Positions 1 to 64,000 are shown, counted from the first letter of the stretch. The stretch: 64,000 nt of DNA from Falsihalocynthiibacter arcticus (GCF_000812665.2 NZ_CP014327.1:3563501-3627500), one strand, 5' to 3'. Program-made: numbers and translations. The notes: generated by a model from the letters alone, not told the origin.

Positions 1-203
1 CCGCAAAGCAGCCCAACACAATATGCGGACCCCCCGTATTCTTATCCTTTCCCCTACCCGCTTATGGGCAGATAAAATGGGCCAATGGCAGACCAGTCTC
101 TGTCTTGCGGTTTGCAACACCATCCGAGTTCCATAGGGCGGATGTGGCCAAGAACACACGGTATGAAGGGCAGCCTGGATGCGCCCAGTCTCAAACCTTC
201 CCT

Positions 204-1010
204 TCAATTCACCTGGTGCGTATTCTTTTGCAGGACGATACCAATCCGGCATAAATATGCTTTCCAAGTGCTCTCACTCACACCGATCAAAGCCGCGGGC
301 AGCTCGACAATCTTATCTATAACAGCGCCAATTTCTTCGAGCGAGGGATCGACTGAGACCGTAATTTCGGCAGCAAGGATCGCCCGCCAAACACCTGAGA
401 TTGCTGACCGATACGCGCCGCCCGAGCTTTGGTGAACTTGCGCCAACTTGGGAGGCAGAACCGCTTCCACATCCCCAGATTTGCGATAGCGTGGACCGGC
501 CCCGATCCGCTTTGGCGGCAGAATGCCGCTTTCAACAACGGACGGTATCTCAAAAAGTTGGTCAAACACCCTGGCACCTCGTCGAAGGGATAGGCGAGAA
601 TTCCCTCCTTTTGCTTCCGCTTCAAGCGACCACACCCACGCCGCAGTAATGTCGGCAGGCCGAAGCCCCGCGGCAATCGCCGGAGTCTTGAGACCTCCCC
701 AGGCGTGCTCGATTGTATCCCTTTCGCCGGCGTCCCGGATCAACATGCGCAAAAACTCCCAAGGGTTCTCTCGGTAGCCATACTGTGCCAAAATCCGCAC
801 GACTTCTTTGCGCGCCAGCTTGTAAACGCGAGCGCTTGGAATGCGGCTATTAAACTGCGGATCAAGCTTTTCGAAGGCCTCGGGGAAAAGCTCATCAAAT
901 TCAGCAATCAAAACCCGATTGAGGCCGCCAGCCGCGTGACCAAAGAGGCTCAGGCAAGCCCGAGTCTGAGGTGAGAATGTCTCTATTTCAGGGATGTCAG
1001 AAAGGTACAT
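204..1010 (-). CDS. Third gene of a recombinase operon, unknown function (268 aa)
   Basis: Last gene of a three-gene minus-strand operon behind two tyrosine recombinases. I start it at the ATG at 1008-1010 because AGGA lies six bases upstream and because longer starts would run into the preceding gene. The protein is soluble with no signal peptide or membrane segment. It has no clear R...HxxR...Y set, so I do not call it a recombinase. Its strict linkage to two recombinases suggests an accessory factor, comparable in position to TnpC of Tn554-like elements; this is inference from position only. I do not recognise the family. Confidence 0.6.
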   Translation of the reverse strand: MYLSDIPEIETFSPQTRACLSLFGHAAGGLNRVLIAEFDELFPEAFEKLDPQFNSRIPSARVYKLARKEVVRILAQYGYRENPWEFLRMLIRDAGERDTIEHAWGGLKTPAIAAGLRPADITAAWVWSLEAEAKGGNSRLSLRRGARVFDQLFEIPSVVESGILPPKRIGAGPRYRKSGDVEAVLPPKLAQVHQSSGGAYRSAISGVWRAILAAEITVSVDPSLEEIGAVIDKIVELPAALIGVSESTWKAYLCRIGIVLQKNTHQVN

Positions 1011-1044
1011 TAGGAGTCCTTGTTTGAGGATTACGAGGTTGAGT

Positions 1045-2439
1045 TCAGATGAGGTCGCTGATGTCATCGGCATTCGCATAGCGTTCGACCATGGTGTTAT
1101 GTGCTTGGGCGTAGCTTTTCCTGATCGACGCACTCGATCTATATTTGGCTTTTATTTTTTCAGAGATATGGTGGTTTGATGCGGCCGCGTATTCGAGGCC
1201 AAAGGGCCCCATATCGCTGAACTCATCGTAAAGGAGGGTGCGTGCGATATGCCCACCGGTGCCGGCAACGGCGCACCATGCACCGCTGTACCATGCATAA
1301 ACACAGGGTGTTCCACCGTAGTTCACATAAAGCGGTCGCTGGTCCGCGAAGGCTTTCTCACGGAGATTTACGAGATAACGCGGATCTTGGTCTTGGAGAA
1401 TGAGCGCATCAATAAACTGGTTCCAAGGGGGCGTCAGCGAGATTTCCAGCGGTTCATAAATCTGATGCTCCGTCTTCTGCGGCACATACTTAAAACGGTA
1501 CACACCTTGGGCCTGATCATAGAATAGCCCTGCCCCAAAGACATGATGTTCCACAACATCGCCCGGCCTGGCGGGCACCGCGCAACCGATCGCGATCGCG
1601 GCCGCACGATTGCGCAAGTTCCACCGCTTCGCAGGACTGCTTGCCAATTGCGCTTGTGCGAGAACTTCTACGGCTTCAGCCAAGAGCGACGTTGTCGTCC
1701 CGGCATCCACAATCTTGCTGAACTTCAGCGGTTCTTGCGCTGCCTCAAGGCGCGTCAGTTCCGTATAGGTGTTCCCAAGAGCCATCACGACATCATCTGA
1801 ACTGCCGTGCGCGCTGGCGAAGCGTCGCATTTCTTCCCAAGTCGAGCGCAGATAGGACCATCGTGGAACGCCGTCATTCCTCGCTGCTGAGCGTGCTCGT
1901 ATATCATTGTAGAGCGCTTGTTGCGCAGGACGCGATCCCAAATCTGGCGTCAGTCCAGCCTGCGCAGAGGACCATACGAACATTCCAAGGCGGTTTTGCA
2001 TGCGCTTGTGTGTTTCGGATGCAAATACACACTCTTGATGCAAGGTCTGTAGCGTCTCCTGCCAGGCATCGGGCAGCCCATCGACACCCACCGAAACGCT
2101 CCGACTATAGGCTCTATTTCGGCCTTTCGTCACGCCCTTAAAGTTGGCTTGGTGTTCAATTTTTAGTCGCGCTTTTTGGAGCGCATCCTGCAGCGCGGAG
2201 CCAGCGCCGAATTGATTGAGGGCGCGAGCCAGCAATTCCACCTTCCGAGAGGATACCACTGAGAGCACTGTAAACGCGTCGACATCTACATAACCCGGCT
2301 CAGTGAGGCCATGTTCCGCACAGAAGCGCATGAACAGCTCCAGCACTTGCAACTCATCATCCGTCACCACACTCAACGCGGGGTGATCAAGCAGGTGCGC
2401 CATATGCTCTGCGCGCAGCAGAATGCTACGCGGCGTCAT
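1045..2439 (-). CDS. Tyrosine recombinase, second of the operon (464 aa)
   Basis: Site-specific recombinase/integrase. The C-terminal half carries a plausible catalytic set: Arg in VPARPGDVV, Lys in VPQKTEHQ, a HIAR box, a His in ASNHHI and a Tyr in KIKAKY. The N-terminal 200 residues are helical and presumably form the arm-binding region. Its ATG overlaps the stop of the upstream recombinase (ATGA), which implies translational coupling. Such coupled recombinases move discrete genomic elements; the target here is not known. The family call is good; the precise element type is not determined. Confidence 0.75.
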   Translation of the reverse strand: MTPRSILLRAEHMAHLLDHPALSVVTDDELQVLELFMRFCAEHGLTEPGYVDVDAFTVLSVVSSRKVELLARALNQFGAGSALQDALQKARLKIEHQANFKGVTKGRNRAYSRSVSVGVDGLPDAWQETLQTLHQECVFASETHKRMQNRLGMFVWSSAQAGLTPDLGSRPAQQALYNDIRARSAARNDGVPRWSYLRSTWEEMRRFASAHGSSDDVVMALGNTYTELTRLEAAQEPLKFSKIVDAGTTTSLLAEAVEVLAQAQLASSPAKRWNLRNRAAAIAIGCAVPARPGDVVEHHVFGAGLFYDQAQGVYRFKYVPQKTEHQIYEPLEISLTPPWNQFIDALILQDQDPRYLVNLREKAFADQRPLYVNYGGTPCVYAWYSGAWCAVAGTGGHIARTLLYDEFSDMGPFGLEYAAASNHHISEKIKAKYRSSASIRKSYAQAHNTMVERYANADDISDLI

Positions 2440-3957
2440 TTCAACGCCCTCATACGTTTAATTAGTTCATCCTGACCCGCTTTGATCAACTTTGGCTTAT
2501 CCAGCCAGGCGTACTTCTGCGCACAAACAGGAACGGTGTTCCCCAGCATATCAGCTGCTAACTGCAGGTTATTCCAATCTGACGCGAGCAACAGCGTGGC
2601 GTATCCATGCCGCCACCGATGAAAGGACATCGGCAAGCCTGCGCTCGAAGCCGCACTCTGGAACCACGTGTCAAACAGCCCGTTGCCAAGCCTTTTCCCC
2701 GGAGTGGTCACCGCAGGAAACAGATAGAGATTGTCGTCAGCGTGCTCAAAGAGCGGTCGGACCTTGCGCAAATACCAAGCCAAGACCTGCGGGCCGTAGA
2801 GCTCTTTGCGAAGTGCGGTCCTCTCACCAGATTTACCTGCCTTAGTCTCGTCGGCAAAAAGGTGAAACGCGTAGTCTGGCTGCGCTTTGGTGGGCGTAAA
2901 AAAATTCCGTCGAGAGCCGCGCAAGCGCAGTTCGAGAACGTTTGACAGACGGATCGGCCTACCGGCCCATTCAATCGCAGATGTCGCAGCGCAAACGCCC
3001 AGCTTCCTGATCTGAGTCCGTTCTTTGCTTAGCAACGGACGACCCTCATCCGCCGCGTGACTGAAGATTTTTTCAGCTTGCGCCATAAGAATTCTATGCA
3101 TGTTGGTGAACCGACGTTCGCGATCGGGGGTATTCATCAAGGATGCACACCACACCTTGCTCGCCTCGGTCATGCCACGACCAAGGTCTTTACCTTGCCT
3201 CAGAAAAATACTCGATTTGAACGTCTTGTAGATTTCTGCCGTGTCGATTCCGTTACGCGAGAGGACGACGAGTATTTCGCTATAGTAATCATAGGCACTG
3301 ACTTGGCGGATCGTGCCCTGAAGATGCTCAACCGCCTGGGTCTGACGGATCGTTGCTTTAAGGTGGTCGATGGAAAATAGCCCCGCGACATCATTTACAG
3401 TCATCAGATCTTCCACGGGATTGTCATACCCCTGCGCCGGCTCCGCGGGGCATTGCGTAAGCAGCCGAATGTGATGGCGCAGCGCGGAAAGATAATGTGC
3501 CCGTGTCACATCTTTAATGGTCTCGCTGTCTTTGCCGGCGACCAGGTCCCGCTCCGATCCTGCGATATGCGCCATCTCGACCAAAACCGCATCAATATGT
3601 GCTGGCAACGCATCGTATTGCCGAGACGTAGGGAAGACACAGATCGGCTCTTTGGGCAGCAAATCGGCAAACTCAGCTATGAACGAAAATTTCTTCAGAA
3701 ACTTCTGCGCCCGTCGTAGAACCCGTCGGTCTTGTGGCGTCGTGAAACCTTGCTCAAGGCGATAAAGCACATCTGGATCCGCCAGATTCCATGGCTCAAT
3801 TTCAACACGCCGCCCGATGTCTGCAAGCGCGCTGAACGGCGCAAGCGAAGCAGGATGTATAAACCCGGGGTCCTGCGTATGGAGGCGTGCTGCCGTGAAC
3901 AGTTCACTCCAGCCGTCTCGCCGTGCTTGGCGCTGTGCTTTTTCTTGCGTAACCTGT
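2436..3957 (-). pseudogene. Tyrosine recombinase, first of the operon, 5' end removed by IS21
   Basis: The frame is open from 2436 to about 3957 and reads like protein throughout, but has no ATG. The only usable start is a GTG at 3770 (444 aa), which would drop about 60 protein-like residues upstream. The upstream codons run directly into the end of IS21 at 3955, so the true start has been cut off. Catalytic residues are visible: Arg in PIRLSNVLEL, Lys in DETKAGKSG, box HRWRH and Tyr in QKYAWLD, with Asn in LGNTV where His is usual. Expression now would depend on GTG or on the IS. Truncation is seen; loss of function is inferred. Confidence 0.7.
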
Positions 3958-4116
3958 CAATCGCAGAGTAAAAAGGGACCAGATCGCGGCGTAAAATTGG
4001 TCCACTGAGTTCTCGGATGTTCTGCGCTTTGGTGCGCGTGCCCCCAAATAGCTAACGCGTGCCAAAGCGCATGTTGGCCCATGGGCCAACATTGTTCTGA
4101 TCTTGATGTGTTTTGA

Positions 4117-4869
4117 CTACTGGCGGTTCTTACGACTGTGTTTGAGCCTATAGCTTTCGCCGTTCATCTCAAGGATGTGGACGTGATGTGTCAAACGATC
4201 CAGCAAGGCTCCCGTGAGCCGCTCTGAGCCAAAGACTTCGGTCCATTCATCAAAGGGCAGGTTTGAGGTTATGATGATGGAACCACGTTCGTAGCACTGC
4301 GAGATCACCTCAAAGAGCAATTCTGCGCCGGATTTACTCAGAGGAACGAAGCCTAATTCATCAATGATCAACAGATTCTGGCTCGTCAGTTGCTTTTGCA
4401 TGCGCTGCAATCGGAGCTCATCTTGGGCTTCTATCAGATCATGAACCAAGGCTGCCGCCGTCGTGAACCGTACTTTCAACCCTCTTTGGCACGCGGCTAA
4501 TCCAAGTCCTAAAGCTATGTGGGTCTTGCCCGTTCCCGATGGGCCGAGGGCAATAATGTTTTCTCTGCGATCCACGTAGTCACATCGAGCCAAGTCCATC
4601 GTCAGTGGCTTGTTCAAGCTGGGCATGATCTTGAAGTCAAAACTATCCAGGCTTTTGGTGCTGGGGAACTTCGCCGCTTTGATCCGCCTTTCGATCATCC
4701 GCCGTTCGCGGTCAATTAACTCCATCTCGCACAGACGCGCCAGATATTGGATGTGGTCCTTATTCTCAGCAGCACAGATTTGGGCTTGTTTTGCGTACTC
4801 TCCTTGGAACGTTGGCAAGCGCAACTTCTTGAGGTGGTGGTGCAGAAGGATTTGGGGAGCATCTGTCAT
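4117..4869 (-). CDS. istB: IS21 helper ATPase IstB (250 aa)
   Basis: AAA+ ATPase that assists the IS21 transposase in target selection. Walker A is GPSGTGKTHIA and Walker B is LLIIDELGF. The length is normal for IstB. Its start overlaps the istA stop by four bases (ATGA), the usual IS21 coupling. The protein is identical to the copy at 38121-38873. It appears intact. Confidence 0.95.
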   Translation of the reverse strand: MTDAPQILLHHHLKKLRLPTFQGEYAKQAQICAAENKDHIQYLARLCEMELIDRERRMIERRIKAAKFPSTKSLDSFDFKIMPSLNKPLTMDLARCDYVDRRENIIALGPSGTGKTHIALGLGLAACQRGLKVRFTTAAALVHDLIEAQDELRLQRMQKQLTSQNLLIIDELGFVPLSKSGAELLFEVISQCYERGSIIITSNLPFDEWTEVFGSERLTGALLDRLTHHVHILEMNGESYRLKHSRKNRQ

Positions 4870-6362
4870 GCCGTGGCTCCCAGCAGGCTCATGTAACTGG
4901 ATGGGCGTGTCGTGCCGACATTGGCCTTAGGCAAATACGGGTAGAAGTCCAAATCCAATCGCGGTGGCCGCTTCTCAATACGGCATAGCACAAGGTGTTT
5001 TACGGCATCATAGCCAATAGCGCCCAGATCAATGGCATGCTGGATTGCGCCTTGCACAACGTCCATCTCGAATGTTTCCAAAAGGCGCAGAACTTGAACG
5101 TATTCTCGCTTGCCCGGTTTGCCCATTCTGGCTTCGAGCAGTCGGTGCAGGGTGGCGAAGGCATCCGGTAGATTCCAGCCCTGCAAAGGGGCTGCCTGAT
5201 CCAAAGCCCCCACCTTCTGCTCAATCAAGGGCAGGAAGTGGAGCGGGTCAAAGATCATATCCGCGGATAGGTAGGATCGTTTGTGCCGTGCAACGATCTC
5301 GTTACCGCAGCCGATGATAACCTCATGTACAAACCCACGCACATGAACATCGTGGTGTGCATAAGCCACCGGCACCGAGTAGTCATTGCTGCGATAGCGC
5401 ACCATCGAGATCGAAGTGGCCCGTGTGTTGACATGGTCGCAGGCTTCATATTCCGCCACGGGCAACCCCATCAGCGCATCAAAATCGGATACCAAACGTT
5501 GACCTATGGTTTGGGTGTGGCCGCGCAAAGTATCGTCCTGACGTGCTAAACACTTCGCTTCCAGATGGGCGTTCAAATCATCAAAGCTGTCACAACGCGG
5601 CGCAGGGACCATGAAGTTGCGACGCGTATATCCAACCATGCCCTCAACGTTGCCTTTATCGTTTCCTCGCGCTGGTCGCCCGAACTTGTCATCGAACAGG
5701 TAATGGGATTGCAGCTCAGTGAACCGACGTGTGCGAATACGCGTTCTGTCCCCGAGTATCCGCGCAACGGCGATCTTGGTGTTGTCGTAGAGAATGGACT
5801 GCGGAATACCATCAAAGAACGCAAAGGCGGACACATGGCCGTCGCAGAATGCTTCCGTCGTCTCGGCAGGGTATCCCTTAACGAACACCGCATCAGAATG
5901 CGGTAAGCTCATTACAAAAAAATGGATCTTGCATTCCACGCCACCAATCACGCCAAGTGTCTCACCAAAATCAACCTGCGCGTGGCCTGGCCGATGCGAC
6001 AACGGTACAAACACCTCTTTAGTGCGTCGCTTTTGTTCGCGAACGTAATAGGTCACTGTCGTCAAGCTTCCCGCGTACCCGTGTTCATCCCTCAAACGCT
6101 CAAAAATACGCTTGGCGGTGTGGCGCTGCTTTTTGATCAGGGCCTTATCTGTACGCAGTATATTATCGATGACACCAACATAATCATCAAGCGTTGGGCG
6201 ACGCGGGGCTTCTGAACGCCGATAACCAGGAGGGAGCTCATGCCGCAACATCTTGGCTATCGTTTTGCGATCCTTGTTGAAATAACGCGCCGCTTCTCGA
6301 GTAGACATCCCGTCCTTCAAACAAGCACGGCGCACACGATTATAAATATCCACAGAATACAT
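4866..6362 (-). CDS. istA: IS21 transposase IstA (498 aa)
   Basis: Transposase that cuts and joins the IS21 ends. It has an N-terminal helix-turn-helix (STREAARYFNKDRKT), then an integrase core with candidate acidic residues in HAQVDFGET, SILYDNTKIA and NDKGNVEGMV. The reading frame is complete and precedes istB in the same operon. The protein is identical to the copy at 38870-40366. It is likely functional. Confidence 0.95.
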   Translation of the reverse strand: MYSVDIYNRVRRACLKDGMSTREAARYFNKDRKTIAKMLRHELPPGYRRSEAPRRPTLDDYVGVIDNILRTDKALIKKQRHTAKRIFERLRDEHGYAGSLTTVTYYVREQKRRTKEVFVPLSHRPGHAQVDFGETLGVIGGVECKIHFFVMSLPHSDAVFVKGYPAETTEAFCDGHVSAFAFFDGIPQSILYDNTKIAVARILGDRTRIRTRRFTELQSHYLFDDKFGRPARGNDKGNVEGMVGYTRRNFMVPAPRCDSFDDLNAHLEAKCLARQDDTLRGHTQTIGQRLVSDFDALMGLPVAEYEACDHVNTRATSISMVRYRSNDYSVPVAYAHHDVHVRGFVHEVIIGCGNEIVARHKRSYLSADMIFDPLHFLPLIEQKVGALDQAAPLQGWNLPDAFATLHRLLEARMGKPGKREYVQVLRLLETFEMDVVQGAIQHAIDLGAIGYDAVKHLVLCRIEKRPPRLDLDFYPYLPKANVGTTRPSSYMSLLGATA

Positions 6363-6692
6363 CTCCCGCCCTCCGAATAAACGAAGGACACAAACTGGCG
6401 GATTTTTACTCCGCTACAACTGCGATACGCAGCCGCTTCTGTGGCCCATTATTGCTCCGCGTTTTACACAACAGGCTAAAATCCGACAGGCGGTGGTGCT
6501 GGAGCGGCTACCGTACGTCACCCATTGCTCCCGATAAGAGAAAAATTGAAATCGCGGAATATTGACGCCAGTTTGAAGGCAATGAGAGAAAATCAGAACC
6601 AATTATTTTCGAAGCACAAATAAAACCCTGATTCATCTAAAGCAGGCTGCAAACTGGTCGAAAATATTGCCACCTTAAATTTGCGCTGACCA

Positions 6693-9600
6693 CTATCCGT
6701 CCCAAACGATGGAAATCGGGGTGCCCGTTTTTGTGTCACGCAAGTAGACCTTAACGCTTGATTTCATCATCGAAACTGCTTGTCGAGTGGGGGCGAACTC
6801 AAATGAGTACGGAGCGCTCTCACGCTCGGCGGCCCAAGCCCCAAACCCTTGATCAAGACGAACCTTCAACATTGACCCGTTCGACAATTCTACTATGAGC
6901 CTTCGTTCGTGAGGACAGTCCCTCGGCTCTGAAATATTCAATTTAATACTGGAGTCGATTTCTCTTATTACCTGCTCTCTGGAACGATTGTCAGGCCAAT
7001 TGTCCCAAATAGATCGCCCGTAATCCCTATTTTCTAATCGGGTTGTAGAAATAGAAACCGTTGTAGTTGCTGTCATATTTGGTGCGCTTTTCACAACTGA
7101 AATAGCCAAAGCCAAGGACAGAGGCGATTTCACATATCGGTCCGCATATTCGAGCTTTAGAACAGTTACGCCATCAGCAAAGGTCTGAGGGCGCAATGAT
7201 CTGATTTTTTTCCAGAACTTCAGGCCAAAATCTTCAATTCTTCCATCGAGTTCCGAGTGGAATTCATGAACAATTGCGTTTGCTTCTCCAAAATCCATCA
7301 GCTTATTTATTGATATCGGAAACAGCTCTGTACCAGAATCCAATTTTCCAAACAGAATTGGCCCGCTGGATGCCCTTCCCCAATCCACCCCCACCAACGC
7401 AGATTTCGGATCGCTTGCCACTAAGGCTGATACAGTATTTCCCGTTTTTTCTTCGATTATTTGAGGTAACTCAGAGAACTTTGGAGCAAAAGGAACTCGT
7501 ACAAGCTTGGCATCTAATCGCGCCAAAACTCGCAACAAATCTCTCTTATGGGACTGTCTCATTGCGCTTAGAAGGTCGTTCGGCACTGCGATGGATATTT
7601 TACAAGTAGGTGGAAGGAGCTTTAACGCTGCTACTGCACGCCACTCAGAGAGGTCGAGCGTTTCACAGTTTCCATGGAGAAACACCGTAATTGCTTCGGG
7701 AGGAGTTCCCCTAACTTTAGCAAGTATCCATTGCACCGCTCCACGATGTAAAGCAGTTGTATTATCGCCAAATACACGTAAATTGGATGGTAATCCCAAC
7801 TTGTTGAGAACCTCTTTTTTCAAGATGGACAGTGCACCAGCACGATCCATAGGGGTGCCGTCATGCTGCAGATCTGGCCTCAGAATGCAATCGGGACACC
7901 CGTTTGTGCACTTGTTACAATCCAGAATGTTTTCTGCATCTTGTAGCAACTGCTCAATCATTCCTGGTGATCCGGCAAGTGTTGAAAACCCAGCACCACC
8001 TGGCGCCTTATCGAAAAGCAGAATTGAAGCGCCCGAAACACCACTCTCGAAAGTCGCGTGCTGGATTGCCACGCCAATTTCATCATGAGCTTGGATACCC
8101 AATTTCATTGAAAGCGCTTCTCGAATTGCAGACCCCAGCGCCCACGCCACCGAATTTTCGACTTTCTCCAATGGAAAAAGCTGAAGTTCAAAAATATCAG
8201 AATGCGTCTCATACCCCAAATGCACATTTCTTTGGATAGCACGGCTTGTGGGATCCAATCCAATACACTTTCCATCATCTCTGCGCGCTCGGTCGGTCCG
8301 AACAAGAGGGCTGTGGTTTTTCATTCCTGTGGGCAACGCGTAGCTTTCGCCATCAATGATCCCACCAGGATCCTTTTCGGCATCCGCCCGCCCACAGGCG
8401 AGACAAATAGCAAATCCTTCTGCCCACGGCCCTGAAGATCGCTGCAGTATTCGTCCCATTCTTGAAGAACGAATGCGCCCCAAATCTGGATCTGACAAGC
8501 TTTGCCACTCAGCATCGCTGACTGACAATCTTGGCCGTTCTGGCGCGACCCAGTTCAATTGTTCATACGCAGTATGTGGCACGCTATCTTTTGACAAAAA
8601 CCCAGACGGTTTAAGTATTCGGCGGCGACGAGTAACTTCCAATGGGGCATCGCATTTTGGGCAAGTTTCTCGCCAAGCGGTATCCAATCCGTGTTCGCCA
8701 CAAGATCCGCAAATCCACATATCTCTCAGGTCTTCGCCAGGACTTGTATGAGATGCCCATGAAGGGAGAATTCCATCCGACCGATATACAAGGCCATCGA
8801 CCACGACTTCTGAGCCTGGTGCATAATCCCGCAGGGCCACATCCAGGGAGCGGCTGGGGCCACTTGCAAAGCGCGTCCCCTCCTCACGAACGCTTTCTGA
8901 TGGTGCCTCTCCAATATAGGAAAATCCAACCACATCGATTGGAAACCCGTAACTTGGTGTAAAGCCTCTTCGTGCAAGCTCAGCCAATAGAAATTCTTTA
9001 CGCATCCTGCTTGATTGAGATTTAAAAAATCGGGATTCCGCTGTCGAATTGACCAATTCAGCAACACTCTGTGATTTCACTAAAGTTAAATACTCGTTTG
9101 ACCACGAACTTCTTAAGGTACTGAAGGCATCACATGTTGCTTCTGCCAAGCCGTCAATTTCACCTGACAACGGAGTTCCAGTCAACAAGCTTTTTAGCCC
9201 ATCAGAAACACGCCCTGATCTCCCCCAGTCACCTCTGAGAGCGTCAATTAGCCGATCAGCCACACAATTTTCTGCGAAAGGGTTTTTTAAATCCACTTCA
9301 GCTTTGGCTCCGAAAAAGTCACCGGCGCCTGTACCAAGTTTAAGTCCACCATTGTCAGCAAGGAACCGGCCCAGGAAAAATGCGTTTACATGCCTTTGTA
9401 AGATTACTCGGCTATCCAGATTAACCATGGGCGCCGCAATACTTGCCTCTAAAAGTACTGCGGGATCGTTCCAAACTCTGCGGTCAAGAGGAAGATCCCG
9501 ACAAAACGTAAATGCAATAGCCCAAGGTTCACCTCTACGCCCGGCGCGCCCAATGCGCTGTCTATAGTTGGCCGGCGAAGGTGGCACATTGGTGTTAATA

Positions 9601-10850
9601 ACTGCTTCGATTTCCGCTAAATCAACCCCCATTTCCATCGTCGTAGAACAGTTGAGAAGGTTCAACTGACCATCGCGAAACTGATCTTCATAAGTTTTAA
9701 GGCTTGGTCTATCTATTTGAGCTGAATGCTCTTGGGCTCGCAAAACTGGAGTAAATTCCGCGACTGAATCATGCAAATTTCCCCACTGCCCCATTGCACG
9801 TAGTTTGCCGACAAGGGGATCGGTGTCACACCAAATTCTTACTTTTTTTCTATCGCCTAAGCTCAAGCCACCAGGTTTTGAAACAATCAGTTTGGGGACT
9901 TCAACCCACTGGTCTATTTCGTGACCATCCAAAGATGTTGGCGAAATATTCCCAGGATGGGAAGACAACATTCGGCGTGTTGACGGGCAAATCCCAGCTC
10001 TTTGGACCGACCTAAATTCTGCAAAGCCCATATCAACTACCCATCGGGTATCATTTGAGTTTTCAATCACTTTAGAAGCGCTTAAATTTTGCCACATCGT
10101 TAGAAGCAAACCGTCAATTTTACTTTTGCCACTGTCCGTTTTCGGATCAGCCTCAAGCAGGCGTCCAATCAATCGGACCATAGTGGAGCGTTCCGAGCGT
10201 TTTGCTGAAGGCCAGTGCACCGGATTCTTTCCTGTGACATCGCTATTGCGCGTTTCCGGCCCGTAAAGAGTTCGAGATTTTTCCCGTGGGCTAATCCAAT
10301 GCGGAAAATTGACCGGGTACCTATCGGCTTTAACCGCAAAATTTGAGCGGAAAGCTGCGTCAATTGCTACCTCGTGTAAAGCAATCCAATCTTCCACCGA
10401 AAGCTTAGACTTTACAAAATCATCGGGTAGTTTTCCAGTTTTCAGTCTCTGTTCAAGTTTGGGCCACGCCAGCTTTGCCAAGCCCATAGTTTCGGCATTG
10501 TTTTGTTTTTTGGGACGCCGAAAAAACTCACGCAGTAGAAGCATTTGTGCCATTTTAACAGGGTCTTCCGCAAGAACATGGCCGCCCTCGCCTCTGTTTT
10601 TCCAGGCAGGCTGGATATGCGGGATTTGTGGATTTTTTGCCAATATGGCAACCATTTCATCCCAAGTTACGCGACCTATACCTCCGCTAAGCTCGCTCAA
10701 TTTCGCACGCTCCCTTGCAAGAGTGTCCGCTGGTAAAGCATCTCCTAAAGCCACCAGCTTAGCCATTGTAGCCTCCTGAGCCGCTATCTCATCGGGATCT
10801 CCTGCTTGGCCCGCGCTTTGGACAGCGTGCCACACGGTAGCTCTCGTCAA
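6693..10850 (-). CDS. druE: DruE-like Druantia helicase, C-terminal part (frameshifted)
   Basis: C-terminal two-thirds of one large helicase whose N-terminal part is at 10847-12778. It holds the second RecA-like lobe (TTMEMGVDLAEIEAV near residue 401, RIGRAGRRGEPW near 430) and a DUF1998-type region with a cysteine cluster (CNKCTNGCPDCI near 976). The ORF itself has only a TTG start at 10850. The frame is open upstream of that and encodes the conserved FTDSRQGTARLAAKL motif, which continues straight into this ORF. The two ORFs are therefore one gene of about 2060 codons interrupted by one base, most simply in the run CCCCCCTTTT (plus strand, near 10951-10960). Whether protein is made by slippage is unknown. 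Confidence 0.75.
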   Translation of the reverse strand: MTRATVWHAVQSAGQAGDPDEIAAQEATMAKLVALGDALPADTLARERAKLSELSGGIGRVTWDEMVAILAKNPQIPHIQPAWKNRGEGGHVLAEDPVKMAQMLLLREFFRRPKKQNNAETMGLAKLAWPKLEQRLKTGKLPDDFVKSKLSVEDWIALHEVAIDAAFRSNFAVKADRYPVNFPHWISPREKSRTLYGPETRNSDVTGKNPVHWPSAKRSERSTMVRLIGRLLEADPKTDSGKSKIDGLLLTMWQNLSASKVIENSNDTRWVVDMGFAEFRSVQRAGICPSTRRMLSSHPGNISPTSLDGHEIDQWVEVPKLIVSKPGGLSLGDRKKVRIWCDTDPLVGKLRAMGQWGNLHDSVAEFTPVLRAQEHSAQIDRPSLKTYEDQFRDGQLNLLNCSTTMEMGVDLAEIEAVINTNVPPSPANYRQRIGRAGRRGEPWAIAFTFCRDLPLDRRVWNDPAVLLEASIAAPMVNLDSRVILQRHVNAFFLGRFLADNGGLKLGTGAGDFFGAKAEVDLKNPFAENCVADRLIDALRGDWGRSGRVSDGLKSLLTGTPLSGEIDGLAEATCDAFSTLRSSWSNEYLTLVKSQSVAELVNSTAESRFFKSQSSRMRKEFLLAELARRGFTPSYGFPIDVVGFSYIGEAPSESVREEGTRFASGPSRSLDVALRDYAPGSEVVVDGLVYRSDGILPSWASHTSPGEDLRDMWICGSCGEHGLDTAWRETCPKCDAPLEVTRRRRILKPSGFLSKDSVPHTAYEQLNWVAPERPRLSVSDAEWQSLSDPDLGRIRSSRMGRILQRSSGPWAEGFAICLACGRADAEKDPGGIIDGESYALPTGMKNHSPLVRTDRARRDDGKCIGLDPTSRAIQRNVHLGYETHSDIFELQLFPLEKVENSVAWALGSAIREALSMKLGIQAHDEIGVAIQHATFESGVSGASILLFDKAPGGAGFSTLAGSPGMIEQLLQDAENILDCNKCTNGCPDCILRPDLQHDGTPMDRAGALSILKKEVLNKLGLPSNLRVFGDNTTALHRGAVQWILAKVRGTPPEAITVFLHGNCETLDLSEWRAVAALKLLPPTCKISIAVPNDLLSAMRQSHKRDLLRVLARLDAKLVRVPFAPKFSELPQIIEEKTGNTVSALVASDPKSALVGVDWGRASSGPILFGKLDSGTELFPISINKLMDFGEANAIVHEFHSELDGRIEDFGLKFWKKIRSLRPQTFADGVTVLKLEYADRYVKSPLSLALAISVVKSAPNMTATTTVSISTTRLENRDYGRSIWDNWPDNRSREQVIREIDSSIKLNISEPRDCPHERRLIVELSNGSMLKVRLDQGFGAWAAERESAPYSFEFAPTRQAVSMMKSSVKVYLRDTKTGTPISIVWDG

Positions 10851-12778
10851 AGCTCTTTCAGCCTCTTGTTGAAGTTTTGCAGCCAGCCTTGCCGTGCCTT
10901 GTCGGCTATCCGTAAATGAAAGTGCACGGCGACCTCCGAAGGGCTTGTCAGCCCCCCTTTTGGTGGCGGCAAGCTTTCAAGCAAAAGGGGCAACGCATTT
11001 CCAAGAAGGAATGGGGCACCATATCGAATTCGAGATGGGCCATTGCGCGCACCGCAACAGGGGCTGGGTTTAAGATCCCTGACCGCAACCTTAATCATGC
11101 CATCAGTTTCGTGAGATGAATCCGAAATGACGGAAGTCTTCCGGTCCATCCATCGAGTTGAACTGGCTTTGTCTACTGGAGAAAGCAAAACAATATCACC
11201 ACTCACCTCAATCTCGTCGTCTTCAGTTGATGAATCTTCTTGATCAGGAGCATAATCGTCTACTTCAGCCCGAACGGGTTGGCGAAGACTCAAAGATGCA
11301 CCAAGGGTTTCCTGCGCAACGAGATGTGAAGCCCCGCAATCATGGCATGCCATGAGTTCAAAAACCGCTGCTCCACAGTCACAATGATCGCGTTGGAAAA
11401 TATGGATTTGCCCCCAAGGCCAATCACTGGTTTTGGCGGCAAGTTCCGGAGATCGCGCCCTACAGCTTGAATCGCAGCAAACCCATAATCCTCCCTGAGC
11501 CCGATGAAAGGCATGCATGCGCCAAGGGAGCAGGCGCAGACCTGTAGCCGGATCTTTAGCGCGGGCAACAGTTGAGAGCATCTCAAATGCTTGAGTTCTC
11601 CTTGACGGAGATTCCGAATCAAACTTTACAATATCAGCTACTTGCGTTAGATTTTTGCCGCCATCACGAACCGCATCAACCAGCTTCTGAACAGTTTCAT
11701 CTGCGGCTATTCTGTTATACAAAGCTCCTTCATCAAGAGAGGCAAGTTCTTCTTGAACAAGTGCCCCTAAGCATTGGGGGCTCGGCAAATCCGGCCTAAT
11801 TTCGGCCCCCTCAATGACGTCCACCAAATCTTCCGATACGCCAGCGAGATCTGCAAGGTAGCGGCGAAGTTGATTTCGAGTTTCTTCACCCTCTCCAATT
11901 GTCGCCGACGTAGCGACCAGCCGTACATCTTCAGGATTGACACCAAAGGCTTCGCGAACTCGGCGAAGCATGAGAGCCATTTCAGCTGCTTGAGCTCCAA
12001 CATAGCTATGCGCCTCGTCAAGGATGATCCATTTAAGCTTTCCCTTGGATGCCTCAAGGATTGGACGGTCCTGAGGTCGCAGAAGTAAATATTCCAGCAT
12101 GGTCACATTGGTTACGAGAATTGGGGGAACTTTCGAGCGAAGCTCTTTGCGATTGTTGATCTGCCCAGGCATCGGTCGATGTCGCGGATTTGGTTCCTCA
12201 GGCATGTCTCCATTATAGAGTGCATATGATAGCTGATTTTTGAATGGTGCGACCCAAGCAGACAAACGCTCTCGCTGGGATTCAATCAAGGCGTTTAAAG
12301 GGTACAACGCAATGGCATGGACACCTTTTAAAGATTGATCGCCCTGTGTTTGTTTCAACAAATCATTGATCATGGGGACCATGAAGCACTCAGTTTTTCC
12401 AGAGCCCGTACCGCTGGTAACCATATAAGACCGTTGGCCCTTTGCAGCAATTTCCCACGCTTTTAGCTGGTGCTCATAAGGTTTTCTATCCAATGGCACT
12501 TCGTTGGGCGTCGCCGAAGCCAAGGCTTCTACAAAATCTGGCAGCAAAATACCCGCTTCAGCAACCTCCTTCATAGTAAGGTCCGCAGACTTCCAGACTT
12601 TCTGCGCCTCAAAAATTGGGTCCGCTACAAATCCTTCGCCGAGCGATCCTTCAGTCATACGTCGGCGAAGTGCCTCATTGGCGGACCGAGATGCCATTCT
12701 TCCGTGAGATAGAATTGAATCGGTGGATCGGCGGTTAATGGCCTCAAGAGTGCTCAAGTATTCCGGGAAATCAGTCAT
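10847..12778 (-). CDS. druE: DruE-like Druantia helicase, N-terminal part
   Basis: First RecA-like lobe of a DEAD/DEAH helicase: Walker A TSGTGSGKT at residues 121-129, a DEAH box (ILDEAHSYVG) near 253 and motif III LVATSATIG. I start at ATG 12776-12778, which overlaps the druH stop by eight bases. A longer ORF from 12880 would overlap druH by over 100 bases. The two-gene order, a large domain-less protein then a giant helicase with DUF1998, matches Druantia type III (DruH and DruE), an anti-phage system described from genomic screens. The last roughly 35 codons, after the A4G6 tract, are out of the conserved frame. DISARM DrmA is a weaker alternative: no methylase or PLD gene is nearby. Confidence 0.75.
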   Translation of the reverse strand: MTDFPEYLSTLEAINRRSTDSILSHGRMASRSANEALRRRMTEGSLGEGFVADPIFEAQKVWKSADLTMKEVAEAGILLPDFVEALASATPNEVPLDRKPYEHQLKAWEIAAKGQRSYMVTSGTGSGKTECFMVPMINDLLKQTQGDQSLKGVHAIALYPLNALIESQRERLSAWVAPFKNQLSYALYNGDMPEEPNPRHRPMPGQINNRKELRSKVPPILVTNVTMLEYLLLRPQDRPILEASKGKLKWIILDEAHSYVGAQAAEMALMLRRVREAFGVNPEDVRLVATSATIGEGEETRNQLRRYLADLAGVSEDLVDVIEGAEIRPDLPSPQCLGALVQEELASLDEGALYNRIAADETVQKLVDAVRDGGKNLTQVADIVKFDSESPSRRTQAFEMLSTVARAKDPATGLRLLPWRMHAFHRAQGGLWVCCDSSCRARSPELAAKTSDWPWGQIHIFQRDHCDCGAAVFELMACHDCGASHLVAQETLGASLSLRQPVRAEVDDYAPDQEDSSTEDDEIEVSGDIVLLSPVDKASSTRWMDRKTSVISDSSHETDGMIKVAVRDLKPSPCCGARNGPSRIRYGAPFLLGNALPLLLESLPPPKGGLTSPSEVAVHFHLRIADKARQGWLQNFNKRLKEL

Positions 12779-15700
12779 TACTTGTCTTTCTTTGAAAGAG
12801 AACGGCAATTGCTGCTGGCAAAGCTGCCTCAAAATAAAGCGGATCAATTTGGCGACATTGCAATAGCGCCAGCGCGACATTGGACCAGTCCTGTCGTTCT
12901 TTTAAAACTAATTCTGCTGCCACTATAGGAGCTGCAAGCATTGATCTGCTTTCTCGATCGAAACGCTCCAAAACGCTCCAATTACCCACTGGAGCATTTG
13001 GAAGAAGATTACATCTATCAAAGAGGCGCCGTTTTACCGCGAGTTCAGCCTGCTCTTCGAGTGCCCTCAACGGTTGTGCTGGAGGTGCTAACCCTCGTTC
13101 AACCAATTCGACCGGAGAAAAAATCTCCAGCAATGCAAAGAAAAGGTGCGCAGACAATTCCGGCCTCAGACTAACTATGTTTTCGCAACGAGACATAACT
13201 GTGTCGGAAGCGATTTTATTACAGGTGCCTGTGGGCAAACCGGAGTTTTCCAATATTTTCTGGATATCGGCATAGCAGGAGGCCGCCGCCCTCTTCCATG
13301 CACCAAATGGCAATGTCATCCATGAAAAGGGTGCTTCCTCTTCAAGAGCCAAACGGTCTGCCTGACTGTCGACCTCACTTCGTAACAATATCAAAGTTGC
13401 AGCATCTGGTGTTAACGCCAACGATTGCACCTGATCTATCCACGCCGGCTCGGCAACCTTAGAAACGGAATCAATCAGTAACTCGATGCGCTTCCAATCC
13501 GGGTCTGTTGGAATTGTTACCCGGTGGCGCAAGCACTCGGATATGCGCGCCACTCTTTGCTGACGAGTGGTGGCATTGGCCGCGGATTGTAAATCCAAAC
13601 TGAATGCATTTTTAGTTTCCGCAGGTTCAGTAGAAAAAACTGGTAGTATTGCAGGGCGCATGACTTCGTGCCCTTGAGCCGTAGCTAAAATCATCCAAGG
13701 GCCGGCCGACATATCCAAATGATCGGGCACAAGAGATTCTCGCAAAGATGGCCCGATATTTTGTTCAAAACGAATCTCGGGGTCTGACAGGCTTTGCCAC
13801 TTTATTTGGATCAAATCGCAGCCCTCCCAACTAAGAGAATCCGTACCAACGCGTAATTTGGATGTTGCCTGTGCAATCATAAGTTTTGGAGTTTCGCGAC
13901 CGTGAGCTAAAATACAAATGTCCATTTCCGCATCCGGCCCCCCAAGAGATAGCGCTGACTTAATAAAGCTCGAATAAGCTCCAAGAGAGGCTTCACGGTC
14001 CACCTTGAAGGAAACCGGCGGCCAGCTTGTCCCAGCGGCACCGCGGAGTCTTGCGGACAACGTTCCTCCTACCTCATCAGGGTTAAACAGGCGCCAATCA
14101 TTTAGCTTGCTTCGTGCAATCGTCCTCCGATTTATTAGCTTACAATCGTCCGGCCCAATGATTGCGCCTGACTTTGTCCAAACGTCCAAAACGAGGCGTA
14201 AGCGGTTATCGCCCGCACAAATGTCAAGTTCGGTTTTTGAAGCCTGCTCGGGCAAGTTGGCGAGACTTAACTCGACGCATCTACTCTCAGATACGATCCC
14301 CGTGCTGTCTCCACAACTCACTTGGGCGCCAACCGGCAAACCGGTAAGACGAACACTTTTTTCACGTCCCTTTTCTAAAAACGAAACTAAAAAGTCGTGG
14401 GGCAACATCCAAATTCGCTGTCGAGCGACGACGTCCCCATTGAGTTCCCAGCCTATAGTGGAACCGCCCAATTCTTTTGAGGTGCTAAAGGGAGCCCAAG
14501 AACCTCCAGGCCTAACGGTTCGGAGGTTTCGTTCTGATATATCTGCGCCGTAAGATCCAGCTTCAGATCCAAAAAAACGGGGCCAACCCTTGTAAACGAC
14601 ATCGCCTCCAATTGTCCTAACTCCCAAAGCCACTTTACCCAATGCTCTGATTTGAGCACCAAGTTCCTCATCGCTGGAAGTCTTGAGAGAAAGTGATTGT
14701 GTCCGGCATTGAATGCGTCCCTGCCCAGTTACACAAACCAGAGAATGGTTCTGAAACTTGGTGCGATCAACAATTTTCATACCATCAAAGCACGCGATCT
14801 CAGCGTCAGATTCAGATTGAACAAATAGACGCGAAGCGGTTGTCGCAGCCCGCCCATCTGCAAGATAGTCAAGTTTATCGGGCATATCATCAGATTTGTT
14901 GCGCCCCACCCAAATTCCGGCGAGAGGTCGATCAAAACTGGTTTCTTCTAACCCAGAAATTGAAATTTCTTGTGTAACTTTCCCGTCCGCCAGCACACCA
15001 AAACGCACCGATTCCCCTACTGGCCAAGCAACGGATACAGTTCTTTTTCCAGAAGTACGACGTAGCTCCCACGTCGACCCATCTTCGGACAAGTCACCCC
15101 GGATCAACAGTCCGGGTAGAGCTGCAGACAAAGGACCAGTTGGTCTAAGCCGTATTGCTTGTATAGAGGGGTCGCTCAGTGGAATAATCCCACGGTCAAC
15201 AGAAGCCTTCTCGGGAAATTCGATGAAAGAGCTCCAATCACCATCTTCACGTTTTCTAAGAACCCGAAGAGCGAAATCGTTATGTCTATTTACACGTCTT
15301 TCAGCTTTCAACGCCTCGTCAAGAAGGGACTTAGCGGCATCGATTCCAATATTAATTGAAAGTTCGTTGCGCCAATTTGGTCGTTGCCCATCCAACCACA
15401 CCACTGAAGACTCCCTCGGAATTTGCGGTGGTATCTGTTGACGTGCATTGACCAGCCCTAAAACAAAACCAACGATCAGATCTGAGACATCATCCTGCCT
15501 GAAACCTTCGGGCCAGCGAGAGGTGACGCTTCGTACAAGTCCAGGCAGCGCTTCGGCGGCCATGATCCCGCGGAGCTCGGCTTCTCCAACAAGTCTAAGG
15601 ATTTGAGACCGATATCGTCCCTCGGGCTTGAGCATTTCCTGCGGCAACCCTCCTTCAACCAAAAGAGATTGAAGAAATAAACGCTTATGATCGCTCTTTC

Positions 15701-16067
15701 GAAGGGGTCTTTGCCAATACCGCAATCCCCAAGTCGTAGTTTCTACAAGCTGGGACCATTCGATATTCTTCTCAAGAGCATCTGTAAGAAAACGCCACGT
15801 CAAATGGCTGCCATCATAGCTGCTTCTGAAATGCTCCGTTGCCCAAAGAGTGAATATCGCGGCATAAAGCCCGGATGATTGCGGTTCCGCCGTCATGCAG
15901 TACAGTTGCATTTGGTCGTATTGTTCTTCCGTCACACGATACACGTGTAAAGGTCTCCCGTCTGGCGCCTCCAGGCCCAATTCGGCAAGAATGTCGGTTA
16001 GAATTGCTTGGAACCGGTTTCCGGTTGCGTATGACGACGACAATGGGGATCCAGCACTTTCTAACAT
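12771..16067 (-). CDS. druH: DruH-like protein of Druantia type III (1098 aa)
   Basis: Very large soluble protein with no motif I can name and no signal peptide or membrane segment. Assignment rests on size, on being the only partner of a DruE-like helicase, and on the eight-base overlap (ATGACTGA) with that gene. In Druantia type III the two proteins are the whole defence module; the biochemical role of DruH is not established. The frame is intact, in contrast to druE. The start at 16067 is preceded by a purine-rich stretch (GAAAGAAAGAAAT). A divergent gene begins 645 bases upstream. Confidence 0.65.
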   Translation of the reverse strand: MLESAGSPLSSSYATGNRFQAILTDILAELGLEAPDGRPLHVYRVTEEQYDQMQLYCMTAEPQSSGLYAAIFTLWATEHFRSSYDGSHLTWRFLTDALEKNIEWSQLVETTTWGLRYWQRPLRKSDHKRLFLQSLLVEGGLPQEMLKPEGRYRSQILRLVGEAELRGIMAAEALPGLVRSVTSRWPEGFRQDDVSDLIVGFVLGLVNARQQIPPQIPRESSVVWLDGQRPNWRNELSINIGIDAAKSLLDEALKAERRVNRHNDFALRVLRKREDGDWSSFIEFPEKASVDRGIIPLSDPSIQAIRLRPTGPLSAALPGLLIRGDLSEDGSTWELRRTSGKRTVSVAWPVGESVRFGVLADGKVTQEISISGLEETSFDRPLAGIWVGRNKSDDMPDKLDYLADGRAATTASRLFVQSESDAEIACFDGMKIVDRTKFQNHSLVCVTGQGRIQCRTQSLSLKTSSDEELGAQIRALGKVALGVRTIGGDVVYKGWPRFFGSEAGSYGADISERNLRTVRPGGSWAPFSTSKELGGSTIGWELNGDVVARQRIWMLPHDFLVSFLEKGREKSVRLTGLPVGAQVSCGDSTGIVSESRCVELSLANLPEQASKTELDICAGDNRLRLVLDVWTKSGAIIGPDDCKLINRRTIARSKLNDWRLFNPDEVGGTLSARLRGAAGTSWPPVSFKVDREASLGAYSSFIKSALSLGGPDAEMDICILAHGRETPKLMIAQATSKLRVGTDSLSWEGCDLIQIKWQSLSDPEIRFEQNIGPSLRESLVPDHLDMSAGPWMILATAQGHEVMRPAILPVFSTEPAETKNAFSLDLQSAANATTRQQRVARISECLRHRVTIPTDPDWKRIELLIDSVSKVAEPAWIDQVQSLALTPDAATLILLRSEVDSQADRLALEEEAPFSWMTLPFGAWKRAAASCYADIQKILENSGLPTGTCNKIASDTVMSRCENIVSLRPELSAHLFFALLEIFSPVELVERGLAPPAQPLRALEEQAELAVKRRLFDRCNLLPNAPVGNWSVLERFDRESRSMLAAPIVAAELVLKERQDWSNVALALLQCRQIDPLYFEAALPAAIAVLFQRKTSND

Positions 16068-16711
16068 TATTTCTTTCTTTCCAATTGGTAAGAGGATTAA
16101 ATTTGGGGTCGAGACAAGTTTTGTGAAAAGCTCTTGGCGTAGCCGCCAACCGCACGTTCTATCGACTCTTGAAGTTTACTGGGCCAAGACACGCGATTAC
16201 TCGGTGAATAACTAACATCGTTCTTTTAGATGCCGGCTTTGTAAGGAATACTTTTTAAATTAACCCTCTTTATCGTTACCCGATAGACCCGCAAAAAATT
16301 TCAGGTCCAAGCCTCGGGAGGAATTGGCGTTTTCATTGTATGAATAGTAATATGTTTTTTGTTAGGCTGATTTCGTTTTTGAGCCAATCCTTTGTGATTT
16401 CCCGCCAAATAGCCTTCGTAAGACGATAAGGCGCACAACGTTCAAGCCGAGTACGATTTTTTCAGTGACACGCTACAATCGTAGGTCACGTGTCTAACAT
16501 GTCCCTCATGATAATTCTTCGTACAGCACTGGAGCAAAACCACACTAACTTACATCTATGAATTACTTACACTTGGAGGCCGTTTGGGGAACAAATCACC
16601 TAACTTCGCCTTAGATTTGCCGCTTTCCTCCTCGCTATTAGAAAATCAAAACAATTGGTTTCTTATTCAAGTTCTATTTAATTTTGGCCGAGTTCAAGAA
16701 AGAAAATCAGT
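16068..16711. other. Non-coding gap between divergent druH and a membrane protein gene
   Basis: No convincing ORF on either strand. The stretch is AT-richer than its neighbours and must hold the promoters of druH (minus) and of the 525-aa gene (plus). I see no clean -35/-10 pair or operator palindrome I would stand behind. Confidence 0.5.
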
Positions 16712-18289
16712 ATGGCTCTCGAGGCAATTAACACGCTCATAGCGCTAAAAAACCGCTATAAACGCTTTTCTATCGCCAACGCAATTGCTGCTATCGGATG
16801 TGGTAGTGTATCCCTCCTCGAAAGCTGGGCCCCTAATCTAAATGACGGAATTCTCATAGTTGGTGCGGTTTTCTGTGTCACTCTTACATATACTTTCCCT
16901 CGGTACATGTTTCTCTGTGGCTCAATTAGGAACTATAGGTTTGCGTGCTCAACCCTAATAACCATATTACAATCTACAGACTCGAAAAAAATCAAGGTGG
17001 AATTTGAAGCTCTAAAATTTAGGTGCCGAAATGCTCCCCTTATCGTAGAGGAAATCCGGCGCCATCAACCGGAAATCCAAGCATGGCTCAAAACCGTCGA
17101 ACAACGAGAAGATCGAGACAGGAACAAAAGCAGCAAGAACAGTAGATGTGTTGAGTTGTCTCGGCATTTTACGGAAATGCGAAATCGCATTAGTCTTCAT
17201 TCACACGAGTTGTGTGAGGCGTCTCCAGCCATTTGCGCAGTCAAAAAACTCTCCGAAAGCATATCTATGCTAACTGCCTTCCGAGAAAACGCTGAAAATG
17301 ATTGGTATGAAGCTGAGAATAAAATGTCTTGGTGGCAAAAACTCACAGTAGACCCTCCAGATTTATCCCAGACAAATCAAAGCATTAAAACACTTCAAAA
17401 AGCGCAAAAGCGACTTTCCACATCTGGTGATATCGAGAAAACTAAATCGTATTTCGCTTCATTAACCATGCGGGCCAACGAACGAATAGATACGCTCGAA
17501 CAAATCGCAATCGGCTCTGTGCCTTCATCGTACCGCACCCCTTATGATAGCAAGACTGTTGCAAAAAGCGCCATTTGGCTATCGGCACTATCAATTCCAG
17601 CGTCCGTTTGGTCCGACATCACTCAAGCTCGGGATATTTACTCCACGCTACGAAATGTGAACAGCAACTTTGCGGATTCGTCAGATGCCGAAATCTGGCT
17701 GCAGAGCCTCATGCTGCCGGGCGAAAGCCTGGCAGGCCTCGTCTCGCTGACCAAAGGAGCTTATTTCGAGTCACTCATTGCAAGCAAGACAGGCGGAGAG
17801 CTTTTTGAAAACTTCAATCACCCTGATACCGATATAGTGATTGATGGCATCGCATATCAATTAAAAGCAACCGACTCTGAGGCCTACCTAAACACCGTCG
17901 CCGACAACATTCCAATCATCGCGACAAGTGAGGTGGCACAGGCGACGGAAGCTATCAACAGTGGAATAGCGAATGTCGACATTGAACAAGCGACCGAGCT
18001 TGCTCTTGGCGGTAGTATTGTCGACTTTAGTGACACTGCTGTCGATGCACTACTAACAGGTGCTGGTAGCATGGGAATCCTTTCGATAATCCGCGGTGTC
18101 GGCTACGCGGCACAGCAGTACAACGATGGTATGGACTGTGAAGAGGCCATCTTTGAGGGAGTTGGTGTAGCGGTTTCCGGAACTGCGAAAGCTTTCGTCG
18201 ATACAGCAGAGCTTGGTTACAAGGCGCTATCCTCACGGCCGAGCCGCTTTGTCGGACGTCAGATTGGTAGGCTCGCATCGAAGATTTGA
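16712..18289 (+). CDS. Two-TM membrane protein with a possible PD-(D/E)XK nuclease domain (525 aa)
   Basis: Residues about 20-75 form two hydrophobic segments (AIAAIGCGSVSLL and GILIVGAVFCVTLTY) that would anchor the protein. A charged, helical middle follows. Around residues 349-385 comes GAYFESL, then DTDIVIDGIAYQLK. A Glu in a helix followed by D-x8-10-QxK is the pattern of PD-(D/E)XK nucleases of the QxK type. The C-terminal 100 residues are Gly/Ala-rich. The family is not recognised and the nuclease call is tentative. It lies divergent from the Druantia genes, so it could be an effector in the same island. About 120 bases of its 3' end recur at 26219-26340. Confidence 0.5.
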   Translation: MALEAINTLIALKNRYKRFSIANAIAAIGCGSVSLLESWAPNLNDGILIVGAVFCVTLTYTFPRYMFLCGSIRNYRFACSTLITILQSTDSKKIKVEFEALKFRCRNAPLIVEEIRRHQPEIQAWLKTVEQREDRDRNKSSKNSRCVELSRHFTEMRNRISLHSHELCEASPAICAVKKLSESISMLTAFRENAENDWYEAENKMSWWQKLTVDPPDLSQTNQSIKTLQKAQKRLSTSGDIEKTKSYFASLTMRANERIDTLEQIAIGSVPSSYRTPYDSKTVAKSAIWLSALSIPASVWSDITQARDIYSTLRNVNSNFADSSDAEIWLQSLMLPGESLAGLVSLTKGAYFESLIASKTGGELFENFNHPDTDIVIDGIAYQLKATDSEAYLNTVADNIPIIATSEVAQATEAINSGIANVDIEQATELALGGSIVDFSDTAVDALLTGAGSMGILSIIRGVGYAAQQYNDGMDCEEAIFEGVGVAVSGTAKAFVDTAELGYKALSSRPSRFVGRQIGRLASKI

Positions 18290-18296
18290 ATAACTA

Positions 18297-18330
18297 TCTG
18301 AACCGCCCCTGGTTCTCCGGAGGCTGATTA
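18297..18330. repeat. Solo IS3-type terminal sequence
   Basis: TGAACCGCCCCTGGTT followed by CCGGAGGCTGATT resembles both ends of the IS3 element at 32223-33550 (ACCGCCCC, then GTTTGCCGGAGGCTGATT). No transposase is attached. It looks like an end left by an excised or deleted IS3 just after the 525-aa gene. Confidence 0.5.
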
Positions 18331-18375
18331 CTTCAAGTAATGCGACCATAACCGTAAGCGCTGCTTTGGTCCCAC

Positions 18376-19947
18376 CTATGCGGCGTAGTTCCACGGTAGC
18401 AGCTGCTCGATGTGCTTCTGCTTATGTCCGTTGACTATGGCTGTGAGGACGCTGGTCAGGTAGCTGTGCGGTTCGATTTTGTTCAGTTTGCAGGTCTCGA
18501 TCAGCGACGCGAGCATGGCCCAGTTTTGTGCGCCAGCGTCGTGACCCGCGAAGAGCGCGTTCTTTCTTTGCAGGGCGATGGGGCGGATTGTGCGTTCTAC
18601 GGCGTTGCTGTCCATCTCGATGCGACCGTCGGTCAGGAACAAGATCAGGCCATCCCAGTATTTGGCGATGTATTTGAGCGCTGCGCCAGTTGGAGATTTG
18701 GCAGAGACCTGCGTTCTTGTGTGATCCAGCCATATTTTGAAGGTCGCTACTTTTGGCGCAGATTTTTGCTGTCGCATCGCTAAGCGTTCCTCAGCGGATT
18801 GACCTCGGACTTGGCCTTCGATCCGGTAGAGGACTGCGATCTGTTTGAGACCCTCCTCGGCGATGGGGGCCACGTTATTATGGGTCAACTCATAGAGTTT
18901 GCGTCGTGCATGAGCCCAGCAATACGCCAGTTGGATCGGGGCATTGTCCCGCAAATTAAGCACGCGGTTGTATCCGGCATAACCGTCCACTTGCAGGATG
19001 CCACCAAAGCCCTGCAAAATCTCGGTTGCGTATTTGCCGGATCGTCCTGGCGCATAAGTAAAGGCCACCCCGGGTGCTTCTGGCCCATTCCAAGCGCGAT
19101 CATCGCGGGCGAGCGCCCAGAAGTAACCTTTCTTGGTTCTACCTCGCCCAGGGTCGAGCACCGGCGCCGGCGTCTCATCCATAAACAGTTTTGTGGATCT
19201 CTTGAGGTGTGCCAGCAGAGCGTCATGGACAGGCTTCAGTTCATGCGCGGCTTTCCCAACCCAGAATGCCAGTGTTGATCGGTCGATATCAACGCCTTGC
19301 CGTGCATAGATTTGTGACTGACGATACAATGGCAGATGATCGGCATATTTGGACACAATCACACTGGCAATGGTGGCCTCAGTCGGCATGCCGCCTTCGA
19401 TCAGGCGTGGTTTGGCAGGTGCTTGGACAATGCCTGCCTCGCAGTCACGGCAGGCATATTTGGGGCGGCGTGTGACAATGACGCGGAACTGCGCGGGCAC
19501 GATGTCTAGGCGTTCGCTGACATCTTCACCTATGATGTGGCGCTCAGCGCCGCAGCCACAGATCGTGCTGTCGGGTGCAAAAACCTCTTCAACACGCGGC
19601 AGATGTTTTGGCAGCACACCACGCCCTTTGGGTGGCTTCGTCGCGCCTGCTGTCTTTGGCGGGTCAATCGCTACGTCCTCAGCATGGACGACAGCCATGG
19701 CTGTTTCGATGTCCTCCAACGCGAGGTGATATTGATCCGGATCGCCTTTCTCGGACTTCGCCCCGTAGAGCGCCCGCTTGAAGTCAGTCAACAGCTTCTC
19801 GAGGCGAATGATGCGGTATTCCTTGCGTTGGATGATGCCGTCACGCTCGGTAAGGGTCGTATTCTGCGCACTGATATGGGCCTCGGCGGCCGCCAAAAGT
19901 GCTTTGAGCGCATCGATATCGTCAGGAAGATCAGTGGCGGATGTCAT
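18376..19947 (-). CDS. tnpC: IS66 transposase TnpC (523 aa)
   Basis: The main IS66 transposase. It has an N-terminal coiled coil with leucine heptads, a Zn-binding stretch (CGCGAERH, then CRDCEAG) and a DDE core with candidates in MDETPAPVLDPG, QVDGYAGYN and NAVERTIRP. Length is typical for the family. It is the promoter-distal gene of the tnpABC set and reads intact. Confidence 0.95.
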   Translation of the reverse strand: MTSATDLPDDIDALKALLAAAEAHISAQNTTLTERDGIIQRKEYRIIRLEKLLTDFKRALYGAKSEKGDPDQYHLALEDIETAMAVVHAEDVAIDPPKTAGATKPPKGRGVLPKHLPRVEEVFAPDSTICGCGAERHIIGEDVSERLDIVPAQFRVIVTRRPKYACRDCEAGIVQAPAKPRLIEGGMPTEATIASVIVSKYADHLPLYRQSQIYARQGVDIDRSTLAFWVGKAAHELKPVHDALLAHLKRSTKLFMDETPAPVLDPGRGRTKKGYFWALARDDRAWNGPEAPGVAFTYAPGRSGKYATEILQGFGGILQVDGYAGYNRVLNLRDNAPIQLAYCWAHARRKLYELTHNNVAPIAEEGLKQIAVLYRIEGQVRGQSAEERLAMRQQKSAPKVATFKIWLDHTRTQVSAKSPTGAALKYIAKYWDGLILFLTDGRIEMDSNAVERTIRPIALQRKNALFAGHDAGAQNWAMLASLIETCKLNKIEPHSYLTSVLTAIVNGHKQKHIEQLLPWNYAA

Positions 19948-20001
19948 GGGTGTTTGATACCAAAAACCGCACCAAACTACCCGCCTAAAGCACCACCCGA
20001 G

Positions 20002-20355
20002 TCATTCTGCCGCAGCCGGTGGGCGGGTCTCCAATGCAGTCACGCGACGCCAATCGAGCCCCGCAAACAGCGTCTCAAATTGAGCCGGATCAAGCCGCAA
20101 AACGCCATCCTTGATGGCGGGCCATTTGAACGCATTCTGCTCAAGCCGCTTGTACGCCATGACCAGGCCGGTTCCGTCCCACCAGATCATCTTGAGGCGA
20201 TCCGCCCGTTTAGCACGGAAGACATAGACCGCGCCATCAAAGGGCTTCTTGTGCAAATGGCTCTGCACCAGCGCGGCCAAACCGTCATGGCCTTTACGAA
20301 AGTCGACAGGTTTGGTCGCGACAAAGATCTGCACGCCATGCGACGGATGGATCAC
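20002..20355 (-). CDS. tnpB: IS66 accessory protein TnpB (117 aa)
   Basis: IS66 Orf2 family, recognised by KPVDFRKGHDGLAALV and the DGAVYVFRAKRADRLKMIWW region. It is needed for IS66 transposition, but its biochemistry is unclear. Its start overlaps the tnpA stop by four bases. Intact. Confidence 0.93.
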   Translation of the reverse strand: MIHPSHGVQIFVATKPVDFRKGHDGLAALVQSHLHKKPFDGAVYVFRAKRADRLKMIWWDGTGLVMAYKRLEQNAFKWPAIKDGVLRLDPAQFETLFAGLDWRRVTALETRPPAAAE

Positions 20356-20735
20356 AGCGCAGCCGCGATCTCAGCGATGCGGGCCGCAGGCGTATCGGCG
20401 GCCAAGCGGATCGTTACTCCACCTTTGAGCAACTCAACGCTGGTCAAAGTGATGGGTCGTGTTGGAAGCACTTCAAGCGCCTTAGGGTTTGCAATCTGCA
20501 CGGGCACAAAATCCATCCCATCCAAGTTGGGTAAAACAAGTTTACCCGTCCGCGCCATACGTCGCCAATCTGAAACGCTGCTGGGTATCAAACCATATCG
20601 CTTGGCCACCCCATTTACAGTCGCGCCCTCAATCAACGTTTCCGCAACAATCCGCGCCTTCAGTTCAAGAGGCCAGCGTCGCTTTCCGTCTGAACTGCGT
20701 GGAATCCTTGTGAGAAACTCATTCGTAGCTTCCAT
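20352..20735 (-). CDS. tnpA: IS66 accessory protein TnpA (127 aa)
   Basis: First gene of the IS66 set. It is a small protein with a helix-turn-helix (ETLIEGATVNGVAKRYGL) of the type that binds IS ends. It is followed by tnpB with an overlapping start. Intact; the start at 20735 lies 83 bases inside the right end of the element. Confidence 0.9.
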   Translation of the reverse strand: MEATNEFLTRIPRSSDGKRRWPLELKARIVAETLIEGATVNGVAKRYGLIPSSVSDWRRMARTGKLVLPNLDGMDFVPVQIANPKALEVLPTRPITLTSVELLKGGVTIRLAADTPAARIAEIAAAL

Positions 20736-20824
20736 AGAGAAACTCCCTCCAAATTTATGAAGGGACGGAATCGCATATTAACCACCCAAGGGGAATGTGG
20801 GGTCAAACCAACGGTTACCCATAA

Positions 20825-21101
20825 CCGGCACTGGAAGATTTCGGCCGTGATATCCGAACGCCAATGCAGCATTCATTTGGTGAATGTATTGGTTGAGGAT
20901 GAATCTAAACGAAGCTGCTAAAGTTTGGCCCAGATCGATGGCTTCCCGAAAGCTCAAACCCTCGAGTTATTTGTGCCCTTGCCGGTTCTTCAAAGTCTTC
21001 TGATATTCCCCCATCTATAATCGGGTCAATCCGCAGAATATCATGCCGATGACGCCGTTTTTCAAACGACACGACAATGACGATTTTCTATGACACCCCT
21101 A
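20825..21101. repeat. 277-bp dispersed repeat, copy A
   Basis: Runs from CCGGCACTGGAAGATTTC to CTATGACACCCCT. A second copy of the same length is at 23428-23704 with scattered substitutions and no net length change. It encodes no complete gene; two minus-strand frames stay open for tens of codons, which may be a protein relic. It lies between the IS66 and the nuclease-like gene. Confidence 0.8.
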
Positions 21102-21317
21102 CCAGTGGCAACGGGATCTTGGGATGGAATGCGCACTCGACTGTTCGTTTCGAAAGATGATTAGCCGTTCCGGTTTACGGTGCGTTTGCATGATTTACCT
21201 CAGAGTGCGGTTCAACACGCTTTGATCTGCATGTAGCCTTGTTCTTGCCAATTTTTTAATTCAAACAATAACTCACCAGAAATCGGCGATGTTTACCACG
21301 ACAAAAGGCTTCGAAAA

Positions 21318-21830
21318 ATGATTGTACGCATAAGAAATTTCCTCCTGTGGATGGTCATTGTTGTCGGTTTGGCTCTCATCTCCTGGGCAGGCTATGTTGG
21401 TTACAATCAAGGGCCATTTTTAGCCCCAATTACAGAGAAAAAGACAACGGGTGCTCGCCAAATATCCGCCCATCCGAACCTTTCGCGTGTCATTGATGCA
21501 GATACAATTGTCGTTGGAGAAATTCATGTGCGCTTGGATGGCATATCAGCTCCAGAACGTGGCCATAAAGCTTACACCAAAGGGAAGTGGTTTGTTGCTG
21601 ACTTAATGCATAAAGCCACCGATGTGATTTGCGATCTTGAGGGACGAAAGACTTATGATCGCGAAGTCGGAGCCTGCTATTTCATCATGGAAGATGGGCA
21701 ACGGATTGATCCGCAAGCAGAAGTCGTGAAGGCTGGGTTTGCACGAGATTGCCCTCGGTATTCCGGAGGGCGTTATCAAAACCTTGAAACGCCTGAAAGC
21801 CGAGCATTACCTTTCCCAAAGTACTGTTAA
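21318..21830 (+). CDS. Membrane-anchored staphylococcal-nuclease-like protein (170 aa)
   Basis: An N-terminal membrane segment (LLWMVIVVGLALISWAGY) is followed by an SNase (thermonuclease) fold. Conserved parts visible are VIDADTIVV (metal Asp), Arg in HVRLDGISAPE with the catalytic Glu, and Arg in YDREVGACYF. The usual Asp of the GIDAPE motif is Ser here, so one metal ligand is missing and activity is uncertain. The product would face the periplasm. A decayed paralog with the same upstream region lies at 37908-40710, split by IS21. The next gene, on the opposite strand, overlaps or nearly touches its 3' end. Confidence 0.75.
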   Translation: MIVRIRNFLLWMVIVVGLALISWAGYVGYNQGPFLAPITEKKTTGARQISAHPNLSRVIDADTIVVGEIHVRLDGISAPERGHKAYTKGKWFVADLMHKATDVICDLEGRKTYDREVGACYFIMEDGQRIDPQAEVVKAGFARDCPRYSGGRYQNLETPESRALPFPKYC

Positions 21831-21998
21831 AGATAATGACATTTCACAGAGGATCATACTGATCGATCCGCCCGCCTCCAGAGCTTCGAGAAGCTTTCTC
21901 AACTGAGATGCTGGAGTAACTGCGCCAGTTACATCGTCAAGGCAGTATTTGGCTGCAAGATCCTGGTAATTGGTTGAAAACACAATGGGTCCATTCAA
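21807..21998 (-). CDS. Possible small coupled ORF (63 aa)
   Basis: Begins with TTG overlapping the stop of the 382-aa membrane protein and ends inside the 3' end of the SNase-like gene. The composition is protein-like, but the weak start and convergent overlap make it doubtful. No family is recognised. Confidence 0.25.
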   Translation of the reverse strand: MNGPIVFSTNYQDLAAKYCLDDVTGAVTPASQLRKLLEALEAGGSISMILCEMSLSLTVLWER

Positions 21999-23143
21999 AA
22001 ATTGCTTTGAAATGTCTTGTCAACAAAATGTGGCAGCTCATCGCTCTTAGGTGCCCAAATTAGTATCGGCTCAACATCAAGTGGGATTTTGAACTCATCG
22101 CGTAAAGATTGAAACACAAAGCAGTTAAAGGGGAATTTGTCTTCCCCCCGAGCGCCAAAGTGGTACCTATCTCTTACTTTAACATATGCACAGTTTTCGA
22201 TCACACCAATTTCATTCACCCTTTTAAAACTAATACTTGGATCTTTTTTTACCGCGTTTATTATTCTATCTTTTTCAACACCGCTTGGAATTACGGTTCC
22301 TTTTATGTTTTCGTATTTATTGAGAATTTTCTGCGAAATGGTCGCCACAGGTACTGTATCGCCCAAAATACTGTATGCTTTTCTGAACTCGTTAGCCGCA
22401 TCCTCTCCAAGAACCAACATTTGAGCGTAAGTGGCATTCAATTTCTCTGTTTGAAAGGGGCTTAACTCTTTCTGGTGTTTTTCAAGTAGGCTTTCAGAAA
22501 GGGTTTTGACGTCTTGTTTTGGTTCTTCATTTAGAGACCGGAGAAACTCCGTTTGGTATTCTACTGGTAGCTTTTGAACCGCGCGCCAGTGTTTTTCGGC
22601 GTCAGAATTATACTCGATTACTGTTGATGCTATCGGGAAGCTGTTGATTTCAGGTCGTGGTTTCGAATGTTCTGGAATAGGCATCATCTTTGAATTCGTA
22701 GACATGGTCATAATTTGATTTTGGTTTTTTATCGGTGGGCCAACAACCATCGGTTGCTGAATATGGGGTTCGACAGATTCTTTTTTGATTTCTGAGTTTG
22801 CATAGATCAAAACCGCAAACCATGGGATCATATTAAATCCGATAGTTACAGAATTGACACCAATTGCATACGAAAAGGAGGGTGAAGTGGGTTCAGAAAG
22901 AGTTAAACCGACCAAAACTAAGCCACCTACTGCTTGGAGCATAAGAACAGTGAATGCGGTAATCCTTATGGATTTTTGATTACCTTGAAAGGCGAAGTAA
23001 GCTACAAGAAACCACAGAACCGCCGTCACGCTTATTGGGCCTGGTTCCAAGCCCGAAATATTGCGTGAAATGCCGGTGAAAACCATTATGACAAACACCC
23101 AAACAACAGAAAATACGGCTAAGCCCCAATAGCGTTTATTCAT
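21995..23143 (-). CDS. Four-TM membrane protein with a soluble C-terminal domain (382 aa)
   Basis: Residues about 1-125 carry four hydrophobic segments (for example LAVFSVVWVFVIMVF, VTAVLWFLVAYFAF and FTVLMLQAVGGLVLVG). A Pro/Met/Gln-rich linker follows, then a charged cytoplasmic domain of about 220 residues. No family is recognised. AT-rich codon use differs from the metabolic genes further right, consistent with horizontal transfer. It is convergent with the SNase-like gene and lies between two repeat copies, so both may have arrived together. A defence or toxin role is only a guess from context. Confidence 0.6.
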   Translation of the reverse strand: MNKRYWGLAVFSVVWVFVIMVFTGISRNISGLEPGPISVTAVLWFLVAYFAFQGNQKSIRITAFTVLMLQAVGGLVLVGLTLSEPTSPSFSYAIGVNSVTIGFNMIPWFAVLIYANSEIKKESVEPHIQQPMVVGPPIKNQNQIMTMSTNSKMMPIPEHSKPRPEINSFPIASTVIEYNSDAEKHWRAVQKLPVEYQTEFLRSLNEEPKQDVKTLSESLLEKHQKELSPFQTEKLNATYAQMLVLGEDAANEFRKAYSILGDTVPVATISQKILNKYENIKGTVIPSGVEKDRIINAVKKDPSISFKRVNEIGVIENCAYVKVRDRYHFGARGEDKFPFNCFVFQSLRDEFKIPLDVEPILIWAPKSDELPHFVDKTFQSNF

Positions 23144-23325
23144 CGTGTAACCTTTAAACTATAATATTTCCAAATTCACTTTTCAGCCATTGAGATATCA
23201 TGCGTGTGGTATTCACGCTGGCTTCGGATACTTAATTTTGCACCCAAAGTGTGGCCCTCTTAAGGCAGTTGCTTTCCATTTTTAGCCAATATCCTTTGAA
23301 TTTTTTCCAATCGGTTGAAACATAC

Positions 23326-23364
23326 TTCCTCTTGAGCAGCCCCACTTGAGTGGCTCAAGAGGAA
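23326..23364. repeat. Perfect 12-bp inverted repeat in a dispersed repeat
   Basis: TTCCTCTTGAGC (23326-23337) and GCTCAAGAGGAA (23353-23364) can form a hairpin. The surrounding 90 bases recur in degenerate form at 26133-26218, where the stem is partly lost. Function is unknown; it is not followed by a T run, so a simple terminator is unlikely. Confidence 0.6.
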
Positions 23365-23427
23365 AGTTGGTGCATGATTGGCCTTTGCTCCACTGGAATG
23401 ATGGCCTCTGGCGCTGGCGGGAGATAT

Positions 23428-23704
23428 CCGGCACTGGAAGATTTCGGCCGTGATAACCGAATGCCAATGCAGCATTCATTTGGTGAATGTATTGGTTGAG
23501 TATGAATCTAAATGAAGCTGCTAAAGTTTGGCCCAGATCGATAGCTTTTCGAAAGCTCAAACCCTCAAGTTATTTGTGCCCTTGCCGGTTCTTCAAAGTC
23601 TTCTGATATTCCCCCATCTATAATCGGCTCAATCTGCAGAATATCATGCCGATGGCGCCGTTTTTCAAACAACACGACTATGACGCTTTTCTATGACACC
23701 CCTA
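23428..23704. repeat. 277-bp dispersed repeat, copy B
   Basis: Same length and order as copy A at 20825-21101 (CCGGCACTGGAAGATTTC to CTATGACACCCCT). It flanks the SNase-like and membrane-protein genes on the right, so the pair at 21318-23143 sits between direct copies. After the repeat, 23705-24082 holds no gene that I can support. Confidence 0.8.
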
Positions 23705-24082
23705 TCTACCTTGACCAAGGACTTGGCAGCTGAACACAAGCAGAGCGAGACGCCCCGCGGTTTGATGTAACCGACGAACATGAAGGTCAAGCAAAGACGC
23801 TGGCCAAAATGACCTTTGGAATACGGAACCGCCAGCACAACAACATTGAGACGCCAATATGGGTGTCCCGGTAAAACCATTTACCGCACCATACCAGGTG
23901 CGGCAAATGGCGACGGCGCTTGACGGTGGGGGATAGTAAAATGCAAACCAGAGTGACAAAGTCACTGCGCACTCTGCCTTTTTATTACCTCCCTATCGTG
24001 CAATTCTTTCGAAGAAAGCGATTAAATGCGGCTATCAACGCATCTAAAATAGCAGTTCCAACCAAACAAAAAGTGGTCTTCG

Positions 24083-24598
24083 CTATGCTTCCGATAGGTA
24101 TTGCCGATATTTTGATCTAAAATCGGCCAACCGTTCGAATGCCTGAAGGGCGCAGACATTGGTTTCGTCGATAGGCAGTTTCGCGCTTCCGTCCGAGAGC
24201 GCTTCCTCAATTACGTCCCATGGTAAAACCTCGCGCATTAACCGACCGTGTGGATTTCCGTCCTTTGGGTTGATCAAGGTCGCTCGGATTGCAGCATTTT
24301 CTGCGGCTTCCAATAGAGAAGGAGAAACGCCAGATACCTCAGCGAGCCAGAACATCATCGGACTACATTTCAATCGGTTCCAAACATGCTTGGCTGGTAA
24401 GCCTGCAGGGTCTATTCCCTTTTCGAGCGCCTTAGCATCTTGGAAGAACATCCAGCCAAGCCAATGCTCGCGCTGAGATCTATACCATTTGCCATGAAAC
24501 CCAGTTCCGATCTGTATTTTCTGCTCAAGAGCCGTTGTTCTTGGAGGAGCAGGCTCAAAACAAGCAATAAACTGTTTTAGACTGCATTGAGTTATCAT
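24083..24598 (-). CDS. Unknown protein, tandem paralog 1 (171 aa)
   Basis: Paralog of the gene at 24675-25190; most residues are identical, including FIACFEPAPPRTTALEQKI and LPWDVIEEAL. I start at the MITQ methionine shared by both copies. It is a soluble protein rich in Trp and charged residues, with no motif known to me. The duplicated unit is about 600 bp and includes upstream sequence. Divergence between copies is spread evenly, so the duplication is not recent. Function unknown. Confidence 0.6.
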   Translation of the reverse strand: MITQCSLKQFIACFEPAPPRTTALEQKIQIGTGFHGKWYRSQREHWLGWMFFQDAKALEKGIDPAGLPAKHVWNRLKCSPMMFWLAEVSGVSPSLLEAAENAAIRATLINPKDGNPHGRLMREVLPWDVIEEALSDGSAKLPIDETNVCALQAFERLADFRSKYRQYLSEA

Positions 24599-24674
24599 TT
24601 TTTTATCTTTCCATTTTTCAACCAATTATCGGCGCACCGAAAGCAGCAGTTCAACCAAACAAAAATGGCCTTCG

Positions 24675-25190
24675 CTATGCATCCGGAAGGTATTGCCGAA
24701 ATTCTGATCTTAAACTCGCCAATCGTTCAAATGCCTGAAGGGCAAAGTAATCGGTTTCGTCGATAGGGAGTTTGGCCACCCCAGCAAAGAGCGCGTCGTC
24801 TATTACGCCCCATGGCAAGACTTCTCGCATCAACCGACCGTGCGGATTGCCGTCCTTTGGGTTAATCAAAGTCGCTCGGATTGCAGCATCTTCTGCGGCA
24901 TCCAAGAGTGAAGAGGAAACGCCAGATGCTTCTGCGAGCCAAAACATCGACGGACTACATTTCAATCGGTTCCAGACAGGCTTGGCTGGTAAGACTCCGG
25001 GGTCTTTTCCCTTTTCGTGCGCCTTAGCATCTTGGTAAAACATCCAACCAAGCCAATGCTCGCGCTGAGATCGATACCATTTGCCGTGGTACCCAGTTCC
25101 GATCTTTATTTTCTGCTCAAGAGCTGTTGTTCTTGGAGGAGCAGGCTCGAAACAAGCAATAAACTGTTTTAGATCGGATTGAGTTATCAT
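24675..25190 (-). CDS. Unknown protein, tandem paralog 2 (171 aa)
   Basis: Upstream copy of the tandem pair, starting at MITQ (24-base spacing from a GGAAAG stretch). Conserved with copy 1: WYRSQREHWLGWMF, WNRLKCSP.MFWLAE and NPKDGNPHGRLMREVLPW. Both frames are intact, which argues for selection on both copies. No family is recognised. The position, inside a defence-like island, is the only hint of role. Confidence 0.6.
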   Translation of the reverse strand: MITQSDLKQFIACFEPAPPRTTALEQKIKIGTGYHGKWYRSQREHWLGWMFYQDAKAHEKGKDPGVLPAKPVWNRLKCSPSMFWLAEASGVSSSLLDAAEDAAIRATLINPKDGNPHGRLMREVLPWGVIDDALFAGVAKLPIDETDYFALQAFERLASLRSEFRQYLPDA

Positions 25191-25329
25191 TCTTTCGAAC
25201 TTTCCATTTTTCAGCCACTTGACCGTGCTTATTAACAAAATGTGTCAATTTTCTGCCCGATTTCAATGAGGTAGAATTGGTTGTGCTGTATGCAATTTCT
25301 ATTCTTCAAGCTAACGCACAATACGGGAG

Positions 25330-25600
25330 GTCTTGTTCAGTCTGGAGTAACCATGCCCCATAGAGGTGCTGTGAAACTGGGGGCTTATTTTACAGCGGAG
25401 AGCTATACCCAGAAGTTGGTGATGGCATGATCAGGCTCCGCTTTTCAACTGCCTTACCCCTTCCCTGGTTTCAACCCTTCTCATAATTTCGGGCTTACGG
25501 TTTGAGACATTTTATCTGCGCGGACATCATCAGTTTGAACGCCATGGCGAGGCTGATTTTTTCACCAGTTTGCTGAGCCGACGTGACGGCCCTTAGCTGC
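25330..25600 (-). pseudogene. IS256-type transposase C-terminal remnant
   Basis: On the minus strand, TSAQQTGEKISLAMAFKLMM followed by SAQ matches the C-terminal end of one IS256-like transposase group as I remember it. After that come stops (at about 25495 and 25470) and frame changes. Only the tail of the gene and sequence beyond it are left. The family call is moderate. Confidence 0.45.
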
Positions 25601-25660
25601 CATAATTGAAACAATATTGGGGCGCACAATACAATGCACCAAATTTTAGGAATTTTACAA

Positions 25661-26086
25661 ATGACGTTTTCAAATCATATTGAACGACACACGGTGAAGG
25701 CGAAAGGTATCTGCAAAAGTATCGCAAAAAAAATCGGGTTCCTGATTATGATTTTTGCTATCGGCCTCGTTTTCAAGGCGATTTCCGCTGCATCACCAGA
25801 TTACGCATTGCGACATGTGGAGGGCGGACCAACGTTTACCTGTCTCGAAGACGCAGAAGCAGCCAGTGGTGCTTTCGTGATTTACAATTACCATCTCGAG
25901 AACAATTCCAAGGCGACGGCTATATTGGCTGAGCAAGAGGTAGATGTGCAGCGCAATATTGAATTCCATCTTGCACACCTTTCGGCGACAACAACTCGGT
26001 CCGAATTTCTCAGTGAGACCGCCGACTCTATCGACGCGAGGGAAGCCGTTTTTTACAAAAAATTCTTGGCAGATTGCCGTCTGTGA
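25661..26086 (+). CDS. Small exported or membrane-anchored protein, unknown (141 aa)
   Basis: I start at the internal ATG 25661 because AGGA lies nine bases upstream. An N-terminal basic stretch is followed by one hydrophobic segment (IGFLIMIFAIGLVFKAI), then a charged domain of about 95 residues with two cysteines (CLED and DCRL). It is probably anchored with its C-terminus in the periplasm. Not recognised. Repeats and IS debris lie on both sides. Confidence 0.5.
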   Translation: MTFSNHIERHTVKAKGICKSIAKKIGFLIMIFAIGLVFKAISAASPDYALRHVEGGPTFTCLEDAEAASGAFVIYNYHLENNSKATAILAEQEVDVQRNIEFHLAHLSATTTRSEFLSETADSIDAREAVFYKKFLADCRL

Positions 26087-26132
26087 AACAACGAGGTTTT
26101 TAGCTACGATGGGGTTTTATTTAGACTTTCCA

Positions 26133-26345
26133 TCTTGAGCAGCTTCACTTGAGTGGTCCACGTTGAAAGTTAGTGCATGACTGGACTTTAGTTCACCTGA
26201 ATGATGGCCTCTGGTGTTGCGGTTGCCGGAACTGCGAAAGCTTTCGTTGATACAGCAGAGCTTGGTTACAAGGTGCTATCCTCTCAGCCGAGCCGCTTTG
26301 TCGGACGTCAAATCGGCTCGGCTCGTATCAGAAGTTTGATTACTT
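26133..26345. repeat. Chimeric remnant: hairpin repeat joined to a copied gene 3' end
   Basis: Bases 26133-26218 match 23325-23417 (the hairpin repeat, degenerate). Bases 26219-26340 match 18170-18289, the last 120 bases of the 525-aa membrane protein gene, including GCGAAAGCTTTCGT.GATACA. A second copy of that gene once ended here and has been deleted except for its tail. The following 175 bases to 26519 hold the promoter region of the RecQ-like gene. Confidence 0.75.
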
Positions 26346-26519
26346 TGTGTCTCTATTGAAACCTAACTCTCGAAAGGCTTGTTGCAGACGCAAGTAATTG
26401 ATAATGAAGTTAATAATCATAATAACTCAATTTAAAACGCCCTTATCGATTTCCACATCTAATCAGTTGTTGAACCGGATTAGTTTTGTACAATATAACC
26501 GCGCCGAAGGCACGCTACT

Positions 26520-29500
26520 ATGATAGTTAATTCAGTTTCAACCCGTAGCAAACAGATCCAATTTCGCGCAGGGTACTTTTCAGGTGATATGCTGTTCGAT
26601 GTCGGCGGATTCGAAACAGCTTCTTCCTATGTTCCGGATTTCGTTTCTTCCACATTTAACATTCTTACTCGGGGCGCCCCAACAATACCGTCTGAAACGC
26701 TTCAAAACTCATTGGGGTTTGACAGGGAATCCCTTAGCAAAGAGCAACTTGTCCTGATCGGGGGAAAGGCCCCAGATTGGTCTCAGACGATCAAGGGCAA
26801 CAACGAAGGGTACAACCCAGCCAAGGAGTTCTTCGAAGATATTCTTCCCCATGAACTTGGTGATTTTGCTTTTGTGCAATGCCTAATAGTTCCTGAGTAT
26901 CCATTGTTCGCGATGCTAAATGCACCCGCTTCACTCATAGGAGGGAGCAATCGCGAGTTGGTCGACTTCTATTTGCCTCAGGCTAATCTTGTAATTGAGA
27001 TAGACGGTGGGCAACACGGGGCGCCAGAACAGGCCGCGAAGGACAGAGCTCGGGACCGTTTCTTGGCAGAGAGAAGCATTGCCACCTTGCGACTTCGGAC
27101 TGAGGATATGCGCGCCAAGAACAAGGCATTCAAAAACTTCATGAGTACATTTCGAGAGCATTGTGAACAAAGCTCACAGCTCCCGCCATATCGTATATTT
27201 CACAAGTCAGGCGCGGCGGACGCTCCCTCGTTGCGTTTTGAATTGACGGCATCAATTCGCTTACAGATAGCTGTTATGCTGGCTATTTCATGTGCTCAAA
27301 TCAACTTAACTGAAAAAACTTGGCACCTTGATGTAAGGCAAGACTTCGTCAGTGACCCAGATCGGGATTGGGTGGGTGCCGCACTATCCGAGCTATTCGG
27401 CTATTTCGATCTCTTTGCACGCCTTTCAGGTTCCGTTTTCTCCGAACCAAAAATCGAGTTGAACGACGGCGGCTTAATTTTCGATATAGCTTTGTTCTCC
27501 CGCGTTGATGACAGAACGAACCTCGCTCAACAGATCACGGTTCGCACGGCACCTGTTCAAGATTGTCCAGACGGGCATGGCGGATACTTGCCATATTTCG
27601 GAGTATCCAATCTCCCAACACGAGATTGTACCGACACCGATATTGCTCCAAAAGAGAGTGACCTCGTTGAACTCAATAGAAAAATCTTCGGCCATTTAGA
27701 CTTTCGCCCAGGACAAGTGAACTTAATCTTAAACGCTATTGCAGGACAGAGCACACTTGGACTGATGCCCACCGGTGGAGGTAAATCACTCTGCTTCCAA
27801 ATTCCCGCTATTCTGCGCAAAGGTACGACAATAGTGGTTGTCCCAATCAAAGCCCTTGGTCGAGACCACTGCGCCGAACTAATCCAAGCTGGATTTAGTG
27901 GAAGAGTCGTAAACATAGACAGCGACATGCCTGCTAAACAGCGAAGCGCTGTAATCGAAAGAATGGAACGTGGCGAATTTAGATTTGTCTTTGTATCTCC
28001 GGAAAGGTTTCAGACAGAGGCTTTCCGCGATAGTGTCAAGGTTCTCGACAATGTTCGCGGGCTTAGAATGTTCGTCATCGACGAAATTCACTGCTTGAGC
28101 GAATGGGGCCACGATTTCCGCCCCTCTTACATAACCTTGGCGGGAAGCCTTAGACGACTTTCCCCTGAAGCCCCCGTCATGGGCCTAACCGCAACGGCAA
28201 GCGTAAATGTCCTGAGAGACATTCAAAGCGAATTGCATATCTCGGACGAAATGGTCGCCTACGAGATGCATCGAAGCCGTTCCGAGCTAAATTTCGACAT
28301 CCAGAAGCGGCGAAGTGACCCTCAGGCAATGTGTCAACAAATTCAGGAAATCCAAAAGAAGAGTGATGGCAAAGAATTTCCACCTACACATATTTTCTCA
28401 CGTTACGTGAACGGAAAGAACGGAATTTTGGAATGTGCCCAAGCATTAGCTAAGGCCTTTCCAACTCTTCGCATCGGTCTCTTTTCTGGTAGTAAACCAA
28501 ATAAAATTGACATTTCAACTGCTTCAAAGTGGATGCGAGACGATAATCTGCCACATCCCGAAACATATGAGGACTACAAGAAGACAGTGCAGGCCTCTTG
28601 GAAACACCGTCAACTCGATGTCATAGTGACCACGAAGGCCTTTGGAATGGGTGTAAACAAGCCAGATGTCCGACACACCTTTCATGCGGGCATGCCAAGC
28701 TCAATGGAAGCGTTTTATCAAGAAGCAGGACGCGCAGGGCGGGATCGAGAACCGGCTTTTTGCCATTTACTTTTCGTCCCCGAAAGGGATCCCCCAGAAG
28801 ATATTTGGTCATCGCTCGAAAAAGATAATTCCCCAGATGCTTTAGACGGGATTCTCAACCAAAGCCCCCAACAAGCCCACGGTGACCTCCGCAACCAGCT
28901 ATGGTTTCACAACCAAGGAAATATTGGGTTGAGTGAAGAGCTGGCCCTTGTTGGGAAACTGCACGAAATCATCCGACACTTCAACCAAGACGGCATAGTG
29001 CTTGAACGTTTCAAGCTTGGAACCGCATCCATGACCGGACAGCGTCTTCAGGTCTGCCTGCTCCGATTGTATCAAATGGGCCTCATTGAACCATGGAGTG
29101 TAGTCGACTGGGGCCGTGACGATGGAGGGATACAAAGTGTTTATGTTCGACGTACCAACATAAAATTTGAACCCTCTTGCACCATAGTTCTTGCGAGGAT
29201 GCAGGCGGTCGTTGGTTTGGGTGCCGCAACAGAAGACATGCGAGCGATTGAGGCTTTGAGGGGTCAAAACACCGATTGGAAGGCACTTTCCAAACACCTC
29301 CTTTCCTGGATTCGAAAGACGCAGACGCTGAGTCGCCTCCAGTCGACATGGAACCTTTACCGTGAATGCGCAGACTTCACTCCAGAAGATGCCGACGCAT
29401 TTCGTGATCGCTTAGAAGCCTTTTTCAAGGTGGACAACGATGCTTTCAGCCTTTCAGCACTCAAGGATTTGTCTATCGAAGATGCGACGAAATCTATCTG

Positions 29501-29912
29501 TCAGTTACTAATTGCACCAGGCAGCTTGGAACTTAAAGAACCAGCGGCAATAGGCCGCCTTTCAGCCCAACTTTCACGACAGCTTGAGGGGACGAATGAA
29601 AGCCCCGGTCTGAACCTTGCAGCAGCATCATTAAATATTGTGGGCGAAGGCCTGTTGGTCGGAGATGCGGGTAAACGATTGGAAAACGCTCTTCCAAATG
29701 GAGTGTTATCATTTTGGAATGGGTCTGGGCGATCTCTACTTAATCTGTTGGCATCCGGAAGCTCTTCCTCCCAAGAACTAATAGGAGAGTTACTTGTCGC
29801 GGACAGCCCGGAGACCGAAGAACTTATAAATATTTATGATGACCTTCCGGCTCAAGCCGTGGAGAAAGAACTATATATCAGATTGGCCGACAAACTGGCT
29901 GCAATAATATGA
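26520..29912 (+). CDS. DUF559 nuclease / RecQ-like helicase fusion (1130 aa)
   Basis: Residues about 146-215 form a DUF559/Vsr-like endonuclease domain (VDFYLPQANLVIEIDGGQH) with the E-x-D and Q-x-H signature. From about 395 follows a superfamily 2 helicase of RecQ type: Walker A MPTGGGKSLCF near 416, DEIHCLSEWGHDFRPSY near 521 (DEIH in place of RecQ DEAH), GLTATA, and motifs V-VI with FGMGVNKPD and QEAGRAGRDRE. The C-terminal 350 residues match no RQC or HRDC domain that I can see. Nuclease plus helicase in a defence island suggests DNA unwinding and cutting of foreign DNA. It is followed at seven bases by a coiled-coil gene. Confidence 0.8.
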   Translation: MIVNSVSTRSKQIQFRAGYFSGDMLFDVGGFETASSYVPDFVSSTFNILTRGAPTIPSETLQNSLGFDRESLSKEQLVLIGGKAPDWSQTIKGNNEGYNPAKEFFEDILPHELGDFAFVQCLIVPEYPLFAMLNAPASLIGGSNRELVDFYLPQANLVIEIDGGQHGAPEQAAKDRARDRFLAERSIATLRLRTEDMRAKNKAFKNFMSTFREHCEQSSQLPPYRIFHKSGAADAPSLRFELTASIRLQIAVMLAISCAQINLTEKTWHLDVRQDFVSDPDRDWVGAALSELFGYFDLFARLSGSVFSEPKIELNDGGLIFDIALFSRVDDRTNLAQQITVRTAPVQDCPDGHGGYLPYFGVSNLPTRDCTDTDIAPKESDLVELNRKIFGHLDFRPGQVNLILNAIAGQSTLGLMPTGGGKSLCFQIPAILRKGTTIVVVPIKALGRDHCAELIQAGFSGRVVNIDSDMPAKQRSAVIERMERGEFRFVFVSPERFQTEAFRDSVKVLDNVRGLRMFVIDEIHCLSEWGHDFRPSYITLAGSLRRLSPEAPVMGLTATASVNVLRDIQSELHISDEMVAYEMHRSRSELNFDIQKRRSDPQAMCQQIQEIQKKSDGKEFPPTHIFSRYVNGKNGILECAQALAKAFPTLRIGLFSGSKPNKIDISTASKWMRDDNLPHPETYEDYKKTVQASWKHRQLDVIVTTKAFGMGVNKPDVRHTFHAGMPSSMEAFYQEAGRAGRDREPAFCHLLFVPERDPPEDIWSSLEKDNSPDALDGILNQSPQQAHGDLRNQLWFHNQGNIGLSEELALVGKLHEIIRHFNQDGIVLERFKLGTASMTGQRLQVCLLRLYQMGLIEPWSVVDWGRDDGGIQSVYVRRTNIKFEPSCTIVLARMQAVVGLGAATEDMRAIEALRGQNTDWKALSKHLLSWIRKTQTLSRLQSTWNLYRECADFTPEDADAFRDRLEAFFKVDNDAFSLSALKDLSIEDATKSICQLLIAPGSLELKEPAAIGRLSAQLSRQLEGTNESPGLNLAAASLNIVGEGLLVGDAGKRLENALPNGVLSFWNGSGRSLLNLLASGSSSSQELIGELLVADSPETEELINIYDDLPAQAVEKELYIRLADKLAAII

Positions 29913-29919
29913 GGCAGAC

Positions 29920-30414
29920 ATGACATTCAAAGATGGGTTCGATGCAGTTGACCGTATAAAGGGCGCAGGAGAAAAGCTCAGTGAAACAATTATACGTTTG
30001 GAAAAACTGGAAGGTATTCTCGGCAAAATGGATTCGGAGCGGGCGAATATATCGCTCCTGATCACAGACAGTAGTAGTGCTATCAGTGAGCTGTCTGTTG
30101 CGGTCACACAACTTATCGAAGCACAAACCGCGTTCACCATACAAGCAAGCGCACAGCTTACTGGGCTAAAAGAAGCTACAGAGAGATTACCAAGCCAGAC
30201 CGAATTTATTGTTTCACAGAAACTCGACGACATTTCTGAATATCTCGAAGCACGTTTGACCGAGAGGTTCCGCGAAGAGTTAAAAGACACGCGTGCCAGT
30301 CTTCGCGACAGCGTAGAGGCTGGTCTCTCCGGATATGACAAACGGATCGCTGACTTGAAATCAGAAATAGTGGCGGAAATGCCGAAGACCCTATTTGGTC
30401 GCCGGGGACGATGA
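29920..30414 (+). CDS. Coiled-coil partner of the RecQ-like protein (164 aa)
   Basis: Starts seven bases after the RecQ-like stop with GAGG five bases before the ATG, so the two genes form an operon. Heptad-rich helices run through most of its length (KLSETIIRLEKLEGILGKM, AISELSVAVTQLIEAQ, LEARLTERFREELKDTRASL), and the C-terminus is basic (LFGRRGR). There is no catalytic motif. It likely oligomerises or tethers its partner; this is inference from structure and linkage. I know no named system with this pair. Confidence 0.7.
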   Translation: MTFKDGFDAVDRIKGAGEKLSETIIRLEKLEGILGKMDSERANISLLITDSSSAISELSVAVTQLIEAQTAFTIQASAQLTGLKEATERLPSQTEFIVSQKLDDISEYLEARLTERFREELKDTRASLRDSVEAGLSGYDKRIADLKSEIVAEMPKTLFGRRGR

Positions 30415-30658
30415 TCCCGCCACTTGAGCCAGAGGAATTTTCTTTTTGCAATCTAAAAAAACTTGACTGAATTCGCCCTATTCTGTTCATCTACTTGTTG
30501 ACAGATCTAATAAAACTTATTTACTTACATACAGTTAACTGCTTTTTGGGGTGAAATCCGTGCTTAAAATACCTCTGCGAAGAAAGCAGTAGGTTTAGAC
30601 GCGGACATTACAAAGGATACTTGAACTATTCTCCCAATATATTTACCGACTATTTAAG

Positions 30659-30748
30659 CGCCAAAGGCAAGCTGTCGGTCTATCGGCCGGCTTCGATAAT
30701 GTGTCCCCGGCGCGATGCGCCGTATGTACACACTGGTTGCCTTTGGCG
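30659..30748. ncRNA. Candidate structured RNA: 90-nt three-way-junction fold
   Basis: A perfect 12-bp outer stem, CGCCAAAGGCAA (30659-30670) with TTGCCTTTGGCG (30737-30748), encloses two arms. The first is TATCG/CGATA (30681-30685, 30694-30698). The second is GTGT/ACAC (30701-30704, 30728-30731) capped by CGGCGC-gat-GCGCCG (30708-30722). It lies 58 bases past the retron RT stop, and either strand could carry it. It may be retron RNA or an unrelated element. The structure is seen; function and transcription are not. Confidence 0.45.
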
Positions 30749-30806
30749 TGGCATAGCCTTCACAATTCAACCGACTTGGCTTGGGCGGCAGATTCGCGCG
30801 CCACAG

Positions 30807-31862
30807 CTAATCACGCAGTTTTTTAAACAAACTAACAATGTTACTGCGGACCTTCGTATACCCATTGGTCTGCGTCCTGCCTTGTAAGGGATTTGGCTGG
30901 ATCGGCAAGAGCCTTTGGTTTGTTTCTTGGGCAGCGCGCAACCGTACCTCCCAGCGGTGCAATGCCATCTGATTCAATAGACTTGGAAGCTGGGGGTCGA
31001 TCGGATCAATATCATACCAGAATGCGAGGTAGCCACGGATCGTATCTCGGTGACGATTCATCTTTCCTGGATATTTCACGGACATCCTCACAAGTGCAGA
31101 CGTCTTTCTGCGAAAAGCACGTGTCGGGCGAATGCGAGAACCACCTATATCCAGCCCCGTTACCAGTTTAGTCTGTTGAGGGCCAAGATGCCTTGTTTTC
31201 TCCGAATGGATTTCCATATCCAGTGCATCAAGCCCAATCCTTACAACTCTCTCCATTCGGCGAAGAGATGCCGCATCATTTGACGAAATACTAATGTCAT
31301 CAGCATAGCGAGTATAAACTGTCTTGAGGTTATCAGAGGCCTCTTGGCAACGTTCGTCGAATTTGGACATAACAAGATTAGCGATGTGAGGGCTGCTTGG
31401 AGCACCCTGCGGCAACTGCCCGCCATTTGTGACAAGACTAATTATTTCCTCACAAAAAACCTGTGAAAAATGCGGGAAGTGTATTCTAAGCATCTCTCTC
31501 ACATGCGAATCTTTAACAGAAGGGAAGAACGATCGAATATCTGTCGTGAAAAGATGTGATGCTCCATGATGCCGTTGGGCGTTCATCGCGATTGATTTTC
31601 CGCGAACGAAAGCCGCAGCCGCGTCATGAGGTGGCACAGAGGCCAGGAGTCTGTCAAGAAGTGCTCGTTGTATCGATTTGAGGTGTGGGCAAGGTGCGTC
31701 GATTGTTCGATACTTTTTTGATCGGCGTGATTTAATAATAAAGCTATTATAGCTTACCTCACAATCGCAATTTCCTTCTTCCTGAGATACTTCTAAAACT
31801 TGACAGAGAGTGGGGTACTCTTCGAGGATATTGACCTTACGGTCATCTGAACCAAATATCAT
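30807..31862 (-). CDS. Retron-type reverse transcriptase (351 aa)
   Basis: Makes msDNA from a structured RNA template. It has the RT core QLPQGAPSSPHIANLV and catalytic YADD (TRYADDISIS, near residue 185), plus the two marks of retron RTs: NAxxH (NAQRH, near 92) and VTG (KLVTGLDIG, near 232). Length is normal for a retron RT, with no fused effector. There is no group II maturase domain. Retrons defend against phages by pairing RT and RNA with an effector; no obvious effector is encoded next to it. The IS3 upstream or the convergent RecQ-like operon are the only neighbours. Confidence 0.88.
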   Translation of the reverse strand: MIFGSDDRKVNILEEYPTLCQVLEVSQEEGNCDCEVSYNSFIIKSRRSKKYRTIDAPCPHLKSIQRALLDRLLASVPPHDAAAAFVRGKSIAMNAQRHHGASHLFTTDIRSFFPSVKDSHVREMLRIHFPHFSQVFCEEIISLVTNGGQLPQGAPSSPHIANLVMSKFDERCQEASDNLKTVYTRYADDISISSNDAASLRRMERVVRIGLDALDMEIHSEKTRHLGPQQTKLVTGLDIGGSRIRPTRAFRRKTSALVRMSVKYPGKMNRHRDTIRGYLAFWYDIDPIDPQLPSLLNQMALHRWEVRLRAAQETNQRLLPIQPNPLQGRTQTNGYTKVRSNIVSLFKKLRD

Positions 31863-31879
31863 CTTAATTTTACGTCCAA

Positions 31880-32200
31880 TAATCGTTTTTAAAAGTCAAC
31901 GGTTCCGAGAATTTTCTTGCATGATCCGATGCGTTTTCCTTCAGAGTTTCACGCTCTTCGGTGAGCCACAAACACTTGGTAAAGCTCGTATTAGATTTGA
32001 CGAGCCCATCACAAGGCAGCCGCCATTCGTACAGAATGTAGCATCATCCACTTTGGGGGGCGAGTTTTTTTATGCAATAATGCACCCTGCCCAAGAAACT
32101 CCGTACCGTTCAAGTGTTCGAGATCAACGCTATCCGTCAAGCCTCGATAGGCCATCGCCCATGGCGTTCAAAATTTTCTGCAAATGGTCTCCTTCTCGGA
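31880..32200 (-). ncRNA. Candidate retron msr-msd RNA upstream of the RT
   Basis: No ORF, but a chain of hairpins on the minus strand, in order: GCCAT/ATGGC (32165-32151), CTATC/GATAG (32150-32130), CGTT/AACG (32129-32107), GAGTTT/AAACTC (32101-32062), GCTCGT/ACGAGC (32005-31984) and GTTT-GCTC/GAGC-AAAC (31973-31946). An 8-bp complementarity TCCGAGAA (32200-32193) with TTCTCGGA (31911-31904) could be the a1/a2 pair. Short stems then longer ones just before the RT gene is the usual retron order. The span is longer than most. Exact ends are not defined. Confidence 0.45.
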
Positions 32201-32257
32201 GGACATTTTCTGCATCTGAAATAATACCGCCCCTTGTTTGCCGGAGGCTGATTTATC

Positions 32258-33174
32258 TTAGTTAAGCGGCCATGTCTGATCTTTCCAGAGCTGCATAGAA
32301 GTTTGCCTCTGTTCAGCTGGTGGGATATTCCCTATAGGCTCCAGCAGGCGGCGATTGTTGAACCAATCGACCCATTCCAGGGTGGCGTATTCTACGGCCT
32401 CAAAGTTACGCCATGGCCCACGCCTGTGGATGACTTCGGCCTTGAATAAACCGTTGATCGTTTCGGCCAAGGCATTGTCATAGGAAGCCCCGACGCTGCC
32501 GACTGACGGTGCAATCTTCGCCTCTGCCAGTCGTTCGGTGTATTTGATCGACAGATATTGCGATCCGCGATCTGAGTGATGCACCAGTTGATCTTGTGCT
32601 GGCCTGCGTTGATGAATGGCCTGCTCCAAAGCATCGAGAACGAAGCCTGCATTGGCTGTGCGGCTTGCGCGCCAGCCAACGATGCGTCGCGCAAAAACAT
32701 CAATGACGAAGGCCACATAGACAAAACCTTGCCACGTGGCGACATAGGTGAAGTCACTGACCCATAGGACGTTTGGCGCAGACGCATGAAACTGCCGGTT
32801 TACCCTATCCAGTGGACAAGGTAACGCTTTGTCAGGGATCGTCGTTCTTGGCTTTTTGCAACGAATGACGCCTTCGATACCAATGTCTTTCATCTGTCTT
32901 TCATCAGACGTGCGACTGTGCAGCGCGCAATATCAAAGCCTTCCCTGTGCATCTGATGCCAGACCTTCCGCACGCCGTAGACTTTGAGATTTTGCTCAAA
33001 GACCCGTTCGATCTCGGGCTTGAGTTCAGCATCGCGCTTAGCACGGTCCGACAGGCGGGACGGATCGGCCCGCTTGGCCATGTTGTCATAGAAAGTGGCT
33101 GGGGCAATCGGCAGAACCCTGCAAATCGGCTCGCCCCCATGATCATCGCGGTGATCTTCGATGAACTGGATCAT
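32258..33174 (-). pseudogene. IS3 transposase OrfB, frameshifted by an 11-bp duplication
   Basis: The N-terminal part (32890-33174, HTH_21-like, ending ARLMKD) and the catalytic part (32258-32893) are two ORFs. The catalytic part has DFTYVATWQ, HHSDRGSQY and LAETINGLFK as the DDE residues. At the join, GATGAAAGACA occurs twice in tandem. Removing one copy restores ARLMKDIGIEGV. The transposase is thus inactive by a small duplication. Normally OrfB is made by -1 frameshifting from orfA. Confidence 0.85.
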
Positions 33175-33497
33175 TTCTTGAACGGGCGGTCGAGCTCCGC
33201 CTGTGCAAAATACGCGGAGGCCTTGCGAAGGATCTCGTTGGCTTGCTTCAGCTCGCGGTTTTCACGTTCCAATGCCTTCGTCTTCTCCGCCATCTCGGTT
33301 GTGATGCCACCACGCTGGCCGGTATCAACCTCGACCTTCTTGACCCATTCGTTCAGTGTTTGCGCCGCACAGCCGATCTTCGCAGAAATCGACACAATCG
33401 CCGCCCAACGGCTTTCATGCTGCGCTTCGCCATTTAAAACCATCCGTACCGCACGTTCGCGGACTTCTGGAGTATACTTGTTTGTTGTCTTGTTCAT
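33171..33497 (-). CDS. IS3 OrfA (108 aa)
   Basis: Helix-turn-helix protein of IS3 elements: [11 protein letters not shown], then [17 protein letters not shown], followed by a leucine zipper ([19 protein letters not shown]). It ends in overlap with orfB as usual. Intact, but its partner orfB is broken. Confidence 0.9.
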
Positions 33498-33550
33498 GAT
33501 GCTCCATCCTACTCATGAGTTGGAGCCTCCGGCAAACAGGGGACGGTTCA

Positions 33551-34218
33551 GTTATTGATACCAGTCCTTCTCGTGTGGCAGATTGTTCGGCTTGTGACAG
33601 GGTGGAAGCTATTCAAGAATAACATAGATATTGGTAACTCTGGGACCTTGGGCTTCGTCGCCAGATAAGCCAAAAATTTTGTGAACCCACTTTTCTGCTC
33701 TCCTAACGTGCGGGGAGAGCAGAAAATTCAAGCTAACCATGGCATTTGGTGACACACGCCCTAAGGCCACTCGCTGCTCCTTTTCCGCTGAAAGGCAATC
33801 GACGACCAACCTTGATAGATTTTTTTAAACAAACTCTTCCTCTTAATCACGGACCGACTATTGGAAAATTTCTGACAAAATTCAACAAAATCAAACGAGT
33901 AACTTCAATAAAGACAATACTTATTAATGCCTTAAGGTAAACAGTCTAAATTGGGAGCTCACGGTCACGATGTATAGAAACGTTTACTCCAGTGGCGGGC
34001 ATCATTTAGGAAAACACTCAGCTGCAGGAATCGCTTATGATGTAAAATGGCGCGGTTTCGTTATTGCAACGCCCTCACCACGAACATGTGGCTTCCGCCA
34101 AGTGAGCTTTCCGTTCCTCGACAGAAATAGATGCCCCCTCACCCAATGTGCAGACAGCTTCAAACGACCCTCGACCTTGGCCTCTTCGTGCTGAATAGAT
34201 GCGGCAGAGTGCCCTTCC
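33551..34218. other. Gap with no gene I can support
   Basis: Short ORFs on both strands lack start context and similarity. The end of the stretch leads into the transporter gene. No repeat or RNA signal stood out. Confidence 0.4.
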
Positions 34219-35679
34219 TTGCCCAGGGAACGGCCTAATATTTCGATTGGAGAAGGCAGAAATTCCCTTGAAAACCGGTTTGACTTCCATTGGCAGAGCT
34301 CCTACCCCACCTTATATTTTTCAAATATTTTCAATCAATTAGGCAAAACTTTGTTTTCATCGCTCCGCCTCATCAATTATGGACTCTGGATTGCAATACT
34401 ACTTACGGCTCTCCTACCAACCGTTTATTCTACTGTTCGGATTTATTACTTAAATACACTTCCGGATACATGGAGTGTCAGTATCGCTGCGCAGTCGTCA
34501 TGGCTTGGTTTGGCCTACGAAGTCGTGCAAGAGGCAATTCTCATGCCGCTATATTTCGTCTTCGGGCAGGTAATCCACAACCTCTCTGAACTTCGCAAGC
34601 GCGTCAGCATTGCAATAATTGTTACTCTTGTAGCCTATGGGCTTTTGACGCTCGGAATTCTGTTTGGAGCTGATTGGTTGACGCAGGCCATGTCGCAACA
34701 ACAAGCACTGCAGGATATGACAGCACGCTATATCCGACTCGAAACCATAGGAAAGATGATTGGTGTGCTCAATGACATTGCCATCATTATCGTCGTTGCC
34801 CTCGCTTGGAAACGCATATTGATCGCCCTGGTCATACTACGAGCCCTTCTCATGATTACATTTGACAGTTTGTTTGTCGGGCAGTTTGATTTTTCACTTC
34901 ATCTTGGCGTCCAGGGTGTCGCGATGACCAACATTTCTGTAGCTACTTGCCTTCTCCTCCCAACGGTATTCATTCTCCTAAGAGCAGAAATGTTTGAAAG
35001 ACCACGGCTGCGCAAGCCTTCCGCGTGGATGCGCCGCTGGCTTCGGATTGCCGCCAGATCTGGCATTGAATCCGCCGTCAGAAACCTCGCGTTTTCGCTG
35101 ATGATCCTGCGTCTAATGAACGAGGTGAATGAAGCCGGTTTGTTTTGGGTTACGAATAGCTTCATCTGGGGATGGCTTCTCCTACCGGTTTTAGCTTTGG
35201 GCACACTCATTCGTCAGGACGCTGGCAATAATGGTGGCAAGCTCGAAGGTCGCTTCACAGGTTATCTTTGGCTCATTGCGATCATCGTCGGGGTTTGGAT
35301 CGTTACAATACCAGGCTGGTTATGGTTCTTTAAAAATGCGCTCGGCACTGACGAGCCGGAACGAATTCTATCACTGACTTTACTGATGCTTGGCTTTTAC
35401 GTCGTTTTTGCCTTCAACCATGTCCTCGACAGTTTCTTTTATGGAAGGGGACGCACCGATCTATTGCTTTACCAGTCACTTTTTGTTAGCATTTTTTATT
35501 ACGGGATAGCATTTGTTGCTTATCAAACGGGTTTCTTTGCTCCCGGCCTTCAGAGTATTGCCTTACTGTTTGGTGGTGGAATTTTGGTCGACAGTGCACT
35601 CACCCTTTGGCAATTCAAAAACGCTGGTTATTTCAATGTCGCCTCAGAAAAGAGCCCTCAAAAATCCGGAGGGTTTTGA
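34219..35679 (+). CDS. MATE-like multidrug or toxin exporter (486 aa)
   Basis: Polytopic membrane protein with about 12 hydrophobic segments, length typical of MATE transporters. It has an early VVQEAILMPLYFVFGQVI segment and an internal two-fold layout. MATE proteins export cationic drugs or metabolites using Na+ or H+. The start is uncertain: the frame has only a TTG at 34219 before the first membrane segment, so the 5' end may be altered. It is adjacent to a tRNA-Ser fragment and so probably entered with the island. Substrate unknown. Confidence 0.65.
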   Translation: MPRERPNISIGEGRNSLENRFDFHWQSSYPTLYFSNIFNQLGKTLFSSLRLINYGLWIAILLTALLPTVYSTVRIYYLNTLPDTWSVSIAAQSSWLGLAYEVVQEAILMPLYFVFGQVIHNLSELRKRVSIAIIVTLVAYGLLTLGILFGADWLTQAMSQQQALQDMTARYIRLETIGKMIGVLNDIAIIIVVALAWKRILIALVILRALLMITFDSLFVGQFDFSLHLGVQGVAMTNISVATCLLLPTVFILLRAEMFERPRLRKPSAWMRRWLRIAARSGIESAVRNLAFSLMILRLMNEVNEAGLFWVTNSFIWGWLLLPVLALGTLIRQDAGNNGGKLEGRFTGYLWLIAIIVGVWIVTIPGWLWFFKNALGTDEPERILSLTLLMLGFYVVFAFNHVLDSFFYGRGRTDLLLYQSLFVSIFYYGIAFVAYQTGFFAPGLQSIALLFGGGILVDSALTLWQFKNAGYFNVASEKSPQKSGGF

Positions 35680-35773
35680 AGAAGGAACTGCAGGAATATT
35701 CCTGAGCCAGCTCCCGACATACAACTTTCCAGTTGTGTATCGGCAGTTGGGGCTCGAACCGGACCTATGCGGC

Positions 35774-35840
35774 CTTGTCTATGACAACTTACTATGACAC
35801 CCCTCCCCTCCAACTATGCCGATTGTGCCTTTCAGTGACT
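35774..35840. repeat. Dispersed 70-bp repeat, copy 1
   Basis: CTATGACAACTTACTATG, then CTCCAACTATGCCGATTG and TGCCTTT, recurs at 61108-61185 with small differences. The CTATGACACCCCT part also ends both 277-bp repeats. It has no coding role I can see. Confidence 0.55.
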
Positions 35841-35891
35841 TATTATACCCCTTATTTTACTGGCCATTAATTACCGAGCATTCCATCTGAA

Positions 35892-35954
35892 ACGGTCTCG
35901 AAAACCGTTGAGCCTTAACGGGTTCCCAGGGTTCGAATCCCTGTCTCTCCGCCA
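35892..35954 (+). tRNA. 3' part of tRNA-Ser(CGA), likely an integration-site remnant
   Basis: Anticodon stem ACGGT/ACCGT around loop CTCGAAA (anticodon CGA), a serine-type variable arm, T arm CAGGGTTCGAATCCCTG and the acceptor end ending GCCA are all present. No matching 5' half (expected GGAGAGA start, D arm) lies upstream. This is the segment usually duplicated when an island integrates at the 3' end of a tRNA gene. A truncated integrase begins about 220 bases to the right and points at it. It is not a functional tRNA. Confidence 0.8.
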
Positions 35955-36120
35955 GTATCTTCTTGAAATTAAACAAAAATACACCCTTTCACGGGCAAGC
36001 CAAACATCAGGCCAATTTCAACATTTACACCAAAAGGTGTCATACTATGACGCTTTTTCAGCGCTCCGATGGCGCCGACTATGCCCCCTTTTCTTCCCAA
36101 AACAGCACGACCCGCAAAAC

Positions 36121-36154
36121 AAAAAGGGACCCTGCGCCGGCAAGATCCCTTTTG
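36121..36154. terminator. Bidirectional intrinsic terminator
   Basis: AAAAGGGA (36122-36129) pairs with TCCCTTTT (36146-36153), giving A and T runs on both sides. It serves the minus-strand integrase ending at 36177. Confidence 0.65.
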
Positions 36155-36176
36155 AATTTCACGGTGTTGTAGACCC

Positions 36177-36854
36177 TTATCGGAAACCGTTGTCTCCATC
36201 AGCGCGCACCGACGCTTGTTGCGCATCCGACAGATACCTCAGATAGTAGCGCTCTGTGGTCAACACAGACCCATGCCCAATATACTTTTGCACCCTGTAA
36301 ATTGACCACCCCTCCTTTAAGCGTTCAATGGCGAACTTATGCCTTAGATCGTGAAGGCGCGCGTTAAATCCGGTTTCTTGGCCGTATTCCCAAAACAGGT
36401 TCGAAGGATCCTTGTAGAAACCATGTTCTGTGCCGTTCCAGAACACAAACTGTGATGCGTTCGAGCGAGGGATTTTGATGAGGATATCGATGGCCTCTTG
36501 GCGCAATGCTATAGTGCGAATTTTCCCACCTTTCGTATGACGCAGCACAGCCTCTACGCGGCCTTCGATCGGGGTTCCCATGCCAGAGATATCTGACCAT
36601 TGGAGTTTTGCCATTTCCGTCACACGTCCGCCTGTAACATTTAAAAAATGTGCGAAATGGGTCAGTGTGCCCGGCGCTCGGTCAGAAAGTTTCTGAAGGC
36701 ACTTCTCTGTTGGCAAAATTATGTCGGGCAATATTTCCTTCATACCTTGCTTTTCATAAAGCTGAACCGGATTTACATCGATCCACCCAGCATTTTTCAT
36801 CGATTTCATAAGGTTCATGAAGGCAGTCAAATCTCGATTAATAGTTGCGACCGT
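36177..36854 (-). pseudogene. Truncated tyrosine integrase, catalytic domain only
   Basis: Catalytic domain with Arg in GGRVTEMAKL, Lys in RHTKGGKIRT, box HDLRHKF, His in YIGHGSVLT and Tyr in TERYYL. The longest ATG/GTG ORF starts at 36830, but the frame continues to about 36854 (ATINRDLTAFM) and then breaks at a 51-bp segment taken from another recombinase locus. The N-terminal arm-binding domain is missing. Its C-terminus faces the tRNA-Ser fragment, the expected layout of an island integrase next to att. Likely inactive. Confidence 0.8.
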
Positions 36855-36905
36855 TATGCTCTTCGCGCAGCAGAATGCTACGCGGCGTCATTTCAACGCC
36901 CTCAT
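36855..36905. repeat. 51-bp piece of the recombinase operon
   Basis: Matches 2403-2453 with one mismatch (G to T). On the minus strand it covers the last codons of recombinase 1 and the start of recombinase 2, including the ATGA overlap. It forms the junction between the truncated integrase and the dead helicase. Confidence 0.85.
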
Positions 36906-37909
36906 CTGCGCAAACGACCACAGAGGTATTATGAGAGCTTCTTCGAGATCCTCAACCTCGCCAAGCACCGTAGACCCACTTGCAATCAAGGTCTCATGGC
37001 CGCACTTTCAGGTCTGTCGACAAGATAGCTTTTGCAGCGCGAAATTTTATTTGGAAGAACCCAACACAATTGGTGAAGACGGTAATTCCTGCTGGAACAA
37101 CGGTCGAGCCAACAATACATGTAGTGTCTGCGTTCCAACATAATGGCGACCAGAAACTTAATGAAGTATTATCGCGACTTGAGGTCAAAGCAAAGGAACA
37201 GCGCCGCCGAACGTCGGTACTGCTCCTCGGGCGCTACAGACATTCTGCGCCGGACAATTTGAACCGGCTCCGTAGCAAGCATCCTGAACTCGATATCACT
37301 TTCAAAACGATCCATTCGTCCAAAGGCCTCGAAGCAGATCACGTCGTTCCTCTACAACTCAACCGTGGACGTTCGGGCTTTCCGTCAGAGATCGTAGATG
37401 ACCCACTGCTAACAATGGTGTCGCCGGAGGCTGAACCCTTTGCACATGCAAAAGAGCGGCGCGTCATGTACGTTGCCATGACGCGAGCGAGGGAAAGCTT
37501 GACCTTAGTTTCATCAGCAGCACGTCCTTCAGAATTTGTCGCCTAGCTAAAGCAAGACCCTGAATATGGGTTGGTTTTTGATGACGATACATCGGCCAAG
37601 TCACTGATCTGTGGTGAATGCCAAGGACAACTTTTCCCTGTGCCAAAACGTGATGGCGGCACTTATTATAAATGCGAACACGCCGAACTCTGTGGGAATT
37701 CCATTTCTGCCTGCGCTGCGTGTGACAGCGGCTTCCCCGTCCGCAAAGATGGAGCACCTGACGCAATATGCGAATGCTGAAAAAGCTACAAAGCTTGCCC
37801 TATTTGCTCTGATGGCTGGCTCATTGAGCGAAGCGGACGCTACGGGAAATTCTTGAGCTGTGTGAAGTTTCCACGATGCGCGGGTAAATCCAAATTTACT
37901 TTGCAATAG
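36906..37909 (+). pseudogene. UvrD/HelD-like helicase with zinc-ribbon tail, 5' truncated, two nonsense codons
   Basis: The recognisable frame runs from about 36980. Helicase C-terminal motifs are FRSVDKIAFAARNFI, TIHSSKGLEADHVVPLQL and RVMYVAMTRARESL. In the same frame come TAG at 37544-37546 and TGA at 37778-37780. Past each stop the protein resumes, with topoisomerase-type Cys4 ribbons (CGECQGQLF, CEHAELC, CAACDSGF, YKACPICSDGWL, FLSCVKFPRCAG), to the final TAG near 37907. Each stop is one base from a sense codon. The N-terminal half, with Walker A, is gone. Non-functional relic of a defence- or repair-type helicase. Confidence 0.8.
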
Positions 37910-37958
37910 CCTTGTTCTTGCCCATTTTAGTTTCAACGAATAGCTCATCAGAGTTCGG
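37908..37958 (+). pseudogene. Upstream region of an SNase-like paralog, left of IS21
   Basis: TAGCCTTGTTCTTGCCCA and the following bases match 21232-21290, the leader of the SNase-like gene. IS21 copy 2 interrupts the leader at GTTCGG. The coding remnant continues at 40473. Confidence 0.7.
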
Positions 37959-38120
37959 TGTCAATCGCAGAGTAAAAAGGGACCAGATCGCGGCGTAAAA
38001 TTGGTCCACTGAGTTCTCGGATGTTCTGCGCTTTGGTGCGCGTGCCCCCAAATAGCTAACGCGTGCCAAAGCGCATGTTGGCCCATGGGCCAACATTGTT
38101 CTGATCTTGATGTGTTTTGA

Positions 38121-38873
38121 CTACTGGCGGTTCTTACGACTGTGTTTGAGCCTATAGCTTTCGCCGTTCATCTCAAGGATGTGGACGTGATGTGTCAAAC
38201 GATCCAGCAAGGCTCCCGTGAGCCGCTCTGAGCCAAAGACTTCGGTCCATTCATCAAAGGGCAGGTTTGAGGTTATGATGATGGAACCACGTTCGTAGCA
38301 CTGCGAGATCACCTCAAAGAGCAATTCTGCGCCGGATTTACTCAGAGGAACGAAGCCTAATTCATCAATGATCAACAGATTCTGGCTCGTCAGTTGCTTT
38401 TGCATGCGCTGCAATCGGAGCTCATCTTGGGCTTCTATCAGATCATGAACCAAGGCTGCCGCCGTCGTGAACCGTACTTTCAACCCTCTTTGGCACGCGG
38501 CTAATCCAAGTCCTAAAGCTATGTGGGTCTTGCCCGTTCCCGATGGGCCGAGGGCAATAATGTTTTCTCTGCGATCCACGTAGTCACATCGAGCCAAGTC
38601 CATCGTCAGTGGCTTGTTCAAGCTGGGCATGATCTTGAAGTCAAAACTATCCAGGCTTTTGGTGCTGGGGAACTTCGCCGCTTTGATCCGCCTTTCGATC
38701 ATCCGCCGTTCGCGGTCAATTAACTCCATCTCGCACAGACGCGCCAGATATTGGATGTGGTCCTTATTCTCAGCAGCACAGATTTGGGCTTGTTTTGCGT
38801 ACTCTCCTTGGAACGTTGGCAAGCGCAACTTCTTGAGGTGGTGGTGCAGAAGGATTTGGGGAGCATCTGTCAT
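38121..38873 (-). CDS. istB: IS21 helper ATPase IstB, copy 2 (250 aa)
   Basis: Protein identical to 4117-4869. Walker A GPSGTGKTHIA and Walker B LLIIDELGF are present. Start overlaps istA. Intact. Confidence 0.95.
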   Translation of the reverse strand: MTDAPQILLHHHLKKLRLPTFQGEYAKQAQICAAENKDHIQYLARLCEMELIDRERRMIERRIKAAKFPSTKSLDSFDFKIMPSLNKPLTMDLARCDYVDRRENIIALGPSGTGKTHIALGLGLAACQRGLKVRFTTAAALVHDLIEAQDELRLQRMQKQLTSQNLLIIDELGFVPLSKSGAELLFEVISQCYERGSIIITSNLPFDEWTEVFGSERLTGALLDRLTHHVHILEMNGESYRLKHSRKNRQ

Positions 38874-40366
38874 GCCGTGGCTCCCAGCAGGCTCATGTAA
38901 CTGGATGGGCGTGTCGTGCCGACATTGGCCTTAGGCAAATACGGGTAGAAGTCCAAATCCAATCGCGGTGGCCGCTTCTCAATACGGCATAGCACAAGGT
39001 GTTTTACGGCATCATAGCCAATAGCGCCCAGATCAATGGCATGCTGGATTGCGCCTTGCACAACGTCCATCTCGAATGTTTCCAAAAGGCGCAGAACTTG
39101 AACGTATTCTCGCTTGCCCGGTTTGCCCATTCTGGCTTCGAGCAGTCGGTGCAGGGTGGCGAAGGCATCCGGTAGATTCCAGCCCTGCAAAGGGGCTGCC
39201 TGATCCAAAGCCCCCACCTTCTGCTCAATCAAGGGCAGGAAGTGGAGCGGGTCAAAGATCATATCCGCGGATAGGTAGGATCGTTTGTGCCGTGCAACGA
39301 TCTCGTTACCGCAGCCGATGATAACCTCATGTACAAACCCACGCACATGAACATCGTGGTGTGCATAAGCCACCGGCACCGAGTAGTCATTGCTGCGATA
39401 GCGCACCATCGAGATCGAAGTGGCCCGTGTGTTGACATGGTCGCAGGCTTCATATTCCGCCACGGGCAACCCCATCAGCGCATCAAAATCGGATACCAAA
39501 CGTTGACCTATGGTTTGGGTGTGGCCGCGCAAAGTATCGTCCTGACGTGCTAAACACTTCGCTTCCAGATGGGCGTTCAAATCATCAAAGCTGTCACAAC
39601 GCGGCGCAGGGACCATGAAGTTGCGACGCGTATATCCAACCATGCCCTCAACGTTGCCTTTATCGTTTCCTCGCGCTGGTCGCCCGAACTTGTCATCGAA
39701 CAGGTAATGGGATTGCAGCTCAGTGAACCGACGTGTGCGAATACGCGTTCTGTCCCCGAGTATCCGCGCAACGGCGATCTTGGTGTTGTCGTAGAGAATG
39801 GACTGCGGAATACCATCAAAGAACGCAAAGGCGGACACATGGCCATCGCAGAATGCTTCCGTCGTCTCGGCAGGGTATCCCTTAACGAACACCGCATCAG
39901 AATGCGGTAAGCTCATTACAAAAAAATGGATCTTGCATTCCACGCCACCAATCACGCCAAGTGTCTCACCAAAATCAACCTGCGCGTGGCCTGGCCGATG
40001 CGACAACGGTACAAACACCTCTTTAGTGCGTCGCTTTTGTTCGCGAACGTAATAGGTCACTGTCGTCAAGCTTCCCGCGTACCCGTGTTCATCCCTCAAA
40101 CGCTCAAAAATACGCTTGGCGGTGTGGCGCTGCTTTTTGATCAGGGCCTTATCTGTACGCAGTATATTATCGATGACACCAACATAATCATCAAGCGTTG
40201 GGCGACGCGGGGCTTCTGAACGCCGATAACCAGGAGGGAGCTCATGCCGCAACATCTTGGCTATCGTTTTGCGATCCTTGTTGAAATAACGCGCCGCTTC
40301 TCGAGTAGACATCCCGTCCTTCAAACAAGCACGGCGCACACGATTATAAATATCCACAGAATACAT
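38870..40366 (-). CDS. istA: IS21 transposase IstA, copy 2 (498 aa)
   Basis: Protein identical to 4866-6362, with helix-turn-helix and integrase core. The only base difference I found between copies, at 39845, is silent (GAC/GAT Asp). Intact. Confidence 0.95.
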   Translation of the reverse strand: MYSVDIYNRVRRACLKDGMSTREAARYFNKDRKTIAKMLRHELPPGYRRSEAPRRPTLDDYVGVIDNILRTDKALIKKQRHTAKRIFERLRDEHGYAGSLTTVTYYVREQKRRTKEVFVPLSHRPGHAQVDFGETLGVIGGVECKIHFFVMSLPHSDAVFVKGYPAETTEAFCDGHVSAFAFFDGIPQSILYDNTKIAVARILGDRTRIRTRRFTELQSHYLFDDKFGRPARGNDKGNVEGMVGYTRRNFMVPAPRCDSFDDLNAHLEAKCLARQDDTLRGHTQTIGQRLVSDFDALMGLPVAEYEACDHVNTRATSISMVRYRSNDYSVPVAYAHHDVHVRGFVHEVIIGCGNEIVARHKRSYLSADMIFDPLHFLPLIEQKVGALDQAAPLQGWNLPDAFATLHRLLEARMGKPGKREYVQVLRLLETFEMDVVQGAIQHAIDLGAIGYDAVKHLVLCRIEKRPPRLDLDFYPYLPKANVGTTRPSSYMSLLGATA

Positions 40367-40472
40367 CTCCCGCCCTCCGAATAAACGAAGGACACAAACT
40401 GGCGGATTTTTACTCCGCTACAACTGCGATACGCAGCCGCTTCTGTGGCCCATTATTGCTCCGCGTTTTACA

Positions 40473-40710
40473 GTTCGGCATGTTTGCCACCGAAAAAGGG
40501 TTCGGAAAATAATTGTGCTTAAAAGAAATCTCTTACTGTGGATGGCCTTATGTCGGTTACACTTTTGCTGCGAGATTAGGTCGACTTCCGAGAGAGACAT
40601 GAATTTTGTGAGGCTGCCGTTGAATTTGGAGAATAAAAGTGAATGAAACTGGTTTTCGGCATTGGCTTACAACCAATGGCCAAAGTGAAAAAAACAACGG
40701 GCTCTCGTGT
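40473..40710 (+). pseudogene. SNase-like paralog remnant, right of IS21
   Basis: Follows 21285-21460 closely at first. The frame ATAATTGTG...AGAAATCTC...CTGTGGATGG corresponds to the start MIVRIRNFLLWM, but the initiator ATG is ATA. The match breaks up after the membrane segment and resurfaces as GAAAAAAACAACGGGCTCTC (KKTTGSR against KKTTGAR). The nuclease core is gone. Confidence 0.7.
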
Positions 40711-40845
40711 TAGCACTGCACGTCGAGTAGAGGATGTTGTCGGCGATTTAGACGCCATATTGCAAAGCGAAGGGAAAGAAGCCCTTTTAGGACGCTTTTC
40801 GTACAGTGTAGATGATCAAAGAAGAGAAGCCCTAATCCCTCGCCC

Positions 40846-41806
40846 GTGCCTATAGATGGCGATCTTCGAACCGGGCTCGCCAGCCTGCGACAAGCCATCA
40901 GCTTATATGATGATTTTTTGCGAGGAAACCGCGGCATTCCAAGCAAGCGCGAACAAGTGCAATTGGTCGCAAAAGTTACAAGAGCTGAAGTCATTGCAGT
41001 CATGGATGATTGTGACAAAGAAGGCATCGATGCATTCCTTAAACGCCAAGGTTTTGGCACACCGCAAGTTTGGGCTACACGACTGGTCGATACGGAAGAT
41101 AGCAGCACAGTTGAAAGGCCACGCTATCCCGCGAAAGCAACAATTGCGGCTGCAATTCAAAAACTGCCGAATGGCCCTTCCCTAATAGCGAAAAATTTCT
41201 TTAAAGGCGCTGGTGAATCTCAATCATTTGACCGTTTGACTGAACTTGGTTTTGAATTGATTGATGATCGAAAAAAAACACGACCAGGCTGCATTGTTCA
41301 CTCGCGAGGCGATTGAAGCCGCCATGAATGCCTATGATGATTATAATCAGCATGGAACTCGAGCAGAAATCTTCGATGCGCTCGGGACTCCAAGCGACTA
41401 TTGGGTCCGCTCGACACAATCCAGCCCCCAAAGCCCCTATCCGACCAAACCAATCGTGGGGTTCATACGTGAAAAAACTGTGTTCAACGGCGGCTGAGCG
41501 CAAAAGACCGATGCGGCTGCTCGCCTGCACAACGCAGGATACATAATTGTTGATCAAAACGACATTCCGGTCCAACCGTCTGAGAACTACAGTCACCTTA
41601 TCCGAGATGCCGACCGAATAAGGCTATGCGCAATAAACTATCGTATTGAGCCTGCTCGCGACGCTCGACAACTAACGGTGTCGATACGTGCTGGTGACTT
41701 AGGCAAAGAGATTGGGCTGCAAAATTCTCACCCCAACATTTGCAGTGCATTGCTCGGACCAAAGTTTCAAGAAATGACAGGGCTTCCAAAGCCTACCCCA
41801 GGCTGA
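40846..41806 (+). pseudogene. ScoMcrA-head-like restriction protein, frameshift plus nonsense
   Basis: The first ORF (GTG at 40846) has VTRAEVIAVMDDCDKEGIDA and RYPAKATIAAAIQ, then SQSFDRLTELGFELI, a pattern known to me from McrA-type modification-dependent restriction proteins. At an A8 run near 41268-41275 the frame shifts. The second frame reads LFTREAIEAAMNAYDDYNQ and YPTKPIVGFIREKT, then a TGA at 41494-41496 where FNGGW is expected (TGG to TGA). It continues QKTDAAARLHNAGYIIVDQ to a TGA at 41804. No HNH nuclease part remains in the window. The family call is moderate; the two lesions are clear. Confidence 0.6.
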
Positions 41807-41836
41807 CAATCTCAAATCAGGGCAGGACCATGATCG

Positions 41837-43621
41837 TCAGATGATGACTGCTGCGAATACGATTCCCAATCCTGCACCAACCAGCAGAACCGTAGATAAA
41901 ACCTTACGCGCCCCGATCAGCCCATGAGAGACGAGCATCAGGCCAGCAGCGATCCTCAGCATCGCGAAGAGAGCACCGACAGGGTCTTGCGCGAGCCGCA
42001 GGATATCGGGATTGGCAATCATGCCGAGCGGGATAATATAGAGCCCCACTCCCAGCGCCATCGCGGTAAGTGCGACCTTCAACCAGTTTTCCTCGACCAT
42101 ACCTGCCGCAATAAACACGGCCCCGCACACAGGCGGTGTTATCGTGGACAACAGCGCGAACCAGAATACGAACAGATGCGCCTGTAATGGCTCCAACCCC
42201 AGTTGTATCAGGGCTGGCCCTGCTACAGAGACGCAAATGACATAGGCAGCCGTCGTGGGCACTTCCATCCCAAGCAACAGGCAAGCAAGCGCCGTTAACA
42301 GCAACGACGGCCAGAGTAGACCACCGGAGCCTTCGAGAATTAGCGATGTAATCTTAACGCCTAACCCCGTAATTGAGAGCACGCCAATAATGATCGAGGC
42401 GCACAAGATTATGGCCGCAATCATCGACACTTGTTTGGCCGCGTTCATGATGGCCGAGACAAAGCGGTCTACGATCTGCTCGCGTCGACTTTTTAAATCC
42501 ACGTTGATGAACAGCAGCAGCGCACCGGTAATGATAGCAAGGGCTGCGGCATATTCCGGTGTGTATTTGGCGACGAACATCGCCCAGAGCAGGGCTGAGA
42601 AAGGCACAAGGAAAAACAACGACGTGACAAACACATCGCGCCGCGCGGGGCGGTCGGCGGGATCTACGCCCTTCAAATCGAACCGCCCAGCATAGGCGTT
42701 GATTCCGACCCAGACGGCAAGGAAGTAGAGAAACGCTGGCAGAACCGCGGCCGCCATGATCGACGTGTAAGGCACGCCCGTCAACTCAACCATAACAAAG
42801 GCACCTGCCCCCATCAAAGGCGGCATAATTTGCCCGCCGGAGGATGCGACGGCCTCGACCGCGGCCGCCAGTCGCTTGGGATAGCCAAGTTTGGTCATCG
42901 CGGGCAACGTGACGGCACCGGTTGAAGCAACATTGGCAGAAGCCGAGCCGGAGATAGACCCGAACAGCGCGGAGGAGATAACCGAGACCTTGGCCGCACC
43001 GCCCTTAAGCCGTCCTGCCGCTGCTGCCGCTACATTCATGAAACCTTGCCCCGCCTCCCCAGCGTTCAACACAGCGCCAAAGATAACGAAAATCGCAACC
43101 ACACCAACCGAGACGCCAGTCAGTGCACCCCAGATGCCCCCTTCGGCGATGGTGAGTGTACCCAAAAAGCTGGCTGTGGGGGTGCCGGAATGGCCGAATT
43201 GTCCGGGGATGTGTTGGCCGTAAAGCCCGTAGAGCAGTGCGAGACCTGCAACAACTGGAAGCGGCCAGCCGATTGCTCGGCGCGCCGCTTCCAGCGTGAT
43301 GCCCAGCAACGTGATGGCGACAAACAGTTGGAAGTCACTCTCGAGAAACCCGTATTGATCCCCCAGACGATCACTGTTGGCAGCGACCCAGAGGGCAGCG
43401 GAGACACCAAGGATCGCGAGAGGAATCCCACTGATCAGCCGCCTACGAGTGGTTGCGCCAAACACCAGCACAAACGGCAGAATAAACGCCATATGGAGCG
43501 GTCTGCTGACCAAATTTGGCACAAGACCAGAGAAAATCAGCGCCAGATGATATCCTACAAGCCCCGTTGCAAGCAGTAACCAGAAAGCGTCGTTCAGGCG
43601 TCCTTCGGGAAGCATGTGCAT
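41837..43621 (-). CDS. TRAP transporter fused permease, TAXI type (594 aa)
   Basis: Inner-membrane permease fusing the small (4-TM) and large (12-TM) subunits of a TRAP transporter. Glycine-rich family motifs are GSISGSASANVASTGAVTLP and SSGGQIMPPLMGAGAFVM, then LLGMEVPTTAAYVI. Driven by ion gradients, it imports the ligand caught by the binding protein encoded just upstream (43682-44641). Fusion is typical when the partner is a TAXI protein. A strong hairpin lies between the genes. Substrate unknown. Confidence 0.92.
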   Translation of the reverse strand: MHMLPEGRLNDAFWLLLATGLVGYHLALIFSGLVPNLVSRPLHMAFILPFVLVFGATTRRRLISGIPLAILGVSAALWVAANSDRLGDQYGFLESDFQLFVAITLLGITLEAARRAIGWPLPVVAGLALLYGLYGQHIPGQFGHSGTPTASFLGTLTIAEGGIWGALTGVSVGVVAIFVIFGAVLNAGEAGQGFMNVAAAAAGRLKGGAAKVSVISSALFGSISGSASANVASTGAVTLPAMTKLGYPKRLAAAVEAVASSGGQIMPPLMGAGAFVMVELTGVPYTSIMAAAVLPAFLYFLAVWVGINAYAGRFDLKGVDPADRPARRDVFVTSLFFLVPFSALLWAMFVAKYTPEYAAALAIITGALLLFINVDLKSRREQIVDRFVSAIMNAAKQVSMIAAIILCASIIIGVLSITGLGVKITSLILEGSGGLLWPSLLLTALACLLLGMEVPTTAAYVICVSVAGPALIQLGLEPLQAHLFVFWFALLSTITPPVCGAVFIAAGMVEENWLKVALTAMALGVGLYIIPLGMIANPDILRLAQDPVGALFAMLRIAAGLMLVSHGLIGARKVLSTVLLVGAGLGIVFAAVII

Positions 43622-43646
43622 AGCGTGGCCTTTTTATCGAAGAGTG

Positions 43647-43673
43647 ACAGGCCGGATGTAACGTCCGGCCTGT
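43647..43673. promoter_or_regulatory. Intercistronic hairpin in the TRAP operon
   Basis: Perfect 10-bp stem ACAGGCCGGA/TCCGGCCTGT with a 7-base loop, between the binding-protein stop (43682) and the permease start (43621). Such stems usually stabilise or attenuate transcripts so that binding protein exceeds permease. No long T run follows. Confidence 0.6.
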
Positions 43674-43681
43674 AAGTGTGG

Positions 43682-44641
43682 TTACTTCTGTGCGTCGGTC
43701 AGGGTGATACCTGCTTCAGCATAATAACGCTGCGCGCCGGGGTGGATTGTAGTCTCGATCGTCGGCATCAGGTTTTGATCGACGCCGTTCCACCACGGGG
43801 AGTTTTCAGCCAGCTTAGCTTTGCTTTCCCAGAACGTTTTGGTCAGTTGATAGGCCGTCTCGTCATCCATCGCCGTGGTCGTGTAGGCCACGACTGGTAG
43901 GGATGTTGTCTCAATATCCGCCTCCTGCCCCGCGTAGGTGCCCGCCGGAATAGTCAGAGCCGTACGCTTTGTCTCCGCGATCTGCTCTGGTGTCAGGGAA
44001 AAGACAGTCACCGGCGTCGATGCCGCGGCTTCGATCACATTGGGCGCGGGCCATGAGCCTGCTGTGACAAAGCCGTCGATCTGACCGTTTTTGAGAGCTG
44101 CAACCGCATTCGACAGTTCAACATCCGCAATCTGGACGCTATCCGCCATACCGAACAACCCGAGATATTTCTCGCCCTCTGTCGCCCCAAAGGAGCCTTT
44201 GCCGAGCAAAATTGTCTTGCCTGCCAATCCTGTGATGTCCGTGACACCACTTTCTTGGGACATCACAAAATGCATAGTCAGTGACGGGATCGGAAAGAGA
44301 GCGCGAATCTCGCTGAACTTCGGATCCCCTTTGCCCTCGAACATGGCCTTGCCTTCTTGTGCGAGGCCGACCAGCGCAGGGGGAGTGGTAAACACATAAT
44401 CCCCGCCGCGCGCACGGGCCTCCATCACGTTCTGGACTGAGCCTTGGCTCTCTTCTATGGTCACGATGATATCGCCATCAGTACCGCTTTTCATGGCTTC
44501 GGCCAACTCAACACCCATCTGGTAGTAGGACGAGCCGGTCTTTGCTGATTTATATGTAATACGGGTTTCGGCAGACGCGGTGGTCAAGCCAATTGTAGTC
44601 AATGCAATTGCGGCCACAGCCGATCTCATGAAATTTTTCAT
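43682..44641 (-). CDS. TAXI-family TRAP solute-binding protein (319 aa)
   Basis: Periplasmic binding protein. I start at ATG 44641 (MKNFMRSAV), which gives a clean signal peptide cut after TASA; GGAG lies upstream. The TAXI-type features are TGSSYYQMGVELAEAM near the mature N-terminus and the GLAGKTILLGKGSFGATEGE region. First gene of the operon with the fused permease. The ligand is not predictable; characterised relatives bind dicarboxylates or glutamate. Confidence 0.92.
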   Translation of the reverse strand: MKNFMRSAVAAIALTTIGLTTASAETRITYKSAKTGSSYYQMGVELAEAMKSGTDGDIIVTIEESQGSVQNVMEARARGGDYVFTTPPALVGLAQEGKAMFEGKGDPKFSEIRALFPIPSLTMHFVMSQESGVTDITGLAGKTILLGKGSFGATEGEKYLGLFGMADSVQIADVELSNAVAALKNGQIDGFVTAGSWPAPNVIEAAASTPVTVFSLTPEQIAETKRTALTIPAGTYAGQEADIETTSLPVVAYTTTAMDDETAYQLTKTFWESKAKLAENSPWWNGVDQNLMPTIETTIHPGAQRYYAEAGITLTDAQK

Positions 44642-44826
44642 CTGAATTTCTGCTCCAAGGGGGTCGTTATTCAACAAAGGTGACGTTTCGGAAGAGTACC
44701 TGCAAGATCAAGATGATCCTCGCCGGACCTTATCTGCGGCATGGCAGTGGGGCAATCCAGTAATGGACCTGTCGCGGTTTGATGCCGCTCCTTTGATAGC
44801 ATTTACTGCAACAAAGGAGATGAACT

Positions 44827-44940
44827 ATGGGGCTGAAACGAACAGACGAAATTCACATGGATGCGGTGTGTATTACACTGACCAGTGGCTTGACGCACAA
44901 GCAAGTGGCGGATGATCTAGGTGGCGGTGAGCATCGCTAA
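44827..44940 (+). pseudogene. IS3-type OrfA fragment
   Basis: MGLKRTDEIHMDAVCITL followed by TSGLTHKQVADDLGGG matches the N-terminal helix-turn-helix of an IS3-group OrfA, ending in TAA after 37 codons. No orfB follows. Mobile-element debris. Confidence 0.6.
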
Positions 44941-45061
44941 CTTACTCCTCTTAAAGGATGGGCATAACAAAACATCTCAGCGTCCGCGCTTGTAGGCACT
45001 CTTCGCAATGCTCTAACAGACGGTTAGGAAAAACATCAAAAGTGAAAATGAACCGGCACGG

Positions 45062-45334
45062 TTAGCATTTGCCGTCAAAAGTGGTTTGGTCGTTATCACA
45101 GATGAGATTGCCGTTTGCCTCGAGCCCTACACCTTGAGCAAGAGAACGGCGACGATCAAAGAAGGCCTTTTCAGCCTCTGATGGCTTCCCCATCTTAGTG
45201 CTAAAATCGTCAAGCCATCTGGCAACTTCATCTTCACGCAATTGAGGGGCAATCTTACGTTCCATTTTTGAAGGTATGTTCGCACGACATGGCTTTTCAA
45301 GCGAGCAAGCAAACGTGCAGGGGATGACGGCCAT
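45062..45334 (-). CDS. Short unknown ORF (90 aa)
   Basis: The first 23 residues read through sequence shared with the IS5 remnant, so a start at the internal Met (MERKIAPQ, about 45265) is more plausible. The remainder is hydrophilic (DEVARWLDDF, SEAEKAFFDRRR). No family is recognised; it could be a fragment. Confidence 0.35.
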   Translation of the reverse strand: MAVIPCTFACSLEKPCRANIPSKMERKIAPQLREDEVARWLDDFSTKMGKPSEAEKAFFDRRRSLAQGVGLEANGNLICDNDQTTFDGKC

Positions 45335-45404
45335 CTATACACAGATCGGCAATATTTCGATGCAGGTCAAAAAAACTACCGAAGAACGTCATGCGCGCGT
45401 TCAG

Positions 45405-45821
45405 CAATTGCATGCAATCCCTGACACCAAAGGTCGCCCAATTCATTTCATTACAACCGCAGGTCAACCCTCTCAGCGATGCAAGCATCGCCTGCCGGGC
45501 AAGGTACAGCGATTATACTGGCGCGGCCGCCTTATTGGGTGATCTTCCCGCTGCAAACTGGCTGCTGGCAGATCGTGGCTTGATGCTGATTGGTTTCGGA
45601 ATGCCTTGATAAAAACGGGAACACAGCCCTGCATCCCGAGCAGAAAGTCCCGTAAAAAGGTCATCAAGTATGACAAGCGCCGGTATGAAAGGCGCAACAG
45701 GATCAAACGTATGTTTGGAAAGCTGAAAGATTGGCGGCGGGTTTCAACCCGATATCATCGATGCCCTAACGTATTCATCTCTGCGATCGCACTCGCTCCT
45801 ACAGTCCTATTTTGGTTATGA
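45405..45821 (+). pseudogene. IS5-family transposase C-terminal remnant
   Basis: Pieces in order across frames: DTKGRPIHFITTAGQ, YTGAAALLGDLPAANWLLAD then RG, a frame change, DADWF, and IKTGTQPCIPSRKSRKK to RMFGKLKDWRRVSTRYHRC and a stop at 45821. This is the second half of an IS5-type DDE transposase with at least two indels and no 5' half. Confidence 0.8.
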
Positions 45822-45831
45822 GGCCTGAGCC

Positions 45832-45875
45832 TAAACACCACTCTGGGTGATGATGATCTTGATGACTAAGTTTCT
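45832..45875. repeat. Short repeat shared with 47461-47500
   Basis: TAAACACCACTC.GG.TGATGATGATCTTGATGACTAA occurs here and again, with few changes, at 47461-47500. Both read as a C-terminus ...LNTT..DDD.LDD-stop on the plus strand, so they may be the tails of one mobile gene. Confidence 0.45.
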
Positions 45876-46120
45876 CTGTATAGGATGAAACTGCGTATTT
45901 GGCCAGTTGAGGCAAACGCTAATTGCCCAGCCCTGATAGAGGCCGATACGCCGCCACGCCTCCTGCGGGTCGATCTTGGCAGGAATGCGATCACGACCAA
46001 TCATATCGGGTCGCGTAACGCTACTTGAGCCCATTCGCGCTAACTTCAGACAAGGAAAAATACGCTGGAGTAGGTACCAAAATTGATATCCGGCAAGCAG
46101 ATCGCGGTCGAATACACCTG

Positions 46121-46558
46121 TTATTCGGAAAGTGGCACGTCTTTCCACTCTGGCAACGGGAAGAGCGCGTCATAAGCCCAATTGAAACCAAATGCATAAA
46201 TCACATAGAACAACGCGAACGACACATCCATCAGAAAGGCCTGCCAAAGTGTGACGCCAAGATACCACGCAATGAATGGCATAAGAACAATCAATAACCC
46301 GGTTTCGAATAGGACGGCATGCAAAATGCGCACAAGACCTGTTTTCTTGGTGGTCCCGGAAGTGCGCTGCAAGCTCAAATCGAAGATGTAATTATATGCC
46401 AAGTTCCATATCGTGGCGAGTGTAGCGCTTACAACGCCAACAACACCAAAATCCTCAATAGGCAAGTGAAACAAGATCGACCCTAATGGAATGACTAAGA
46501 TCAAAGCGATGATTTCAAAACTAACGGCATGACGTAAACGATCAAGTGGAGAGCGCAT
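46121..46558 (-). CDS. PACE-family efflux protein (145 aa)
   Basis: Proteobacterial antimicrobial compound efflux protein, two tandem BTP domains, four membrane helices. Marks are LRHAVSFEIIALILVIPLG in the first half and RILHAVLFETGLLIVLMPF in the second, plus IWNLAYNYIFD. Members export biocides such as chlorhexidine and natural polyamines by H+ exchange. Length is typical. It is flanked by IS remnants and stands alone. Confidence 0.9.
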   Translation of the reverse strand: MRSPLDRLRHAVSFEIIALILVIPLGSILFHLPIEDFGVVGVVSATLATIWNLAYNYIFDLSLQRTSGTTKKTGLVRILHAVLFETGLLIVLMPFIAWYLGVTLWQAFLMDVSFALFYVIYAFGFNWAYDALFPLPEWKDVPLSE

Positions 46559-46716
46559 AACAACCTCAAATAAAGTGCCGGGTCGTCCCAGCGTTTATCG
46601 ATTTTGGGAGGTCGTCCTCACGAGCGATTAATTGGCTGGTCCGTATCCCATTGTCAAGTACTACGCTATATCTATGGCAGTAAACGGCATGACTCGCCAT
46701 TTACTTTACATCAGGT

Positions 46717-46860
46717 ATGCCCGATCCATCAAGACGGGAGCTTCAACGCGGTGCCGCAGAATACATAAACGGGTTCTATAATCCGCAACATCGCCATTTA
46801 GAACTGGGCTGGAAAGCCACCTTGCCTTCGAATCCAAGGTGGCTACAGTATGATCGAAGC
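46717..46860 (+). pseudogene. IS3 OrfB C-terminal fragment
   Basis: In frame with the next gene, GAAEYINGFYNPQHRHLELG resembles the end of IS3-type integrase domains (YI.GFYNP.RRHSALG). It creates a false N-terminal extension of the SH3 protein. No other part of the IS is present. Confidence 0.6.
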
Positions 46861-46878
46861 AAAGAACAGGAGGCTATG

Positions 46879-47181
46879 ATGCGAAGAACCATTTTTACCG
46901 CAATCACTGGGGTATTGCTAGGAGTCTTCTCAGGCGCCGAGCCCGCAGAGGCCGCTTGGAACGGGTATTATGAAGTCGTTGGCGTCGAAGCTGATGACAT
47001 GTTGAAAATGCGCGCTGGGCCAGGGATTGGATACAATGTCATCGTCGGCCTTCCAAACGGAACCTTGGTGAGAATATATAGTTGTGAGCAAAACGGTGGG
47101 ACCGGATGGTGCAAAGTTTCTTTGAAGCAATCACGTGGCCTCAAAGGGTATGTATCCCGGACTTATCTACAGGAAATGTGA
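46879..47181 (+). CDS. Exported SH3-domain protein (100 aa)
   Basis: I start at the second ATG of a pair (46879) because AGGAGG at 46868-46873 is then five bases away; the longer frame upstream is IS3 debris. A signal peptide (RRTIFTAITGVLLGVFSG, cut after AEAA) precedes a bacterial SH3 domain with MLKMRAGPGIGYNVIVGLPN and GWCKVSLK, then GLKGYVSRTYL. Such domains bind peptidoglycan or other cell-envelope ligands. Function otherwise unknown. Intact. Confidence 0.8.
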   Translation: MRRTIFTAITGVLLGVFSGAEPAEAAWNGYYEVVGVEADDMLKMRAGPGIGYNVIVGLPNGTLVRIYSCEQNGGTGWCKVSLKQSRGLKGYVSRTYLQEM

Positions 47182-47633
47182 ACCCGAATTGAGCATAAGT
47201 TTGGCCTATCGCCGACCAATTATCCAAATTTTCTGGATGGAGCACTTCGACCAAATCGTTCCTCAGCTAAAGTTGCAGGGAAACACCTCAAAGGAGCGCG
47301 GCAAGCCCAAATCGGACTTCCTGACCCTGCTCTGACAACGGCCTAAGAGCAGGAAATTCCGAAATCCATGGACCCAATCAAGCAATGCCAGCCTCGCACG
47401 CAGAAGATCGAAAGCTGCGTAATCTGTTCGCAGATCGATTTTTCGACGTCCCGCGCATACCTGAACACCACTCCGGATGATGATTATCTTGACGACTAAA
47501 TTACTCAATTGAGGACTAAGCAGCGTTTTTGGACCAGTGAACGCATGTGCATTTTATTCTCGGTACCGTTAACGAAGATGACCTTTAGCCGCGCATCCGT
47601 CCTTGATCCGTGAGACACGCCTCGGGACTGCCG
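47182..47633. other. Gap with a repeat copy and no gene
   Basis: Contains the second copy (47461-47500) of the short repeat at 45832-45875. Remaining ORFs are short, lack start signals and match nothing I know. Confidence 0.4.
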
Positions 47634-48206
47634 TCAAAGGCGAACCAAGCTGTCTGCGATCTCTTGTGCGATTGCCGTTGCGTCGACGCCATCTCGTTCT
47701 GCGGACACCCGCAACCCCAAAAGGTCCGACTGATACCGGCGGGCGAGCACTTTGGGATCATGCCCGCTATCAATGTCTCCAGCGGATTGTGCTTGTTGAA
47801 ACAACTCTGCAAACTGCCCTTCCATCCTCAAAAGATGCAGGTTTGCTTTGCCCGCCAACGGGTGGTTGTGCGCGTGAAGCTCGAGGAGGGTCTTGGACAG
47901 CATGCAAGCCTTGGCGGGGGCATCGTTGTTGCCGATCACCATTTCAGGGAATCGCTGGAGTGCTTGGATCGGGCCATATTTCAGGGCCAGTTCCTTCAAC
48001 CGTTCGGCACCATCCAATGCGTATTTGTCCATCGCGAGTTCGAACAAGGCATCCTTTGAACCGAATGCGGCGTAAAAACTGCCCGGCTTTATCTGCAAGG
48101 CATCCTCGAGATCTTTCAAAGATGTTCCGGCCCAACCACGACGCCAGAACAGGTCGCGCGCGCGGTCGATCAGTTCGTTGCGGTCATAGTTCGGTTTACG
48201 AGACAT
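47634..48206 (-). CDS. TetR-family repressor (190 aa)
   Basis: N-terminal helix-turn-helix (ARDLFWRRGWAGTSLKDLED, then ALQIKPGSFYAAFGSKDALF) and a ligand domain. I start at MSRKPNY (48206). The gene is divergent from an AhpD-like gene, and a perfect palindrome in the 100-bp gap is a likely operator. Such pairs usually respond to electrophiles or oxidative compounds; that is inference. Confidence 0.88.
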   Translation of the reverse strand: MSRKPNYDRNELIDRARDLFWRRGWAGTSLKDLEDALQIKPGSFYAAFGSKDALFELAMDKYALDGAERLKELALKYGPIQALQRFPEMVIGNNDAPAKACMLSKTLLELHAHNHPLAGKANLHLLRMEGQFAELFQQAQSAGDIDSGHDPKVLARRYQSDLLGLRVSAERDGVDATAIAQEIADSLVRL

Positions 48207-48246
48207 TGGATCACCAATTGTTGAATTGATCGCCCAGATATATACT

Positions 48247-48260
48247 TGAGTGATCACTCA
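48247..48260. promoter_or_regulatory. Palindromic operator between tetR and ahpD-like genes
   Basis: TGAGTGATCACTCA is a perfect 14-bp palindrome in the divergent promoter region, the usual type of TetR-family site. Confidence 0.7.
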
Positions 48261-48308
48261 GGAAAGCCTAAATGGCAGGGAATTCCAATTTAACAAAGGC
48301 TCCGCACA

Positions 48309-48875
48309 ATGAACTTCCCGTCCCACGACCTCAGCACCGCCCCCGAAGCATCCAAGCCGCTATTGGAACAATCGCAAAAAGCCTTTGGCCGTTTACCTGG
48401 TCTGCATAAAGTTCTGGCAGAAAGCCCACAGGCTTATGAGGGATATCAACTCCTTCATAAGCTGTTCACGGAAACAGATTTTGATGCGGACGAACTGACA
48501 GTTGTCTGGCAGTCGATTAATGTGGAACATGCGTGCCATTATTGCGTGCCTGCCCATACAGGTATCGCAAAAATGATGAAGGTATCTGACGACATCTCCG
48601 ATGCCCTGCGCAACGAGACCCCATTGCCAACAGCCAAACTCGAGGCCCTTCGTACGTTCACTGTGCAAATGGTACGCGAGCGCGGAAATGTGTCTGCGGA
48701 GCAGATGAATGCATTTTTTGCTGCAGGCTATACGCACCGCGCGATTTTGGATGTGATCCTCGGTCTCGCGCAAAAAACAATGTCGAACTACATCAACCAC
48801 GTTGCTGAAACGCCTGTTGATGAAGTGTTCCAGCCATTGGCATGGCAACGGAGCGAAACTCCACTCAAAGTGTGA
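48309..48875 (+). CDS. Carboxymuconolactone decarboxylase/AhpD-like protein (188 aa)
   Basis: All-helical AhpD-like fold. The redox motif CHYCVPAHT carries CxxC with the downstream His, the arrangement of peroxidase-type members. Conserved context is VWQSINVEHACHYC. Probably reduces peroxides or helps handle reactive compounds under control of the divergent TetR gene. A strong terminator follows. Substrate is not predictable. Confidence 0.85.
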   Translation: MNFPSHDLSTAPEASKPLLEQSQKAFGRLPGLHKVLAESPQAYEGYQLLHKLFTETDFDADELTVVWQSINVEHACHYCVPAHTGIAKMMKVSDDISDALRNETPLPTAKLEALRTFTVQMVRERGNVSAEQMNAFFAAGYTHRAILDVILGLAQKTMSNYINHVAETPVDEVFQPLAWQRSETPLKV

Positions 48876-48880
48876 GTTTA

Positions 48881-48918
48881 AAAAAGGCGCGCGTGGATGA
48901 ATGCATCGCGCGCCTTTT
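48881..48918. terminator. Intrinsic terminator after the AhpD-like gene
   Basis: AAAAAGGCGCGCG pairs with CGCGCGCCTTTT, a GC-rich stem ending in a T run, six bases past the stop. Confidence 0.85.
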
Positions 48919-49126
48919 GCACGTTGTGATAGTGGAAGCGAACTCTGGTTACGCCAGAAACGAGCTCATTTCGCACTCACCAAAAATTAACGCAAATTAT
49001 TGGAGGTAGGCCCGCAGGTTTCGCGATGAACCCCGCGCAGGCGCGCCTCCTGCCGATAAAGCGTGGCCGGAAAACATCTCAGTTTTGCGCCATGAACTTC
49101 AAAAGAAAATAGGAAAAGTAGCCGAT

Positions 49127-49585
49127 ATGTTGACACATATAAAACTTAGAAATCTGATTATCGCCGGACTGGTGGGAGAAATTGCGTTTGAAGCTTACGC
49201 TTGGCTCATCTCGCCGTTGCTTTTTGATGTCGCGCTTGCACCAGCGAACTTGGTTGTCGCCTTAACTAAAATGATTTTTGGTTTTAGCCTGCCCTACTGG
49301 GCTGCTTTTGTCGTCCACTTTTCGATTGGCGTCGTCGGATTTTCAGGCAGCGTATTGCTCACTCACTTGGTGACTCGAACCAATATTATTCTCTCGGGTG
49401 CCATAGCTGGTTTTATTCTATGGTTTGTAGCTCAAGGCCTTCTTGCACCGCTGATCGGTCGCACATTTATGATGGGTTTTGGCGCTTACTCGCAGTCCTC
49501 CTTCATCGGGCATGTCGGCATGGCCATTCTGATGGGGCATGTGTTGCTTAAGTTGGAAGCCAAGAAAGCTCCCTTGGCGGCTTAA
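49127..49585 (+). CDS. Four-TM membrane protein, unknown (152 aa)
   Basis: Start at ATG 49127; the longer frame begins with TTG and adds a non-membrane stretch. Four hydrophobic segments are visible (LIIAGLVGEIAFEAYAWL, YWAAFVVHFSIGVVGF, IILSGAIAGFILWFVAQGLL, GHVGMAILMGHVLL). It resembles small membrane proteins often labelled hypothetical in Rhodobacteraceae. No catalytic motif. Stands alone between the AhpD-like gene and a LysR gene. Confidence 0.65.
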   Translation: MLTHIKLRNLIIAGLVGEIAFEAYAWLISPLLFDVALAPANLVVALTKMIFGFSLPYWAAFVVHFSIGVVGFSGSVLLTHLVTRTNIILSGAIAGFILWFVAQGLLAPLIGRTFMMGFGAYSQSSFIGHVGMAILMGHVLLKLEAKKAPLAA

Positions 49586-49711
49586 GGACTACAAAAAACA
49601 CTCTAACAATACAGAGAGCAATCATTGCTTTGCGCGGTTCACCCGATCTTGTGAATCGCGCAATCATGCTTGGCGACACCGAATCACGCCCGATTTTTTT
49701 AGTTAATAGCG

Positions 49712-50602
49712 TTACCCCAATGCCTCTGCTGCACCTCTGATAAGATCACTTAAAGCAGCGACACGTGCAAAGTTGGTGCGCCCTCGACGGGATATAAGCC
49801 ACAGGTCGTGATGGCGTGGTTTCGGCAGGTGAATGATCGCTAAATCTTGATTTCCGGCAAAGGCATCTATGCCGGATTTAGGCAAAATCGTGTAGCCAAT
49901 CCCCTGCGCGACCGGAATGGGGATTTGGCCGATTTGGTTGACGAACGTCCGAATATTCAAGCGGTCAGCGCCTTTGTAGTCCTTTGGAAAATTCAACGAA
50001 AAGAGATCGTCCGCATAGGCGTACCCGTCCGGATGCGCGACAAAACCAAGCTCGTTCAGATGGTGCAGATCAAGGTCTTGTCCTGCACAAGATCGAGGAA
50101 CAACCAGACACAACTCTTCTCGGCCGATTTTGACTGCGTCCAATCTGGGATGGTCGATCCGATCCGCGATAATCCCCAAATCAAGACCCCCACTCAGAAC
50201 GGCCGTCACGACGCTGGTATGTGGTGCGGCATTCAGACGAATGACAAGCTCGGGCGCGTGATGCATGCGCTCCAGAAGATGCGGATAAAGCCACATGGCG
50301 AAGCTGCCGGAACAGCCGATGCCGATATCGCCGACGTCTGGATCATCGATCTGGATGGTTTCTTGCAGGTCGCGCTCTTGTATGCGCCGCGCGGTGCCGA
50401 CGGCCAGCACCGCCTCACCTGTGGGGGTGAGCGTAAAGGACTTTCCGTCCATGGAGATCAGCGGTTTTCCAACCTGAGACTCAAGCTTACGCAAATGCTG
50501 CGATACGCCCGGTTGGGTCATTCCCAGCAATTCAGCTGTTCGCGTAAAATGGCCGACCTCGCAGAGTGTCGTGAAAGTGTCCAACCATGTGGCGTTCAGC
50601 AT
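49712..50602 (-). CDS. LysR-family transcriptional regulator (296 aa)
   Basis: N-terminal winged helix (EVGHFTRTAELLGMTQPGVS, then QHLRKLE) and a periplasmic-binding-type effector domain; length is normal. Divergent from a VOC-family gene. A perfect inverted repeat in the gap is the likely binding site, so it probably controls that gene and itself. Effector unknown. Confidence 0.92.
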   Translation of the reverse strand: MLNATWLDTFTTLCEVGHFTRTAELLGMTQPGVSQHLRKLESQVGKPLISMDGKSFTLTPTGEAVLAVGTARRIQERDLQETIQIDDPDVGDIGIGCSGSFAMWLYPHLLERMHHAPELVIRLNAAPHTSVVTAVLSGGLDLGIIADRIDHPRLDAVKIGREELCLVVPRSCAGQDLDLHHLNELGFVAHPDGYAYADDLFSLNFPKDYKGADRLNIRTFVNQIGQIPIPVAQGIGYTILPKSGIDAFAGNQDLAIIHLPKPRHHDLWLISRRGRTNFARVAALSDLIRGAAEALG

Positions 50603-50613
50603 GAGTAACTCAT

Positions 50614-50646
50614 AAAATTATCAAAATCATGCATAATGATAATTTT
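50614..50646. promoter_or_regulatory. Likely LysR binding site
   Basis: AAAATTATCA (50614-50623) and TGATAATTTT (50637-50646) are a perfect 10-bp inverted repeat with 13-base spacing, centred in the divergent promoter region. Confidence 0.7.
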
Positions 50647-50700
50647 TAATATCAGCGCAGTCCATCTATATCTTCCTCAACAACCCTGAAAGGAAATATT

Positions 50701-51198
50701 ATGATACCCACACCGCGCACATTCTCTCACATCGGCCTCTCTGTTCCGGATCTGGACAAGGCAATCAAATTCTACGGTGAGGTTCTGGGGTTCTATGTTA
50801 TCATGGAGCCGACTGAAATCGTCGAAGACGACAGTGACATTGGCCAGATGTGCAAGGACGTTTTCGGGACTGGCTGGAAGCGGATGCGCATCGCACACCT
50901 TGCAACCGCTGACCGGATCGGGTTCGAACTTTTCGAATTCGAAGGTCACGAAGCACCAGAGGACAATCTTAAATTCAAACAGCATGGCATGTTTCACTTT
51001 GCCATTCAGGACCCCAACCTTGAGGATCTACTTGAGAAGATCGTAGCTGCTGGCGGTAAACAACGCATGCCAGTTCGCGAGTATTTCCCGAATGAGAAGC
51101 CATATCGCATGGTCTATGTCGAAGATCCGTTCGGGATCGTGTTCGAGCTCTATAGCCACAGTTACGAGTTGACATACTCAAATGGGGCGTATTCCTAA
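50701..51198 (+). CDS. VOC-family (glyoxalase/dioxygenase-fold) protein (165 aa)
   Basis: Paired beta-alpha-beta units of the vicinal oxygen chelate fold: SHIGLSVPDLDKAIKFYGEV at the start with its metal His, GMFHFAIQDPNLEDLLEKI in the middle and VEDPFGIVFELYS at the end (metal Glu). Lyases, isomerases or dioxygenases share this fold. AGGAAATATT precedes the ATG. Divergently paired with the LysR gene. Substrate unknown. Confidence 0.85.
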   Translation: MIPTPRTFSHIGLSVPDLDKAIKFYGEVLGFYVIMEPTEIVEDDSDIGQMCKDVFGTGWKRMRIAHLATADRIGFELFEFEGHEAPEDNLKFKQHGMFHFAIQDPNLEDLLEKIVAAGGKQRMPVREYFPNEKPYRMVYVEDPFGIVFELYSHSYELTYSNGAYS

Positions 51199-51229
51199 GC
51201 CTACTGCCGACACGCACTTTGCTGCTGTG

Positions 51230-51467
51230 TGTCGGCTCTTTGGGCTCAAGCCGGACCTTTCCTGCGCATCACATCCAAGTCCACGGCATCACCAATAACG
51301 CCGAAATCATCTTCATTCGCGCATTAAGACGTGCGCCGTTGCTAAAGTTCTTTGAATGCCTTGATCCTTGCCTCGTCGGAATTGAAGCATGTCTCAATGA
51401 AACGCTATTTGGCACATTAGGTGACGCCCGCAAAACACTTGAGGAATGGCAGGAGGACCACAACTGA
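51230..51467 (+). pseudogene. Chimeric IS110/IS3 remnant
   Basis: IQVHGITNNAEIIFIRAL followed by PCLVGIEAC is the N-terminal part of an IS110 transposase. It runs directly into NETLFGTLGDARKTLEEWQE, a C-terminal IS3 OrfB motif. Two unrelated IS pieces are fused, giving an 82-aa ORF with no likely function. Confidence 0.6.
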
Positions 51468-51542
51468 CACAGCCGCGTCACCTTTTCCCATAGCAAACAT
51501 CAATGGCATCCCTATTGTCGCTGTGGAAACAGGAAAGACTGA

Positions 51543-52228
51543 ATGGTAGACACCGCAACTTTTTCTCCCCCCGGAAAAGACCTAACTGCTGTGGCGGAAT
51601 GGGTCGCGATGTATTGCGTGACCGCATAATAAAGGGGCAGCTAACATCAGGCGAACGTATTGTTGAACGCAAGTTCTCGACCGAGCTAGCAGTTTCCCGC
51701 ACGCCAATCCGCGAAGCCCTAAAGTTACTCCATGCTGATAGGTTGATTGATATTTCTCGCAATAAAGGGGCGCAGGTAACGGAATATACATCGCAACAGG
51801 CCCTTGATTTATTCGACGTGATCGCTTCGCTAGAAAGCCTAGCTGCAGAGAGGAATACGGCGACGATTTCAAACGAGAACCTTGATATACTTGAGGATCT
51901 GCACGCGCAAATGCTGTTGTTTAAACGGTTAGGTAATGCCGAGGATTATTTTGAAGCCAATTCAGGGATCCATGACGCAATTCTTCAGATGTGCGGCAAT
52001 CCGATCTTGAGAGACGCGCATACCAAACTGATGGCTCGAGCGCGTCGGGGCCGTTCCATGGTGTTTATTGATCCTGTTAGGTGAGACGAAGCAGACGAGG
52101 AACACGAGCAATTGATGACTTTCTTTCGGTCTCGTGGCGGCGACGGCGCTCGTCGGATTTGGCGCGCTTACCTTCAAAATACAGGCCGAACAGATGCCGA
52201 GGTTCTGAAGCAGGCTGAAATCGATTGA
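51543..52228 (+). pseudogene. GntR/FCD-family regulator, frameshift and nonsense
   Basis: ATG 51543 opens MVDTATFSPPGKDLTAVAE, which shifts frame near 51597 into MGRDVLRDRI and the winged-helix TELAVSRTPIREALKLL. The effector domain follows (VIASLESLAAERN, NSGIHDAILQMCGNP). A TGA at 52082-52084 interrupts it, probably from TGG. The same frame resumes DEADEEHEQLMTFFRSRGG and ends at 52228. Two lesions make this a pseudogene. It may once have controlled the dehydrogenase gene at 52995. Confidence 0.75.
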
Positions 52229-52994
52229 TAGACTAGAACGCGCCCTGAAAGTCTTCACTTCGATTTTCGCCCTCCCCCAATATCCCTCCCGTCGACACGG
52301 TTGATCACGCTTCCGGGAGGGATCGACAGCCACGTCCACATCGCCCAGGTGCGATCGATATAACTTCGAGAGCCCAAAGGAAAGTGCGACGGGTAACCAT
52401 GTTCTCTTATTATACAAATTCTCATCATTCCTCGATGAAAACCGAACGTACTAGGAGTGACTTCAACGGAACTAAGACAAATGACATTTACCTTGATTTT
52501 GATCGAACCTCCGTTCACTTGAAGTCATCCAACGAAATTTGCGCGGAACGGCTCGCCGATGTGCACTCAGAGCCATTTTTACTGGTTTGAATACAAAGAT
52601 CCGAACATTCGGCCGAAACTTTCTAGTTTATGGGGAAATGCTCCGATTTGGGTTAGGCGTTTTTGGCGCATTTGAGGCATTGATCTATGCTTTATTGCCA
52701 TGCCTCCGCGGAGCGTCGAGTTGGTCGCCACTATCAATATTATCAAGGCACATCTATATCCAATTCGTTGCACATATTATCGATCATGCTAATAAAAGAC
52801 CCTTCGAGTAACCTCTGCTTTTTCACCCACTTGGCGTTCACAAGCGCTGGAAGGTTTTGGGCACTGTCGATCCAACCCAAGCGCAAAATATCAACATCCA
52901 CTTGGAAAACAGACGGCAACCTGCGATATCGGATTTTTCTAACGTGCTTCGTTAACTCTTGAGCACACCAAAAAGCTTCTGAAAGGATACTCAT
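52229..52994. other. Gap between the GntR pseudogene and a dehydrogenase gene
   Basis: No ORF with support on either strand. The last 20 bases carry AGGA for the following gene. No repeat or RNA was recognised. Confidence 0.4.
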
Positions 52995-53882
52995 ATGAGC
53001 AAACCATCAATTGGATTTATCGGACTTGGCCTCATGGGCGGCGCAATGGTTGGACGCCTGCAGGACCAAGGGTATGCACTGACCATTTTGGGAAATACCG
53101 ACCGCACCTATTTGGACGCGGCAATCGCACGTGGCGCAACCGAGGCTGCCAACGCCAAAGAAGTCGCACAGGCGAGCGATATTGTCATGCTTTGCATGGG
53201 CACGTCCGATCACGTCGAGGGACGCATGCGCGGCGCAGAGGGCGTCATTGCGGGCCTGCGCAAAGGGGCCACCGTCATTGATTTTGGCACCTCCCTCCCT
53301 GCCAGCAGTCGCACCCTCGCAGAAGAAGTCGCAAACGCGGGCGGGCATTTTCTGGACGCGCCGTTGGGACGTACACCGAACCACGCAAAAGACGGCCTGT
53401 TGAATATCATGGCATCAGGTGACAAAGCCGCGTTTGATGCGGTTGAACCTGTTCTTAAGGATTTAGGGGAAAATGTCTTCCATCTCGGCGCTGTGGGTTC
53501 TGGCCACACGATCAAGTTGATCAACAACTTCTTTGGTATGACCGTTGCAAATGCAATGTCCGAAGCCTTTGCAATGGCAGATGTTGCCGGTGTAGATCGC
53601 GCCCAACTATATGACGTTATGTCCGCGGGCCCATTGCATTCAGGTATGATGGATTTTGTTAAATCCTATGGTGTAGATAATGATCCCACCCAATTGGCTT
53701 TCACGATTAAAAACGCCGCAAAAGACGTGGGTTACTATGCACGTATGGCGGAGGATGCAAAACTGGACAGTATCATGGTCAAAGGTCCGTTAGAGGCCTT
53801 AAACACGGCACGTGATAACGGCCAAGCTGATGAAATGGTCAGCCAGATGGTCGACTTTTACGTCCGTCGTTTCAAAGGTTAA
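52995..53882 (+). CDS. 3-hydroxyisobutyrate-dehydrogenase-family oxidoreductase (295 aa)
   Basis: NAD(P)-dependent beta-hydroxyacid dehydrogenase. The Rossmann motif is GFIGLGLMGGAMVGRL (residues 6-21), the substrate loop is DAPLGRTPNHAKDG, and the catalytic Lys is in GHTIKLINNF. Family members oxidise 3-hydroxyisobutyrate, tartronate semialdehyde or similar. The substrate loop has LGRTPNHA where many members have VSGG, so the substrate may differ. AGGA precedes the ATG by eight bases. The regulator upstream is dead. Confidence 0.88.
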   Translation: MSKPSIGFIGLGLMGGAMVGRLQDQGYALTILGNTDRTYLDAAIARGATEAANAKEVAQASDIVMLCMGTSDHVEGRMRGAEGVIAGLRKGATVIDFGTSLPASSRTLAEEVANAGGHFLDAPLGRTPNHAKDGLLNIMASGDKAAFDAVEPVLKDLGENVFHLGAVGSGHTIKLINNFFGMTVANAMSEAFAMADVAGVDRAQLYDVMSAGPLHSGMMDFVKSYGVDNDPTQLAFTIKNAAKDVGYYARMAEDAKLDSIMVKGPLEALNTARDNGQADEMVSQMVDFYVRRFKG

Positions 53883-54237
53883 TCCACAGACATCGCCAGA
53901 AAACATGCCACGCAACGGGATCATTCCGATGTGTGGCTTTTCGGCTAAAATTAACCTACGGCAGTGGCAGACGGGCTACCGTGAAGGGAAACGAGCGTCT
54001 TTTAGAGCGATGCTCACAACGCACAGTTCACCTTGCTTCGTCTGGCACTAAGATAATGGTGTCGCTTGTACTGATCAAATAGCCGCCCCAATCGTCATTT
54101 CAAGCGGAAATCCACCTTGGCAAGGCTCGGACCCAGTTCAGACGAGCCGATCCACTTTTATTCTCTTGATGCACTTCTATACGGGGCATAGTCAGTAATG
54201 GTCGCTCTATTTAGGAAATTCAAATGAGGTATTTTCA

Positions 54238-55644
54238 GTGAATATATCAAAACTCAACTTCGCGGCGGTTGTGACAGCCGCTGCCCTCCTTGCGCCTGTG
54301 GCCTACGCTCAGGACGTCACGCCAGCAGAAGCGCGTGAAATCGCCAAGGATGCCTATATCTACGGCTACCCCGTGGTCGACAGTTACCGCGTCCAATATG
54401 CCTTCTTCGCGGACAAGAACGATCCAGCCTTTAAGGCTCCTTGGAACGAACTCAAAAACATCTCGCGCGTCTATACTCCAGCCGACACGACGATCCAAAC
54501 ACCAAACTCAGATACGCCCTATTCTTACGTCGGTATGGACTTGCGCACCGAGCCACTGGTTTTCACCGTGCCCGCGATGGAAAAGGACCGTTATTTCAGC
54601 GTTCAGATGATTGATGCCTATACCTTCAATTTCGATTACATCGGCAGCCGCGCTACAGGTAACGATGGAGGCGTGTTCGTGGTTGCGGGACCTAACTGGA
54701 AGGGCGAAATGCCCGAAGGTGTAGATAAGGTTTTTCACTCCGAAACAGAATTTGGAATGGCGCAATATCGGACACAGTTGATTGATCCCGCCGATATCGA
54801 CAATGTGATCAAAATCCAGTCAGAATATAAGGTCGAACCCCTTTCGACGTTTCTTGGCCAACCTGCCCCCACCGCGGCACCGGTCATAGATTTCATCAAG
54901 CCGCTGACGAAGGCCGAAGAAGAGACCTCGCTGGCGTTCTTTGACATTTTGAACTTCAACTTGAACTACGCCCCAACCGTCCCTTCGGAAGTCGAACTGA
55001 TGGCGCGCTTCGCCAAGATTGGTGTCGGCCCCGGACAGAAATTCGATGCAGATTCCCTCTCGCCTGAGACAAAAACGGCAATCCAAAACGGTATGGCCGA
55101 CGGCATGGCTGAATTCGTAGAATTCAATAAGCAAAAGATCGATACAGGAGAAGTGACATCCGGCGATCTCTTCGGGACCCGCGCGTTTTTGAAGAACAAC
55201 TATCTGTATCGCATGGCCGCCGCTATTCTGGGCATCTACGGGAATACGAAACAGGAAGCAATGTATCCGGTCTATAGCGTCGACAGCAAAGGTGAGAAAT
55301 TAGATGGAGCAAACCGCTATACGGTGCATTTTCCAGCGGGCCAGCTTCCTCCAGTAAACTCATTCTGGTCTCTGACTATGTATGACCTCCCCGCAAGCTT
55401 GCTCGTGGATAATCCGATCAACCGCTACCTTCTGAACTCACCGATGCTACCGCAATTCGTCAAAGATGCCGACGGTGGCATAACATTCTACATTCAGAAC
55501 GAGTCGCCAGGGAAAGACAAGGAAGCGAATTGGCTGCCCGCGCCAAAAGGTCCCTTCTGGTCCATCCTGCGCCTTTACTGGCCCAAGGAGGACGCTTTGA
55601 ATGGCGACTGGAAAGCTCCCGCTGCTGAGCGTGTGACCAACTAA
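54238..55644 (+). CDS. Exported DUF1254/DUF1214 protein (468 aa)
   Basis: GTG start with GAGG upstream. The signal peptide (NFAAVVTAAALLAPVAYA) ends before QDVTP. The DUF1254 half starts AYIYGYPVVDSYRVQYAFF and includes TIQTPNSDTPYSY; the DUF1214 half contains VNSFWSLTMYDLPASLLVDN and the end WSILRLYWPKE. These periplasmic proteins are common in proteobacteria and their function is unsettled. Single-gene unit with a terminator. Confidence 0.9.
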   Translation: MNISKLNFAAVVTAAALLAPVAYAQDVTPAEAREIAKDAYIYGYPVVDSYRVQYAFFADKNDPAFKAPWNELKNISRVYTPADTTIQTPNSDTPYSYVGMDLRTEPLVFTVPAMEKDRYFSVQMIDAYTFNFDYIGSRATGNDGGVFVVAGPNWKGEMPEGVDKVFHSETEFGMAQYRTQLIDPADIDNVIKIQSEYKVEPLSTFLGQPAPTAAPVIDFIKPLTKAEEETSLAFFDILNFNLNYAPTVPSEVELMARFAKIGVGPGQKFDADSLSPETKTAIQNGMADGMAEFVEFNKQKIDTGEVTSGDLFGTRAFLKNNYLYRMAAAILGIYGNTKQEAMYPVYSVDSKGEKLDGANRYTVHFPAGQLPPVNSFWSLTMYDLPASLLVDNPINRYLLNSPMLPQFVKDADGGITFYIQNESPGKDKEANWLPAPKGPFWSILRLYWPKEDALNGDWKAPAAERVTN

Positions 55645-55650
55645 TTTAGG

Positions 55651-55681
55651 ACCGCCCAGAGGAATAACTCCGCTGGGCGGT
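55651..55681 (+). terminator. Hairpin terminator after the DUF1254 gene
   Basis: ACCGCCCAG/CTGGGCGGT, a 9-bp stem with a 13-base loop, seven bases past the stop. The T run is weak. Confidence 0.6.
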
Positions 55682-55949
55682 ATCTGTTAGTTCTTGATTG
55701 CAAGGATTATCCTTGCGATGAACCAAGTGCTGGCGACAAGCTTTATTTCCTCACATCCGCCACCCAGTTAATAAAAATGCTGCACGGTGAACGAATGGTA
55801 GCAGTTGATCTTCCCATGAACAGCAAGTCCGGCACGTTCGTGTCGGTGGAAGTAACGGCGGCAAGCTGATGGGGTGGATGGCGCCCGCTTCAACCGACGG
55901 CGCAATGCGCAACAATGCAGATATCGATATCCGCTTATGAGCGGAACCA

Positions 55950-56215
55950 CCCCATGCAAGTCACCACAATTGGCCTAGATCCATTGAGCAGCAGGAGATT
56001 GCAGCACAATCGCTGAGAGGTTGATCAGGAACGTTTTCAAGTTCGCGGGATCACCGAAAGCGAAGAGGTCCTATTCAAAAGGCCATCGGGACGCGCAGGG
56101 CTATTGCCGTTCGTCTCAAAGTTTAAACCTTGTTTCATTGACATGGCAATCTGTAGAAATGCGCTTCATTGGGGTCGAGAAATAACCGCGTTGCACCAGC
56201 AATCGTTCGGTTGAT
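55950..56215 (+). pseudogene. Degenerate IS110 transposase fragment
   Basis: MQVTTIGLDPLSS, then RFQVRGITESEEVLFKRP and ICRNALHWGREITAL follow the order of the IS110 N-terminal domain (GLDLAK, QVHGI, HHWARELTALGH) with stops and changed residues. The C-terminal half is absent. Confidence 0.6.
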
Positions 56216-56893
56216 CTTGGCCCAATCTCCGCCGCATTCGGCATCTCATGTCCAGACTTTCGGGGGAGTGTAATCAGCCATTTCGTGTATTATTTTCAAG
56301 TGGATGTGATGCCAAACAACGTGGCAACTAAGAGTGGGGGTGAGAGTAACGCCGATGGCTGCCATATTCACTTCGCAAACACCGCCGACTGTAAAGTCCC
56401 TGTTACGCGCCGAACATTTACAGTTTGGTGACAAATCTGTCCTTCGTCGCAATAGCGCCGCGACCAGCATTGGCTAAGAAACCACAGCGTTCAAGGAAGA
56501 GGGAAAGCAGCCCTTCGCGGCGGCTTAGCATACTAACGCTTTACGCCACGGCTCTAATGATACATGTAGTGTGTTCAGTCGGTTGCATAAATTTGTCAGC
56601 TTTTTTTGATAAGTTACCGAGTTCTATTGAGCGCCCATCCGCCTCAAAATCGTAAAATGCAAGCTGGTGTTTACGCGTCCCAAAGTGACCGCGGAAGCAC
56701 ATTAACGACTGACATCGACTGACGGCACATGAAAAGATGCTTTTGGCATCTTTTTGTTGCGCTTTACATCGCCTTTTCTAACGAAAAGGCGGCGAAAATG
56801 CGTGCGTTTGCATCCAAGCGCCAAGCCGAAACAAACCAATTCGGGCCCCTCATTGGGAACCTGAAAACGCTCTGAAAACAGAGTAGAGAGTAA
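56216..56893. other. Gap upstream of proX with a hairpin
   Basis: No gene is supported. An 8-bp stem CGCCTTTT/AAAAGGCG lies at 56770-56791 in the leader region of proX, about 100 bases before its start, and could be a terminator for upstream transcription or a regulatory stem. Confidence 0.45.
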
Positions 56894-57850
<957 letters not shown>

Positions 57851-57875
57851 CCCCCTTCGTTTGAGTAAATTTTCC

Positions 57876-57900
57876 CTCGTCCGGTCAAGTACTGGGCGGG
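57876..57900. promoter_or_regulatory. Intercistronic hairpin between proX and proV
   Basis: CTCGTCCGGT and ACTGGGCGGG pair over 10 positions with G-T wobbles, 5-base loop. It likely protects or attenuates the transcript so that binding protein is in excess. Confidence 0.5.
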
Positions 57901-57924
57901 GTCTTTCTATATCTGAGGAATATC

Positions 57925-58944
57925 ATGTCGTCTGAACGCCCCGTCATATCGTGCAAAAATATTTGGAAAGTTTTTGGGACCGACCCCGAAGGATACCTTG
58001 CCAAACTGCCTCCCGATATGACCTTCGATGACATGCGTGAAGACGGTTACATCGCAGGCGTCAAAGACGTATCGCTTGATGTGAACAAGGGCGAGATGCT
58101 GGTAATCATGGGCCTTTCGGGGTCTGGAAAATCCACGCTGGTTCGCTGTTTTTCTCGCCTGCATGAGATTACAAGCGGCACGATCGAGATTGAAGGGCAG
58201 GACATCATGTCCCTGGCCGAGAAAGACCTCATTGATCTGCGCCGCTCAAAGATGGGAATGGTGTTTCAATCTTTTGGCTTGCTGCCGCACCGTTCTGTAC
58301 TCGACAATGTTGCCTTCCCGCTTGAAATGCGTGGCCAAGACAAACACACCCGACGCGAACGCGCGTTAGAGGTTATCAAACTCGTAGGCTTAGAGGGCCG
58401 CGAGGATTTCTTCCCGCGCGAGTTATCTGGCGGACAGCAGCAGCGCGTTGGCATCGCTCGGTCCTTGGCGATTGAGCCCGATATCTGGTTTTTGGACGAG
58501 CCCTTCTCTGCGCTTGATCCCCTGATCCGCAAAGAAATGCAGGACGAATTCCTACGCCTGCAACAATTACTCAACAAAACCATCGTGTTTATCACCCATG
58601 ATTTTGACGAGGCCCTGCGCCTTGCCGACCGTATTGCCATCATGAAGGATGGCGCGATCGAGCAATGTGACACACCCGATAAAATCGTTCTAAAACCTGC
58701 CACCGAGTATGTGCGGAAATTTACCGAAGACGTCGACAAGGCGCGCGTGGTTCGCGCTGGTGGGTTGGCAGAAGTCGGTCAAACTGGCATCGGTGATCCT
58801 GTGGATGCGTCCCAAACAGTTCGTAAAATGGCCCGTATGTTGGTCGATGATACCCGCGATTTCATTCCTGTCACCCGCGCCGGAAAACCGATTGGTGCGC
58901 TGTCCCGCGCTGAAGCTCTGGACGTTTTATTGGGGGATCAGTAA
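57925..58944 (+). CDS. proV: Betaine ABC transporter ATPase ProV (339 aa)
   Basis: ATPase of the osmolyte importer: Walker A GLSGSGKST, signature LSGGQQQRVG, Walker B IWFLDEPFSALD, and a C-terminal CBS-like tail (FIPVTRAGKPIGALSRAEAL) of the kind that senses ionic strength in OpuA/ProV. The insert YLAKLPPDMTFDDMREDGYI before the first strand is a ProV-subfamily feature. Its stop overlaps the proW start (TAATG). Confidence 0.93.
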   Translation: MSSERPVISCKNIWKVFGTDPEGYLAKLPPDMTFDDMREDGYIAGVKDVSLDVNKGEMLVIMGLSGSGKSTLVRCFSRLHEITSGTIEIEGQDIMSLAEKDLIDLRRSKMGMVFQSFGLLPHRSVLDNVAFPLEMRGQDKHTRRERALEVIKLVGLEGREDFFPRELSGGQQQRVGIARSLAIEPDIWFLDEPFSALDPLIRKEMQDEFLRLQQLLNKTIVFITHDFDEALRLADRIAIMKDGAIEQCDTPDKIVLKPATEYVRKFTEDVDKARVVRAGGLAEVGQTGIGDPVDASQTVRKMARMLVDDTRDFIPVTRAGKPIGALSRAEALDVLLGDQ

Positions 58945-60911
58945 TGGATGCCTTAACGAAGGTGACTTCCAAATCAATGACTTGCAACCGTGCAGCAATA
59001 CTGTTTCTTGCCGTTGCATTGATACTCACGGCCTTTCAATATGCAGCTCTTTTGCCTGCATGGCTGTACCGCGTCCCCGAAACAATGATCCCGCCATTTG
59101 CGGCATGGCTCGACGTGGTTTTCAACTTTGTTAAAGACGATCTTGGGTTGCTCAAACTTACACGCTTCCTAACGGGAGGCTTGGAGAATGTCCTCGATAC
59201 CACGGGTAATATTTTCTATGGCAAACGCCGCTGGCCCAACTTAGGCCCCATGCCTTGGAGCGCGGTTGCGGGGGTTGCAGCCGTGATCGGCTATTACCTT
59301 GGGGGGTGGCGTTTAGCTTTATTGGCCGGAGGCACATTCGTTTGGACGGCGTTGATTGGCCAGTGGAAAATCGCGATGGAGACCATGTCGGTTCTGGTCG
59401 TAGCTGCACCGTTGGCTTTTTCCATCGGCCTGTCATTCGGCATTGCCGCTTGGAAGTATGAATGGGTCAATAAGGCCATCAAACCGGTTTTATCCGTCCT
59501 CCAAACGCTACCGTTTTTCACCTACCTGTTGCCTGCCGTAATCTTCTTTAAGGTCGGGCCAACAGCGGGGGCCGTGGCCACCATCGTTTATGCCATTCCG
59601 CCAATGATCCTGATGACGACGCTGGGACTGCAAAAGGTATCTCTTGAAGTTGTCGAAGCAGGAAAAATGGCGGGCTGCTCCAGATTTCAAATGCTGCGAC
59701 ACGTTTATATCCCATCAGCTCGGGGCGATATTTTGGTTGGCGTCAATCAAGTCATAATGCTGTGTCTGGCGATGGTCGTTTTGACGGCTTTCATCGGAAT
59801 GCCCGGCCTTGGTGCAAAACTACTGGCGATGATGGGTAGTTTTAAGCTGGGACGGTCGTTTGAGATTGGTATCACAATCGTACTCCTTGCCGTGACCCTA
59901 GATCGTATGTCCAAAGCATGGGCCATCAAACAGCCCGTGCATTTCGAAAAGGGAGCGTCATGGCTCAGCCGTCATAAGACGCTAGTATCGGCATTTTGCA
60001 TCTTTGTTGGCTTCACCCTGCTCTCAAAGGCTGTGCCCATTGCAGGAGCCTTAGAACGAGGACAAGACTTTAGCCAAGGTAAAGAATTAGATAGCCTCAT
60101 CAAAGGGTTCCTCGCTTTCGATGGCGTACAAAACGTCACCTACGGCATTCGTTATGTCTTGAATGTGTGGGTTTTGAACCCATTTCGCGACTTCATGTTG
60201 TCGATCCCGACACCTGCAATGATCATGATTGTCGTGGCGTTTGCAATCTGGTTGGGCGGGCGCCGTCAGGGCATCATCGCCGCAATTTTCTTTAGTCTGA
60301 TTGCCCTTTCAGGCTGGTGGGATCGGTCCATAATCACTTTATATTCGGTGTTGGCCGCCGTTTCGATAGCGATGTTTATCGGCATCCCGCTTGGGATTTG
60401 GGCATCGAAGTCTGATAAATGGTCGCGCCGGATACTGATCGCCTGCGATACGGCGCAAACATTCCCGAGCTTCATCTACCTGATCCCCGCGATCATGTTA
60501 TTTGGGATTACAGCCACTGCAGTTGTAGGCTCGATCTTGATCTTCGCAATGGTGCCGCTAACCCGCTATACGATCGAAGGGCTGCGCACCGTGCCGCCCG
60601 AAATGACCGAGGCGGCCGACATGGCCGGTGCAACCCGCATGCAGAAGTTGGTAAATGTCCAATTGCCTTTGGCTCTGCCAACTATGGCTGTTGGGTTTAA
60701 CCAAGCGATTATGTTCGCGTTCTTTATGGTCATAATCGCGGCCTTCATTGGCACCCAAGATTTGGGACAAGAATTGCAACGCACTCTGGCGGGAACGGAC
60801 CTTGGAAAAAACTTTGTCCTTGGTATCTGTGTATCGCTTATGGCGCTTACTTTTGATGTGGTTATCATGAAATGGGCGACGGATAAGAAACAAGCGCTGG
60901 GCCTCCCATAG
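58944..60911 (+). CDS. proW: Betaine ABC transporter permease ProW, double length (655 aa)
   Basis: Two binding-protein-dependent permease domains in one chain: the first with EAA loop VSLEVVEAGKMAGCSRFQML, the second with TVPPEMTEAADMAGATRMQK. Together they would give the two permease halves that are usually a homodimer. This double form is common in marine alphaproteobacteria. Last gene of proXVW, overlapping proV by one base; a terminator lies 124 bases downstream. Confidence 0.92.
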   Translation: MDALTKVTSKSMTCNRAAILFLAVALILTAFQYAALLPAWLYRVPETMIPPFAAWLDVVFNFVKDDLGLLKLTRFLTGGLENVLDTTGNIFYGKRRWPNLGPMPWSAVAGVAAVIGYYLGGWRLALLAGGTFVWTALIGQWKIAMETMSVLVVAAPLAFSIGLSFGIAAWKYEWVNKAIKPVLSVLQTLPFFTYLLPAVIFFKVGPTAGAVATIVYAIPPMILMTTLGLQKVSLEVVEAGKMAGCSRFQMLRHVYIPSARGDILVGVNQVIMLCLAMVVLTAFIGMPGLGAKLLAMMGSFKLGRSFEIGITIVLLAVTLDRMSKAWAIKQPVHFEKGASWLSRHKTLVSAFCIFVGFTLLSKAVPIAGALERGQDFSQGKELDSLIKGFLAFDGVQNVTYGIRYVLNVWVLNPFRDFMLSIPTPAMIMIVVAFAIWLGGRRQGIIAAIFFSLIALSGWWDRSIITLYSVLAAVSIAMFIGIPLGIWASKSDKWSRRILIACDTAQTFPSFIYLIPAIMLFGITATAVVGSILIFAMVPLTRYTIEGLRTVPPEMTEAADMAGATRMQKLVNVQLPLALPTMAVGFNQAIMFAFFMVIIAAFIGTQDLGQELQRTLAGTDLGKNFVLGICVSLMALTFDVVIMKWATDKKQALGLP

Positions 60912-61034
60912 AGGCTTACGCGCGATCATCACTTATCGGATTGAGGTCCTTGCTTCCACAATCGACTAACTACCGTTAGCACTCCAAAATACGGTGATGC
61001 GGAATGAAAATAGCTTACGAATGTCGGCTTCTCT

Positions 61035-61077
61035 AAAGGGGCGTTTCGGACCTCCAACTCTCTGAAACACCCCTTTT
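61035..61077 (+). terminator. Terminator downstream of proXVW
   Basis: AAAGGGGCGTTTC pairs with GAAACACCCCTTT with one mismatch, ending in TTTT. Confidence 0.75.
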
Positions 61078-61107
61078 ATTGGACGAGGCATATTCCAGCG
61101 TAATGCA

Positions 61108-61185
61108 GCCCTCAACTATGACAACTTACTATGTCCCCCTAGCCTCCAACCATGCCGCTCGCCTCCAACCATGCCGAATGTGCCT
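61108..61185. repeat. Dispersed 70-bp repeat, copy 2
   Basis: CTATGACAACTTACTATG and CTCCAACCATGCCGAATG, then TGCCTTT, as at 35774-35840; here the CTCCAACCATGCCG part is doubled. The remaining bases up to 61689 hold no gene that I can support. Confidence 0.55.
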
Positions 61186-61689
61186 TTTGCAATCAGATTA
61201 GGCGCTGACGTCAGACAGATATTGCATCGGTGCCGGAGGGCGTGGCGAAGGTTCTTGACGGGCAACCTTTGCGGCTGTCAGTCTAGGCACTGTTTGGACG
61301 GGGTTTCGACAGCCCTCTTTATGTCGACTTGAGGTTTCATCCAATGCACAACGACGGCACTTTCGTCGGGGCAATCTTGTTCACGCAAGAGGCATCTGAT
61401 CGCTATGCAGTTGGACAAAAAAGCCTTCGGCGACCCTGACTGTCTAGAAGAATTGGTAAAAAAGCGAACGCGCGATCTATACAGTGCTCTCAAACGGGAA
61501 GCAGACTTTCGCTGCGGTGTGCACAGAGGTCTTCTCTGCGGATTTTTCGGCTGTTCACTGAAAATGCGTCAACGGCAGCTATTATCGCCTGCCTACCAAT
61601 GTCTGGTGTAGGAAGGCTTGAAGACTTGGTGCGAATGGGAAATACATAGCGTCACAGCCCTACATTCAGGATGTGACCAAGGAGATCAA

Positions 61690-62412
61690 ATGCTCGCGCG
61701 AAACCAACCAATTTACGCAGTCCTTATCGACGCAGACAACATCCCAGCTAAGCATGCTGAAGTAATCCTAAAAGAAATCAAAACCTTTGGGGAGCCAGCG
61801 TTACGCCGTGTTTATGGAGACTGGTCTAGCGAACAACTCCGAGGCTGGGCAGAAACCGTTCGGGAACACGGTTTGGTGGCGCATCAAGAAACTGCAAACA
61901 CCAAAGGTAAAAATGCCAGTGATATTGGCTTGGTCATTGATGCGATGGACATTTTACACACCACTCGTTTTGACGGGTTTGTTCTGGTGAGTTCTGACAG
62001 CGATTTTACAGCTCTTGCAAACCGTATCCGCGAACAAGGCCTGCAGGTTATCGGCATTGGTGAACGTAAAACGCCTGAAAGCCTACGCAACGTCTGTAAC
62101 CGTTTCGTGTTTATTGAGAACCTCATAGAAGAACCGGCCTCAACCATAGATGGGAAGCAAACGAAAAGCACAAAACTTCCGGCAAAAGGTGCGGCGCCGC
62201 TGATCGTTGCCGCAATGGATAAAATCGAACAGGACGATGATTGGTACTCGCTCTCAGCACTGGGCAAACAAATCATGGCCGCGAATTCAGACTTTGACAC
62301 CCGTACTTATGGTTACAAGAAGCTTAGCGAGCTTGTGGGCAATCTCAATCAGTTTGAAATCCGCAAAATTGGGACAACACTTTCCGTTAGGTATGTGATT
62401 AAGTCGAGCTAG
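61690..62412 (+). CDS. NYN-domain RNase-like protein with OST-HTH tail (240 aa)
   Basis: I start at ATG 61690, with AAGGAG nine bases upstream; the longer frame has no ribosome site. The NYN/PIN-like nuclease domain (LabA/DUF88) shows metal Asp residues in VLIDADNIPA, DIGLVIDAMDIL and VSSDSDFTAL. The C-terminal 75 residues (APLIVAAMDKI to VGNLNQFEIRK) look like an OST-HTH/LOTUS RNA-binding domain. Probably an RNA-processing or RNA-decay factor. Stands alone. Confidence 0.88.
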   Translation: MLARNQPIYAVLIDADNIPAKHAEVILKEIKTFGEPALRRVYGDWSSEQLRGWAETVREHGLVAHQETANTKGKNASDIGLVIDAMDILHTTRFDGFVLVSSDSDFTALANRIREQGLQVIGIGERKTPESLRNVCNRFVFIENLIEEPASTIDGKQTKSTKLPAKGAAPLIVAAMDKIEQDDDWYSLSALGKQIMAANSDFDTRTYGYKKLSELVGNLNQFEIRKIGTTLSVRYVIKSS

Positions 62413-62589
62413 ATCCACCAATTTGAATTAACACGGCAAAGCTGCGGATTTTGTGAATGCGTTGAACGACTGGATTTATGGGCGGGCCTTTCACGCATCA
62501 ATAATTAAACAGGAGCTAAAACACATTGGCAGCCATTCGTTCCGCCTATGGTTTTCGGAAGTCTGGGCTCGAATCTGCCACTAGCTGCG

Positions 62590-62862
62590 TCATGCATTAA
62601 TGACGGCCAGCGCAGAAATTGCCCTTTGCAAAGCCCTGATCAAAGATCTTGAAAGAGGGCTGAAACCTGCACCATTGTCACTAGTCGATCCCATGCCGCG
62701 ACCCAGCTTTTCTAAACCAGCCATTCGTGGATCGCGCAGCATCATGGCTGGCTCCGTTTGAAACAGGATTTTAAACAATTTTTCCGAAAATCGCGCTGAG
62801 GTGTACTTTGTCGAGCATTCGCGGTAGGCGTTTGGAGATGCGATGTCGTATCTGGCACGCAT
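62590..62862 (-). CDS. Doubtful small ORF (90 aa)
   Basis: Start at MRARYDI with GGAAAT upstream. Basic, Ser/Leu-rich protein with no motif. It could be chance; apart from it, 62413-62946 looks empty. Confidence 0.25.
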   Translation of the reverse strand: MRARYDIASPNAYRECSTKYTSARFSEKLFKILFQTEPAMMLRDPRMAGLEKLGRGMGSTSDNGAGFSPLSRSLIRALQRAISALAVINA

Positions 62863-62946
62863 GACTATTTCCAAAAAAATTTGGTTTGGCACGCTTTACG
62901 GCTGCTGCTCCAGATGATCCGAGAAATCGGACGAAAGGTATATTAC

Positions 62947-63309
62947 ATGGAACTTCCAGCAGCGATCCAAGGCGAGTCACTTACACGACTATTACAGGGC
63001 TTCGGCCTTGGTGCAGTTGTCGCAATAGGTGTCGGATTTGGTTGGGGTGGCTGGACTTTGGGCAGCACCGCCGCTGAGCAAAGTGCCACCGAAACGTCTG
63101 CTGCGGTCGTCGCCGCTCTGGCTCCGATTTGCGTTAAAAATTTCCAAGCGGACTCTCAGGCAACTGCCAACATGACGGAGCTTTTGGCTGAATCAAGCTA
63201 CAAAAGGGACAATCTACTGGAGGACGCTGGTTGGGCGACCTTCTCGGGAAGTGATGAGCCAACACCAGGAGTTGCGGAAGAATGCGCGCAGCTATTGGCT
63301 GAAGTATAA
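62947..63309 (+). CDS. Small single-TM protein, unknown (120 aa)
   Basis: I start at ATG 62947 (MELPAAIQGE), with AAAGG eight bases upstream; the longer frame lacks a site. One hydrophobic segment (GLGAVVAIGVGFGWGGWTLG) precedes a predicted helical region with two cysteines (APICVKNF, EECAQLL). A terminator follows, so it is a monocistronic gene. Family not recognised. Confidence 0.6.
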   Translation: MELPAAIQGESLTRLLQGFGLGAVVAIGVGFGWGGWTLGSTAAEQSATETSAAVVAALAPICVKNFQADSQATANMTELLAESSYKRDNLLEDAGWATFSGSDEPTPGVAEECAQLLAEV

Positions 63310-63318
63310 TCAAAAATT

Positions 63319-63348
63319 GCGGTGACCAATATTATTATTGGTCACCGC
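63319..63348 (+). terminator. Strong hairpin after the small TM protein
   Basis: GCGGTGACCAAT/ATTGGTCACCGC, a perfect 12-bp stem, 9 bases past the stop; no T run, so it may act as terminator or stabiliser. Confidence 0.65.
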
Positions 63349-63609
63349 ATGTTGAGGACGGCAAAGATATCCCGAATTGAGCCCAATAGATAAATGAAGT
63401 CCCTAGAGGCCATTTCCTGACATGCTGCACGGTCCCTGACCGGAAACTTTGGGTTGAGGCCGGAATTTAACGCCTGACCCCAGTGGCCCAATTACGCATG
63501 CTTTGGGCCGGAACTACTATTTGTGCATCTCGCAGTGTTGACCATAACTCATACGTTTGCTTAACAGACCAAACGACATTCCCAGACCTGCAGGCAACGT
63601 TACAAACTT

Positions 63610-63770
63610 CTAACCCGCTCGCAATTCGTCCAAAAATGCAGCCCACCATTCTGACATTTCCACACGCTCATTCCAAAATGCCCCGCGTGCATAAGCGCGA
63701 CGAACTTCATTTCCTTCTACATGAGCCAAAAGCACGTTCGATAGCCTCCCCATCATCGGGCGGTTGCTAG
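63610..63770 (-). pseudogene. C-terminal remnant of a P4-like integrase
   Basis: Minus-strand frame ending at 63610 reads SNVLLAHVEGNEVRRAYARG, then ERVEMSEWWAAFLDELRAG. This is the end of P4-type integrases, with Tyr in the RRAYAR motif and the conserved W-W/LD tail. Upstream (rightward) the match stops near 63770 and no catalytic Arg boxes remain. Second island integrase relic in the window. Confidence 0.65.
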
Positions 63771-63969
63771 GACATACACAAACAACAGCACGCTACCCAC
63801 ACATCGACGCCGACCCTGCTACTTAAAGTTGCGGATACCTTAGGCCGCGCGATTGACGCGGCTATAAATCATACTAAGGCAGGCCCGTCGCTCCATTGAA
63901 GGAGCGAATAGGCCGCCAAAGTTGATTAACTCTGACACAGCTAAAACTTTGTCAAATTGTTGCCATAGT

Positions 63970-64000
63970 CACCGGTCTGCTAACAAGTAGCAGACCGGTG
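63970..64000. terminator. Hairpin at the window edge
   Basis: CACCGGTCTGCT/AGCAGACCGGTG, perfect 12-bp stem with a 7-base loop. Probably the terminator of a gene beyond the window. Confidence 0.5.

What the first reader, a model, noticed from the sequence alone, without database searches (positions are those of the whole stretch)
26520..30414. Nuclease-RecQ fusion with a coiled-coil partner: candidate undescribed defence pair
Seen: DUF559-type nuclease signature and a full RecQ-type helicase core in one 1130-aa protein, with a 164-aa coiled-coil gene seven bases behind. It sits between Druantia and a retron. The helicase has DEIH in place of DEAH and a large C-terminal part I cannot match. 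I know no named system with this pair.
Basis: partly seen in the sequence, partly recalled or inferred. Interest (0 to 1): 0.75.

Follow-up and report, generated by a model that had tools for sequence, protein, structure and literature searches.

The report
Nuclease-RecQ helicase with coiled-coil partner
The two genes belong together: a DNA-cutting, DNA-unwinding fusion protein and a small rod-shaped partner, usually membrane-anchored, are found side by side across many unrelated bacteria, often among anti-virus genes, and probably form an unnamed two-part defence against invading DNA.

Summary
ORF 26520-29912 (1130 aa) carries an N-terminal DUF559 nuclease domain and a RecQ-type helicase core. 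The 164-aa ORF 29920-30414 is predicted to be one long helix.

Some 30 homologues aligning over most of the protein (plus fragments) were found in Pseudomonadota, Bacteroidota, Bacillota, Chlorobiota and Balneolota. The small partner lies directly behind the helicase gene in 37 of 39 assessable loci; the two exceptions are broken ORFs. Among ordinary RecQ genes the figure is 2 of 37. The two genes' similarity matrices correlate (rho 0.735, p = 0.0005). In 32 of the 39 loci the partner ends in a transmembrane helix; in the window and its two closest relatives it does not.

Many loci sit beside restriction systems, Zorya, Lamassu, Druantia, Hhe, Mza or ShosTA genes, or on prophages and phage-plasmids. 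Relatives in two branches also carry a DprA + phosphoribosyltransferase module.

It is not DpdF, although PADLOC labels it so, and not RqlHI/PsyrTA, lacking both PRTase and DprA.

Best reading: an unnamed helicase-nuclease defence pair whose partner tethers or licenses the enzyme, in most members at the membrane. Defence activity and mechanism are inferred; nothing was tested at the bench.

The parts
26520..29912 (+). DUF559 nuclease - RecQ-type helicase fusion protein, 1130 aa
   Evidence: ORF; Pfam/NCBIfam/PADLOC domains; full-length homologues; AlphaFold pLDDT 85.9, pTM 0.85
26958..27122 (+). DUF559 (PD-(D/E)XK type) nuclease domain, aa 147-201; E126, D149, E160, D162, H166 identical in 29 of 29 homologues
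27675..28775 (+). RecQ-type helicase core, aa 386-752: Walker A GK(422)S, DE(I/V/A)H 521-524, WGHDFR 529-534, motif VI QEAGRAGR 734-741
28929..29159 (+). winged-helix-like unit after the helicase core, aa 804-880 (inferred from the order of predicted secondary structure)
   Evidence: no RecQ zinc-cysteine cluster conserved
29166..29909 (+). C-terminal all-helical region, aa 883-1130, no sequence match in PDB
29911..29914 (+). GAGG, Shine-Dalgarno-like, overlapping the helicase stop codon and 5 nt before the partner's ATG (translational coupling inferred)
   Evidence: sequence printed
29920..30414 (+). 164-aa coiled-coil partner; one predicted helix (aa 3-160); no transmembrane segment here, basic tail PKTLFGRRGR

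Best explanation
The two genes form a mobile, unnamed two-component system that attacks foreign DNA. SHOWN by computation: a conserved two-gene unit; a RecQ-type motor fused to a DUF559 (PD-(D/E)XK-type) nuclease with its catalytic-type residues invariant; a long helical partner that in most family members ends in a transmembrane anchor; frequent neighbourhood with known defence genes. INFERRED: the helicase loads on phage or plasmid DNA (ends, gaps or forks), opens the duplex, and the nuclease domain cuts it. The coiled-coil protein binds the enzyme and restricts where or when it acts, in most members by holding it at the inner membrane where injected DNA appears. In the window's branch the anchor is replaced by a short basic tail, so the partner would act there as a soluble scaffold or licensing factor. 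In some relatives a DprA + phosphoribosyltransferase module, resembling ShosTA and the RqlHI toxin arm, is added upstream (fused) or downstream, probably as a second, suicidal arm.
For: Pair conserved in 37 of 39 assessable loci, gaps of -26 to +12 nt, against 2 of 37 ordinary RecQ loci with any adjacent small ORF and 0 with a C-terminal TM. A prophage-like contig found later has the same pair (1176 aa + 218 aa with a C-terminal TM). Similarity matrices of the two proteins correlate, Mantel rho 0.735, p = 0.0005 over 32 loci. Nuclease and helicase residues invariant in 29 of 29. Well-predicted fold with a RecQ core. Patchy spread: 1 of 397 genomes of its own family, 2 of 385 of its class, across several phyla in the tree. 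Neighbours include type I RM (L045, L052, L063), type III RM (L048), ZorD (L051), LmuB (L069), TmtA (L057), DruE-like (L065), GmrSD-like (L043), ShosTA (L038), Hhe and type I RM (L022), Mza and type I RM (L116). Control neighbours of ordinary RecQ gave 62 PADLOC families, largely methyltransferases and generic kinases, against 243 in the test set.
Against: No phage assay exists. No physical contact between the two proteins was modelled; only single chains could be folded. In the window's own branch the partner has no membrane anchor, and its two nearest relatives (Cedecea L036, Erwinia L037) sit among ordinary metabolic genes. The 3.4-3.75-residue periodicity of the window's partner is only weakly above shuffles (p about 0.07), so 'coiled coil' rests on the single-helix prediction. 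PADLOC itself contains broad helicase models, so part of the neighbour enrichment could be generic.
Confidence: 0.6

Rival explanations
1. Toxin-antitoxin type unit like RqlHI/PsyrTA: the helicase-nuclease is genotoxic on its own and the small protein is its restraining partner; phage infection lifts the restraint and the cell dies.
For: RqlH, a RecQ-like helicase, is genotoxic without RqlI (PMC4670107). Enterobacterial and SAR116 relatives carry DprA and PRTase parts of exactly that network. Small gene placed for coupled translation behind the enzyme gene.
Against: RqlH toxicity lies in its PRTase domain (PMC4670107), which the window protein lacks. The partner is a long helix, usually membrane-anchored, and resembles no known antitoxin.
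Confidence: 0.17
2. Exclusion system of mobile elements aimed mainly at plasmids or competing elements rather than phages.
For: Members on IncF-type plasmids, a phage-plasmid with a terminase gene (L021), prophage-like contigs (L030, L122), and next to a phage-type integrase (L042).
Against: Most loci are chromosomal, and phage-defence neighbours are at least as frequent as the mobile contexts. Mobility is also expected of phage defence.
Confidence: 0.13
3. Accessory DNA-repair unit: RecQ unwinding plus a nuclease for end processing at forks, tethered by a structural protein, with no immune role.
For: RecQ-family core closest to repair helicases by sequence and fold; Cedecea and Erwinia copies lie among metabolic genes.
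Against: Sporadic distribution (1 of 397 in the family), spread across phyla, defence neighbours and mobile carriers; the host already has an ordinary RecQ-like gene elsewhere (G000:C1:1322979).
Confidence: 0.1

Closest known systems
DprA + HAD-PRTase-DUF559-RecQ + small TM protein operon of E. coli/Klebsiella plasmids (NZ_CP067400.1, NZ_AP022114.1; unnamed in RefSeq)
   Same: 30% identity over aa 47-1058; same small gene directly behind; beside type I RM, Hhe and Mza
   Different: About 430-residue HAD + PRTase-like extension at the N-terminus, DprA gene in front, TM anchor on the small protein
RqlHI / PsyrTA (RecQ-like helicase with PRTase + DprA-like antitoxin)
   Same: RecQ-type motor; some family members recruit DprA and a PRTase
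   Different: Window protein has no PRTase and no DprA partner, but has a DUF559 nuclease and a coiled-coil partner; PADLOC PsyrT matches only the helicase core (216 bits)
ShosTA (PRTase + DprA)
   Same: Module fused in front of, or placed behind, the pair in relatives L021/L022/L024/L053/L047 and L038
   Different: Absent from the window
DpdF of the 7-deazapurine-in-DNA (Dpd) system
   Same: PADLOC model PDLC02868, labelled DpdF, matches aa 69-1130 at 1181 bits
   Different: NCBIfam DpdF 186 bits against cut-off 550; no DpdA in the whole genome
SNIPE, a membrane-bound nuclease that cuts phage DNA during injection (PMC13190303)
   Same: Analogy only: a DNA-cutting enzyme held at the membrane
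   Different: Here the anchor is on a separate partner protein and the enzyme is a helicase-nuclease; the window's own partner lacks the anchor

Membership tests
RecQ-family helicases | TIGR00614 score above curated cut-off 219.8 | tested here: met
   264.8 bits; motifs invariant
Housekeeping RecQ | TIGR01389 cut-off 640 | tested here: not met
   280 bits; a separate RecQ-like gene exists elsewhere in the genome
DUF559 nuclease (PF04480) | Pfam gathering score and conserved acidic/His residues | tested here: met
   29.3 vs 20.6 bits; E126, D149, E160, D162, H166 in 29/29
DUF559 nuclease (PF04480) | DNA cleavage activity | not testable with these tools
   needs purified protein
Dpd system (DpdF) | NCBIfam NF041063 cut-off 550 | tested here: not met
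   185.8 bits; the PADLOC PDLC02868 label rests on a model that fits this family
Dpd system (DpdF) | DpdA in the genome | tested here: not met
   no match in G000
RqlHI / PsyrTA | PRTase domain fused to the RecQ helicase | tested here: not met
   no PRTase hit in the 1130-aa protein
RqlHI / PsyrTA | DprA-like partner gene | tested here: not met
   E. coli DprA finds no window ORF at E <= 1e-3
ShosTA | PRTase + DprA pair | tested here: not met
   absent from the window; present in relatives only
Two-gene family described here | full-length DUF559-RecQ protein followed directly by a small all-helical gene | tested here: met
   37/39 loci against 2/37 controls; Mantel rho 0.735
Two-gene family described here | C-terminal transmembrane anchor on the partner (majority feature) | tested here: not met
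   maximum 19-residue hydropathy 1.3 at residue 44, none at the C-terminus; same in L036 and L037
Anti-phage defence system | protection against phage | not testable with these tools
   needs a phage challenge

The most novel reading that the evidence does not exclude
A widespread, undescribed class of immunity in which a tail-anchored coiled-coil protein stations a RecQ-DUF559 helicase-nuclease at the inner membrane to destroy DNA as it enters, with an optional DprA-PRTase suicide arm attached either by fusion or as separate genes; the window's branch is a soluble derivative.
Probability: 0.3. Interest if true: 0.8.

Novelty: new variant of a known kind. Interest (0 to 1): 0.62.

Why it matters
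It adds a testable, unnamed two-gene unit to the catalogue of helicase-nuclease defences and corrects a database label (DpdF) that hides it. It also shows a modular network in which the same RecQ-type motor is combined with a nuclease, a membrane-anchored helix and/or a DprA-PRTase toxin module. If the anchor does what it suggests, it would be a way of telling foreign from own DNA by place of entry.

Tried and rejected
DpdF/Dpd membership was rejected on score and on absence of DpdA. A search with the whole helicase in 196 relatives only found ordinary RecQ, so later searches used the N-terminal part or alignments. The phage collection gave only RecQ-core matches, none covering 80% of the query. 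BLASTP found no match between the window's small protein and the E. coli one: the link rests on gene position, length, helical make-up and matrix correlation, not on pairwise identity. Foldseek gave only RecQ cores, no match to the full architecture. The viral-library and own-phylum searches mostly returned short DUF559-only matches. Literature searches found no paper describing the pair, but only open-licence PMC papers are held and supplementary tables could not be read. Promoter and terminator scans gave nothing above shuffles. The idea that the window once had the DprA-PRTase part was considered: nothing in the window supports it.

Full report
OBSERVATION. The window holds an intact 1130-aa ORF (26520-29912, +) and, seven bases on, an intact 164-aa ORF (29920-30414, +). 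The large protein has a DUF559 match at aa 147-201 above Pfam's cut-off, DEAD and Helicase_C domains, and passes NCBIfam's RecQ-family cut-off but not that of housekeeping RecQ. A GAGG motif overlaps its stop codon five bases before the partner's ATG (sequence), consistent with coupled translation (inference). The feature is far beyond chance: full-length homologues exist in several phyla.

FAMILY. A genome scan found two relatives at 50% identity over the full length (Cedecea davisae L036, Erwinia sp. L037) and some thirty more at 26-34% over most of the protein in Bacteroidota, Bacillota, Chlorobiota, Balneolota and SAR116 alphaproteobacteria; below these the list becomes ordinary RecQ. Plasmids of E. 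coli, Klebsiella and Raoultella carry further copies, and 7 of 5,426 complete E. coli genomes have the E. coli type. In the host's own family it is present in 1 of 397 genomes, in the class in 2 of 385. The tree puts the window with Erwinia and Cedecea (support 100/100) next to the SAR116 copies (98/98); its nearest kin are gammaproteobacterial, so horizontal transfer is the simplest reading.

THE PARTNER. Among 39 loci whose large ORF could be assessed, 37 have a small ORF (100-267 aa) placed -26 to +12 nt from its stop codon. The two exceptions are broken genes, and one of these (L058) has a 197-aa ORF after the second half. Of 37 ordinary RecQ loci, two have any such neighbour and none has one with a C-terminal hydrophobic segment. 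Some of the 39 are near-identical (the four enterobacterial/Advenella copies; L040/L041), so the independent number is a little above 30. In 32 of the 39 the small protein ends in a transmembrane-like segment. Pairwise similarity of helicases and partners is correlated (rho 0.735, p = 0.0005, 32 loci). A contig found after this analysis, carrying phage-type genes and an integrase-like gene, has the same arrangement, a 1176-aa protein with a 218-aa partner ending in a hydrophobic segment. AlphaFold gives the window's partner as one helix, residues 3-160, mean pLDDT 93.7. In the window, Cedecea and Erwinia the anchor is missing and the tail is short and basic (PKTLFGRRGR, PRGILGRRGA, PRGLFGRRKG).

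THE LARGE PROTEIN. The model (pLDDT 85.9, pTM 0.85) shows a nuclease domain inside an N-terminal region, the two-lobed helicase, then a helix-strand-helix-helix-strand-strand unit at about 804-880, which I read as winged-helix-like, and a helical array to the end. Foldseek matches only RecQ cores. No conserved cysteine cluster for a RecQ zinc site was seen.

SURROUNDINGS. Type III Druantia lies at 6693-16067 with DruE split by a frame change, and a retron-type RT at 30807-31862. Among relatives, defence neighbours within the fetched flanks are: type I restriction (L045, L052, L063), type III restriction (L048), ZorD (L051), LmuB (L069), TmtA (L057), DruE-like (L065), a GmrSD-type protein (L043), Hhe plus type I RM (L022), Mza plus type I RM plus PD-(D/E)XK genes (L116) and type I RM (L117, L118). 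A PADLOC scan of 96 neighbour proteins matched 243 families; a size-matched set beside ordinary RecQ genes matched 62, largely methyltransferases, generic kinases and a dGTPase. These are counts of families, not of systems, and serve as a rough comparison. Cedecea and Erwinia copies sit among metabolic genes.

LINK TO DprA-PRTase MODULES. In enterobacteria and Advenella the large protein has an extra HAD + phosphoribosyltransferase-like N-terminus and a DprA gene in front, with ShosA/PsyrA and weak ShosT similarity. The Chloroherpeton copy has the same extension and the end of a DprA gene. In SAR116 L038 a PRTase gene and a DprA gene follow the pair directly. The fused and the unfused forms lie in different branches, so the association probably arose more than once. 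RqlH, a RecQ-like helicase with a PRTase domain, is genotoxic when its DprA-like partner RqlI is missing (PMC4670107), and a DprA-PRTase pair protects E. coli against T7 and lambda (PMC9122126). The window has neither part.

MECHANISM. From the anatomy I take the enzyme to be a DNA motor with its own cutter, and the partner to be the element that decides where or when it acts; at the membrane in most members, soluble in this branch. A precedent for destroying phage DNA at the entry site is SNIPE (PMC13190303), by analogy only. Shown: gene pairing, motifs, anchors, neighbours. Inferred: binding, membrane recruitment, DNA cutting, phage protection.

IDENTITY. It is not DpdF: 186 bits against a 550 cut-off and no DpdA in the genome, although PADLOC's PDLC02868 carries that label and fits the protein over its length. 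It is not RqlHI/PsyrTA or ShosTA by their defining parts. RefSeq leaves the E. coli forms unnamed while naming neighbouring hhe and mza genes. Literature searches in the held library found no description; this does not exclude one elsewhere.

VERDICT. A real, conserved, unnamed two-gene unit, very probably for defence against foreign DNA; a new variant of helicase-nuclease defence rather than a new principle, unless membrane stationing is demonstrated.

Noticed in passing
window 6693-12880 (-): DruE of the type III Druantia is split over two overlapping frames (677 + 1385 aa) that match consecutive parts of one DruE profile, so this Druantia is probably inactive unless the break is a sequencing error.
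   Followed up: partly
window 3955-6468 and 37959-40472: Two direct copies (2514 bp, 99.96% identical) of an IS with an IstA/IstB-like gene pair bracket the 31-kb island that holds Druantia, the pair and the RT, as in a composite transposon.
   Followed up: partly
window 26128-26342: Just upstream of the pair lie a 131-bp relic of the 3' end of the gene at 16712-18289 (89% identical to 18163-18292) and an 87-bp relic of 23326-23411; also 20821-21101 is repeated at 23424-23704 (95%). Scars of rearrangement inside the island.
   Followed up: partly
window 24083-25238 (-): Tandem duplicate genes (180 and 187 aa; DNA 24033-24627 and 24627-25220, 85.6% identical) with no match in Pfam, NCBIfam or PADLOC.
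   Followed up: no
window 16712-18289 (+): 525-aa protein next to Druantia whose C-terminal part matches the PADLOC candidate-defence model PDC-M72B (1.8e-15).
   Followed up: no
L121 838-3639: An alphaproteobacterial relative of the large protein has an extra N-terminal zinc-ribbon-like segment (CPDCSSEM...CSNFPRCKG) before the nuclease part; the contig ends before any partner gene.
   Followed up: no
L073 1913-5289: In an actinobacterial contig the DUF559 part and the helicase part are on separate ORFs (370 and 729 aa), with the small TM gene still behind.
   Followed up: no
L117 13810-15055: On an E. coli plasmid an IS5 copy has inserted into the end of the helicase gene, separating it from the small gene.
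   Followed up: no
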